Source: Acanthochlamys bracteata (lineage: Eukaryota > Streptophyta > Magnoliopsida > Pandanales > Velloziaceae). Taken from it: a DNA stretch of 64,000 bases. Numbering within the stretch: the stretch's first letter is position 1; every line of letters starts with the position of its first letter. Below the pieces are notes generated by a model. That model was not told where the DNA came from, ran no database searches, and saw nothing but the letters and a program-made list of their open reading frames with translations. The stretch is from contig CM034126.1 of NCBI GenBank assembly GCA_019914995.1, positions 11,165,001 to 11,229,000 on the forward strand, written 5' to 3'. Position numbers and translations under genes: made by a program. Of this stretch, positions 1-64,000 are shown piece after piece.

Positions 1-3000
1 TTTTCAAAAATTCACTTTTTAAAATTCAAATTTTAAACAAAAAATTTTACTTTTAAACTCATTTTACGTAATGTAATCACAAAATTTTATTTTTATCAAA
101 TTTAATTTCAACTCTAAATTTATTTTTATAAAAGCATATTTTAAAAAGTGAAAACAGAACCTTATGGTCTGTGTTACAGATTATATAAATGTGCTACTCA
201 GCAAAAAACAAAACAAATGTGTTATACCGCTGTTATACCAAGAACAGTAACATAAGCTAAAGCTTCTGAAAGTGTATTTTGGTTTCATGTATTTGTAATA
301 ATATCGTTCATGTACATGTCTATATATATATTTCATGTATGTACAGCAAAGCTGCGAAATATCTATATTTTCTTGATGCTCTTTTTAGCTTTCAAATATT
401 TAATCCATGACAAGGAGAAAAGGCAATTTGCCATCTACAATGTGCAAGCAAATTCATTTGGTAATTAACGATTAATAATAACAGAATTTTGGAAATGGAT
501 GCAAAAGCTAATATTAAATATATGAATTATATGAAAATAGACGTAATCTGGTGGGTTAAAGATGGATGCAATGTAGCATGAAATTTCAAAAATTGAAGGC
601 CAAGCATCACCGAGGTAGCTGAAACTTCTCAAGACAGAATTACCCAGAATTGATTTTTCTGCTAGCGAAAATTTCATGACAACTGTTATTGTGGAATGTT
701 TGTTTTTTTTAAGTCTAGATAATTCAGTATCGAGAAGTTTTAAATAATCATCCTTGTGATACTTGACTTTCATCCTTGACATTTTAAGCCAACGATCACA
801 TCCTTTTATTAGTAGCCAAATTATGTTCTTTTATTACTGATCAGTTAACCTTCAAGGGTGAATAATTTTCGATGTTCTCTCCTTTTAAAGAGTGAATTGG
901 CGACTTGAAATTCATTATGTCGATGAGGGTTCTTCAGTCATAGTTGGAACGGATGAAGAAGTATGTTTGGTTGCTATTTGCGCTTCATCCGAATATTCAC
1001 CTGATATGCAACTTAAATAAATTAATAAATAAGAGAAAATATAGATAAAAAAAGAAAAGAAAAACTATTTGTGTGACCAGTGCGGCCACATACAGTTACA
1101 GTGCTAGTTATGCAGACTTTGTGTGACGCTCGTCTTTGTGCGATATATTATTATTGTTTTTTTTTTTTTTTTTCGAACAAAATTCAGATCATATATATTT
1201 TTTTGTCTGTGTCGAAAACGTTTTTATTTGTAATTATTCTTATTTGAGGGCTTTTAATTTTGAAATGAAGAGGTAACCAAAATAACAGTATAGACACAAA
1301 AAAGAAGAATATTAAAAATCATCTGAACGTATATTGTGGAAGCCATTGTTAATGTTAATTTGGGAGCCGTCAGTGAACTCTAAACTCAGAAGTCCTAGCG
1401 ATGTTTGAGCTGGTAATTTTTAATGGATTCTTTTAGATTTGAGCAGAAGAACACATGTAACTTTAAAAGATCTGAGCGTGGATATTTTCATCTTTTACGT
1501 TAGAGAAATGACTAAATAAACGTAACTTTGAAAACATGATTAAAAAGAAAATAAAAGGTGGATGCGGCCTACTTAATCATAAACCCAAATTTACTTTGCA
1601 CCGTGAATGCAGAAATAAATTGGCTATAAGAGATGGATCCAAAGTCTTAGCGTAAAATCAGATTCCCACATTAAAAGAGTTTGACTAATTTCTTAAGAGT
1701 TAGTATTTCTCATTTATAAATACATATTCATTCTAATATCCAATCAATATGGAATTATTAAAGGTGTGAACTGTTAAGCTCACCAAATCAGAGTCAATTT
1801 GGTCCAACTCAAGACGAGTTGCTGGCTCATCTTCAAGTTAGCTAGCCCATTTTTTAGTTGGGCACCAGCCTAGGCCCCTACGCTACTAACTCGGCCTTAG
1901 TCTATCAAACTATTTCATCTTTCACTCGGGCCTATTAAATTTTATACGCTACTAATTCGAGCCTAGTCTAATTTGGAGGCTCCACACTTGGCATTTGCAT
2001 ATATTAAGTAGCATCTCTAAATTGGTTTTTATATGTGAACAACCAGTTCAATATGGGCTTGGGCTATTCCTGACTAGATAAGCAAATTTTTTTGATTAAT
2101 TAAATCACATAAGTAGTGAAATACGTGAGAACTCTTTCTTAAGTGTTATAACGATAACCAAGAAGATAGTTGGGGCAATTCTAGGAGACTGCTTAGCAAA
2201 TTATCTCAAACTCAAAAAAGAGCCCAATAAAAGAAGCTAAACTAATAAATGAAATTTTGCTATTAATTCTTATTCATATCAGATAATACCTTTATAATCA
2301 AATTAATGAAATAATGTAGAATATATAATTAATAATCATCAATAATAAAAATTAATATAATAAAATGTTGAGTGCCAGATAAAACGAAATATAAAGAATT
2401 ACTGGGGTGAAAAAGAAAAGAATAAAATTTCAATAGTTGTTGGTGTCATTGACAACCGTTTTCTTTCTGAAGAAGGGGTCCTGAATCTTTCAGCAAACTA
2501 AACAGCTCGGAGATGTTGAAAAGAAACGTTGTCATCTGTCAACTTCCGCAAACATTACCTGTTGTTAGAAAACCAGCAGTTATATTTTCTCTAGTATAAT
2601 ATTACTACTAGCACTAAACAACGTAACTACTAGCTAGCTTGCTTATGGATTTAAACTAACAAATGAGAGATTGCTATGTACCTCAGGTAACCATTCATCC
2701 GTACCTAAAGAAGAAGGAGGTCGGTGAGAAGAATTTGGCAACGGTGAAAATGGTGGAAGGCATTACCTGAACCACTCCCCTGTATCCATGTGAGCGCAAA
2801 ATTCATCGAGGACCAGGCAGAGAAGAAAGGCCCCAGGTGCCAAACTTGGGGCTTTTTCTTTTGATTCTTTTAATATATATATAATAGATCATTTGTGAGA
2901 CATTTTGTACCATACACTCACATGCTCCCTAAACTAATTATGATGCCGTGAGTCAGCGCCATTGGTCCCTAACTGAGCCTTAAGTAAGCACTGATTAGAC

Positions 3001-5130
3001 AAACGAGGCAGCTCAACAGATTGCACTTGAATCCACACTGATCTTTAGTCAGTACGATTAGGTACAAGTTAGATTAGAATTACGTGATTTGAGATTCTGG
3101 ATTTAAAATTTGAATCTTATGATTTCCTTTTTTTAAAAGGAAAACAAAGAAAGAAAAATGGTATCTGCTACAATCTGCGGATTCTAGTGTATCACTTACA
3201 ATTTCAAAAATACTGAATTCTATTGAAATTAGAAGACAAATTAAGTGTGACATTAAGATCAGTGTATATGAAAATATCGACATAATTATTTTGTGTATTG
3301 CTTGATGTGAAACAAAATCACTAAGTCGTAGTTTTTATCATTTAACAAAAAGTGCTATAATATTTTGATTATTATTTTTAATTTGAAAGACAATAATATT
3401 TTCTATCTTTTTGTGACAAAATTTGTAATTATTTTAATGTGAATTTTATGAAACTAATAGTTTAAAAAAGTAAAATTGAGTATGAAATATAATTTAAAAA
3501 AATTAAGAGCGATAGTTGGAATATATAAATAAAAGTGAAGTAAAATGTAGTTAGAAAATTTTGGTGTGAAAATTTAAAATTCTGAATAAAAATTGGAATA
3601 CATAAATTAGTAAACTTAAAATCTGTAGAAAGTAATTCGGTGATCATTTAAATGCGCCTTATAAATAGTTATTATTGCAGCCGAACAAAAGCAGCTGTAT
3701 CCTCTAGTGCAAATTGCACAAAAGCAGCCTACTTCCGAACTACTCTCTGAAAACGCCCGCTCCAAAACCCATAACAAACCGTAGGTTCTCCCAAGTCCCA
3801 ACTCAACAAGGTGAGAAAAAAAAAACCAAACAAACAAACACACAAACCATGAGCACATTCTCGTTTTTCTCTACACTCAACCGCCACGTGCAAGTCATTC
3901 TCGCATTCTTTCTCTCTCGACTGAGTCGGCGTGGTGGTTGAGTGGATCCTTCTTAACCGAATTCCACGTCACCCGTTCAAGTTGCGTTTCGTATTATTTA
4001 TTTTAAAATCAATTATTTAATTTTTTAATATATATTTTATATGTGTTTTAAAAAATTTATTTAAAATTTAAATATTTAAAAATTTTTGTATAATAAAATA
4101 TTATTTTTATTATTTTTAAAAGTCAAAAAAATAAAAGTTTTTATTTAAAATAACTTTATTTTTAAAAATATTCCAAACATCCCCTCATTCACGCAACCTT
4201 TCCACCTTCCTTCTTTCTACTTCTTTTATTAATATGTTACTCTCGGGAGTGTTTGGTTTTGCTTTTTTTTTAACCTAATTTTTCTCTCTATTTTATATTT
4301 TTTAATATATATTTTATAAATATATAAAAAATTTATTTAAAAATTTAGAAAGTGTAAAAAAATTCTACGAAATGAAATTTTTTTATTACATATATTTATT
4401 ATTTTTTTAAAAATAAAAAAAATAGAATTTATTTTTTAAAAAAAATAAAAATACTTTTCATTTTATAAAAATTCTATTTCATAAGCAATACCAAACACTC
4501 CCACTTCCAACTCAATCTGCCACATCTTCCGCTTTACATTCTCGGGGTATTTCTGGAATTCTCGCCACGCTGCAGCCGGTTTCCACTTCTCCTTCTGTTT
4601 TAATTTGTTGAGGTAAACATTAAAAAGTTTCGTGTTTTTACATTTTCTAGGAATAGTTTACATCACATTCTTTTATCCCATCAAATAGTCTCATTTATGT
4701 AATAAATTAATTTATTATAAATAAAGTATAAAATATGTTCTAAATTTTACTTATTTGATTCAAATTAATTATCGGAGACGTTGGATAGAAGATAATGTTC
4801 ATATTTTTTCGGATTCTAATTGCAAATCTATTTTTTATTGTTTCTGTCAATCGTTACATTTATTATTATTACTGCAGCAAGCATATAAAGAATGAGAGAA
4901 AAAAAGAACAATTATTTTATGTAATTTATTGTTACAGCAAGAATGAGATTATTAGATAGAGAGAGCAAAAGAAAAGGAGAAGAAAGTTGGAGTCTTTCGT
5001 TTCTTTTCGTGTAGAGCACCGTTTTCTTAGCCTTCGGTGGTGAAAAGATCATGGAGTGTTGTTAGATTCTTTTTCTTGTTATTGTTCCGTAGCTAGCGCT
5101 GTTGGATCTTTGTGCTGCAGATTGTAAGGC
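1..5130. other. AT-rich intergenic region and upstream flank of the GRAS gene
   Basis: I see no convincing gene here. The stretch is AT-rich with homopolymer runs (for example the T-run near 1156-1174). A short imperfect direct repeat beginning TACGCTACTAA occurs at about 1879 and again at 1945, 66 bases apart, in a more GC-rich patch (1780-2060) that may be an old transposon piece. A MITE-like element lies at 4245-4502. The last 200 bases or so, rich in GA and CT tracts, are probably promoter and 5' leader of the downstream GRAS gene. Short ORFs at 465-782, 3080-3283 and 3616-3941 show no family signature. Confidence 0.6.
4245..4502. repeat. AT-rich MITE-like element with GGGAGTGTTTGG inverted termini
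   Basis: The left end reads GGGAGTGTTTGG and the right end CCAAACACTCCC, a perfect 12-base inverted repeat. It encloses about 230 bases of A/T-rich DNA with no coding capacity. The inner right border (TTTCATAAGCAATACC) matches, in inverse orientation, the inner left border of similar elements at 26112 and 29138 (GGAATTGCTTATGAAAT). It therefore belongs to a short non-autonomous DNA transposon family that recurs through this window. I could not define a clean target-site duplication, so the superfamily is open. Confidence 0.7.
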
Positions 5131-6942
5131 ATGGCGTCAGGGTATCCCGGACGAGATTATTATAGCGCACTGGGTTACATGGGTTCCGGTGGATCGCCGC
5201 AGCTTTACGTCGGTAACGGTAGCGGTGGTGTTGGACTGAAGCGTTCGGTAACGGAGACGGAATGGCAGCAGCAACTACAACAGGCGTTGTTTCTGAGATC
5301 AGTAAAGCAGAAAACTTTACAATCTTCTCCCATCTCTACTCTTTCTCCGATCGATCTTTCTGTTTTCTCTCCGGAGATCGCTCAGTCTTCTACTTCTTCG
5401 TCGACGCTGTCTTTCTCCCAAAGTTTTGGTTTTGCGCCTTCGCAGCAGATGGGAGGTAGGCCTTCTGGGGATATTTCGTTCTCTTTGCCGGCGAAGAATT
5501 CTTCGGCGGCTATGCAGAGCCGGTTGTTGGAGTTGGAGAAGCAATTGCTCGATGACGAAGAAGAAAACGAGCCAACCGCTTCCGTTGGATCCGTCGTAAC
5601 AGCGACACATACCGACTGGACCGACGAGATGCAGCAGCTCCTCTCCCCTCCTCCACCGTCTGCAGCCGCTGCTCCGTCGCTGCAGCCTTCGACAAACTCT
5701 CAGATTCAAAATCCTGTATCTCCTTCGCCTACGACTTCGTCGTCTTCCTCTTCGTCCTCAACAGCGTCGTGTCCTCCTTCATCGTCGCCGTCTTCAAGCA
5801 GGCAGCTTATTATCGACACTGCCGCCGCAATCGCCGAAGGCAACATGGAATTAGCTGCGGCAAACATAGCAGTTTTGAAACGGGCGGCGAACCCACGCGG
5901 CGATCCAGAGCAGAGGTTGACAACTTACATGGTTGGGGCGCTGCTGTGCCGCATGAGTTCATCTCCTCCGGGTCCCCACCCCGCACCGGAGCTCTGCACG
6001 AGGGAACATTTCGCAGCTACCCAAGTCGTCCTTGACAGCTCGCCGCCGTTTAAGCTCGCTCTCTCTGCCGCAAACCTCGCGATCCTCGACGCCTGCAAAG
6101 ATTACCCAAGAATCCACGTGATCGACTTCGATGTCCGTAGTGGTGCGCAGTTCGCCTCCCTCGTCCACGCCATCGCCGATCAGTACCGTCACCGCCGCCC
6201 TCCATCGCTGCATATCACTGCAGTCTGCGATCCGTCCTTCCCTTTCAATACCTACAACTCCGGCGGTGGTGGGGCCGGTTACCTCAAAACCGTCGGAGAA
6301 AAGCTTGCAGCTTTAGCTGAGAGAGTCGGCGTTGGGCTCCTGTTCAACATCGTTCCCCTTCTTCCGTCAGAACTCGACCGAGTTTCACTCGAGTGCGAAC
6401 AGGGGGAAGCTTTAGCTGTGAACTTCGCCTTCATTCTCTCCCGCGTCGCCGACGAGAGCGTCTCGCCGGCAAATCCACGAGACGACTTGCTGAGAAGAGT
6501 GAAAGCTATGAGTCCAACAATAGTCACGCTAGCCGAGCAAGAATTGAACACAAACACGGCATCTCTTGCCGGACGCGCCGCAGAAGCTTGCGCACATTAC
6601 GGCGGAATTCTCGAGTCTCTGGACGGCGTTGCTCCACGTGACAACAGAGAGCGCACAACAGTAGAGGCTTGTCTTGGCCGGAAAGCAGCTAACTCGGTCG
6701 GACGAGAGGGCGCTGAACGAGTGGAGCGCTGTGAAGTGTTCGGGAAGTGGCGAGCCCGCATGAGCATGGCTGGGTTCAAATCGATCCCACTCGGCCAAGC
6801 GGTTATCGATCCTGTCAAGAATCGGCTCGATTCGATCCGTTCTGCCCAAAACCAAACGGGTTTCTTTTTGAAGGACGAGTCGGACGCGGTTTGGCTCGGC
6901 TGGAACGGTCGGTGTATCACTGTCGCTTCTGCTTGGCATTAA
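5131..6942 (+). CDS. SCL8-like: GRAS-family transcriptional regulator, SCL8-like
   Basis: Single-exon gene of 603 residues for a plant GRAS protein, a nuclear regulator family that acts in transcription through protein partners. Residues 1 to about 223 are low-complexity (Ser, Pro and Gln rich), as is usual for the variable GRAS N-terminus. The first leucine-heptad region starts near residue 224 (QLIIDTAAAIAEGNMELA). The VHIID-type core is IHVIDFDVRSG at about 328-338. A second heptad region and a PFYRE-type block (LAVNFAFIL, near 428) follow, and the protein ends in a typical SAW motif (WLGWNGRCITVASAW). The N-terminal SGYPGRDYYSALGYMG-like start and the VHIID variant point to the SCL8 branch rather than DELLA, SCR or SHR. 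The ATG at 5131 is chosen because it opens the whole conserved reading frame. The frame is intact to TAA. Assignment to GRAS is firm; the SCL8 subgroup is from recall of the family. Confidence 0.93.
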   Translation: MASGYPGRDYYSALGYMGSGGSPQLYVGNGSGGVGLKRSVTETEWQQQLQQALFLRSVKQKTLQSSPISTLSPIDLSVFSPEIAQSSTSSSTLSFSQSFGFAPSQQMGGRPSGDISFSLPAKNSSAAMQSRLLELEKQLLDDEEENEPTASVGSVVTATHTDWTDEMQQLLSPPPPSAAAAPSLQPSTNSQIQNPVSPSPTTSSSSSSSSTASCPPSSSPSSSRQLIIDTAAAIAEGNMELAAANIAVLKRAANPRGDPEQRLTTYMVGALLCRMSSSPPGPHPAPELCTREHFAATQVVLDSSPPFKLALSAANLAILDACKDYPRIHVIDFDVRSGAQFASLVHAIADQYRHRRPPSLHITAVCDPSFPFNTYNSGGGGAGYLKTVGEKLAALAERVGVGLLFNIVPLLPSELDRVSLECEQGEALAVNFAFILSRVADESVSPANPRDDLLRRVKAMSPTIVTLAEQELNTNTASLAGRAAEACAHYGGILESLDGVAPRDNRERTTVEACLGRKAANSVGREGAERVERCEVFGKWRARMSMAGFKSIPLGQAVIDPVKNRLDSIRSAQNQTGFFLKDESDAVWLGWNGRCITVASAWH

Positions 6943-7632
6943 CCAGAGAATCAATAATAATTAATTACTCTTTAGTTGTTTGTAACTTGTAAGAATAGTG
7001 TTTATTAATAATTATGATTATTCCTCTTTTTTGGTTATCACTTGATGGTAATTGGATGTATAAGAAACATGATTATTGTTGTGTTAGTAGCAGTGTTGTG
7101 ATTGACACGATGATTGTTAGTATCGCAGTGATCGCTTTGATAAATATTTATTTTTGTGCAATGTTTGGTTGTTGATGACCGGTAGATTCGTGAAAAGAAA
7201 AGAATTTGTAGAGATGTAGTAGGTGTTTGCTTGTGTTGGTCCACACGAAACGCCGACTGCGTGACAGTTGGTTGATTAATGGAAGTGTCTTTTTATTATT
7301 TTTTGTTTATTTTTGAACTCCTGCACAATGCGTGTCACTGTAATTACCTGGTTTGTAGTGTCGTTAATTGGCAGTTGTTGCTTGATCTTTTTCCCCAATG
7401 TTTTTCTTTATCTTTTTTTGTATCGTATGAGATAGAGGAATTATTTAAAATGTTCTGAATTTAATTTTCATCATTAAATATAAAAAATTATGAATCAAAT
7501 TTTTATAAAATAATTTTAATTGAATCGACCTTCATTTTTATTTTGATTAAAAAAAACTAAAAATATTATTATTTGTTGATAAAAGAATTAGATAGAAATT
7601 AATTTATATTCTAATTGAAATAATTTTTTTTT

Positions 7633-8777
7633 ACACTGACTCGTGTCATAGATTTTCAATTGTATTCAAAGCATTTTAAATAAAGGATGCCCTAATAGAT
7701 AAAGGTGTCTCTATTCTGTCCTATAAAATAATTATCATAGTTATGTATATTTCGTACAAGGTTTGCTTCTCATATTAGTAATATGAGAAGTCCTATTAAG
7801 GTAACGTTTGAGATTAATTTTCTAAAAAATATTTTTTAAAAATAATAATTTTCGAAAAATAATAAAATTATCAATAATAAGATTTTATGAGAAATGTTTT
7901 TATAATTTTAAAATTTTAAATAAATTTTATAAAATAATATATAAATTTTATTAAAAAATATAAAATAAAAAATTGAAATAAAAATACTAAGAAAGCAAAG
8001 CCAAATATTGTCTAAACTAACGGAGTACTATTCAAAGAATTTTTTCTCAAAAGATCATTGCAAATCCTCTGAACTTCAATATTTCAGCTAGGTTCTTGAT
8101 TCCAACTATCATATATTCTGTAAGTAATATTAGTTTCAATGAAGACGTGAGAGAATTGATTAAGATATTGCTTTTTTATTGTTGAAAGAGATCTTTGAAG
8201 TGTTTTAAATTCTCATAGCACTGCTCTAACCAAGAAAAGAAAAATGAAACTTTTGCTTTAGAAGCTAACATAAGAAAAATTTGTTGATACTATGAACATC
8301 ATTGCTTGTTGTTCTTCTATTGTGCGCACATATATACAAAGAACATGAATGAATGAATTTGGTTAGGAAGGGGATAAGATTTGAGATTATCAAGAGAGAA
8401 GAGAACCAGTGGTTCTGCTTGAAAGTGAAGCAGAGATCAATAATACTCTTGAATCAAATGAACTGAATTGAATTCTATTGTGGAATGCAGATGGATTAAG
8501 GCACCGTTTGGTAATGCATTATAATACTTTTTTATTTTAATTTTTTATTTCATATTTAATAAATTTTTTTATAATATTTTATAAAATTTTTAGATAATTA
8601 AATAATATTAAAAAAAAATTTATTTTTTGATAATTTTTAAAATATTTGAAGATGTTATTATATAAGTATTTTTAAATATTTCATAATTAATGGCATTGTG
8701 TAAGAAGTCTGAGTTGTTTAACATAATTTTTAAATAAAGTTTAATTTAGAGTTTTCAAAAAAGAATTTACTTTTTTA

Positions 8778-8835
<58 letters not shown>

Positions 8836-10022
8836 ATATCTATTTATTAAAAAATTAAAAAATAATATTATTTTTACACTGACTCGTGTCATAGATTTTC
8901 AATTGTATTCAAAGCATTTTAAATAAAGGATGCCCTAATAGATAAAGGTGTCTCTATTCTGTCCTATAAAATAATTATCATAGTTATGTATATTTCGTAC
9001 AAGGTTTGCTTCTCATATTAGTAATATGAGAAGTCCTATTAAGGTAACGTTTGAGATTAATTTTCTAAAAAATATTTTTTAAAAATAATAATTTTCGAAA
9101 AATAATAAAATTATCAATAATAAGATTTTATGAGAAATGTTTTTATAATTTTAAAATTTTAAATAAATTTTATAAAATAATATATAAATTTTATTAAAAA
9201 ATATAAAATAAAAAATTGAAATAAAAATACTAAGAAAGCAAAGCCAAATATTGTCTAAACTAACGGAGTACTATTCAAAGAATTTTTTCTCAAAAGATCA
9301 TTGCAAATCCTCTGAACTTCAATATTTCAGCTAGGTTCTTGATTCCAACTATCATATATTCTGTAAGTAATATTAGTTTCAATGAAGACGTGAGAGAATT
9401 GATTAAGATATTGCTTTTTTATTGTTGAAAGAGATCTTTGAAGTGTTTTAAATTCTCATAGCACTGCTCTAACCAAGAAAAGAAAAATGAAACTTTTGCT
9501 TTAGAAGCTAACATAAGAAAAATTTGTTGATACTATGAACATCATTGCTTGTTGTTCTTCTATTGTGCGCACATATATACAAAGAACATGAATGAATGAA
9601 TTTGGTTAGGAAGGGGATAAGATTTGAGATTATCAAGAGAGAAGAGAACCAGTGGTTCTGCTTGAAAGTGAAGCAGAGATCAATAATACTCTTGAATCAA
9701 ATGAACTGAATTGAATTCTATTGTGGAATGCAGATGGATTAAGGCACCGTTTGGTAATGCATTATAATACTTTTTTATTTTAATTTTTTATTTCATATTT
9801 AATAAATTTTTTTATAATATTTTATAAAATTTTTAGATAATTAAATAATATTAAAAAAAAATTTATTTTTTGATAATTTTTAAAATATTTGAAGATGTTA
9901 TTATATAAGTATTTTTAAATATTTCATAATTAATGGCATTGTGTAAGAAGTCTGAGTTGTTTAACATAATTTTTAAATAAAGTTTAATTTAGAGTTTTCA
10001 AAAAAAGAATTTACTTTTTTTA

Positions 10023-10076
<54 letters not shown>

Positions 10077-10108
10077 AAGTTTTATTAAAAATTAAAAAAA
10101 TAATATTA
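7633..10108. repeat. Tandem direct duplication, two ~1243-bp units
   Basis: The block that starts ACACTGACTCGTGTCATAG at 7633 recurs at 8876, an offset of 1243 bases. From there the two copies run together almost base for base to about 10108, differing only in A/T run lengths and in the (TA)n tract near the unit ends. Neither copy encodes a protein. Each unit contains two AT-rich MITE-like segments (about 7800-8010 and 8497-8700 in unit 1). The near identity of non-coding DNA argues for a recent event, or for an assembly artefact. Confidence 0.9.
8781..8830. repeat. (TA)n microsatellite in duplication unit 1
   Basis: About 50 bases of alternating TA near the end of the first duplicated unit. 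The matching tract of unit 2 lies at about 10027-10073 and differs slightly in length. Confidence 0.9.
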
Positions 10109-11799
10109 TAAGTATCCTCAAATCCTTCCGTTGTGTGGTTTGGTGTGGTGTGGTACGTGGGGGCATCAATGTATACAGATTTTTAATTGATTCGTTCATT
10201 TTGGGCTTGCAGGCGCACAACGAAATTGAAGAATCATAGGTACGATGGAGCACTCGCCTTCCACATTATTTTATAGGGCTTTTTAATAATATTTTTATGA
10301 AAAATAATTTTTAATATTTTAATATATATTTTAAATAATTTTACAGAATTTATTTAAAATTTTATAAGATATAAATAATTTTAGGTAGTAAAATTTTATT
10401 TATTATTATTTTTAATAAAAAATAAAATTCATTTAAATATAATAAATTTATCTTTTATTTTTAGAAATTAAGTGTTTTTCTTTTTCTTTTAATTTTTTCT
10501 CTGTTCATGCGAGATCCGGAATCGGTGGTAAATACTTCGATCTCCTTTAAATTTTGTAATCTGAATTGAGAGTTAGATGTGAGAGAACGTTTGGCAATGT
10601 TTAACTAGTTATTATTTTAAACAAAACTGTTATTAGATTTTATAAAATTTGAAAAAATATTATAATTATGTATTTTAAAACATATAAAAAAATAATAATA
10701 TAAATATATTTTTAAAAGTTTATATTATTATTTTATTTAAGAGAACTAACAAATTTAAACGTCCCTCAGAATCAGATAAAATGAGAATATTTGCTGATGT
10801 GGCGAAGAAAAGTCCGACCATGCTAATATACGAATGTCGAAAAGTGTGAAAAGCGGAGAGATTCAGTGACCATTCGTGCTATTTGAGCCTTACAAAAAGT
10901 GGTCAAATTAACCTTTCACCGAAAGAAATTTGTTCTTTAAATATCGTGTAACCAACAAAATAGCACTTGTTATTTACGAATCATTTTTATGCTGTCCTAA
11001 TTAGATTGACAATATATGATTCAATTTAAAATTCTAATCCAAAATTAATCTATTAAATTCAATTAGGATTAAAAAATTTTACATGTATGAATATATAAAT
11101 TGTGTTATGATTGAATAATTTTAACTCAATTATTTAATAGATTGATTCGGATTAATTCAAAATTAATCTATCAATTCGAATTGCTATATTTTGAAGGACA
11201 ACTTTTTTTAAATTTGTTCTTACAGTATGATAAAATTTTAATAACAAAAAATAATCGATAATAGTAATTTATAAATTATTGTAAGAGAAATTTGTTGAAT
11301 ATCAACTCAAATTAGGTGAATTGAGTTATGGTAAAAAACAATAAATGATCAATTAGCTGTCAATTGACTAGAAAGTTATTGACGAGTGACTGAACGTTAA
11401 TTGTATCTTGCATCGAATAGTTAGTATAATATAATTTAAACAAATTAATATAAACTGTTAAGAATTGCAAATCTATCAGCAACACTAAAAATTTTTATGT
11501 GTTTCGGCACCGCGATATTTATGTCGATATTATTTGATACCGTAAGTAAAATTCACTAACGTCGACCTAACGTACAATCAATCGAGATTTAGAATTTATT
11601 TACCCACTGTACAGCAAGCTTCCAGTGAGCCAGCAACTATATCGAGTGGACAACCAGCTCCATCATATCATATGGTATGGATACTTTTTCATCATTTGAA
11701 GGATCTAAAAAATGAGCTAACAAAAGTTCGGAATAGACTTTGGACTTTTGAGTATAGTGCACATAATATATGCATTTTCATCAAAATACTAAATTATTA

Positions 11800-12376
11800 A
11801 ATTATATTTATTAATTAATTATTTATTTTTATATTTTAATAAAATAGTGCGAGATGAAAATCATAATATATTGAAAGTATTACTGTGTAAGTATTTTTTT
11901 AATGACGAATTTAAAATTTGTAAAAATATGTTAATTAAAATTTAGTTAGCTAGTTATATTTATCAAAATTTTTATCGATAATATTACTATATATTTAATC
12001 ATAAAATTTTAACTGTTATCGTTTATTTTTAAGAGATAAAAATAAAATTGTTTTAGAATATTTTAATGATCGATAAAGATATTAAGAAATGCTCATTTTG
12101 ACGGGCGCTCATCATATTTTAACCAAGAACATCGTGCACATTTATTCTAACTAATTTTATAATTTCACTCAAATTTAAAAGTACAAAATTAAAAATTAAT
12201 AGTTTTAATTATTAAATAGGTCAAGCCGAATTTGATCTGATTATTAAATAGGCTGGATTATGATTGATAATTTTAATCCATATAAATTTATAGATTAGAT
12301 AAAGTTGAACAAATTTGATCCAATTATGAAATAGATTAATCCGAAATTGATTTAGCAACCGTAATTGCCACTCTTA
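11800..12376. repeat. Degenerate dispersed repeat, related to 62330-62870
   Basis: This AT-rich stretch aligns by eye, in the same orientation, with 62330-62870: both contain AATGACGAATTTAAA, TTTATCAAAATTTT, TTTCACTCAAATTT and TAATTTTAATTATTAAA in the same order. Its right end (GTAATTGCCACTCTTA) resembles the right terminus of the intact hAT-type element ending at 24228 (AATTGCCACCCTTA), so it is probably an old, larger relative of that family. No coding frame is visible. Confidence 0.6.
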
Positions 12377-12964
12377 TGTCCAAGGCTGCAAGCTTAGATT
12401 ATGAAATTAATTTTATGATGAGCTTGTGTGTAATCATTAGCACATTAAGGTTTTTTGTTTGGCATTGTTAAAATATTTTATTTTGTTTTTTTTTAACTTT
12501 TAAAGTAATTTAGAATTTTATAGAAAATATTAAAAACTTATATATAATAAAATTATTATATCCAAATTAAGAAGTAATATATTTTTTATTCAAAACATTT
12601 AAAAATAGTTTCTCACTACAAATATTTTATTTTAAATAATTTCAGACGACTTTTAAATCTATTTGCGGCTATCATTTTTAAGATGTATGGCAATAACTTG
12701 CAAATTTAAGACCCCTCCATAAAATAAGGAAAAAGAAACTACTCGTAAAAATGACGAGTTAGAAAAAGTTGGGATGTGAGGCATTAGTTGAGGATAAAAA
12801 TAATTTTGATGGATTTTTCCTTTTCATTATGGAATTGAAATTGAATAGTTTGATTACTAGTTAATTATCGGTAAGCTATATCAATGTCATAAACAGCTGC
12901 TAGTCCTATGTTGCCATGCTCCGTACGTGGATGCAGTGCAACAACGGGAGTTGAAAAAATTTTA

Positions 12965-13217
12965 AGTGCGTTTGTAATTATTTATGAAATAAAGTTTTTT
13001 TAAAATAAAAATATTTTTATTTTTTTAAAAAATAAATTTTATTTTTTTTTTTTTCAAAAAAATAATAAATATATGTAATAAAAAGATCTTATGTAAAATT
13101 TTTCTAAACTATCTAAAATTTTAAATAAATTTTTTAAATATTTATAAAATATGTATTGAAAAATATGAAATAAAAAAAATAAAAAACGGCTCTTCAAATG
13201 GGATGCCAAACGCACCC
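12965..13217. repeat. AT-rich MITE-like element, GTGCGTTTG termini
   Basis: The left end contains GTGCGTTTG followed by TTTATGAAATAAAG; the right end contains GGGATGCCAAACGCACCC, forming inverted repeats around A/T-rich DNA of about 250 bases. It carries the same internal landmark (TAATAAATATATGTAATAAAA) as copies at 26112 and 29138. Non-coding. Confidence 0.65.
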
Positions 13218-16200
13218 ATTTAACACCAAATTAGCGATAAATTTAATTGCTTGTTTCGGAAGTAAATAATTTTTTCTAAAATCCTAGGGAGCCCACTAAA
13301 CAAAGCGAATGCTTTTTCCTGTCAGGTGTTTGTATTAGAAATACACATATAAGCCCAGTTATCTGTTAACTGGACTTTGAGCAATTGAAAACTTAGCCCA
13401 AACCTAATCCTAGCAAGATTGGTCTCTCCTACTTCTAAGCAGTGCATTCTCTAGCTCAAGAAACAAAACTAGTACCATGTTAATCCAGTAACTTTTCAAC
13501 TTTTCGCATTTGCTTAAAAATATGAGGTCAATTTGCATCACGTACTACGGCCATCTCCAAAAGAATATCGACATTTTCTTCCAATTCAAACGAGTCATAA
13601 CGTTTTCATATACCATTTCTAATAATTTCTTGATTTTATAAATTATTTATGAATGATTCTGAATAGCTACATCATTTTGTGATAACTTTTAACTTTAAGG
13701 GAGATACTCAAATTGCGGATAAAGAAATTACTTTAAGAACTTGTATCAAAATCAAAAGTCTTACTTATAATTTTGGAATTTCACTAATTTGTTTAATTTT
13801 TAGTTTACTGATTCTTCCATCTTTCTGAAAAATTATGGAAGCACATATGGGTAATTACTTGTAAACTCATCAAAACAAATCAATACAATATACGTTCAAT
13901 TAATTCATTCTCAAGATAATCACTGAAGAGATAAATAATCAACATTAATCATAAACTACAAATTTTTTCATCACTTTTTATTTTTAATGAAAGTGGCACA
14001 TAAAGCTCTGTATTATCAACCAATAGAATTAACTTAATTGCTTCTTCTCTTTCGTCTCTGTCCTTGGCACTCTAACCGAATTGGTTGAAGCGTTTTATTC
14101 CTCAATGAACCGATCGTACTAAACCCACTACTCAAAGTTCCCCCTCACCAAACAAAACTGTCTCTTTTCATTTTATTAAAACAAATTAACTCCTTCACTT
14201 TTAAACCTAAGATCAACTTTCTTTACCCTACAAATCAAGAAACCCATTATAAAGTTGTACACTTTTTGCTCGTTGAAAACTTGATCAGTGGATGAAGAAG
14301 AAGAAGAAAGCATCACCGTCAACCACTTAATTGATTGAAAAGAAATCTTAAAATTAAAAGAAAATTTAAATAGTACATTAATTATTTTCTTTTAGCCATT
14401 TCACGTACCTTCTTCTTTCCCAACTCAAACTTGGCTTTGTTCTGAATGTAAATAATGCTATTCCCATTTCTGGAAAAGATAGAAAGAAACCAGTTCGTTC
14501 ATTCATCAACCCTAGTTTTCTTTGTCTGTGGTCATATAGATTATAATTGTCGGTGGTCCCTTTAATAATAGTAATTGACATTTTTGAAACCTTAAAACCC
14601 AACTACAACTACATATTATTATTAAGTAGTTGCTAAGTAGGGCGTTGGACTGCTCTTTTCACTCGCTCACTCTCCACCAACTCCCTTAGGCTACGCTATT
14701 TTGCTATTAATTAGGTTAACTCTTCTTTCGGATTAGTGGAATTAGTTAAGTTTATAGAAGAGATTTAAGTTCTTCTTTACAAAAGAACACATTTGAGAAA
14801 ATTAAGTTAGTTCGGTACGAAAATGGTGAATTAAAATTGTGTTGTGTTCTTTTGAATGTAATTAAATGTATTGGATTAAAAATATAGTTTTAGTGTTATG
14901 TCTTTATTACGAACACATAGATTAAAAACATAAATGAATCAAATGAATAAATAAGAAATTACATATGAATAAAGGATATCGTATTAATGCTTTTTTTTCT
15001 CTTTCAAAGTCAAACTATTTTTGTGTTTAGAAAATAAGGAATTAAATACGACTATTACATAAAAAAATTACAAATATGAATTAGAAATTCTACTTAATTT
15101 TATCATGAAACTGTATGTTTTTAAGAGTTAGCAGGATTAACCCACACGAGTAATTTCGAGATTAACCCTATAAGAACAGAGGTTCAAAAGCAGAACCAAA
15201 CTTTTGTACAGGTTAAAAATAAAGGACAAAACTTTAAATTTCATTCTCTGGCAGCATGGAGCAGAATGACTAAAGTAGGGTTTTGTTTGCGTGTCATGGC
15301 AGAGCAGAAGATGGAAGAGAAGAACAGAGAAGGACGGGCGTGGGGCACGCGGCGGTGCTATGACAGAATTGGTCAGGCGGCGTTAAACCGTAGGAAAATT
15401 TTTTTAGATATCCACAAACAAACGTGTCGATTTCTCAGTGGGGTTATTGTACGGACGTCCATTCACGTCCCAGATCCTCGTACTAGTGGGACCCAACTAT
15501 TCGTACCCACCAGCGCTGTTCATTCAGTTTTTCAACAAATGGGAAAAACTAATACAACTAATTAGAGTTAAACTAATAGGACTGTACCTGTAAAATTAAA
15601 ATTTTTTGGAAATGATAAATATTAAAAAAATTAAGAAAATGATTTTTAATCTAAAATTATATATACAACTATAATTTCTAATGTTTTGTATTTTTAAATT
15701 TTTAAAAAAGAATAAATTTGTTTTATGATTTTTAAATTTAAAAAACAATTATAAAATTTTTAAAATTTTATTTAAACAATAAAATATTTATTAGAATGAT
15801 AGGGAATTAAAACACAGTGACAAAGCGTCCCTAATACTACTGATTTTTGTTGTTTTAAATAAAGAAAGAAAGAAGTTGAAGATGATGAAGATCGGAGAGG
15901 TGGTCTTGGTGGTGCTGATGTCGTCTGCTGATTTGGGATAATTTTGGGTTTGGTCAGGTTTCACGAATAAGGAAAGGGTGACCCGAGACTTTATTTTCCG
16001 CGTGGATCTGGTCTTTTGCCATTTTTTGCCTAAACCAAAGGTTTCTCTTTACCTTCTTTTTTTCTTTTCTTTCTCTTGTTTTTCTCCTTCCACAAAACAT
16101 AAACATGCCCACCTCAGAACAGAAGGGCCGCATCCGATAAAAAGTATAACCTTTGAAGCAAGCAAACCTTGGACTTTTTCCTTAATTGTTTCCATAGCTG

Positions 16201-16354
16201 GAGATCTAATAGAGATCCACCTCTAAACCTTATAGGTTAGACTCTTGAAGTGTTCTTCATTTTGGGTCTAGCTACTGATCTCTTGATCTCATTCATTTTT
16301 GTGTGTCTTATCTTTTCTGGATTTGTTATATAGGGATATCAAATCTAAGGTAAG

Positions 16355-16559
16355 ATGGTGAGGGGGAAGACGGAGATGAGGAGAATAGAGAACGCTACAA
16401 GCAGGCAGGTGACCTTCTCGAAGCGCCGCAACGGTTTGCTGAAGAAAGCCTTTGAGCTCTCCGTTCTTTGTGATGCTGAAGTTGCTCTTATAGTCTTCTC
16501 TCCTCGAGGCAAACTCTATGAGTTCTCCAGCTCCAGGTGATCCATTCCTAGCTCCTCCT

Positions 16560-16599
<40 letters not shown>

Positions 16600-19500
16600 G
16601 AGCTCCAGAAACGTCCGATATGAACTAATTTGTGAAAAATAGATCTTTTTCTTTCTTTCTTTTTTCAAATTTTGGTTCTGATAATTGAGGAGCACTCACT
16701 CCTCATGTTGCTGTGATCCACTTGGTTTCCGTTACCTGACTACTTCAATTTCTATCGATTCTAATCTGCTGCAGCACAACTTCCAGGTTTATAAATATTC
16801 CTGTTCTTCAGAACTAGTTAATTAAGCATCAAAGGTTAGAGCTTGACTGTTTTTATACTTGATGCGAAGGAAATCCAGTATAGATATTGTTCAGTATTAA
16901 TTCTTCTCCGAGCTAGTTGATAGCTCTTTACCGGTAATGTCTTCCTGAAAGAAGAATCAGTATGTGCTTCAAAAGCTTCCATATACTTTATCTCCATAGC
17001 TTTTCTCTCTCATTGAGAGTTAATGCCGTCCATGCTTCACACTGCTTCTTACATTGACGAGATTCCTCAGTATTTTAAGAAGCCATTTTAGCACATAGCC
17101 TACTGATGAGATGTGTGCAGAAACATATGTACACAAGCTATTAATACTGGCTGTACGTAGATCTCATTTCACAGTGCACCATGTTTTGACAAAAGCTTTC
17201 GTATTTGTTCACCACAAAAACTTTGTTACTTTCACCCGCAAGACTGGTTTATGGTTCTTATCTTCTCAAAATTACTTATGTTAGGATATATAATTAATTT
17301 ACATCTACTTCCGAAGTAAGCAGAAATATTGGATGAAACGTAGTAAACATGCTTTCTACTCTTTCGGGGTAACCAACAAACTGCACTTCTGTTAAGAATA
17401 GCACACTATATAGTTATATATATGCTCTATTTATTTGTGAAGCTTTCAGAACTTACAACGAGGTCTCAGCCAAAGTTTGTGGTTATTCAAAATCTTTCGT
17501 CCTTGCATTATCAATGATGGTATTCTGCAGCGTTTGCGTTCTGGATGTTAGGCTTAAATCAGATAGCTTTCTTAATTTCATATAATTTGCTATCAGCCAG
17601 GTGGTTAAGGTGATTATTGCATATAATTAAGCATGAAGTTGTAATCCATTCATCATGTTTAGAGTATTACTATAACTAATTAATTATGTCTAAAATTATC
17701 TTGTGAAGCATTTTGCTTGGTTAATACGTGGTAGAATTCTGTATTTAGAAGAAGAGAAAAAAACAAACCAATAAAAGGGAAAAACGTTTTCCTTTGAGTA
17801 GTACATCGCATTGATAAACTTAATATGACATCATGATGAATTATGTGACCGCTACAAACTTTTACGGAAAGAGCCAAAATGTTATCTATCTAAAGACAAC
17901 TTTCACATGCTGCATTTTAATTATGTTTGGTAAAAGTGCTTATTTGAAAAATTGAGCGTGTCTTCTTAAAAAACATAAAATGCACGGTAATTGATATTGT
18001 ACGTTTAATCCTTAGAGTCAAGACAAATGGTCCAGATGAGATGCAATTTTATTAACAAGCGGCTCATGATCAATCTAAGAATGTACTAGTGAAAATTCTT
18101 ACTTAAGGTTTGGTATACAACCATATAGGATTTTGTTCTTACTAGTTTCACTGTAACTACACATTTTGAAGTGTGCAGAAATAGGAAAAGCTCAGTTAAA
18201 ACTCCTTAGTGCAAGTATGATGCTGTAGTTTTATGATAATTATAAGTATAGCATGACTTGACTTAACAATAAACTCATCTATTTTACTTTCAACATAAGG
18301 ATATTACTTAGTGTTTGTGGGCATGTTTGGGGGAGCTTTTTTACCCCAACTTTTTATTTCAATTTTCTCAATAAAGCTTCTAAAATGTTCTACAGAATTT
18401 TTAAAAAAATTTTTAAAATGCCGAAAAATTAACGTCGTGAAATCTTCTTATTAGTAATTTTTATTATTTTTTTGAAGTAAAAAAAAGGCTCATTTTTTAA
18501 AAATTCTCAAAATACTCTTCTTTTTCGAAAAGCTCCTTTTCAAATAAGCATTTACAGTATACAAATTACAAATATAAAGGAATAATTACTAATTCCTTCT
18601 AAATGCTCTTAGTGGGGATAATGACTGAAGATTCGGTCTCTTTAAAGAAAGAAATTGGAAATTTCATAATCGACAAACCAAACAGACGTGGGCTTTCTAT
18701 ATTTGTTGTTATCAATGGAAAGAGAAGGAGTTTTGCCAAAATCTTTTCATTGAGATAAGATGGTCATGAGTCTGAAGAAAGCAACTTGATAACCTTTCCT
18801 GAACAGACACTTCAGATTTCGGAGATAAATTGAAAACTGAATCTAAGTGTATAGACCGAAAGCTAGTTGAATTCATTTGCCATGACGCAACTGACTTCCT
18901 AACTTCCACTAAGTATTTAACTGTTCTCATTCCGTCCCCGACTTCCAATAACTTGACTGTAGCAGACAAATTCAGTTCGTATACACTTTAGTGTTCATGA
19001 CTTTTAAACTTATTCCTGGACGTAAATACCAATATTTCAATATACCTATATCTAAATTATTAGGTTTTTGAGTCAATAACATCAGGTGTAGACACTAGAT
19101 GAAGATTATTGTACCATGTCTTCAGTCTGGTTTAATGACTGAACACTCATTAATTACCATCTAAAAACGAAAGTGGAGAAGACGTTTGCACAAAGTTTAG
19201 CATTCTAGCGCAATATGCTCTGTGGTTAAAACCTGTCTTACAATTATCATGTTGTAAGAGACCTCGTCTTAGAAGCTTCAATTAAGTTTAACTTGATTTA
19301 TGGTCATAAATTCAAACTTTTGTAAGTTGCTAATGTCTTGGTCATTCACTTAGCATGGAGAACACGACTAATCGTTACAAGGCGCACACGAAGGACATCA
19401 GCACTAACAATAAGGGAATTGACCAAATAGTCCAGGTAAAATTTGCAAACGCCTAGTTATTCACATTACTCCTTTATTGAGTCCCTTGGTATGGTGCTTT

Positions 19501-20691
19501 TCCTTAAAAAAAGACTAGGAAGTTTCTAAAAGGATATCCTTTGGGGCATAACAACTCTCATTTAATCTTTAATTAATAACAATACCTTAAGCAAATAAAG
19601 ATACTCCTATAACTAGCAAAACAACTTGCTAAATATGTTTATATTGTATCCATGATAACGGTGAGCTACTTGATTGTAAAGAAAGTCAATCATCTTAGAT
19701 AAGGTAAACAATACTTCTTCAGCACCTTCTATTGATTGTCATATGAGTAAAAGAGCCCCCTTTTAAGCTTGTGGGATGCAGTCTCGACATGTTATTGCAA
19801 TATGGAAACTACAGTAATTAAATTGTGATGGCTACCACACAATTTATGGGAGACATTTTGTCTCATAAATTTATGGAGACATATTGCAAGCTATTCGTAT
19901 TAATTTTTCTGGCCTATGTGATCTTGACATCATGATTCTATTCACTATCCTATATCAGGCTCTTAAGATCGATGCAGCAAGCACCTCTAGGAAGATTGAA
20001 GTTCTAGAAGATTCCAGAAGGTGGTAAGCATAACACTCCTTGTTCGAAGATGTTTCTTAAAACATGTAGTATCTGTGATGAAGTTATTCATTGCAGGAAG
20101 CTTTTGGGCCAGAATTTGGAGTTGTGTACCGTTGAAGAGCTGAATGAATTAGAGGTTCAGCTAGAACAAAGTCTTAGTAGCATCAGAGGAAGTAAGGTAC
20201 TTTCGGTATAAATAATTTTATCTCACAAAAATTAATGATTAGAAAACAATTGTTATATATGACAACAATGAATTCTTCAATCATTCTCTCAGCATCAATT
20301 GCTTTTGGAACAGATAAAACTTCTTAAAGAGAAGGTATGCTGAATGTTCTGTGGACATAGATGTAACAAATACATTGTGAACTCCATGTGAGCTAATGGA
20401 GTATAAGTTTTTGTTGAAATTGTAGGGGACGGTCTTGCAGGATGAGAATGTCTTATTGCGTGAACAGGTATATATATCTTTTTCTTTTCCATTTTAAATT
20501 CCTTTTCTCTGCTCATAAATCAACTAAATTAGTTATTTCACGGGAAGTGCAAAGAGGGAACGCAGTCCTTAGAAGCTCCAAGGGAATCTACCGAAAATGA
20601 TCAAGAAAATCAACATATGGATGTTGAAACTGAACTACATATTGGGACTCCAGGGATTGGGCGACTGCAGTCCATTAAAGCAAATGGTTAA
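16355..20691 (+). CDS. SOC1-like: MIKC-type MADS-box transcription factor, SOC1-like
   Basis: Spliced gene for a 217-residue floral-pathway MADS factor of the SOC1 (AGL20/TM3) group. Exons: 16355-16536, 19354-19435, 19959-20020, 20097-20196, 20293-20334, 20426-20467, 20548-20691 (182, 82, 62, 100, 42, 42 and 144 nt, the standard MIKC pattern). The MADS domain (residues 1-61) starts [20 protein letters not shown] and is intact. The K domain follows from about residue 88, including [20 protein letters not shown]. The C-terminus carries a SOC1 motif ([11 protein letters not shown], usually EVETELFIGLP). SOC1 proteins integrate photoperiod, age and gibberellin signals to promote flowering; that is family knowledge. 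Intron 1 is 2.8 kb and contains an AT-rich insert. An alternative donor three bases downstream of exon 3 (GTAAGC instead of GTGGTA) would add one Trp. It lies directly upstream of an AGL6-like pseudogene. Confidence 0.93.
16559..16599. repeat. Compound (CT)n(CA)n microsatellite in SOC1-like intron 1
   Basis: A CT run passes directly into a CA run about 20 bases after the exon 1 donor. It gives long spurious reading frames on the minus strand. Confidence 0.9.
18318..18550. repeat. MITE-like AT-rich insert in SOC1-like intron 1
   Basis: The stretch begins near GGGCATGTTTGGGGGAGC and closes near GAAAAGCTCCTTTTCAAATAAGC, with A/T-rich filler. It resembles the GTTTGG family seen elsewhere, but its termini are imperfect and no target-site duplication is clear. 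Confidence 0.4.
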
Positions 20692-22789
20692 CATATTATT
20701 CCTTGGCCTGTAAAACATTCTCTTCGTATCTAAAAGCCTCTATATATAGCCTACCTCATGATCAACAACCGCATATATGGATCAATGCAAAAAGAAGAAG
20801 AATAAGAAAAAAAAAAAAAGAGACTGCCTGTATGTGTTTCTTTGCATATGTTAGCTAGCACCTGTTCCAGAATAAGCAAATGAATGTTGAATCTGTTTAA
20901 CATTTGGATCGTTGTGTGAATTGCTGCATAGTAGAGGGTAATAACATGTGCGTGAACGATGTATAACATGGCCGCATGAGATTTATTAGGGCTAGTTCTG
21001 AAGGACTTGATATGAGGTTTCGCTTTAAAGATTTCATTTTTATAATTACGGAAACGTTTTGGTGATTAGTGTTGAATATTCCAAAGGAGACTATGCGGTT
21101 ATTTGAGATTGTTTAAAAAATAAAGCTGAAAATAATGAGCTTTTTTTCCTTTTAAAAACGAACTTATTTTTTTCTAGCATAAAGAAAAATTATAGATATA
21201 ATAATTATATGATCTATAATTTGCTTATACCTTCCCAGTTCCCAAATTGTACAAAATAAAATATTATAGAAGTTTTTCGAAAAATGAAAAATTGAAAACA
21301 ACATAAAAGAAGTAGCAAAATGCACAGACCAAACATCCCTACATCTCTACTGTTCACACACCATGTTTATTTTAATAAGAAAAGATGCTTATCATAGAAA
21401 GCTCAAAAAAAAAAAAAAAGAGGTGGTAGCTGTTCATCAAGAGAGAGATGGAGATGGGAGAGAAGGTGACCGGAGGAAGAAGAAAGAACGGCAAACGGGA
21501 AAAGATTGCGGGCAGACGCGCGGAGGGAAGGATCGCGGCTGTCAGAAAAGAAAAGAAAAAATGGAAAGACAAGAGAAAGGGTATTTTGAATATTAGATAA
21601 ATAATCTTGCAAATAAATTACTGAGAATACCACTAGGTAATCCGAATCCTTTCATTTGAAGTAATCTGAATTTTATCTTCCATTTAACAAACCAAATATA
21701 GAAATATATGTTTTTGTGTAAATTTTTAAAAATTATATCAAGTAATCCAACCAAATATTCTAAAATGTCTATATTTTTTTGTCAAATTACCACCTTGTCC
21801 TTTTTCTAGGCTATTAACTAAAAATAGCCTAAGTCTTCATATCAGATTTTGGGCATATTTGAGAGTATATTTTGAGTGCTTTTCTAAAACACACTTCCAC
21901 GATTCTACTTTTAAAATTGTTTTTTTAAGCTTTACAATTTTTATAAAATTATTATAAAAGACATTTTTAAAATTAAAAATAAAAGAATATTTGTTTTTGA
22001 AATGATCTATAAAAAGTACTTCTTTTATAAAAACTCTATTTTGTTAACAATCAATTCGTGTCCTGGGTCAGAGTTCACTATGCATTGAATCTTAGTTATT
22101 TGCTACAACACAGCTCAGACTCAAACTTATATTATTGCTACAAATAACTTGCTCCATAGCGTTATGGTGAAAAATGGTACGACTTCTACGAGCAATAAGC
22201 AAAGCTGGTATACCACCAGTCCATGACCCAGAATACTTGTATGTGGCCCGAATGTTAAAGAACGAGTCTCGGACTGCGTTTGATAGCACATACCAAAATT
22301 AATTTTTTTAATTTTTTTATTTATATTTTTTAATATATATTTTATAAATATTTAAAAATTTTATTTAAAAATTTAGATAGTGTAGAAAAATTTTACGTAA
22401 TAAAATTTTTTATTACATATTTTTATTTTTTAAAAAAATTTATTTTATAAACAATTTCAAACGCGCCCTCCGACCTCTCGGTCACGTACCATCAAAATCT
22501 TCAAATTTGTGGGCTGTACATGACTGGAAATTTCAAAGCAAGAAAAGCCTGTTTTGGCTTTCTGCACTTGGGATTATGAGAGTACTTCTCTAACTACAAA
22601 TAAAAGATCCCAGCTCCTGACTAAAAAAATTAAAAGTGTGTCTGGTAATTTTTTAAAATAAAAAATATTTTTATTCTATTTTTAGTGCTCGTGCTTCATC
22701 TCCTTTTGTATTCCCATTGGTCTTATAAAATTAAACGTACCATGTTTTCCTTGTCTAACTTAGTAAATTTTATATATTTATCTCAACAG
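20692..22789. other. Interval between SOC1-like stop codon and AGL6-like exon 2
   Basis: This should hold the SOC1-like 3' UTR, and in an intact AGL6 gene it would hold promoter, leader and the 182-188 nt MADS-box exon. I read both strands for a MADS coding block ([19 protein letters not shown]) and found none. A Lys/Arg-rich ORF at 21363-21596 is purine-rich low complexity, not a MADS domain. AT-rich MITE-like blocks lie at about 21850-22040 and 22272-22470. Confidence 0.7.
22272..22470. repeat. AT-rich MITE-like element upstream of AGL6-like exon 2
   Basis: The left end GGACTGCGTTTGA and right end TCAAACGCGCCCTCC form imperfect inverted repeats around about 170 bases of A/T-rich DNA. The interior shares the TTTTTAATATATATTTTATAAAT landmark region with the copy at 4245-4502. 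Confidence 0.6.
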
Positions 22790-25449
22790 CACAAGCAAGA
22801 CCCTGGAGCGATATCAAACTTATAATTACTCATCTCAGGATCCTACTATTGCAGATCGTCAGACACAGGTTGTCTTCTAGAGCAAATTTCTTTTGATCTT
22901 GTAGTATATGCTTCTCCTATTTTTCATCCATCCTTTGTGTCGAAGCATTAGCAATTAGTTGAAGAGAAGACACAAAGCATTACTGAATTGATTGAGAGTA
23001 TTTCATTTAATGCTGCCCTTTATGTTAAATCATTCTAATCTGGGAATGAGAAAATACACCTACATGCATGTTTTATACCCAATACATTCACTAGCTAACT
23101 ACAATACTGAATTGGTAAGGGGACTGATCTTGTAAGACATATACTTGATCATGTGCCTTTCTTCTATAATACCCAAATTCGTTCGATTAGCCTTCTTAAT
23201 ACTTCCTTGTTTCTCTTGATGCAGAACTGGTGCCAAGAAGTTTCTAAGCTGAAGGCGAAATATGAATGCTTGCAGCGTTCTCAAAGGTAATTGTTTGCAT
23301 ACAGTGCTGCACGGTAAAAATTCATTTTAAACTTTTGAGATTCAAAAACATGTATGCCACTGGCATCTTATTCGTTCAGCTCAGCCTTCTTACTTTTTTC
23401 TCGAACATAAGGCACTTGCTTGGAGAAGATCTTGGACCATTGAGTAGGAAAGAACTGCAGCAACTTGACCGACAACTTGAAACTGCTCTCGCTCAGGCTA
23501 GAAAAAGAAAAGTGAAGTGGCCCTTACGCTTGCTTGAAAAACCATTTGAGTTGATGTTCTGTGTAGTAGCACCATATACAGATCTTAGGAGTATATTGCT
23601 GTCATTTGCATTGAAAGGAACTTGGGCGAATGGTTTTGGATATACCAATTCTATCTTGAAATTAGGGGTGGCAAATTTCGATCTGACCCAAAATCGACCC
23701 GAAAAAGTCGGATTCGAATCAACACTTAGCCGGATTCGGGTCAATTTCGGGTCGATGCGAAAATGATCCGAAATTTTAAACGGATTCGGGTCGGGTTCGA
23801 ATTGACCCGAAATTGATCCGTTTAACCCGTTTAACTATTTATATAATATATATTATTTAATAATTAGAAATAATAGTAAAAAATTTGAATTTAATTTGTA
23901 TATATATATATTTTAATTTATCTTAATTTAACTAATTTTTATTTAATTTATAAAATTTGTCAAAATTAATATTTTTCTTTTTAAATATATCATAATTAAT
24001 AATTTATATATATTATTATTAAAAATTTAATATTTATTATTTTTATTTTAATATTTTTAATTATTAAATGGGTCGATCCGAATTTGATCCGGTTATAAAT
24101 AGGTTGGGTTAGGGTTGATAATTTTGATTCATATAAATAAATGGGTCGGGTTAGAATTGAACAATTTTGATCCGGTTATTATATGAGTCGATTCGGAACC
24201 GATTCAGGAACCCGAATTGCCACCCTTACTTGAAATATGTATGCAGGATAAAAAGAGTACTGGCTGGTGAGTGTTTATGACTGTTTTAGCTTCACTCCAA
24301 GCTTGATATATACCTGTTTCATGCTTGTAGAAATTATGCTTCCTGCTAAGGTCTGCAATATGATGGTTAATCAGAGATGTTCCTTTGAGCGAAACAAGTG
24401 GATTAATATGTCTGACAATGAGCTCAGGGGTAGTAGGAAAGATTGGATCAATTGTGACATGCATGGATATTTACGTTCTACCGAACGTTAATTAAGTGCA
24501 TCGGATGTTATCTTTATACCATTTCATCTTGCACTAGAAGCTGCTGAACATGTATGTTTCTGTTGATGGTTCACTTCAATTAGCGAAAACTCGTACTCTT
24601 TGAAAGATGGAGAAGAGTTCTTTCAAGTTTCTAAAGTTCTATATTCATATTGCAGACGTAGATAATGATGGACCAAATAAATGAGCTAAGGAGAAAAGTA
24701 AGTACCGTTTGTACATAACTGGTTTCATCTTGAAATTCTTATGTTCATTGCGTGCTAGGTATTATCTGAAATGGACATAGTGTGCTACCCTGTTTAAGCC
24801 TTAAAATTTGAAAGATACGGAGTTCTGGAACTTCTTCCCCTCAATGAAATTCTGTGTTTTTTGACATGCAAATTTCATATATCCCGTTTGTTGTGAGTCT
24901 GTTTTTTACTTTTCTCTAGTATATGCACTTGCAATTTCAGTGATCCTAGCTCTTTATCTTTCATTTTCTTGTTCAAAACCTACAATTTTTTTCCTGGGAG
25001 TTTTCAGGAACGCCAACTCGGGGACGTCAACAAGAAGCTAAAAGCTAAGGTTGCTAATCATTGAACTCACCTACTTTATTAAACAAATAGATAATCTATC
25101 AATTAGCACGTCTATGTCATTGCATTAATTAATCATTGATCTTCTGCAGCTGGACGAAGGCGCATCTTATAGAGCCATTGAAGGTTCTTGGGAACCTGAC
25201 AGTGTCCCAGGAGGACACTCATTCCCTCTTCATCCTTCTCAATCGAGCACTCTAGAAACGGAGCCCATTCTACATATAGGGTACATAGTGAATTCTCTTT
25301 TCTATTTCATTTCAATATATGAATTGACAAACCTAATTATTTCACACAAATTTGGTGCAGATATCATCACAGCTTTGTTCCGATTCAAGAATCCATCCAA
25401 AGCATATCAACCAGCAGGAAACAACTTCATGCATGGCTGGGCACTTTGA
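22790..25449 (+). pseudogene. AGL6-like: AGL6-like MADS-box pseudogene (no MADS exon, nonsense codon, C-terminal frameshift)
   Basis: Seven exons match AGL6 in sequence and size: 22790-22868 (79 nt, TSKTLERYQTYNYSSQD), 23225-23286 (62 nt), 23412-23511 (100 nt, [20 protein letters not shown]), 24656-24697 (42 nt), 25008-25049 (42 nt, ERQLGDVNKKLKAK), 25150-25280 and 25370-25449. All junctions are GT/AG and phase-compatible. Three lesions show decay. No MADS-box exon lies between it and the SOC1-like stop. Exon 24656-24697 carries an in-frame TAG at 24659-24661 where AGL6 proteins have Gln (before IMM.Q). In the last exon, after LHIGYHH, the conserved ending NNFMHGWAL followed by TGA at 25447-25449 is in a different frame, so an indel lies within about 25380-25415. 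AGL6 proteins specify floral organ and meristem identity. A hAT-type element sits in its fourth intron. A truncated transcript remains possible, so it may not be silent. Confidence 0.85.
23663..24228. mobile_element. hAT-type non-autonomous transposon in AGL6-like intron
   Basis: The 566-base element is bounded by a perfect 8-base direct repeat CTTGAAAT (23655-23662 and 24229-24236), the target duplication size of hAT transposons. Its termini are inverted: TAGGGGTGGCAAATT at the left, AATTGCCACCCTTA at the right. The ends are rich in GGGTCGGGTT-like repeats and the middle is AT-rich. No transposase is encoded. It lies between the 100-nt and 42-nt exons of the AGL6-like pseudogene and lengthens that intron to 1.14 kb. 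Confidence 0.88.
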
Positions 25450-25678
25450 GCATTAGCTGCAGGAAACAAATAATATCTCATTAATACCAATTCAGTAAAC
25501 ACTATGCATGGTACGTAGACATCTATATAAGTCTCAGATAATTACTCATAAAGCAACTCCTAGGTAATTGTCTTGTACGTAAGCTCTTGTTCTCTTGAAA
25601 TGACCCAAATATGGATAAGATTACATTTATTAATACTGAGGTCCATGCTCATTTGTGTTTAGCATCTTGAATGCATAA

Positions 25679-26098
25679 CTACGCAGTCTTATCTCTTGGA
25701 TTGAACTCACCTTTAAACAATATTATAGATTGATATATTGTATACATGAAGTTAATCGCCTTCTTTTTACACGTCTTTTCTCTTATATTTAGTTTATGTT
25801 GCATGTTGCCAAGATTCCTTACTTCATCACTCTCTTTCAATGTTTCCAAGCAAACCAAACACATGGCTTTCTCCCCTTGCAATTCTCCAGCATTGAATAT
25901 TGCCCGCAACTCTCTCTTCACAGAAGAAGGCCCGATAATTTCTTCGAACTTCTGCCTTATAGTCGATGCATCGTCTATGAGGATGAAGTTCACCAATTCC
26001 TCCCATGAGAGACTTGTTGGAGGATGGCTTGACGGGTAAAGGCCGATGTAGAAGGCCACTGCAGAGATAGCGAACATGATGCAATCTATGAAGTACAA
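25679..26098 (-). pseudogene. Degenerate RING-finger gene fragment
   Basis: A minus-strand frame of 139 codons resembles small plant RING-H2 ubiquitin ligases. The mid-region GPSSVKRELRAIFNAGE and the following CLVCLETLKESDEVRNLGN look like the start of a RING (C-x2-C then the usual acidic and leucine pattern). The zinc site then fails: the third ligand expected in an L-x-N-C-x-H context is replaced (LGNMQH), the second His is missing, and the tail lacks the closing Cys pairs. It is best read as a relic that lost its 3' half. The RING relation is moderate; a functional product is unlikely. Confidence 0.45.
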
Positions 26099-26111
26099 GA
26101 AAATGAGTAAG

Positions 26112-26370
26112 GATGCGTTTGGAATTGCTTATGAAATAGAACTTTTCTGAAGTAGAAGATATTTTTATCTTTTTTGAAAAATAAATTCTACTTTTTTTAC
26201 TTTCAAAAAAATAATAAAAATATATAATAAAAAAATTTTATTACGTAAAATTTTTCTACATTATCTAAATTTTTAAATAAAATTTTTAAATATTTATAAA
26301 ATATGTACTGAAAAATATAAAATAAAAAAAAAGTTAAAAATAAGCTTTTCAAACGGGATGCCAAATCGTC
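26112..26370. repeat. AT-rich MITE-like element, GATGCGTTTGGAATTGC termini
   Basis: The left border GATGCGTTTGGAATTGC with TTATGAAATAGAAC, and right border GGGATGCCAAATCGTC, are inverted repeats around about 220 bases of A/T-rich DNA. GTAAG flanks both sides (left at 26107-26111, right just after 26371), a possible short target duplication. Same family as 4245, 12965, 22272 and 29138. Confidence 0.65.
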
Positions 26371-27072
26371 ACGTAAGTGTTTTGGCATTACCAAGTTGAA
26401 ACTAACATATAGGTAAGGCATTATATTGATGAGACCTTCAAACAAATTCAAGTGCTGCTCTTACACAGGAAAAAGGAGCTGTTATAAGCCTTTGCATGAG
26501 AGTAATGATGTACTTGACTACCATCAAATTTGAAGAATCTGTATATATTGCTGTAGTTAAAAGATCCTAATGCTTAAATTTGAAGGCGGCCCTTTTGAGT
26601 TAAATTAGTAGTTACATTCCGGAACTGTATTACTTGGACTCTAAAGCTAGCAAAGTACTAGTCCAAGACGTTTCAGTTTGGAATCACTGCAAACCAAGAG
26701 TGAAACATAAGTAACTAAGATTTGTCCATGTTGGAGTTTCTGCACAAGACAACTCAAGAGAGGTGGGTTTAATTGAGTTGTATAATTAACAGTTAAAACT
26801 AAACTTATTTCACACGTTAATTAGTAAGTAAACAGAAAACAGTCGATTGAAGTATCACTGTTTTCCTGCACAGAAGCAATGGTAGTTCTGCAAGATAGTT
26901 CAGATGCAAGAGAACAAAAAGAACACTTAATCAGATGACACACAAGAAAATTTTTATGTGTTTCAGTAAGAACTTACATCCACGATCACTCTAATCTTAG
27001 AAGTGATTTTCACCATCATTTGGTTCAAACTACAACAAAATTCATGTTCCGCCAAACACCTTATCATAATTA
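26371..27072. other. Intergenic stretch with repeat-like sequence, no gene
   Basis: No gene is supported. The part around 26920-27060 contains ACAAGAAAATTTTTATGTGTTTCAG, a phrase typical of plant retroelement-derived repeats; a similar phrase (AAAAATTTTTATGTGTTTCGG) occurs near 11490. Confidence 0.4.
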
Positions 27073-28552
27073 GTGTTGGAACTTTCAAGTTAATTTTGAT
27101 GATAACAATAAATTAAAAATCATGATTTATATTAGACTAATAAGTTAAGATCAAGTTTTGCAGGATTAAATAAATCAAGCTTATTTTACTTACGGCAGAC
27201 AACAATAACAATCATTACACAGCCAGCCGCTCTACTACTGTTAATCAAGCAGCATACAGAACAGAAGACCCTATGTCACACTACAGCCAGCCATTCAACT
27301 GCTGAAGTATACGGAGATTTTTTTATAACACTTAAAAAACAGAGTATTGGGTTCAACAACAAAACTCCAGCTCAAGCGCTTCATTTCAAGATTTTCTGGA
27401 TTCACAGCCCACTGAAACAAATCAAATGATATAAAATCTACAACAAACAAAAATTCATCCTCTTTACAAAAAGAAAAAGCTCAATATTTAAGGAAAGAAA
27501 AAAGATTATAAACTAAGATTGACTAATTAAGTCAAAATTGGCAAAGTCGACCAATCCAAAGCAGACAATCTGGAATGCATTAAATTGGGACAAGCCAACT
27601 CAGCTCTAATATTACAAACAACAATTCAGCTGAATCAAGTCTAGGATTACTGGCGGGTAAATTTAAATTTTCCTTTACATTGCATTTAATGTCCATGAAG
27701 ATCTTGCACCAGAGTAGTCGAAACTAATCGTGGAAGCGGTTGATTACCCGCTGAAAAAACTGCTCATCTCTATCTTGAAAGTCTACTAACGCAAAAGGGT
27801 GCCAACGGCAATCTTTTTTAACGGGAAAAATCATCCTGCAAAGAGATGAAAGTCTATAAGAAGAAAGGCAGAGGAACAAAAAAAGAAGGCGATCAACGAA
27901 CGAAAACACAAAAAACTCAACAGCTCTACAACGTTAAAACCACTTAAGAAAAAATTGAAATCTTACTGCTGATCACACTGAAGACATCATTCTCAGCAAC
28001 TAGCTTGATCATCTCAACAGAAACTTCTGAGAACATTCATTCATCATGAGATAGATCCTGTGCCTAATATTTATTTTTCTTGTAACCTCATACAGTTCTG
28101 TAATAGGGTACTCAAGACACCAGGTAAAAAAGCTCGGTTGGAGCTTGGTGAAAGTTCTTAAACTTTTAATAGAGCTAACATATCAGCCAGAGGGACAGTG
28201 GTATCCAGTAGGCTGTGAAGGATTATCTTAGTAAAAAAATTCTGTAAAAGTAAGTGTGCTTGGTAAAACACTTTGTTCTTGGTGTATATGTAGTTTATTA
28301 AAAGTTTAGTGAAGGTTTGACTTTTGTGATAGAGCATTCGTGAATATAGGCAAAGAAGTTTTACCAAACCACGTAAAATACTCTAAGTACTATCTTTTTT
28401 ATCTAAGTCGTCAAATACTCTAACTCTTATGTCTGCAGATTATATAACTAATTATAGCCGGTTGTAAGCCTGCTATCTAAAAGATCATTAAGTTTTACAA
28501 AAATTTTTATTTATTAACTCAATTCATCCATTCTTTCTTGAGTTAATCTTGC
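27073..28552 (+). mobile_element. Possible solo LTR or LTR-retrotransposon relic
   Basis: The stretch starts TGTTGGAACTTTCAAG, a common start for Ty1/copia LTRs. It contains LTR-like promoter and polyadenylation landmarks (GGTGAAAGTTC, AGCCAGAGGGACAGTGG, GGCAAAGAAGTTTTACC) and may end near TTGCA at 28552, giving TG...CA ends. I found no partner LTR, no gag-pol and no exact 5-base target duplication. The call rests on resemblance to known LTR texture only. Confidence 0.4.
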
Positions 28553-30819
28553 AGAAGATTTAACAATTAAGTTCCCTGCTTAAGGCAAACTAACCGTGAT
28601 TTCCCAAACTTCGCCATGTCTCTTCGACTGCACCTAGTAGCTTTTACAAAAGATAGTAACCCGAAAGACTTTCATCAAAGCCTTCTCATCACCTCAAATG
28701 CTACCCACACTTATTAATTAATACAAATCGTATGTGTTCTTACAAACGTTTCTCCCATACAGTCTTATACAATTGAGTAAACTCAATAAAAAGCAAACAA
28801 GAGGATCAACGAAGAAAGTGAACTATAACTCTTTGATGAAGAGTTTTTTCTGCTGGGCTCAGTGATAGCTTAGAAAGCTTAAATTCGGATGTTTTTGCTT
28901 TGTATGTTTTTCCATTGTTCTGCTCTCTTTTGATCAGTTCTTTCCTCTTCTTCTATCTCCAAACAATTTATGCTTTCAATTTGACTTCAATTTCATAGCT
29001 TTTGTTGATCGAGCAATTCAGACAAGCATCTCATATATCAAATATCCACGGAGGCCTATTGGAAGCATTCTCCAAATGCTGCAGAAATGGGAGATCCCAA
29101 TACTCATTCTCACCGGTCTCTTCAAGCAAGTACTTCTAGGGGGTGCTTGGGATTGCTTATGAAATGGAGCTTTTGTGAAATGGAGGGTATTTTTGTCTTT
29201 TTTGGAAAACGAGCTATATTTTTTTTTACTTAAAAAATAATAATAAAAATATACAATAAAAAGATCTCACTTCGTAGAATTTTTCTACACTTTCTAAATT
29301 TTAAAATAAATTTGTTATATACTTATAAAATATATATTAAAAAACGTGAAATGAAAAAAAGTTAAAAAAAGCTGATAAGCAGCTTATGAAACGCACTGCC
29401 AAACAGATCCCTAAGTTCCTTGCTGATCGCGCCGCAAGCGTTCCCGTTCCTGTGTCCGCCATCTACTCATCTAGCTTTCTTACCTCAATGGTGTTTGGGT
29501 TGCGGAGTACGCAATCGACAATCTCTCAAGCAACAAGTGCAATTCTGAAACCTAACGTGATGCTCGCAATTTGGGGGCCTTCTATTTATCTTGGAGAATC
29601 AGGCACAATCACATATATCTCTGTAGAGGATAACGAGCTATGCTTCCGAAGCCTTTCATCTTGGCATTTGGGTTTTTCCTGTTTGCCTACAAGTATAGAG
29701 ACACTCTACAGTTAACGCAAGTGTTGGCTTGGTGTTCTCTGGTGGATCCTTTTGCTCTGGACATGTACGATCATTAGTCCGGTTTATTCTCTCAGAATAG
29801 ACATTTGTGCAATTGCAAGACTGCGGACATAAAAACTTGTCTAAACAATTTATGGAATTGCTAAACCTCCTCGGAGATCCTAAAGCACCAAGATGGTACA
29901 ACTTCATATATCATAGTATAATCTCATCTAAATCTTGCCTCTTCAAATATGACCAAGATTGCCTCTTCCATAGGTGTCAAATGTAGATCACATTATTTTC
30001 TATACACTGGCCGAGCACAAGTGACGAACATTTCGAAAGAACTCATCTGTAACGAGCTTGGCGAGAAGCTCTGAATGATGGAAGATGTAGAATTTCAGAT
30101 CTTTGACAACTTCAGAGGTGAAATAGACACTAAAGTATTGCAATATCAGATACTTCTAATTAGGACGTGGGTAATTTAGATGTAAAATGGTAGTAGGGAT
30201 GACTCGCTAGCTAACTGGACCAGTCGATCGAAAAGTATGTGAATTGAAGTTGCCTTTATATATAATTTTCAAAGTGCAAAGTGGTGATGAATGCTTAGAA
30301 ATTGAAGGAGTGGCTCTTGCTCCATCTCCGCTTCCAAGTTCCTCGTTACACAGGTAACTGATATACCACATATAAGTCCAAACTTTTTATAGTTTATATT
30401 TATTTTTAATTTTGAATTTAAAAAATAAATTCATATAATACAAGAGTGGGCAGGTATCGCGATACAATTATACTTTATAAATAGAGTATTCGGAATCCGA
30501 AAAGGTAACCATAAAATATTTAATTTTTCTTTAAAGAAAAGGTCGTACCAAAAAGTCAAAAACCTCGTGTTGTTGAGTGGATCGTGAAGGCTCAAAGAAT
30601 TTTCAACTCCCTTTAGGTTTCATACTTGTGAGAAAAGACGAAAGATAAAATCGTGTGCTCGGTGATTACGAAAGGTCTCCCTTTTCCTTCCTTTCTGCTG
30701 ATCTTTTAACGCAATCATCAGAAATTAGAACATTGATCGGTAGCAGTAGTACAAGGGTGTGTTAGTTAAGAAACGCTTGTTTGTTTTCTTCACTGCGTTC
30801 CTTTCTTCTTTCAATAACA
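28553..30819. other. Intergenic region upstream of TTG1 with an unassigned coding-like stretch
   Basis: Frames between 29010 and 29130, and 29412 and 29715, look coding-like but match no family I recognise. They include YIKYPRRPIGSILQMLQKWE before a MITE, and KFLADRAASVPVPVSAIYSS after it. The MITE at about 29138-29412 separates the two. No start codon, splice structure or stop-free gene can be built. Sequence from about 30300 to 30819 should include the TTG1 promoter and leader. Confidence 0.4.
29138..29412. repeat. AT-rich MITE-like element interrupting a coding-like stretch
   Basis: The left end GGGGGTGCTTGGGATTGC with TTATGAAATGGAGC, and right end GCAGCTTATGAAACGC with CTGCCAAACAGATCCCT, are inverted repeats. 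The interior carries the family landmark TAATAAAAATATACAATAAAA. Non-coding. Confidence 0.65.
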
Positions 30820-31845
30820 ATGGAGAACCCCAACGTCTGCACCTACGATTCGCCGTACCCAATCTACTCCATGGCTTTCTCTCCACCGCCCTCCACCTCC
30901 GCTCCTCTCCGGCTCGCCGTTGGTAGTTTCATCGAGGGCCCAACAAATCATATCGCCGTTCTCTCTTCAGATAACACAGATTCCTTCTCGTTCCAATCTC
31001 CGCCCTCGATTTCTTTCGATCACCCCTACCCTGCTACAAAACTCATGTTCCATCCACGAAACCTTTCTCTTCTTGCTTCATCAGCTGAGTGTCTTCGGAT
31101 CTGGTCTATCTCTTCAGATTCAACAACTGGAGATCTCCATTCGATTCTATCCAATTCGAGATCCGGTAGTGAGTACTGCGCTCCGTTGACGTCGTTCGAC
31201 TGGAACGAGTTTGAGCCGCGGCGGATTGGGACGTGCTCGATTGATACAACCTGCACGGTGTGGGATGCGGAGCGGTGCGTCGTTGAGACACAGTTGATTG
31301 CGCATGATAAGGAAGTTTATGATATTGCTTGGGGCGAAGCAGGGGTTTTTGCTTCGGTTTCTGCTGATGGATCTGTGAGAATCTTTGATCTAAGGGATAA
31401 AGAGCATTCCACGATTGTTTATGAGAGCCTCCGGCCGGATACACCATTGCTGCGGTTAGCTTGGAATAAGGTGGATTTGAGATACATGGCTACAACTTTG
31501 ATGGATTCAAGTAAGGTGATTGTGTTGGATATTCGGTCGCCTGCGATGCCAGTTGCAGAACTGCAGCGGCACACAGCAGCAGTCAATGCTGTTGCATGGG
31601 CACCACAGAGCGGGAGGCACCTTTGCTCTGCTGGAGATGATGGGCAGGCATTGATTTGGGAGTTGCCTAATTCTTCAGGTGCTGCTGGTGTTGGGGCTGG
31701 GAGTGGTGTGGTAGGTGGGGATGGGATCGATCCTGCGCTTTTCTATAGTGTTCCTGCGGAGATTAATCAGCTGCAGTGGTCTGTTGCTTACCCTGATTGG
31801 ATTGGGATCGCATTTGCCAACAAGGTCCAGCTCCTGAGAGTCTGA
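30820..31845 (+). CDS. TTG1: WD40-repeat protein TRANSPARENT TESTA GLABRA 1
   Basis: Intronless gene for a 341-residue WD40 protein, the same length as Arabidopsis TTG1. TTG1 scaffolds the MYB-bHLH-WD40 complex that controls anthocyanin and proanthocyanidin synthesis, trichome and root-hair patterning and seed-coat mucilage. Diagnostic blocks are [13 protein letters not shown] near the N-terminus, [20 protein letters not shown] ending near residue 140, [20 protein letters not shown] from 161, [27 protein letters not shown] from 250, and the invariant ending [16 protein letters not shown]. The start is the ATG at 30820; the same frame is open upstream to a TTG at 30781 but has no earlier ATG. 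A Gly/Val-rich loop (about residues 290-305) is longer than in Arabidopsis TTG1. The frame is intact. Confidence 0.96.
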
Positions 31846-32932
31846 ATATGCTAGGTGAGGGTGTGACTTTCTTGGTAGCTTTGATTGTTTGCTTATGTCT
31901 TGCGATTATCTCGATGCATAGATCATATTGGTAGAATCTAATGTCTCTCAGACTCTTGAGTAGCTTTAGGAGTACATATTCTTGTGCAGTTCTGTATGCC
32001 AATTATTGTCAAACATAAAAAAAAGTGCTGGTTTTGTGAAGAGTATTGCATTTGGCAATCTTTTTTGTCTTCAATGTCGCTGGCTTTACATCACTCAATT
32101 AGGGAACATGAAGTAGTAAGAAATACTCAAGATTGAAATTTCAGTAAGGAGAAGTGTGATTGTTGGTTTTTATTGTTACATTTAAAATAACCGTGGATAT
32201 CGTTTTTCTTTAGCTCAGAATTTTGATTTAGAATGTAGCTAAAAATTGAGTTCCCCAACACTACTAACAAAGGATTTTCTTGACAGTCGTCTCTGCTGGT
32301 AAACTTTGTCTACTATCGGTCTGTTTGCAGGACAAAAATTTATGCCCTTAGGATAGCTTGTGATTGTTGGACATAATTTCTTCTCTAGAACATACTTGAA
32401 CAAGATTTTGGTTAAACATTTTTTTGCGAATTAATCAACTTTATGACTTTAACTTCTGTTTATGTGTCTGTTTGCGTGTGTGTGTGGGCGCGCGTGCATG
32501 TTTGTGCTAGCCTGTATGTTTCTATGGTGTCTGAGATTCCTTAAGAACCATCAGTAGAAGAATTTGTCAAAAGTTAACTTCTAGATCATGTTTGTGCATT
32601 ATATTCAAAGTTATTCATATTGGCTGGGATGTTAAACCAAAGTAAGAGCACTTTCGCTGAAAAAGCTTGTATGAGCTAAGGTTTGGATATGAAGCATGCC
32701 AATAATCTTGCTACCAAAACTATGAGGTCACGCATTATCTAGTAATTTGATGGCTGAATCCTATTTACTGTGATAGCATAAGAAACCAATAACAAACCCA
32801 ATTAAGAATAATTTTAGCCAAAATCAATGGTGACATTTGTAATATCAGAAACTTAGATGGTAATCCGGTATAATTTCGGGAGAGACTTACTGGGGAAGAA
32901 TTTTTTTATCTTTGTTTTTCTTGCATTATAAG

Positions 32933-33021
32933 TGAATGATTATGGTGGAGATAGCTCGCCAAAACTGTCTAATCCGGAAACATTTGCAGAGGAAGATGAT
33001 ACTTTGTCTGATATTGATCTG
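32933..33021 (+). pseudogene. Orphan exon-like fragment, possibly BRF1-derived
   Basis: An AG acceptor, an open frame of about 29 codons and a GTAAAA donor flank an acidic peptide with NPETFAEEDDTLSDID. This resembles the acidic LSDID stretch of plant BRF1 (TFIIIB subunit) proteins. No neighbouring exon of such a gene is visible, so it would be an isolated remnant. The resemblance is short and from memory. Confidence 0.25.
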
Positions 33022-34240
33022 GTAAAAGTATAATTCATTGATTCCTTCAAGTTATTTGAAATAAGCTTAATAAAATGCTAGCATTCTGGATATGGTGCAT
33101 TTTATGTGATGAAAGAAGATCATTAGATTCTTTGATGACAACTCTTATACAGTAAAAATTGATCTGTCTTGTCTTGCATCATCTTTTTATGCATATAGGC
33201 TTTAAAGATTTCATGTCTCTATCTAGAGCCTGCTTTAACCTAAATGACTTTTGAATTTCTCTAAAATTATATTAACTATAAAATGAACAAACTGCACTAT
33301 GGGATTCTATAGAATATCATCATATTTCTTATAATACCATAATATCTGCAATACCATAGTAAAATAATCCTAAAAGTAGTATTTTGGGAATATATGTATA
33401 TGGCAAAAAGTTTCTACGGTGCTTTCTTGATGCCATAATACTTTAACACCAAGGGTGATGCTTAATAAAGTAAATAATAAGTACATGAGCCCGACACACC
33501 TCTCATCCTTACTTGTCTCTCTAATCTCTTCTTCCTCTCTCCTACTACATCACTAGTTTACTACATTCTAGTTTTTCTATAAAAACAAAATAAGATACTA
33601 AGTGCTATTGCTTACTAAAAGTTTTATCCAAGCACTTTATGATTTATACAAGACCAAGTTCGTGGTGTTTGCATTGGCCTAGCATGGTATGTCAATAGTG
33701 ATACCATGTATATGAAAGCTATTCTGAAATTTTACCAACCATGTAAATGGGCCCTTAAAATGGTAATGTCGAATTTGGTTTAGAAAAGGCATCTGAGGAA
33801 ACGATGCTTTATTCTCAGATCAACCTTTCTTTATTTAGAATCCACAAGCAAATTATAACTTAATGCGCATAATTCAAACTAATATGAGAAAATTGAGAAT
33901 GCTTTAAAGAATGCTTTTCTTTCGGATAAAGTTCAATGAATTTATTGTTTGAAAGATGCAAATATTCAAATATGATTTATGTTCAAAGGATTTTGTGGTA
34001 ACTAGAAATCTCGTTGTTATCTAAAAATGGAAATAAGTAACCCAATTTATGTATTGCTCTACCTTCATAAGGTTATATGAGAAGTCTATATAATATCAAC
34101 TATGTATCTTAAATGCATTGCCGTTTTAGATTTATCTTTTTGCATTACTAACTATGATGTTAGTGCCACAATGATCTTGAGATGTTTTCACAAATAATGA
34201 AAAGTGATAAATCTATTATGGTATGATATAATGAAGGATT

Positions 34241-34918
34241 GTGACCGATTCTACGACATACAATCGAGTATGGGATCTTATTGAGTTGCCTGATGGGGCA
34301 AAAATTGTTTGTTGCAAATGGAGATTCAAATTCAAAAAAGACTCATTGGGCAAAATTAAGAAATATAAGGCCATACTCGTTGCAAAAGGATTCATACAAA
34401 AGGATTATCGAGAGAAGTTCTTTTCTGTTTCGGGAAAAGATCCTTTCCATATCATTATGGCACGAGCTGCTCATTTTTATTTAAATTCATATCACATGGA
34501 CGTAAAAACAACAGTTCTAAACGGAGATTTAGAGGAAGGTTTTTTGAATGAAAGTGAGCATACCGTGGTATTTAAAGTCCATATACGGACTGATGTAGCC
34601 CTCTCCCGGTGGTATTTAAAGTTTCATAAGTGTTCTCTTCATTTGAGTTAGTAAAGAATGTTATGGATCAAGTGATATATCACAAGGTTAGTGAAAGTAA
34701 AATCATATTTCTAGTTTTAAATATAAATGATATTTTGCTTGTAATCAATGATATGAGGTTATTACATGAGATGAAATAATTTTTTCCAAAATATTTTGAC
34801 ATGAAAGATATGGATAAGACATCTTATGTCATTGGTATAAAATTTATAGAGGCAGATCGCAAAGTATTTTAGAATTATCTCATAAAGTCTATATCAATTA
34901 AGTTCATCAGACATCAAG
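34241..34918 (+). mobile_element. Ty1/copia retrotransposon relic (reverse transcriptase)
   Basis: The frame from 34241 reads as the start of a copia reverse transcriptase: VWDLIELPDGAKIVCCKWRF, then KYKAILVAKGFIQ and HMDVKTTVLNGDLEEGF. Downstream, beyond 34651, the remnant of the catalytic region (LNINDILLV, where YVDDxL is expected) and DMKDMDKTSYVIGI are separated by stops and frame changes. No LTRs or integrase are visible nearby. It is a dead fragment. Confidence 0.85.
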
Positions 34919-37900
34919 TAGCTTCTAGATAGTGATACTTATTTACATAGAACTTGGTTTGCTCAACAAAGTTAGTTGGTTAGTTGGCGAATGTGATTCC
35001 TTATTTCAAGTGTCAAACGTCTTCTTTAAGCCTATGCAACAAGTATTATGAATACGGTGCAAGAGCTATGCATGTATTTCTCCCATCTTTGGTGTTGTAG
35101 ACAAGCAGCCTTTTCCTTTATCTTATGCATGAAGTGATCTTTAGAAGTAGCTTTCTTTATAGCTAAAAGAGGAAGCATTATTTTGTTGGATTGTCAAAGT
35201 GCTGAGATATAGCTATCGCTTATATCCAGTAAAATTGCTAACGTCTTAAGATTCACTTCATAACCAATGATGCCGAATATTTCCTGGTTGTATTAGTTAT
35301 CTACAGCTGTCTACTTGTTCAATTTGACTGGATTGTGATTTTATCATTTAAAAGCTTGGCTAGGTATGCAAGCCACATGCTCATAGGCATTAAAAAAGTT
35401 CTACAAGATTGCCTCAGTTTCCAACGCTGAGTAACTTGAGGCTCAATGCCATTTGAAATTCCTAGTGGAAGTCTTAGTTCTCTTCAACTCGGTCAGTTGC
35501 GGAATCGTCATTGTTTATCAACTTTCTTAGCTTTGTTCTAATGATGAGCATATATTATACTCACATGGTTTCTTTTCTATTATCAGACCCTATAGTCAGC
35601 TTAGTGAGTTAAATCTTCTCCATAGAGCATTCTCATGGCATTTCTGAACACTGCTTATTGATATACCATCTGATGAAGTGTTGAACGGCAATTGGTAGTC
35701 AGCAGTAAGTTTGTGATCTCTTCTTGATATATGTTGGTTTAGAATGAATTCTAAAGTTTCCATCACGTGTAGATTGCTATCTTCAATGAGTATAAGTTTT
35801 AGCCTGAAACCTACCTGTAATAGTACATTGAATGACTGTGAAACATGTCTGTGCATTCCTGGTCAGGTGTCTGGACAATACAAATTTATTTGGCCTACAA
35901 GGTGATATATGCTTTCTTGCACTACTTTTTCCGAATGTCTAATGAAACAGTGGGCACCTGACCCTTTTCAATTTCAAGCTTGGCTTGGGTCGGATTCAGT
36001 CTATTTCCTGTTTAGTGATTCTGTATTGAGCCAATCAAGTGGTTCGGCACATTTAGGCTGGATTGTCAAAAGGCTTGTAGCAAAGTATTAGTCACGACTT
36101 TGTTACTCTGTTGCTGCCTGAATTGATCTCTCATTTTAAACTTAGAAGTTAAAACAGATGCATAGTAATTATCTATTTATGTTCAAAGGTAGTTTTCTCG
36201 ACATAATAGAGAATGAAGGGAGATGGGATAGTGATTAGACAAGGGAATAGCACTTAAAAGAGAGAAGTTGGGTTAGAAAATGTTGGTAGAAAGGAGACAT
36301 ACTGCTGTTCTACCATGAGCAAGGATATAAGCTTTTTATTTGATTTCTTGAACTCATCCTTGCACTCTTAACTGTGGAATAATGTGTATTTTCACATAAT
36401 ATCAAATGTTGATGTAACTGATTGATGAATTGTGATGCAAGTTATATTGAATTGTCCTACAATGACTTAACACAAGATAATTTATCTATATTTGAAGTAT
36501 TTAATTTCCTTAACTTCTTAAAATATTTACAGAAATTTACATATACAAATTAAATCCGAATATGATCTGTGCACAACCCTAATTGCAACTTAGCTTATAT
36601 GAATCAGTGGACCTCTGCCTGACTTGCGTACATATTCAACAACTGTGGAATATGCTGTCTATTCTCTTTTTGTAAATAAAATATACATTAACATTCCCCC
36701 ATCAGAATGGAGCCTTTCTTTTTTGTTTTGGAATGATAACCATATTGATACGGAGTCGTCGTTACTATATGTAAACTGTCAAGGTAAAAATGCAGATTTT
36801 GATTTTGGCATGCTGAGCAATGCAAACTATCATACAACTCCAATAATGAACCAAAACTATTAGTTTAAGTAGTTTCTTGAATCAATGCTACGTAACTTAT
36901 GAAGCATTCGTTGATTTAGAAATAAGTTTTTGTTTATTGGAGAAGAAGTATTTTATAGTATTATCAGTTTTCTAATTGAGATATTCTCTTACATCAATGT
37001 ATCTAATGAAATTCGTGGAAGTTCCTTTGATAGATGATATTAGAAGAAGACGAAATGGTTGCATCCAAGTTTGGCCCCAACAGCCGCAACGCCTTGAAAT
37101 GCGAGACTTGGACGGTGGCCACCATATAATAAACCCTCCTCTATTTTCCGGTTAGTATTTGTTTCTTCTGCACCTACTGATAACAAAACTCATATCTGAA
37201 TCTGAGTCATGTCCACTAGCTTTATCAGGTCGAAAAAACCGGGAACAAATATACATCTAAGAAGATGGCTATCAACCTCCATGTCTGTGAGCATAAACCT
37301 CAATTCTTGTACATGTTCGAGTTCTGTGGCGTTTCGGAATTGCAAATTGAAACTCTTATGTTTGGCAGCCGGTATTAATCATGCACTATTTTTTAATAAT
37401 AAACAAAAGTAACGGGTGGGTTCCAGCTTGCCATATGTGTTTTAATTAACAGAAATTCATTACTACTTGTCCAGAGGAAAGATTGACTGCTGTACATTTG
37501 TGAATGGCGAAATTTCACGTCGTTATTACATCAAGCACTTTTTTCAACCAGAAAGAATAGAAGTTACTGTGTTAAATAAGGCAGTGCTTTTTTTTCAAAT
37601 AGAATTGGCACTGAATTATTACTGTTTTGAGAATCTCGTTTGTGATGCATACAATTAATCTTTTCACTTTAAAGTTTTCAGGTAAATACAACAAAGGCGC
37701 TAAGGATTGCAACAAATGCACAGTAGTCATGGTGCTATACACAGTCCAGCAGAGAATGGTAGTAGGTTCAACCATATACCATACCTCCAGTGATTACATT
37801 TCTGGAGCTTATTCTACACGGTGGTTCCATGCTGGCTGGACCCAAAGACAAAGGCATCAACATCGCTGTGTAATCATACGTCACGAACCGTAGGACACGG

Positions 37901-39977
37901 CATGCCATCAACACCACTCTTGCATTTTCACATACATACATCAACTGCTTGGAAATAAAGGACTTCAACTACATTGCGCGTTGACGCGGTTCACTCAGCT
38001 ATTTCTATATGATCTTGGACTTTCTATTCCAATCCAAACATGCAAGCTTTCTATCGTGGTTCGACCACTACTAAATGATAAGAACGTAGAAGATGATCAC
38101 AAGATTTCGGATGACTGCAAGTTTGCATGTTTCGTGTAAACCATAATGAATATGGAGCATATCAAATATCGCCAGCACTAGCTGAAGTAAACATGATCGA
38201 GCTTGATATAGCAATACTATTACCTTATCTAAAAACTTATATTGCTTACGCTGTCGACTAGCATTAGCTACTAGCTTTCGTACGCAAATGTGGGTGACGG
38301 AAGAATTATTTTGTTATACGTTTCAAAGATTAGGTGGATCATGACGATCGAGGCTTTGGTGATTCATGTACTTAAGCTACTTTTTAGTTATATTACGATC
38401 CTGCAAAGTATACTGGAATCGCTTTCTGTTACTTCTGTTTTTTCTTTTACTGTTTTTCATTTTTGGAATTTATTTTGGGTTGAGAAGGTTGTTACTTAAG
38501 ATTATTGTAGGGTGTTATGGAAGGCGAGAGAGAGTTGCGTAAAGCAAATAATAGGGACAAGTTATATATAATCTCTAAAGCAAGTAAGGGCAAAGCACTA
38601 GAAAGTTACGCTACATGTATCAAATATTCGTAATTAAATTTCATAAATATAAAAAATATAAAATAAAATTTTTTTAAAAATAAAATAAAAATAAAGTTTA
38701 ATATTTATATTTTAATAATTTTAAAATATATATTAAAAATTTAAAAATATAATTGTATTGAAAAATATATAAATAAAAAAATTAAAACTTAAATTTCGAA
38801 TATAAAAAAATTTTAAATTTTTTATATAACTAAAATATATAAATTATTTAAAATTTAAAATTTAATTAAAAAAATAAAATTATGAATGTTTGAAACATAC
38901 AATGCCGGTTGATGGAAGTCGCCATTTCGCATTACAACCTCCTACCAAATCCCACCGTATTTTATCTAAAAAGGGAAGAAAACAAAATGGAAGTTCACAC
39001 TATGTACGTCAGGATCAAAAGTGGTGTGCTTGCGACAGTAGTAAGCCTTTATGCGTTACTTGTTATTAAAAATTTCACAAGGTCATGGTCTTCCATAACC
39101 TATGGCTTCATTTCGAAGGGACCACTCTGAAAAGTTAAAACCAAAACATTAATCTAGTAAATACTGTTCTTTCGATTGAGTGACCCATGTCGGAAAGTAT
39201 TTCTTATCTATACAACGGGAGACACTGGTTGAGAGTAGTAGTGTGGCATGACGTCCATGTATGTCTTCCAGCTTTTAAGCTGTTTGTTGTTGCGTGATGA
39301 CCGGGGAAAACTCTTAAAATTCTTTCTAGTCAATGCCAATAAATATGACAAAGCATATAAAATACACTACCACTAAATTAATGACTGAACAGAGAATTAA
39401 ATAAACAAAGACCCTTGCAATGAACATGAACACAAGTCTTTCGACAAACACCAGACAAAAGTGAATGTCAAAAAACATGTTCTTGCATGTGAATTCACAG
39501 TATCACCACTCAAGTGTACATTCATTTTCATGGTCATATTTTCTTTTTCCTCTCAAGTAATAATAACAAGATCAGGATCAGTACAGCTCCTCTTCTGATC
39601 AAGGCAATGCCTTCAAATTAGTTACGTTGGTCATGTTACAAAAACACCTTTTGATTGCTACAAATACATCAAAACGAAGAGCAAAATCACAGTGAACTTA
39701 CTCGTTCAACTTTAGGATTAATATATTAAAACTTGAACAAATTCATGGCGCTGTAGATTTGAACATATATTTTAAAATTAAACAGCTCGTATTTTAAAGC
39801 CAAATCTTATTTACTTAAGGATAAAATATGCAGATTAAACTAAGACAACAGTTGCTACGCCTGCCGATATATCCTATAAATTCTTTTGTTCTGAATTGCG
39901 AAGAAGCCAACTACTCTATTCGTTCCTTTCGTTTAGACAATTCTCCATTTTATAATTCATTTGCTTGCTCTGTTCCA

Positions 39978-42816
39978 ATGGCAGAGCAGCAGCTGCTCTC
40001 TGCCGGCCCTCGGCACGATAACCTTCCACCAAGCTACGTCAGGCCGGAATCTCAACGGCCTCGTCTTCACGAAGTTGTCGCCAATGAGAGCGTCCCTCTC
40101 GTCGATTTAGAAAACCCCAACAAACTCCAAATAATCCAACAAATTGCGCATGCTTGCTTTTCCTACGGTTTCTTTCAGGTAAACGATTCCAACTTCTTCT
40201 CATTCTAAGTTAATCTTATCTGCTCTGACAAGCAGATGAGTAAAACGGGTTTGTGGGTGTTGTTAGATTGTAAATCATGGGATGTCACAAGAGTTGATAG
40301 AGAAGATGCAAGAAGTTTCTAGAGAGTTCTTTCAGTTACCTGCTGAGGAAAAGATGAAGTTGTACTCCGATGATCCAGCGAAGAAGATGAGACTTTCGAC
40401 GAGCTTCAATGTTAGAAAAGAGACGGTTCATAACTGGAGGGATTATCTCAGGCTCCATTGCTACCCCCTAGAGGAATTTGTCCCCGACTGGCCTTCAAAT
40501 CCATCCTCATTCAAGTAAGCATTTCTTATGAAAGTTCTTTTTGTTTTCTCGTTTATGTGTTTGCCTTTTGGTGCTTCTTGAACAATGCAATGCTGCTTAA
40601 AAACTATCGTGCCGCCTCTATATGTATGAAATTACTGTTCTTCCAAACAGCATGAAATTATTCTTGGAGTTATATTTGTAGAAATTAACTGCTCAAAGAT
40701 GGTCAATAGCACCAATTGTGTACTGAATTACTAAGTAGGCAATTGCTTTTATGTTTTCGAAATTTCAGACATCGTACGATCATTTCATGTAGAGTAGTAT
40801 TATAAATTTCTACTAACAACACAACTATAGCACAGCAAAGAGTCAATATCATGAAGCACAGTAACCTTGCACATTAAGATCAAAAGAGTATCAGAAGCGT
40901 ACTAACGGTGACCACCTGTGACGTCCTTGCCTATCAAATTTATAGCTACTACTTTGAATTGATCATGGACGGAGCACAATAGGCATTTCCATATAGTATA
41001 AAACCGTATTTTCCTATCCGAATCGATTTGCTTCAAACATTTAGGAAGAGCTGCATCCATCAGTTTCTAATGTTGCTACGTCAATGCAGTGGTGATTTCT
41101 CCACTTGATGAAAGCTAAATGGTGGATTCTAGATATCAATTTTTTACTAATTTGATTTTTAGGGGTTTTGCTTAATATTCTATCCAATAGCGGTTAGTAG
41201 TAGAAGAGTAAATAGACAACCATCTTTTGTAAATGATTGTTTCTTACTAATGTCTAATTGGACCACTTGCAAAGCATTTGTTCAAGGTAATGTTTGCTGA
41301 GTGATTTAAATTTTTTTTTGCTGAAATAAAAAATATTTTAATTTTTAAAATTTTTTTTAATTTTTTATCTCAATAAAATAATAATAATAATAATAAATAA
41401 TAATAATATCTTATAATATGTAAAGTTTTTATATAATTTTACATTTAAAATTTTTTTATAAAATATTTTAAATTTTTATTAAAAATTAGCTCATTTGTGA
41501 GATTGACTTTGAATCACATGGTTATTTATTTATTCTTTTCCTATTTTTTAAGTAAAAGCTCATGGTACTTGTCTCCCCTAGAAGGTGAAACCATTATAGA
41601 CATGCATTTGAGTCTCATCAAGTGCGCTCCAACTCGTGGGTTTCGTAGCAAAAGATTCTGCATTTGTGTTTATATGTGGATTCCTCGTTCCTACCTTCTT
41701 TTCCTTAAAACACTGTTGTAATAGTTGTGAATGGAAATTTCATTTAGGACCATTGGTAGTAATGCACGCAAATGCAACAAAAACATGTTCAACCACATGC
41801 CAAGCATGAAGAAAAAAATATCACTTTGCTTCTAAAATTCCTGTGCTGTCATTTGACATTGCTTAAAACTTGAATTTCAATTTTTTCTTTCTTAAACAAA
41901 CTTTGTACGGTATTTTTAAACAGATTTTAAATTTTTAAAAGAATACAAATAAATTATATTATATATATATAATAAATAATAAGCTTATGTTTTTGAAAAG
42001 TTTTAAAATATGTTTGTTTTTGAATTATTCTTTTTAATTTTAAACACTCCCCATTATACTTACAAATTAAAGGTTTCATGAGTAATAGTTTTTGATATAC
42101 TTATGTTTTTGTTTGTCTTACTCATTGATCCATTATGTATGCAGGGAAGTGGTGAGCAACTACTGTAGAGAAGTTAGGAAGTTGGGTTTCCGAGTACTAG
42201 GTTTGATCTCACTCAGCCTCGGTCTAGAAGAGGACTACATTGAAAAAGTTTTAGGAGAACAAGAACAGCATATGGCGATCAACTTTTATCCCCAGTGCCC
42301 AGAACCTGAGCTCACTTATGGCTTGCCTGCACATACGGACCCTAACGCTCTAACTATTCTTCTTCAAGACCACAAGGTCTGCGGTCTGCAGGTTCTTAAA
42401 GATGGTAAATGGATTGCAGCCAATCCGCATCCAGATGCATTTGTCATCAACATTGGCGATCAATTACAGGTGATTGATACTAACTCAGCCTTTAGATATA
42501 CTGGTTCTTCTTTGAATGGAATGAAAGAAGATTTGAAAGAGGAATTATACAATGCTGAAACTTTGCCTTGCAGGCATTGAGCAACGGGAAGTATAGGAGC
42601 GTTTGGCACCGAGCAGTTGTTAATTCCGACAAGGATAGGATGTCCATCGCTTCTTTCCTCTGCCCAAGTAACACAGCAGTGATAAAGCCTGCGGAGAAGC
42701 TAACTGAGGATGGTGCTACTGCAGTATACAGAAGCTACACTTATGATGATTACTACAAGAAATTCTGGAGTAGAAATTTGGATCAGGAACATTGTTTGGA
42801 ATTTTTCAGAACGTAG
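39978..42816 (+). CDS. DMR6-like: 2-oxoglutarate/Fe(II) dioxygenase, DMR6-like
   Basis: Four exons encode 338 residues: 39978-40178, 40267-40514, 42145-42469 and 42574-42816, with all phases consistent. The best match is the DMR6/DLO clade, soluble 2-oxoglutarate-dependent oxygenases that hydroxylate salicylic acid and restrain immunity (family knowledge). Seen here are the N-terminal DIOX_N block (VPLVDLENP, then HACFSYGFFQIVNHGM across the first splice), the clade hallmark FYPQCPEPELTYGLPAHTDP, iron ligands His213, Asp215 and His270 (SVWHRAVVN), and the 2-oxoglutarate Arg280-x-Ser282. The start is the ATG at 39978, which opens MAEQQLLSAG and gives the usual family length; an upstream in-frame ATG at 39828 would add 50 atypical residues. 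Intron 2 is 1.6 kb. Relatives lie at 58823-59052 and 63474-64000 on the other strand. The exact substrate is inferred. Confidence 0.93.
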
Positions 42817-43297
42817 GTTACACCCATGTCTTAACTATAAACTGCAACTTCAATTTGCCAAAATCACTAGGTACGGTTCATAGTATATGATGTTTTTCTC
42901 ACCGACTTATTAATTTGTTGGTGTTGGAAACAAGACTTCTGTTAGATTATACATCAACAAATGAATATGCATCTCTTTAAAGAGTACGTCAATCTTTTTT
43001 TTTTTTTTTCATCGTTAGTTTGAAATTGCTTATAAAATAAATTTTTTTGAAATAAAAAGTATTTTTCTTTTTAAATGAATTTTATTTTTTTTATTTTTAA
43101 AAAAATAATAAAAATATATAATAAAAAATTTTATTATTTAAAATTTTTTTACACTATCTAAATTTTTAAATAAATTTTTAAAATATGTATTGGAAAATAT
43201 AAAATTAAAAAAATTAAAAAATTATTTTTAGTATGCACGGTCAAAACGCAGCCATAATTTAATTGAAAATTCTGACGTCTTATTTTAAACATATAAA

Positions 43298-43814
43298 TAG
43301 AGGTGTAAAAATGGGCCGGGTCAGGCCGGGCGAGCCGATAATCGAATCGGCTCGCCTCGCTTTGATGAATAAAGATGATAGAATCGCCCGATGCAGCGGC
43401 GGGACGGCCAATTAAGTTGGCCTGCCGGACGGTCCGTCCGTCCGGATACTGTTCATATTGACCGATCAACGATCAATTAAGTTGGCCTGCCGGACGGTCC
43501 GTTCGTCCGAATACTGTTTATATTGACCATTAAGTTGGCCTGCCGGACGGTCCGTTCGTCCGAATACTGTTTATATTGACCGGTCAATATGGACCGTTAA
43601 TCAGATCAAATTTTAATAAAAAATATTTTTATATTACTAAAAAATAAATTTTAAAAATAAAAAATATTTTTTTAATTTTATCTTAAAAATAATTTTTAAT
43701 TTCTATTTTATATATATAAATTGGATAAATAGATCAGATCGGATCGTGAGAAAAAAAATCGGTCCAAATATTTTACCCAGATCAGACCAACCCAGCCCGT
43801 CCGTTTTTGCACTA
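43298..43814. mobile_element. GC-rich hAT-type non-autonomous element with internal repeat
   Basis: The left end TAGAGGTGTAAAAATGGG is shared with the element at 59699 and inversely with the right end of 44130-44598. The right end TTTTTGCACTA is the corresponding inverted terminus. Target duplication is imperfect. Inside, a segment of about 55-75 bases with GTTGGCCTGCCGGACGGTCC occurs three times in tandem (about 43413, 43472 and 43530). No coding capacity. Confidence 0.75.
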
Positions 43815-44129
43815 TGTAAACTCAAAACCAACGGCAGTACCATTTTTCTCAAAAAAGATTAAAGAAAAGAAAATAAAATGGATCATGTCCTGACACGAGT
43901 CCAGCTAATTACCTAACTACTAGCCTTGAAGTTCTTATAATTTTATCCTTAAAAGAATTATAAATTACGGAAGACTTGACCTACATAGCTAGTCAGTCAA
44001 TAGTCAATGGATGAATACAATTTGTTTTTCTCCTTCTTCTGTATTGGAAGGATATTATAGGTTTTGATAAAAACACACCTTTCGTTCATAAATGAACTAT
44101 ACGACAAATGGTAAGTAGATACTTACGAT

Positions 44130-44598
44130 TATAGATGCAAAAACAGTCGGGCCGGGTTGGCCCGGACCGGTCCGCCCGGGCTAAGTTAATATATCGGGTC
44201 ATTGACCGGCTTGGTAGCGAAAAAGCAGAGCCGATCGCCCTGTTTCAATTCTCACGACTCCGTCCGGTCCATTTATCCGATTTATATTTTAATTTTATAT
44301 AAAAAATAGAAATTAAAAATTATTTTTAAGATAAAATAAAAAATAAATATTTTTTATTTTTAAAATTTATTTTTTAGTAATATAAAAATATTTTTTAATT
44401 AAAATTTGACGCAATCGGCCTATATTATGATCGATCGATATGAACGATGATCGACGGACGGGCGCCCGCCCGCCCGCTCGCTGCGTTAGATCGGACGGTC
44501 CGGTCCTCCACATTCACCGGGCCGGACGGGCCGATAACCGGATCAATTGACCGGACCGCAGGCCGACCCGTTTGACTTGGCCCATTTTTACATCTCTA
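44130..44598. mobile_element. GC-rich hAT-type non-autonomous element
   Basis: Bounded by a perfect 8-base direct repeat CTTACGAT (44122-44129 and 44599-44606). Termini are inverted: TATAGATGCAAAAA at the left, TTTTTACATCTCTA at the right. The ends are very rich in GGCCCGGACCGG-like sequence, and the middle is AT-rich. It is in the opposite orientation to the copy at 43298. Non-coding. Confidence 0.87.
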
Positions 44599-45094
44599 CT
44601 TACGATTGCATATTAAATTTTACTTCTTTATGCAAATGGATTGAAAGGTCATGAAGTCAACTGAAGCTATCATTTCTTATTAATTTAAGTCTCAGGCATT
44701 TCTAGAAGCCACTACTTTACCTCGTATTTGAATAACTAAAAAAAAGGAACTTCGTATAAAAATATTTTCAAAAAATTTTCATAATTTTGTAAATACATAC
44801 AATATTCATATACCCTCCAATTTTTAAGAAACTCCACTAACATCGTGTTTTTGGGATAGGAAGCCAAAGAAATTATGCCACATATGCATTCAATTTCTTT
44901 GTAAATGAGTACTACTTTTATATTATACATTTTTTAATTTTTAATTTTCTAATTCTATTTTTTTGGAAGGTAATTTGGGTTCGATAAGTGGCCCAACCCA
45001 AATTACTCAACAGCAAAATGGGCCATAAGAAGGTGAAGTCTGGAAGCTGCTCGGTTGAAACTTCAGGTCTTAAGGTCTACTTGCACGAGTCTAC

Positions 45095-45325
45095 TGAAAA
45101 TACTTTTAAAATAATTCTTTTTTTAAATAGAAAGTTTTTTTTTAGAAACAATTTTTTTATTTTCAAAAAATAATAAAAATATATAAAAAGAATTTCATTA
45201 CATAAAATTTTTCTATATTTTTTGAAAATTTTAAATAAATTTTTAAATATTTATAAAATACATATTAAATAATATAAAATTAAAAATTAAAAAATTATTT
45301 TTTGATAAGTTAAGCCAAACAGGAT
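45095..45325. repeat. AT-rich MITE-like element
   Basis: The interior shares AATAATAAAAATATATAA and TAAAATTTTTCTATATTTT with the GTTTGG family; the right side ends near GTTAAGCCAAACAGGAT. The left terminus is eroded. Confidence 0.45.
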
Positions 45326-47647
45326 ACAATAACTCAAGTGATGTGCCCACTATCAACTGCTTGTCCACATATTAATAGCAAACTGCGACTGACAAGATTA
45401 GATAATATTAGGAACAAACTTTCTTCCAGCAATTACTTGAAATAGTATAGATCAACATCGGTAAAATATTTACTGAGAATTTTGCCAAAATAGTAAGGTG
45501 ATTGTAGGAGAATGATAATTTTCTTTTTTTGGCAAGATTGATAGTTTATTATATACAATTAATACAAATGACTTTCACTCACACCAGATTCATTCGTTTA
45601 ATTATATACACTTGGATCTTGGTGCGGCAAGGCCAAATATCAACAACAATCCGTTATCACCAAAACTATCAAGCTATATATCTCGCAATGCCAATGGATT
45701 GAAAAAGACTCACCTCATGCTTTTTGTCACTATTTGTAAAAGCTAAAGTTAAGGTTTCATCTGCTTTTTTGTACTGAGAAAAATCTGCGATCGCTACTCA
45801 GACAAAGAAACAGCAAATCAGAAATGCTATAAAGTCTTAACAAAAAACAAGAAAGTGCTTCTTATGTATAACAAATATTAGCCATGATATAACGGCAAGC
45901 GGAAACGATAAATATTTCACAGCAGTCCCTTTTTCTAGTTCCTAAAGAGCAGCAAATAGAGGCAAAGATTTTCTCCTGTAGCTCATCCCCATGCGAAAAC
46001 TTTAGACTATATTGTTACCCTCTAGAGCTACAAATCGGATCTGGATTGCAAAGAAAAATGAGCTCTGAAAGAAATTTTGTAACCTAACTTTTACTAAGGA
46101 ATATAGGACTACAACTTTTAAGGAGTTACTATCATTAATATTGTAGATGGAAATGAGTGAAGACTCAAACTATAACCCAAAACAGAGAAACTGAGCTTGA
46201 AATAGATGAATGTTGTAAAGAGACTCATGATAGAGTGCGACAGGGTAACATGAAACAGAGAGGAGAAAAAACAAGTGAAGACGGAGATCTTCAATTATAT
46301 AATGCAAAGATAAAACAAATCAAGAAAGAGGAAACAAAAATTCATAAGAAGATCAAAATGCAGACCGAGTCTATCAAGAGGGGAAAAAAATTATGTAGCT
46401 AAACTTCGAAACTCTCTACCCTTTCTTGCCTCACAAGGGGTAACCATTGTAGGTTCGAAACTCTCCCTATAAGGTGGTTTGTTTCTTCTTTGCCACCTAA
46501 ACAAGTAATAATAATTGCTTATTATAAGCGCATACAGATTGATATTCTCAAGAGGACATAAAGTTACAGGTTAATTGACAATGATAATGTAGTGACATTT
46601 TTTGCATGTTAATCTAAAATCTACAACAAAGAATTGGGTCTTTGTGGTATCCCTATCCAATTATCTACGATCCATTTAGTAAGTATTTTAATATCACCAA
46701 ACTCTACTTTCTTCCTTTAAAATTTGAATTCGAATCACTTCATCTATTTGAATTATCATTTCGTATTCCACTTCCACTTAAAACACCAAAATTACTTCCA
46801 TCAAAACTTTATCTAAACTCAACTTCACATTTATCACTCCAACTTCAACTTCTATGAAACTTTACTTCTCACTAAACTCTATTTTTTAGGAAAATCACCT
46901 TCGCAAAACTCACGTTCAAACCTAAACCATGCTTCCAATTTCCAGCTCCTCATCTTTTACCAAATATATGAAGCAAGCAATTTCCTCTTCCTTCTCTCTT
47001 ATATCTCCAAGATGTGAGATTGAATCAAACCCGAAAGATCAAAACATCTTAATTGAGTAATGAAACACTACAACTGATATTGTGCACACCAACAATCAAG
47101 AAAAGCTATCCAAGAATGCTTAAGTAACAGCGCATTCATTAGCAATCGCTCTCAAACTACGAAATTTATGTGACAAATAAAGAAATTTCATCTAGACCCA
47201 ATCCAGATACGTTTCAGCAAACACAAAAAACAGCCTAGAAAATGATGAGATATTAGAGAGTAGGAAGAAAGAAGATCTAGTGAACGATGGTCACCAGCTT
47301 CTTCTGCCCGCACCGCTCTTCCTCAAGAGAAGCGATGAATGGCTCATCCATTCTGCGCAGCGGGGTTCCTGCCGACGCGGTGGAGCTCTTTCTCAGTGGC
47401 GTCATTGACCAGATGAATTGAGGCTTTGGGTTTTCGGGTAAATTGAATCTGAATCTGTGAATCAACTTCAATTGTGTGTTTTCAAGCCCGTGTCAACGTG
47501 AAGCCCATTTAGTAAAACGGAATACTCAAAGCCCAAACCAAATAAACACCTTTCTCTTCAGCGACCTATCCCTTCAATCTTCTTCCATATCCATTTCTCA
47601 ATCTTCTGAACCAGCGAAGTAAACAAACTTCAAGCAAAGCCATTGCC

Positions 47648-50600
47648 ATGGCCATGGCTCCTACTACTTCACTATCTTTACCTTCTCCTTTACCCATTAC
47701 CACCAAGCTCCAACTCTCGTCTTCTTTCCTTCCTTCTCTCTCCTTCAACACCGTCTCTCCTCCTTTCCCATTCCTCCGCCGCCGTTCTTTTCAAACGCTC
47801 ACTGTTAAAGCCATGGCTCCTCCTAAACCCGGAAAAAAATCCAAGAAAGGTAGTTTCACTCTTTAATTCACTTGTCTAACTTGTTTATCTGTTGGGTTAT
47901 TTGAACTTTGACGAATCCTTATTTGGACTGTTGAAACAACAGTGGTTGGAATTATCAAGCTGGCGCTGGAAGCTGGAAAGGCAACGCCCGCGCCGCCGGT
48001 GGGACCTGCGCTTGGTTCGAAGGGTGTGAACATTATGGCATTTTGTAAGGAGTACAATGCAAAGACCGCCGACAAGGCCGGATACGTTATTCCAGTGGAG
48101 ATCACCGTATTTGATGTAAGTGAGTGAGTTTAGTGTTCTGAAGTCTTTTATATAAGAATTGTATATTATTTGTAATTTTGGTAGTTTAACATTGTCTATA
48201 AGCTCTTCCTTGTTATCAATATAAAAGTTTGAAACTTTGGACTTGCGTTTTGCCAATATTTTTTAGTTTATGATTTATTTGTTACAGGATAAGAGCTTTA
48301 CTTTCATCTTGAAGACTCCACCTGCTTCGGTTCTATTGCTGAAAGCTGCAGGTTAGGCTTCTTCTGCTTTCTTTTTTATCACTTTCTACTAATTTTATGT
48401 TCCGTTTCTTCTTGGTAGTGTGGATTTTGTCATGTTGAATTTGTTCAAAACGAAAATTGTGATTGAGGAGATATGTTTGGTAAATACAACTTTGAAGCTT
48501 CTTCACTACTTTAAATTATATAATAACTTTAATTTACTTGGAATATGACTTTCTTACTTGAACAACCCCATTCTCAAGGGTATCTATACAAGATACAATA
48601 ATGGAACAAAAAAACCAGCTGTACAGAATAATTATAACTGGACATACTAACTCTCCCTCTCAAGTTGGTGTATAAACATCCTACATATCCAATTTGGATA
48701 GTAATTTATGGAGTGGACCAATAGTAACTGCGTGAGTCATCATTTAGCTGGTTAAGCTGCACTTTAATGTAAGGCATCTTTATCGTGTCAGAATCAAGAT
48801 TTTTCTTAATGTAGTTCCTATCAAGTTCAGCATCCATAATTAGATAAACTGCACCGAACTATTTGCTATCTTAATATCTGCCGTATTATCACAAAAAGGC
48901 ACCATAGATTTGGACCAAACCCAAGTTCTCTTAAAAGAAATCTTAGCCGAATAAGCTTTGTAGTTGCATGGTGAAGAGCACAATATTCAGCTTTTAACAT
49001 CAATGCTGCATTCTATTTCTTACTTCTCCAACTCACCAATTAGCTCCAACAAATGATACATATTCAGAAGTAGACTTCCTTTCTAACTTGAATCCATCAA
49101 AATTAGAACTTGTGTAGCTCATAATGTCTAGGTGTCCATTCTTGCAAAACATATCAACTTTACTCGGAGAGGATTTCAAATAAATCAAGATGTGATCCAC
49201 TACATTCATGTGTTGATCATTAGGATTGTGCATAAATTCGTTCATTACACTGAGTACATATGATAGGTAAGGTCTAATGTGAGTCAAATAGATCAACTTC
49301 GTCCCTTGTTTCCAATATCTCTTTTGATTCATTGGATCCAATCAAGATAAATAGTAATGCCATGATTCACCTAAGTAGGAGTACCTATAGTTTCACATAC
49401 ATAGTTATAAGTTTCAACCAAGAAAGCTAATGCACGCTTCTGTAGTGAGAAAAACGCTTGCTTGGATGGAGACACTTCAATGTCCAAGTACTTTAAAAAC
49501 CCCAAATCTTTCATTCAAATTTCTTAGCTAAATAGCTTTTTTTTTGTCTCATTTGCGTTACTACATATAACAATCATGTCATAGATATAAATAATAAGGT
49601 AAATCATCACCATCTATTTTATAAAACAGATTGTGATCTAACAAAGCTTGCTTAAAACATTCTCCTTTATTTAGTAGCTCAATCTACGAAACCATACCTT
49701 TGGCGACTATTTCAACCCACACTGCGTCTTTTTCAACTTGCATACCTTTCCTTCTTCTAGTGTAAACCCTTCGGAGGATCCATATACTCCTTCTATATCA
49801 AATTACCTGATAAAAAAAGTATTCTTCACATCAAACTGTCATAATGTCCAAATTAATCACAAGATAGAGCATTTTGAACAGTGTTCATCTTGGCTTCAGA
49901 GTAAAAGTCTTTAAGCCAATCCTATAAGTTTTTGTAATCCTCAAAAACTAGTCTGGTCTTGTATATGTTTTAACTATACATCTACTTTATATTTCACTGA
50001 AACATTCACTTCTGCCTCACTATCTTCTTCCCTTCTAGTAACTCGACCATCTCCTAAGTGGAGTTCTTTAGGAGTGCTTTTAATTCCTCTACGATAGCGG
50101 CCTTTCACTTAAGATTTCCAAGAGGTATCTGAAAATAACTAGGAATAGATGTAGAAGACAAATGAAGGGCAAAAGAAAGTTGAGTTTTAGACAGACAGTA
50201 AGAATCAGAGTCAAAATAGATAACAAATATTGAAAAATGATTTTAGAAACTCAACCTATCCGATTTTTTACTATCATAAAGGGGCTATCTCCTCTCACCA
50301 ATTAGTGTATTCAACACAGCAATTTTTTTACTTTATAGATTTGGAGTCAATATATGAAGTTGAAGATATAGGAGAACGAACGTATACCTCAAAATTAATT
50401 AAGGCAGAGTCACCGGAAGGCATGGTATATCATTAAAAGGAGTGCTGGAATTTGAAGGGTGTATAACTGTAGAAGAATCTCTTTTTACTTCAAATTTGTA
50501 ACCTCTTCTCTTTCATCCATAAATGTTACTCTTCCTTGCTATTAATCTCCTCCTAAGAACCAAAGATTTATCCTCAGAGAAATAAAAAGTATGTACATAT

Positions 50601-53224
50601 AAATTAATCCATATACATGCACTTTTTTTTGAATGAAGGATAACATTTTGGAATTGGAGTAGCCAAGGACGACACACTTAAAAGCATGAGGGTCAAGCTT
50701 ATTCTTGTAAAAAGGGTGTACATGAATATAGCACACATAACCGTAAATCTTAAGATAAATATTAAAGCAGGCGGAATAGAGTGAAATCAGAAGCACCCTC
50801 AAAAGAGTTTGATAGCTAATGGCACGATTAGCCATTTGGTTAATGAGAAAGACAGTAGCCATGACAGCCGCGACTCGAAATTTTGTTCAGGAACACGCAT
50901 AGGAAAGCATAAGGACTGGGCCACCTTAAGAAGATGGTGCTTTTTGCACTTTGCTACACCTTTCTATAGTAACATGTAGGCACACATTGTTTGGTGGAGA
51001 ATGCCATGTTGTTTGAAGAATTCAGTTAGGGAATGATTACAAATTCATGACCGTTGTCAGAATTTAAAACCTGAATTTGAATATGAAACAGTGTGACAAT
51101 CATCTCGTAAAATTGAAAAGTAACATGTATAACATCACTCTACAAGTAATAAAAACCTCATTTCTCCTTTATCAATGCCAACCGTCGTCTTTGTTGGATT
51201 GTCCTGAAACTCACAATAAGTAGAATGAGAAGTTATGAAGCAATTAAGATTTTGGTGATCTTGCTAACGGAATGACGCAATAAGCCATTCCTTTGAAAGC
51301 CTTATCTGGATGAGTTCATCATAATAATTGATGTGTAAATGAGCATAGACACCATGAGGACATTTAATATGAGTGTGGTTATCATGTTACCTTCGCCTTC
51401 AGAGTAAAATCTGAGGTGGAAGGGGATGACATAGAGACCTCTGCGCAGCAGAATGCAAGAGCAGCATTGTGTGTATCAGATTGTAACAGAAAGCAGATTT
51501 GATCCAAAGCCTTCTGGTAGATTGCTTGCGCATGTAATAAACATATGGAGTGTTAAGCATGGAACACTTCATATACCTGTAGATGATCCATATGACATGT
51601 AGGCTTCTAGCTTCATATAACATCAACACCCAAGGGCTGGATGCCATGTACTGCTAACTGATGTTGTCTTTCTTTTATCCAAATTTGAGATTTACATGAT
51701 TAGGTTTATATTAATACACAGAAAGCGTCATACCTTGAATCAGTATTTGTCACCTGGAAAATACAATCGACCCCAATATATAAGCATTGTCGTGGTAGCA
51801 GCAGCTGCCTTACAACTCTCAGTAGGACTTACTCCTACCGTAGCATGCTGAACTAAAGCTCTGCTTTCTCTAGTGAGTCTCACACACAAAATTTCTGCTT
51901 ATGTCCACTCTTACCATTCAACCACTGATCCAGCAATATCTTCCCTCAGCTGCTTCCACATTAAGTTCAGTGAAACACAGTACAGACAACTCCTAACATA
52001 GCTGCTTCCACATTATGTTCAGTGAAACACAGTACAGACAACTCCTAACATAGCTGCTTCCACATTAAGTTCAGTGAAACACAGTACAGACAACTCTGAA
52101 CATGATTCTCTCGGTTGATGTGCATAATATAGGAGCTGCTATGTTTAGAACATGGGCTTTTGGATCACTTGATTGGTGCTCATTTTATCTTTGGGTGATT
52201 TAAGGCCAAGTTTCTAGAAATGGCTCAGGACATGTATGTATTTTAAGTTTACCTAGCTAAGTTAGATTATACAATAGCCAGAACTATTGCATTCATATAA
52301 TCCAGTGTAACCAGCTCAGGACGTGATTAACTTGAATTTAGTTGTCAGAATTTGAGCATACAGAAGTTGATTGTTGCTTTAATTAGTGTATCTATTAAAG
52401 TTACAAGCCTGCATGTATTTTCCTTTTTAGGAATCTTTGCAAATGATCTTTTTCACCGAAAGGTGCTGTAGAATTAGCGTGCATGTTTTGAGAAAATATT
52501 AAATGAAGAAAGTCTTATTTAGACGCATGAAAGCCGATTTCAAATCTTTGAAACTTATTGTCCATGATCCACTGAAAGTTTAGCCTTCCTTCCATACGAT
52601 TTCGTTGGACTCTAAGGTTTTTAAAATGTGAAAAGTGCATTGTAATAACTGATTGCATGGTTGACATGCATCTATGTTTATCACCAGAAGTCACAGAGTC
52701 ATTATTTTCATGAATCTCAAGATATACATGTACTGAATAACATAGACATTTATCTGCATATTTTAACCCAATCCTAAACATAAACTTCAAGGCGCATGCA
52801 ACTTAGCTTAGGTAGAAATGGACATCCTTAACATAGATGTTTTATGATCATGACAGTTTTGTCATCTCACATAGAGACATCTTTCGGAGATTGTGAGTGA
52901 AGAATGTTACTGTTTTAAAACTTTGAACTCAACCAAAAACTCTTTGCAAATAGTTTTATCCCTTGCAGTATTTTTGCTACAGTAGACTTGTGATGATAAT
53001 GCTTTTGGTGGTTAGCTGTGGAGAAAGGTTCAAAAGAGCCAAAGAGAGAGAAGGTCGGGAAGGTAACTATCGATCAAGTACGTGCAATTGCTCAAGAAAA
53101 GCTTCCCGACTTAAACTGCACCACAATTGAATCAGCCATGAGAATCATAGCAGGTACTGCTGCTAACATGGGCATCGATGTTGACCCACCTGTGCTTGAA
53201 CCAAAGAAGAAGGAACTTGTATAG
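47648..53224 (+). CDS. PRPL11: Plastid 50S ribosomal protein L11 (nuclear-encoded)
   Basis: Four exons encode 215 residues: 47648-47849, 47943-48115, 48288-48351 and 53016-53224, all with GT/AG junctions and matching phases. Residues 1 to about 60 are a Ser/Pro/Leu-rich, acid-poor transit peptide ([16 protein letters not shown]). The mature part is classic bacterial-type L11: [20 protein letters not shown], the hallmark [20 protein letters not shown], then [19 protein letters not shown], and a C-terminal rRNA-binding domain with [19 protein letters not shown] and [15 protein letters not shown]11 binds 23S rRNA in the factor-binding centre of the chloroplast ribosome. The start ATG at 47648 lies in a GCCATGG context. 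Intron 3 is 4664 bases and contains an antisense copia relic and a minisatellite, while the coding frame is intact. Confidence 0.95.
48540..51660 (-). mobile_element. Degenerate Ty1/copia retrotransposon inside L11 intron 3, antisense
   Basis: Minus-strand translation gives copia pol pieces in the right order. An integrase C-terminal segment lies at 50862-50542 ([15 protein letters not shown]). Reverse transcriptase remnants follow at about 49900-49550, with stops and shifts (GKVCKLKK-like and DHNLFYK). The RNase H-proximal block is at 49341-49033 ([20 protein letters not shown], then [14 protein letters not shown]). The phrase CTCCCTCTCAAGTTGGTG near 48654 is typical of copia DNA near pol. 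The LTR boundaries are not certain, so the outer limits are approximate. Frames are broken throughout; the element is dead. Confidence 0.85.
51948..52103. repeat. 52-bp minisatellite, three copies, in L11 intron 3
   Basis: A unit starting AGCTGCTTCCACATTAAG and ending ACAACTCCTAACAT repeats three times head to tail (51948, 52000, 52052). The second copy differs by one base and the third diverges in its last ten bases. Confidence 0.92.
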
Positions 53225-55516
53225 TGGCCACATTTTAATTGAGTTCTCATTCTGATTTTCTACTAAGCGTTCTTCGATTTTTTTAAAAATCTATATGAAG
53301 CACTTAATTCTTTGTGATAAGCATTTTTTTCTTTGGTCTCCAAATATCACAATTGTGGTGTTCCTATTCTTCCGCCTGGAATTTTATCTTCTCTTTCTTC
53401 GAGGTCACATAACTGTTACTACAGTGAATACAGTGATGCAATGAATTTAGTTTGACTTTTGTGGAGAAATGTTATGAAGTTCTAGTGATGCTGGCAATGA
53501 AATGTGCAAGCTAATACATTGCTGCCTATGCCTTACATCATGCAGTGGTATGAAGCAAGAATCATTCCTAAGTAGGGAAACGGTGGAACAAAGCATATGT
53601 AGGACAGGGTAGGAGGGGGTAAAGTATAGAAACTTGACGAACTAAGCTGTTAATTGTTGATATTACGACATTTTTTACTGATGGTAAATTGGGTCCATGC
53701 TGGCCTAGTATATTGGAGAAGTGTCAGCTGTGGAGGCCATTCTAAGCCCTGAGGGTTCAAATTAGATCTGTGTATGTGAACTGTAGGCATCTCTGCTTGT
53801 CATTGTTTGGAACCTTGTGTAATGTGTTTCGTATTCTTGCGCGGAAAAATTGTAATTCTGAGATTAGACTTGTCAGATCCGATCTGCACCGCAGGTCAGG
53901 TTTGTTGCTTGAACGTTTTCCTGGATTTATTCGACAACTTGTTTTCCGTTACTCTGGCTCTTAGCTAGACACAGCGAGTGAATTTTGAACTGATATACAT
54001 GAATGAGTTCCAGTTCTGTTATCAGTCATTGACATTGCTACTGGATGAATTATTAGTGTGTTGTCTGGCAGATACATAGCATTGGATGCTGTATTTAGTT
54101 TGATAGATTCGTTTGCTATACCATTCTTAATTAGTTGAACATCTGATTGTTATTATATGTTTTAGTTTTCCAAACAACTAACATCAAAGAACTGTAGTAG
54201 AAGAAACAGGGAAGAATCTTGCTACTTGTTATTCATGTCTGAACACGTTTTTCACTCAATGAACACGGCAAAGCAACGCAGTGGATGAGATTCTTTAAAC
54301 CAGTGACAGTGTTCCTCGTCACTGGCTTGCAAACAGCTTGTGTTGTGTCGTCAACAGTGGACTTGGTTCTGTTCGCTGCCGTTATAGGTGCCAATAGAAA
54401 TTGAAAAAGAAATGGGAAACTCGGTTGGTGTTGCTGTTACTGTTGTCCATAGAAGAAATGTAGTCGAGTGGTTCTTTTGTCTACGGAGAGCGTGAACTCA
54501 ATGTGTGAGTGGACGTGAATCAAATCAGTAGAAGAAGAAGAAGAAGACTCTTGGTGAAGTCAAAACGAAATGACACTGAGCTGCTGGACCCAATTTACTA
54601 CAGATTAATCCTTGCTTCTATTTCCCATGTAAACTTGGATGGATCATGGATGGGAGGTATCTGGTTCTTTTTAGGACTCAAATTTTGGGCATCCAAACTT
54701 CAGTATTTGGTGTTCGTATTTTGAGGCATCATGAACCAGAATACAACATCCAAACCAAAGAAGAATTAAATTAATCCCTTGTTTATTGTTACATAAATCT
54801 TGTGGGACGTTGACGAGCTGCTACGAGTGCCGCTGACTGCCGTGCAGCTGCCATGGATATGTCATTGCCGTGGCGAGCTAATTAAGGCTCTGAGTAAATA
54901 TCAATCCCCGAGAGAGAAAAAGAAAAGAACCCTTCTCTCTCTCTCTGTCCCGTCTGCAGCAGCTCTCTGCCGTACCACCTCCCTTACTTCTCTTCTTCTC
55001 TCTCTTCATAATGTAATTTGGAAGCAATTGAAGCAAAAGGCGCAGTGCTCTGCATTTGCTTATACAAATAACACAATGCATACGAACCTGCAATTTACAT
55101 TAGAATAAGTTTATAAAATTAAATTTGATAGTTAACCAATATGTTAAAGATAAGTTTAATAAATTAAAAATAAATGAAAATAATGTAACTAAATTTAAAT
55201 TTAAAATTTGAAAAACAATATTTTATCAAATTGAAACACCCTTAGCGATTCATGCCGCAAACCCTTATCACAAAATAATTTACTTCTCTCTCTTCATGTC
55301 TTTGAAGAAAAACTGATAATATAATTAGTATCAGCCTATTTTTGTCTTATCTAATCTTTCTCTCTGTGGTAGCTTTCCACTTTCCATTACCCCCTGGAGG
55401 CATTACCTCGTCTGCTCCGCTTTTCACTTTCCTTCTCAATACGAACATCTTGATATTATCGTTTCTTCCTTCCTCCATAAAGCAAGAGAGAAAAGAGAGT
55501 GGATGCCTCCTCCTGC
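53225..55516. other. Intergenic region between L11 and the bHLH gene
   Basis: The first few hundred bases should be L11 3' UTR. Nothing recognisable is encoded up to 55.3 kb. Short ORFs at 53770-53964, 54509-54724 and 54800-55108 are low complexity or lack family signatures. CT-rich tracts at 54920-55010 and 55265-55510 probably mark the promoter and leader of the bHLH gene. Confidence 0.5.
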
Positions 55517-55645
55517 ATGGTGAATTACAAGAGTAGTGGTACGAGGAGAGTAATGAGCAGTAGTAGCTCTGCTTCGTTCTCTCAATATCTCTTACATTTA
55601 TTTCTCAAGGTTGGTGCTGCTGCTGCTTGTGGGCTTGCTTGGTAG
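55517..55645 (+). promoter_or_regulatory. Upstream ORF (42 codons) in the probable leader of the bHLH gene
   Basis: An ATG at 55517 opens a 42-codon frame that starts MVNYKSSGTRRVMSSSSSAS and ends GLAW at TAG 55643-55645, only 27 bases before the main bHLH ATG at 55673. A six-codon frame (ATG 55503, peptide MPPPAW) precedes and overlaps it. If the transcript starts upstream of 55500, ribosomes would meet both before the main start, so translation of the bHLH could be limited. Whether the peptide is conserved is unknown to me. Confidence 0.45.
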
Positions 55646-55672
55646 CAGTCTAAGATAAATTCTTCTGCTGCA

Positions 55673-57406
55673 ATGGATCATGGCCTACAAGGACCCGTAA
55701 ACTCTCTTCTTCTCCTTGTAAGTCCCCGTTAACACCATTATGATTCTCTGCTGTCTCTCCTTTTACTACTTTTATGTATGTGCTCTGCTCTGCTCAACTG
55801 CTCTTAGCTCCCATCCTTCTTCTCTGTGAAGTTCCTTTTGTGGGCCGCAGGAAGAGTTGGTGTCGGTACCCCTTTATAGGAATTTCTCATTCAATGCCTT
55901 TTGCCATTAACATGTGCTGCATATGGACTGTTCATAATTCATCCTTGTGTTATCTTTTTCAAGAAGAATGAGCAGATGTAGTAACATGAATACTATAATA
56001 CATATGAAATTTAAAATCTTGTCTTTCTCCTGTTCCATTAGGTTGAAAAACAGCAGGCAGGGTGTGAAGACGGGTTCATAAGCCCATCCCCTTGGTTGAA
56101 GCAAGATCTAGATGGTGGCGAATCTCTGCTTTCATACAACAACGTTCCTTTTCTTCAGATGCTTCAGGGAGCCATGAGCATAGAGCAGCACCAGCACTTC
56201 AAAGCTAAGGAAGAAGTTGTAGAAGAAGAAGAGCAACAACCGATTCTTCCTTCCTACCCACTACCAGAAATCACGCATTCTGAGCTTTTGTTCAAGTTGC
56301 AGAACCAAAACCTGAAGAAAGAACCGGTCACTCTGGTAGCAGAGCAGTTAGACAGCTGTGTCACTCATGCTTCATCTTCCAACGCCGTGCCGGCCAATGA
56401 GACAACTGTGAAGGAGAGGAAGAAGAGGAAGAGAGCACCACGATCAGCAGCAACAACGGCGGCAGTAATGGCTTCGCCTCCGAAAAGCGCGGAGGAGGTA
56501 GATAGCCAAAGAAGGACTCACATTGCGGTGGAGCGCAACCGTCGCCGTCTCATGAATCACCATCTCGCCACTCTCCGTTCTATCATGCCTCCTTCCTATA
56601 CCCAACGTGTACGTTTCAATTAATTGGTTACATATATAGTTGCGTTTTAGGTTGATTAGTTTCTTAGAGTCTTTTATGCATCCATTGGAAAATTGACTTG
56701 ACCGATGTGTGCAGGGTGACCAAGCATCGATAGTTGGAGGAGCTATAGAATTCGTGAAAGAATTAGAGCAGCTACTGCTCTCACTTCATGCAGAGAAGCG
56801 TTCCCGCGCCACAGCGGCCGCTATTGCTGCTGCAGAGACAGCAACTTCATCGTCATGCTCAACACCTGCAACTTCATCTACATCTCCATGCATAGCAAGT
56901 AACAACAACGAAGACGAACACTGCAACATTGCAGTAGCCACTGCTCAGCTTGATATCAATATATTGAAGGAGTTGGAAGGATTCTTCTTCTCGCCGCAGT
57001 ACAGAAGTTACTCGCAGTCGGTTAATGGAGAGTGGGGAGTCGATGTGGAGGCTTTTCTAGTGCATGGCCACGTCAGCTTAAAAGTCGCCGGCCGGCGGCG
57101 TCCGGGACAACTTGCACGCGCCGTTGCTGCGTTAGAGGAACTCCGACTACCTGTTCTTCATATCACCGTCACCTCTCTTGGATTATCCACTGTTCTCTAC
57201 TCATTCAATCTCAAGGTTCGAAATTTTATCATAATCTCTTTTTATCCATTAAAGGAAACAAAAGATTCAACGTTTTCTGAGATAGGTGATTTTGTTTGAA
57301 TTATTACAATTAATGGCAGATGGAAGAAGAGTGTAAGATGGGATCGCAGGAAGAGATAGCGTCGGCGGTGCACCAGATATTCGTTTGCGTCAATGCCAGT
57401 TGCTAG
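55673..57406 (+). CDS. bHLH57-like: bHLH transcription factor, subfamily Ia (bHLH57/67/70-like)
   Basis: Four exons encode 399 residues: 55673-55717, 56042-56608, 56715-57215 and 57320-57406, all phase 0. A short first exon ([15 protein letters not shown]) splices to [12 protein letters not shown]. An N-terminal [10 protein letters not shown]-type motif, typical of subfamily Ia, is followed by a Lys/Arg patch ([11 protein letters not shown]) and the bHLH at about residues 171-225: [20 protein letters not shown], the H-E-R contacts (175, 179, 183) for G-box binding, a splice exactly after YTQR, then [19 protein letters not shown]. An Ala/Ser-rich spacer leads to a C-terminal ACT-like region ([26 protein letters not shown]) and the ending [11 protein letters not shown]. 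Subfamily Ia includes the stomatal factors SPCH, MUTE and FAMA and the bHLH57/67/70 and bHLH71/94/96 groups; the sequence fits the bHLH57/67/70 side best. The precise role is inferred only. Confidence 0.9.
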
Positions 57407-58822
57407 CTAGGTAGCTAGCTAAGCATTGTTTACTTCTACTTTGCTCTTGCTTTTTGCTTTCCTTGCCATATCTCTGACCATTATCTTTTCCACAGATATA
57501 GAAAGTGAGAGCGAGAAAAAGAACTCAGAAGTCATAAGCAAGGTAGCTTCTGAGCTTTTGCTTTTAGCTTTTTGCATTTGTTATGCGAGTTGAGAACATG
57601 AATCGTCAGCCGAGCGGTGGTCTAAGAGAAGGGGAAGGGTTTTGTTTTCGTATCTTTTCTTTTCTGTAGTGTTGTCTGTAAGAAAGCTTTCCAGGCTAGC
57701 TATAAGGCTTTTGGGTTGTACTGCCCAAGGAAAGGAAGAGAGGAAAGTTTGAAAGAGTCAGGAGCAGAACGTAGCAGTAGCGGCGCTAGGATTTTTGTAC
57801 TGAGCTCTTCTACTGAAGAGGAAGATTGCTTTTGACCCTTTCTGTCTTCTTCTGCCTTTTGGATCTCCTCTCCTCTTGCAGAAAGTGCTCAATGATAATG
57901 TTTTTAATTCGGAGGCGATGTTGGTTTACTGCAGAAAGTTACTATGGGTTTGTTATTAACCATAGTACTTGGTAACAGGGCCTTCTCTCGTTATAGTCAA
58001 ACGCTTATGGGCCTTGTTTCTTATCGAATTGGTTCATTTGACGTTTTACAATACCGTGAAAAACTACTCAAATATAATAAAATAGTCAATTACAAATACA
58101 GCATATTAAGTGATAGATGTACATGACAACTACAGAAAAAAAAATGACGTATTAGTAACTTCACAACAATATCTATAGAGGAACTAAAAACTTCGTTGCT
58201 TGCGTTCGGAATTGTTCGAGAGCTAACAAACCTATTGGTGTTTCCAGGATATAGATTGTATTGTATTATATCCGATACATGCAAGTCCCTCTGTTGTTTC
58301 TTTTAATCACCTGATCTGTTTTGTAACTTGTAAATGTGCTCAGGAGTTTTTTTGGCTAAATCTGAGAGCCCCATTTGGCCGGCTGAAATCACAAGCAATC
58401 CTCACCTGGTTCTTGTGTTCTGCAATCTGGTAGCTAGAATCATCTTTCAAATTGGAAAAACGGCTTTTGATTTGTTCCACAATAGATGTATGCTATTGAT
58501 CACCGAGACCAAAAATGACCTTAACAAAGTCCGAGTATTGTCTGTGATTAAATACGAGTAGTAGCATTCTCAAGAACAATAGTATTCTAGTAGCCTACCA
58601 AGAACTCTATGTTAGAAAATCTCTAACCCATTTTGCCAAAACTGCAAGTCCTTTTATATAGAGGAAACAAGATGTTGCTATTAGTTAGTTAACACTATAA
58701 TCATACAGATCATGGTGCCTTCAAACATTTATCCATTGTATTTTTATAAGAATCATACATTTTGGTGAATCATATAAGAATCATTTGTCCTCGTCCTAAT
58801 GCTAGTACTAAATACCGAGTGA
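57407..58822. other. 3' flank of the bHLH gene, no further gene
   Basis: The first 400 bases or so should be 3' UTR of the bHLH gene. ORFs at 57944-58126 and 58334-58561 have no recognisable domain. No transposon termini were identified. Confidence 0.5.
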
Positions 58823-59052
58823 GCAGGTTTAACCAGCTATCCGTCTCCAAACCCCCTGTTCCAAAACCTTCCACATTACTCCTCAAAGGTAAAACCTCCT
58901 GCATTTTGTTGGATCCCGGTCATCTACCAACTTTGCTGCCGATTCTATGACTACGTCCGAAGCAGAGCAGTGGAACGTTAAGCACGGACATCCTGTCGCA
59001 GTCGCTATTCAACCACTATTCTATATAGCAAACTCTCATACGTACCAGCAAC
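58823..59052 (-). pseudogene. Degenerate 3' end of a DMR6-like oxygenase gene
   Basis: Read on the minus strand, this stretch parallels the end of the DMR6-like gene at 63474-64000. On the plus strand, AACCAGCTATCCGTCTCCAA here matches AACAGCTATCCATCTCCAA there, and the alignment continues for more than 200 bases. The translated remnant includes DVVIESAAKLVDDRDPTKCR (intact copy: DAVIEPAAELVDKQNPAKYR), after which frameshifts and stops break the frame. Only the last coding segment is left; the iron-binding part is absent or unrecognisable. Confidence 0.75.
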
Positions 59053-59698
59053 AGTGATAGCCTTCTCGCGACGTACATGTTACGACCCAAATCTGAATCA
59101 TGATCGATAGTGAACTAAATCAAATTCAGATAAAGTCCACATTTGACTCAATTTAATAGCCTAATTAATACTTAATTAAACTTAATTCGTGCTGAAATTT
59201 TCCAAAGTTTTGTTAGAGTTTTATTAAAATCTGAAAAGAAAATCATACAATATCATAATATTGACATACTAAACACCATAAATATTAAAAGAAGAAACAA
59301 TAAACTCGATTTCAAAAGATAAAATACAATAGTATAGATATAGTTGGCAGATTCGAAGTAAACTCAGCAATCTGTCCGAATCGACCGATCCCACCTGTGT
59401 CTCAATTTGGTATTAGTATGTTAGAATGCGATGCCAGTGCAATAATCGAACTGATCGATGTAAAATTTCTATTCTTCTTTACATTGCACGCATTTAGTAA
59501 ACTAGGTCCACAAATGCCTCAATATCTTTCGAGGAACGATGCTAGCAGATAGGAGATAAATGATGGAGGAACAACTGTTTGATAACTGATTGAAGGAAAC
59601 ATTGAAGAGATAAGCTTTAGGTTTTGTAATCCTTGTGGTACGCCACCACTGAGTTTAAACCTTTCAAGACTTCAGCATTTCATAAAAGTAGCTAGGAG

Positions 59699-60108
59699 TA
59701 GAGGTGTAAAAATAGGCCCGGCCAAACGGGCCGGCCCGCGGTCCGTCCAGTCTGGTGAATAGTGACAGGACCGACCCGGTCTAACGAGCAGGACGGGCCG
59801 ATTATATTAGCCTGTCGGACGGCCCGCCCGCTCGAATACTGTTCATATTGACCGGTCAACGTTGACCGTTGACCTGATCAAAATTGACCGTTGATCAGGT
59901 CAAATTTCAATAAAAAATATTTTTATATTACTAAAAAATAAATTTAAAAAATAAAAAAATATTTATTTTTAAATTCTATTTTTTATATAAAATTAAAATA
60001 TAAATCGGATAAATGGGTAGCCAGGGTCGTGAGAATGAAATGGCGACCGACCGTCCTACCGTGTTTTTACCAGCATCGCTAGTCCGCCCGCCGCTTTTTG
60101 CACCTATA
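59699..60108. mobile_element. GC-rich hAT-type non-autonomous element
   Basis: A 410-base element with a perfect 8-base target duplication GCTAGGAG (59691-59698 and 60109-60116). Termini are inverted: TAGAGGTGTAAAAATAGG at the left, TTTTTGCACCTATA at the right. It shares internal phrases with the copy at 43298 (ACTGTTCATATTGACCGGTC and AAAAAATATTTTTATATTAC). Non-coding. Confidence 0.9.
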
Positions 60109-62329
60109 GCTAGGAGTGATCATTGAATGTATTAGAGTAAAGGTTTAATTCTATCATAGATTTCCCTTTACAAATAGGAAAATAATAAAGTAGATTGTTT
60201 TCGAACAAATCCATAGAAACAAGCTTTATAATTTTTATATTAAATTTTTTATAATATTTATAAATTTTATTAAAAATTAAAACAATTCAATCGTAGTAAA
60301 ATATTTTTATTATTTTTAACATTAAAATAGTAAAACTTATTTATTAAAAAATAAAAATATTATTCATTTTAGAAAAATATTTTTGAAAGATACATCCGAA
60401 CACACCCGCCCGAATCCAATAGAAAATCTACCAATTTAAGTTATTTTTTGATTAATCCAAATCGTTAAGATTAGTCAAACCAACAATGACATTTGGAATT
60501 ACACCAAATAGCCTAAAATTCTCATGAACAGTCTCTTTAATTATTTCTTCAAAGTACTAATCCCTTAAGGCAATTCTGAAAGTAAGCTTGGATATTGAGA
60601 AAGATCAAGAACAACAAGCTCACTCAATTTCTTGAATAGAGACGATGGAGTATACTTGACGACAAATTACTATCCCAAGTTGAGAACTTGCAGCTGCTAA
60701 GTAATCCAAGACCAATTGGCTTATGCCCTTCAATCTTGTGAAACTCACACCATGAACTTTCAAAGAACCAATTTGATAAACTTTTTAAGTTTTGCTCCCC
60801 ACAATAAATTGTTGCTGAGGTTTAACTTTTGAAAACTAATACAGCTCTGTTTGGAATACGGATACACAAAGAAAAGAAAAGAGAAGAAAAAATAATTTTT
60901 CTTCTTTTGCGTGTTTGGATTAGAGATTATTATTAGGGAGAAAATAAAATAGGGAAGAGAAAGGAAGAAAATACACAGGATTTTGTTTGTTTTTTTTCCT
61001 CATTCTGACTTCATTATGTAATTTACATATTTTTTTCAATTATTACAAACAAATACATATATAAAAGCATTTTTATTTTTTTTATCTTTCTATTTTTTTT
61101 TCTTTATTAATTTATCCAAACACTATTAAAATTTTCTTCTTCTCTTCTTTCTTCTTCTTTTCCTATCTCTTTTTTTCTTTCTACTTCCACTTCTTTATGA
61201 ACCCTTCATCCGAACACATAAGAATAATGCAAAGGTATTACCAGTGATCACTAAAACTCACTTTTATTTAGTTAAAACACGCCTTTATGATCACTATGGT
61301 ATTATCCAGTGACTGTATTGTTAGGATCTTAGTAGTTTCTTAACCTCCGACTCCGGTAGATAGAAGAACTCCCTTGCTAACTCTGACACTCCAGTAGTTT
61401 CGATGCGCCATGATTTTTACCTGTACACACAAACATATCAATCAATAATTCAAACATGTTATCCCACGTACACAAGGCAACAAACGTAATCAGAAGAATT
61501 CAAAGTTCTTGAATGCGGCAGAATAGTGGAGTGCTTGGGACCTCCACAACTCGAACGCCAATGGGGGATGGACAGATGGATACATCAGTAGCAACGTTAT
61601 TGCAAAAAACAAGTAATCGGTCCTGATACAAAATGTGGTCGCTAATGGCCGCAATGTCTGTGAGTAGTTTTAGCAAATGAACGATCGTCTATTTTGTGAT
61701 TCTTCTAATGCCGATTGCTGACTAACAAATTAATTGAGATGCATTTATGATTTTAAATTTCTATGAAATGAATGCACGTTTGTTGACTTCGCCGACTAAT
61801 ATTAGTCGGCAATCAATTTAAAAAACGTTCTAGAGAACCAAATCCTTTGACAAATCTTTTTTTATTAATGTTAATAGCGTGTATGTATCTTATAAGTGTT
61901 TACCGTGCGTTTGGTGAATGCACGTAACAAATTATTGTTTATGGCAATCGTGATTTGTATGTTCAATGACTATTGTCATAAATGATAAATATATACATAT
62001 AGTTTCTGTTTATGCCAAATATGCAAATGAGGTGTACATATGAGAACCTTCAAAGATGTCGGCATAATTTGAAAATTTTCGAATAAACATCACCACTAAA
62101 ATGGCGCATAATTTATGAAATTCTATATTGAATATAATTATCGACGACAATGAAGGCATAGCTCATTTTTCTGTTTTTTGACTTTCAATTATTATATTTT
62201 ATAGATGCAGCCGAAAAATGCACAATTTGATTCATTCAATTCAAACTGCGTGAATTCGATTTAGCAATATCAATATACAACTCTCTTTTTAATTTTTCCT
62301 TACCATATACTAAATTTTTGACAATAAAA

Positions 62330-62870
62330 ATTCAATCATAATAATTTATAAACAATTTAAGTTATATTATATTTATAAATAATTTAGTAAATAGTAAAAA
62401 ATGAGAATTATGATATTATCAAAAGTATTACTATGTAGTATTATTTTAATGACGAATTTAAATTTTATATAAAAATTTTTATTAAAATTTTGTTAGTTAG
62501 ATACATTTATCAAAATTTTATCGAAAGTAGAATTAATATCTATAACTATAAATTTTATTTGTCACCATATATTTTTTAAAAATAAAAGTAAAAAATTTTT
62601 TTGGAATACATTAGGAACCGATAAAACTACTAACGATATATATTTTGATGGACACTCAACATATCTCTTCATTAAAAACGTCATGGATATTTATGCCAAT
62701 TGATTTTATTATTTCACTCAAATTTGAAAATATAAAATTAATAATTAATAATTTTAATTATTAAAACAAATTGATTATAATTTGATATAGTTATTCAATA
62801 AATTGAATTATGATTGATAATTTTTATTCGTATAACTGTACGAGTTGTATTAAAGTTGAACAAATTCAAC
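62330..62870. repeat. Degenerate dispersed repeat, related to 11800-12376
   Basis: It shares ordered landmarks with 11800-12376, including AATGACGAATTTAAA, CATTTATCAAAATTTTATCG and TTATTATTTCACTCAAATTT. It is probably an old transposon fragment without coding capacity. Confidence 0.6.
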
Positions 62871-63473
62871 CCTTTCTTTAAACTCAATTCTTTTCGGGTC
62901 CAATAAACAAACCATCGGTAATACTAATACATTAGACAATTCGTGAAGGAACAATAAAGTTCGACTAAGAAAACTCATGTTGATTAATATGTCGACTGAT
63001 TAAACTTTAAAAAAGTTAAATATATCTAATGCCTAACAATCTTAAACAACCAAGTGTAAAACAGACTAGCAAATAATTACTATCTTATTTATTTTGATTG
63101 AGCTCTCAACATATTCGTCTAACATGTGGTTTGGCAATGACGTTCGAGTGATTACCTCATCTGAGATTCATGGCGTACAAGTCATGACATTACTGGCTAG
63201 ATGTTAACCAGTTGAAACTAATTAAAGCTCGTCAAAGGTGCTGAATAGACTAGCGGTAGATTTTAGTAGAAAATTCATCATTGACTTGACGCATAAAGTC
63301 ATTGTTAATTATAGAACGGTAAAGAAAAGTAAAAAAAATGTACATTAGATGTCTCACAGTTTTTTCCCTAATAAAAAATGTTTACCTACTAGAAATAAAA
63401 TGGGCTAATTAAAAAATAAAGATGAGGGTGTGAACATCCATGTACATACACTACTTTGAAAACATATTATTAA

Positions 63474-64000
63474 TTACGGTGTGAACAAGTTCAAACAGCT
63501 ATCCATCTCCAATCCTAGGTTCCAAAATCTTTCATAGTACTCTCCATAAGTAAACCTTCTGTACTTGGCCGGATTCTGTTTGTCCACCAGCTCTGCGGCT
63601 GGTTCGATTACTGCATCCATTGCCGGGCAGTAAAATGTCGGCACCGAGATTCTTTCCTTGTCCTGGTTCACTACCACTCTATGCAGCACGCTCTCGTACA
63701 ACCCGTTGCTCAGTGCCTGCACTTGATCACCAATGTTTACAATTAATGTGTTAGTTACTGGCTGCACCGCAGCCCAGCGTCCGTCTTTGCACTTCACCTG
63801 AAGCCCCGAGACACCGTCTTGGAGAAGCACGGTGATTGCGTTGGGGTCTTTGTGGCCAGGCAAGCCATAGGTGAGTTCTGGTTGTGGGCATGGTGGGTAG
63901 TAGTTGATCACCATGTGTTGTCCTTGTTTGCCTAGAGCTTTCTCCATGTAGTCTCTTTGAAGTCCTATGCTTTCTGAGATCAACTGCAGCAACAACAGCG
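63474..64000 (-). CDS. DMR6-like: 2-oxoglutarate/Fe(II) dioxygenase, DMR6-like (C-terminal part, runs off the window)
   Basis: The minus-strand frame is open from the window edge to a stop at 63474-63476 and gives the last ~175 residues of a DMR6-like oxygenase; the 5' part lies beyond 64000. Seen in order are YMEKALGKQGQHMVINYYPP, CPQPELTYGLPGHKDPNAIT with the iron ligands His and Asp of the HxD motif (here HKD), VNIGDQVQALSNGLYESVLH with the distal iron His, KERISVPTFYC with the 2-oxoglutarate Arg-x-Ser, and the tail YRRFTYGEYYERFWNLGLE. Compared with the gene at 39978-42816, the last intron is absent: GDQVQ and ALSNG are contiguous. All catalytic residues in view are present, so this copy looks functional as far as can be seen. 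Substrate is inferred as for the other copy. Confidence 0.9.
   Translation of the reverse strand, partial: LLLLQLISESIGLQRDYMEKALGKQGQHMVINYYPPCPQPELTYGLPGHKDPNAITVLLQDGVSGLQVKCKDGRWAAVQPVTNTLIVNIGDQVQALSNGLYESVLHRVVVNQDKERISVPTFYCPAMDAVIEPAAELVDKQNPAKYRRFTYGEYYERFWNLGLEMDSCLNLFTP

Follow-up and report, generated by a model that had tools for sequence, protein, structure and literature searches.

AGL6 Family Membership and Structure of the Remnant

The two closest described systems are the AGL6 subfamily of MADS-box genes and the non-processed pseudogenes left by fractionation of duplicated genomes. The inferred ancestral AGL6 gene of angiosperms has exons of 182, 79, 62, 100, 42, 42, 134, and 85 nt, and a 3-bp deletion in exon 2 is placed before the diversification of the core eudicots (PMC4852290). 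The locus described below resembles fractionation pseudogenes in having an intact colinear duplicate, retained introns, a premature stop codon, a frameshift and a missing 5' end, and in that the adjacent WD40 gene was lost on the opposite copy. Nothing essential sets it apart from this class, a repeat at the breakpoint and a MITE in intron 4 being local details. We read it, with a probability of about 0.93, as a non-processed pseudogene, one of two AGL6 duplicates derived from a large-scale duplication.

The window, i.e., the whole 64,000-nt stretch that was analyzed, covers positions 11165001–11229000 of one contig (C1); C2 and C8 denote other contigs of the same genome. AGL6-type exons 2–8 were found at 22790–25449 on the forward strand, with lengths of 79, 62, 100, 42, 42, 131, and 89 nt and their order kept. 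All six donors were GT and all seven acceptors AG, as the initial annotation had held in reporting seven exons of AGL6 size with perfect splice sites. Compared with the intact copy on C2, exon 2 (I region; 22790–22868, 79 nt) differed at 8/79 positions, and the K-box exons 3 (23225–23286, 62 nt) and 4 (23412–23511, 100 nt, K-box match) at 3/62 and 9/100 positions, respectively. Exon 5 (24656–24697, 42 nt) had 7/42 differences, exon 6 (25008–25049, 42 nt) 5/42, and the C-terminal exon 7 (25150–25280, 131 nt) 22/131. The translation of the joined exons, written with X at the nonsense codon, matched the Pfam K-box with an E-value of 1.5e-30.

The remnant combines a K-box with the exon lengths (79, 62, 100, 42, 42, ∼134, and ∼85 nt) that mark an AGL6 gene by descent. 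The name AGL6 is a putative assignment based on these lengths and on motifs of the family. Exon sizes (79, 62, 100, 42, and 42 nt plus the C-terminal pair), K-box and canonical introns are shared with the subfamily; the remnant is unlike its functional members in lacking the MADS exon and in carrying a nonsense codon in exon 5 and a frameshift in exon 8, which make it a pseudogene of the family. Exon 2 was 79 nt long in the C1 and C2 copies alike, without the 3-bp deletion ascribed to core eudicots (PMC4852290), a hint as to lineage.

The lesions within the exons were those proposed from the sequence at the outset. The in-frame TAG at 24659–24661 in exon 5 occupies the position of a glutamine codon, which is CAG in the C2 copy. 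Exon 8 (25361–25449, 89 nt) was one base longer than exon 8 of the C2 copy in the alignment, leaving the NNFMHGWAL ending out of frame. No uninterrupted frame runs through the remnant to the C-terminal AGL6 motif, owing to the TAG in exon 5 and the one-base insertion in exon 8. A processed (retro) pseudogene was rejected, as the six introns between exons 2 and 8 were kept.

The neighboring SOC1-like gene (16355–20691, forward strand) was open, with seven exons starting at 16355, 19354, 19959, 20097, 20293, 20426, and 20548, a product of 217 aa, and matches to Pfam SRF-TF and K-box. The picture of an AGL6-like pseudogene adjoining an open SOC1-like gene was borne out.

Loss of the First Exon

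A functional AGL6 member has a 182-nt MADS domain exon, which was present in the C2 copy and absent at the C1 site. Within the window, PF00319 matched the SOC1-like exon (16382–16525) and nothing else, in a profile search of the genome that gave 59 matches with 65/65 candidates scored. The initial annotation had found no MADS-box exon in the 2.1 kb before exon 2, and this held when exon 1 of the C2 copy was aligned to 20690–22790: it scored 18, below the 21.7 averaged by its shuffles, 99 of 100 of which scored as high. No trace of a decayed MADS exon was detected in the same interval, where the one translated match reported covered 17 residues with an E-value of 0.30.

The stretch at 20692–22693 (forward strand) contained no AGL6 exon 1 and little of intron 1, and presumably lacked the promoter too. 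It included an AT-rich high-copy repeat at 22272–22684 (forward strand; matched over ∼22270–22470 and 22647–22684), and homology to intron 1 of the C2 copy restarted at ∼22694, about 10 bases past this repeat. The simplest reading is a deletion that removed exon 1 together with the greater part of intron 1, and presumably the promoter as well, in which the AT-rich repeat may have played a part. The missing exon 1 would by itself disable the C1 copy.

Displacement of exon 1 to another place in the genome, which the initial annotation had named as an outcome that would overturn its reading, found no support. Among 52 MADS matches to exon 1 of the C2 copy, six others shared at least 90% identity with it. 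A displaced AGL6-type MADS exon was rejected because all six had their own K-box exon 2–6 kb downstream on the same strand.

The Intact AGL6 Copy and Other AGL6 Sequences

A complete AGL6 gene was present on C2 (10504332–10508341), where it was found by a genome search with the I-K region of the remnant and where it likewise lies downstream of a SOC1-like gene. Its eight exons measured 182, 79, 62, 100, 42, 42, 131, and 88 nt, giving a coding sequence of 726 nt and 241 aa with zero internal stops, in which both a MADS and a K-box domain were recognized. Among proteins of solved structure, it was most similar in sequence to SEPALLATA 3 and MEF2 chains. A search of the rest of the genome for an intact AGL6, suggested earlier as a check, thus yielded a complete copy on C2.

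The loss had been regarded as unusual on the grounds that AGL6 is usually retained at its linked site. This part of the earlier interpretation falls, since the equivalent linked site on C2 holds an AGL6 gene that is complete, MADS exon included. The C2 copy presumably carries AGL6 function; AGL6 is retained in this plant, which has not lost the gene. Once the C2 copy is considered, the surprise vanishes and ordinary gene loss after duplication is left.

A query made up of exon 7 and the first part of exon 8 had genome matches at C1 and C2 only (three matches, E up to 10). Within the reach of these searches, AGL6 is represented in the genome by two loci plus a stray exon-4 fragment on C8 (5408984–5409096, reverse strand). 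The fragment aligned over 113 bases with 89% identity to the C2 copy, had a frame change, and began close to the first exon base, running slightly beyond the donor site. No further AGL6 exons were found around it in the 6 kb read.

Colinearity of the Duplicated Regions

Six genes chosen from the window were compared between the two contigs, by searching pieces of four window proteins together with the AGL6 and SOC1 pairs. Order and orientation were kept for 6/6 (GRAS, SOC1-like, AGL6, WD40, 2OG oxygenase, and bHLH), such that the remnant has its intact partner in a colinear block, as expected of a pseudogene from large-scale duplication. The GRAS gene, a stop-to-stop frame at 5128–6942 (forward strand), linked C1:11170764 with C2:10475658, and the SOC1-like pair lay at C1:11181355 and C2:10490116. 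Downstream, an intact WD40 gene of 341 residues (30820–31845, forward strand; Pfam WD40), which we take to be TTG1-like by similarity, paired C1:11195814 with a broken partner at C2:10514539. Colinear matches were also found for a 2OG-Fe(II) oxygenase exon, a stop-to-stop frame at 42089–42580 (forward strand; C1:11207140 and C2:10530044), and for a bHLH exon frame at 56042–56623 (forward strand; C1:11221039 and C2:10540410), presumably of a FAMA-like gene, also by similarity.

The WD40 partner at C2:10514548–10515840 showed four in-frame stops in translated matches. Over 1012 aligned bases its DNA was 82% identical to the window gene, with one 266-base insertion and several indels that were not multiples of three, and its longest sense frame was 123 aa. 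For this reason a 403-aa open frame at the same place was rejected. The second-best match of the window WD40 gene was a relative on C8 (3688169–3688708), which scored above the decayed C2 copy; what links the C1 and C2 WD40 genes as a pair is therefore their position and the beginning of the gene. The opposite losses, of AGL6 on C1 and of WD40 on C2, are as predicted by gene-by-gene fractionation, and the two regions offer a neat worked example of the process, with neighbors lost in opposite directions.

A second 2OG oxygenase exon was observed near the end of the window (C1:11228714–11229046, reverse strand). It may pair with C2:10556320 (reverse strand), which would lengthen the colinear block.

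Divergence and Timing of the Loss

Exons 2–7 of the remnant differed from the C2 copy at 54 of 456 bases (∼88% identical). The aligned introns 2, 3, 5, 6, and 7 of the two copies were 58–72% identical, in a comparison from which the largely absent intron 1 and the MITE-bearing intron 4 were left out. Pairwise dS, estimated by the Nei-Gojobori method, was 0.522 for SOC1, 0.524 for GRAS, 0.455 for the 2OG oxygenase exon and 0.43 for the bHLH exon, values that would fit one duplication, of the block or of the whole genome. For exons 2–7 of the AGL6 pair dS was 0.306 (26 synonymous differences), with the lowest value in exon 2 (0.17). That this is below SOC1 and GRAS (0.52) might reflect gene conversion, or chance and sampling noise.

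The dN/dS of the AGL6 pair over exons 2–7 was 0.258 (bootstrap 0.134–0.475), compared with 0.153 for SOC1, 0.139 for GRAS, 0.09 for the 2OG exon and 0.291 for the bHLH exon. Being higher than in SOC1, GRAS and the 2OG exon but lower than in the bHLH exon, it gives by itself no clear sign of relaxed selection. If the C1 copy had been neutral since the duplication, with its partner at ∼0.14, a dN/dS of ∼0.57 would be expected, which exceeds the bootstrap range. The same arithmetic puts the neutral fraction of the time since duplication at ∼0.3, within a range from none to ∼0.8.

Because the exons are ∼88% alike and the introns 58–72%, with a dN/dS of 0.26, the C1 copy was probably maintained for a while after the duplication and lost only afterwards, although these values give no firm date. 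The initial annotation had suggested that the loss might be fairly recent. A loss well after duplication is weakly supported by the dN/dS of 0.26 (bootstrap 0.13–0.48), whereas "recent" cannot be fixed. The intact splice sites say little about the date of the loss, since a brief neutral period would hit few of 26 splice bases.

Paralogues were also compared for dating, at 17 loci of which several overlapped and which included both AGL6 loci (C1, C2) and the fragment on C8. Used as outgroups, they resolved no more than a few of the residue differences between the C1 and C2 copies. By eye, exons 2–4 had more derived residues on C1 than on C2, in numbers too small for a date. The exon-4 fragment on C8 had one state in common with C1.

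We propose the following course of events. The AGL6 pair would have originated by a whole-genome or large segmental duplication, as suggested by the one block compared, and the C1 copy would have remained constrained during some of the period that followed. It may have been silenced by the loss of promoter and exon 1, through a deletion beside the repeat at ∼22272–22684, or by one of the point lesions. The rest of the copy would have drifted after silencing.

Alternative Explanations

An error of assembly or sequencing would mean that an intact AGL6 lies at this site and that the absence of exon 1, the TAG and the additional base are artefacts. The last two are single-base changes each, which is where such an error would be easiest to accept, but three separate lesions would have to be explained together, including, in a continuous contig, the absence of exon 1 along with the larger part of intron 1. 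Moreover, in genome searches with all first-look candidates scored, neither the I-K exons nor exon 7 had another near-identical copy of the kind that a further haplotype contig would supply. A DNA search was uninformative on this point, its best 40 of 2379 candidates being repeat copies without the C2 copy among them. We consider such an error very improbable.

Equally remote is the prospect that the conserved exons are still useful although the gene is dead, with the remnant acting as the downstream half of a SOC1-AGL6 chimeric transcript or as a regulatory RNA; this is to be given a very small chance.

Still less credence is due to a retained truncated protein without the MADS domain, for instance an I-K peptide interfering with dimerization. 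The initial annotation had suggested that a truncated product was retained for a time, and the conservation of exons 2–6 with their intact splice sites would suit such a product, but constraint before the loss explains this conservation. In the joined exons of the remnant, the frame contains no ATG before the TAG; traced back from exon 2, it runs into a TAA at 22764, with no ATG between this TAA and exon 2; exon 1 is gone, and so, it seems, is the promoter. Because of this lack of a start codon, a truncated protein would call for a new 5' exon and is otherwise unlikely, and the suggestion is not upheld.

A chimeric transcript in which exon 1 of the SOC1-like gene (182 nt, same phase) is spliced to AGL6 exon 2, and whose SOC1-MADS/AGL6-IK product would terminate at the TAG, is just as improbable: the two exons are phase-compatible and 6.3 kb apart on the same strand, but a phase match is expected from the relatedness of MADS genes, and a complete set of exons belongs to the SOC1-like gene itself.

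Read as a non-processed pseudogene, the remnant opens no long-standing question, and annotators are warned that a protein-coding gene model at 22790–25449 would be wrong.

Repeats and Mobile Elements

Fragments of retroelement polyproteins were observed at 34235–34651 and 50542–50886 (Pfam RVT_2 and SH3_retrovirus). Intron 4 of the remnant contained a MITE at 23663–24228 (forward strand), with the ends TAGGGGTGGCAA and TTGCCACCCTTA read in the sequence. It was flanked by an 8-bp direct repeat, CTTGAAAT, at 23655–23662 and 24229–24236, and we take the element to be hAT-like. Among the best 40 of 2379 candidates there were at least 39 further copies, with 84–90% identity.
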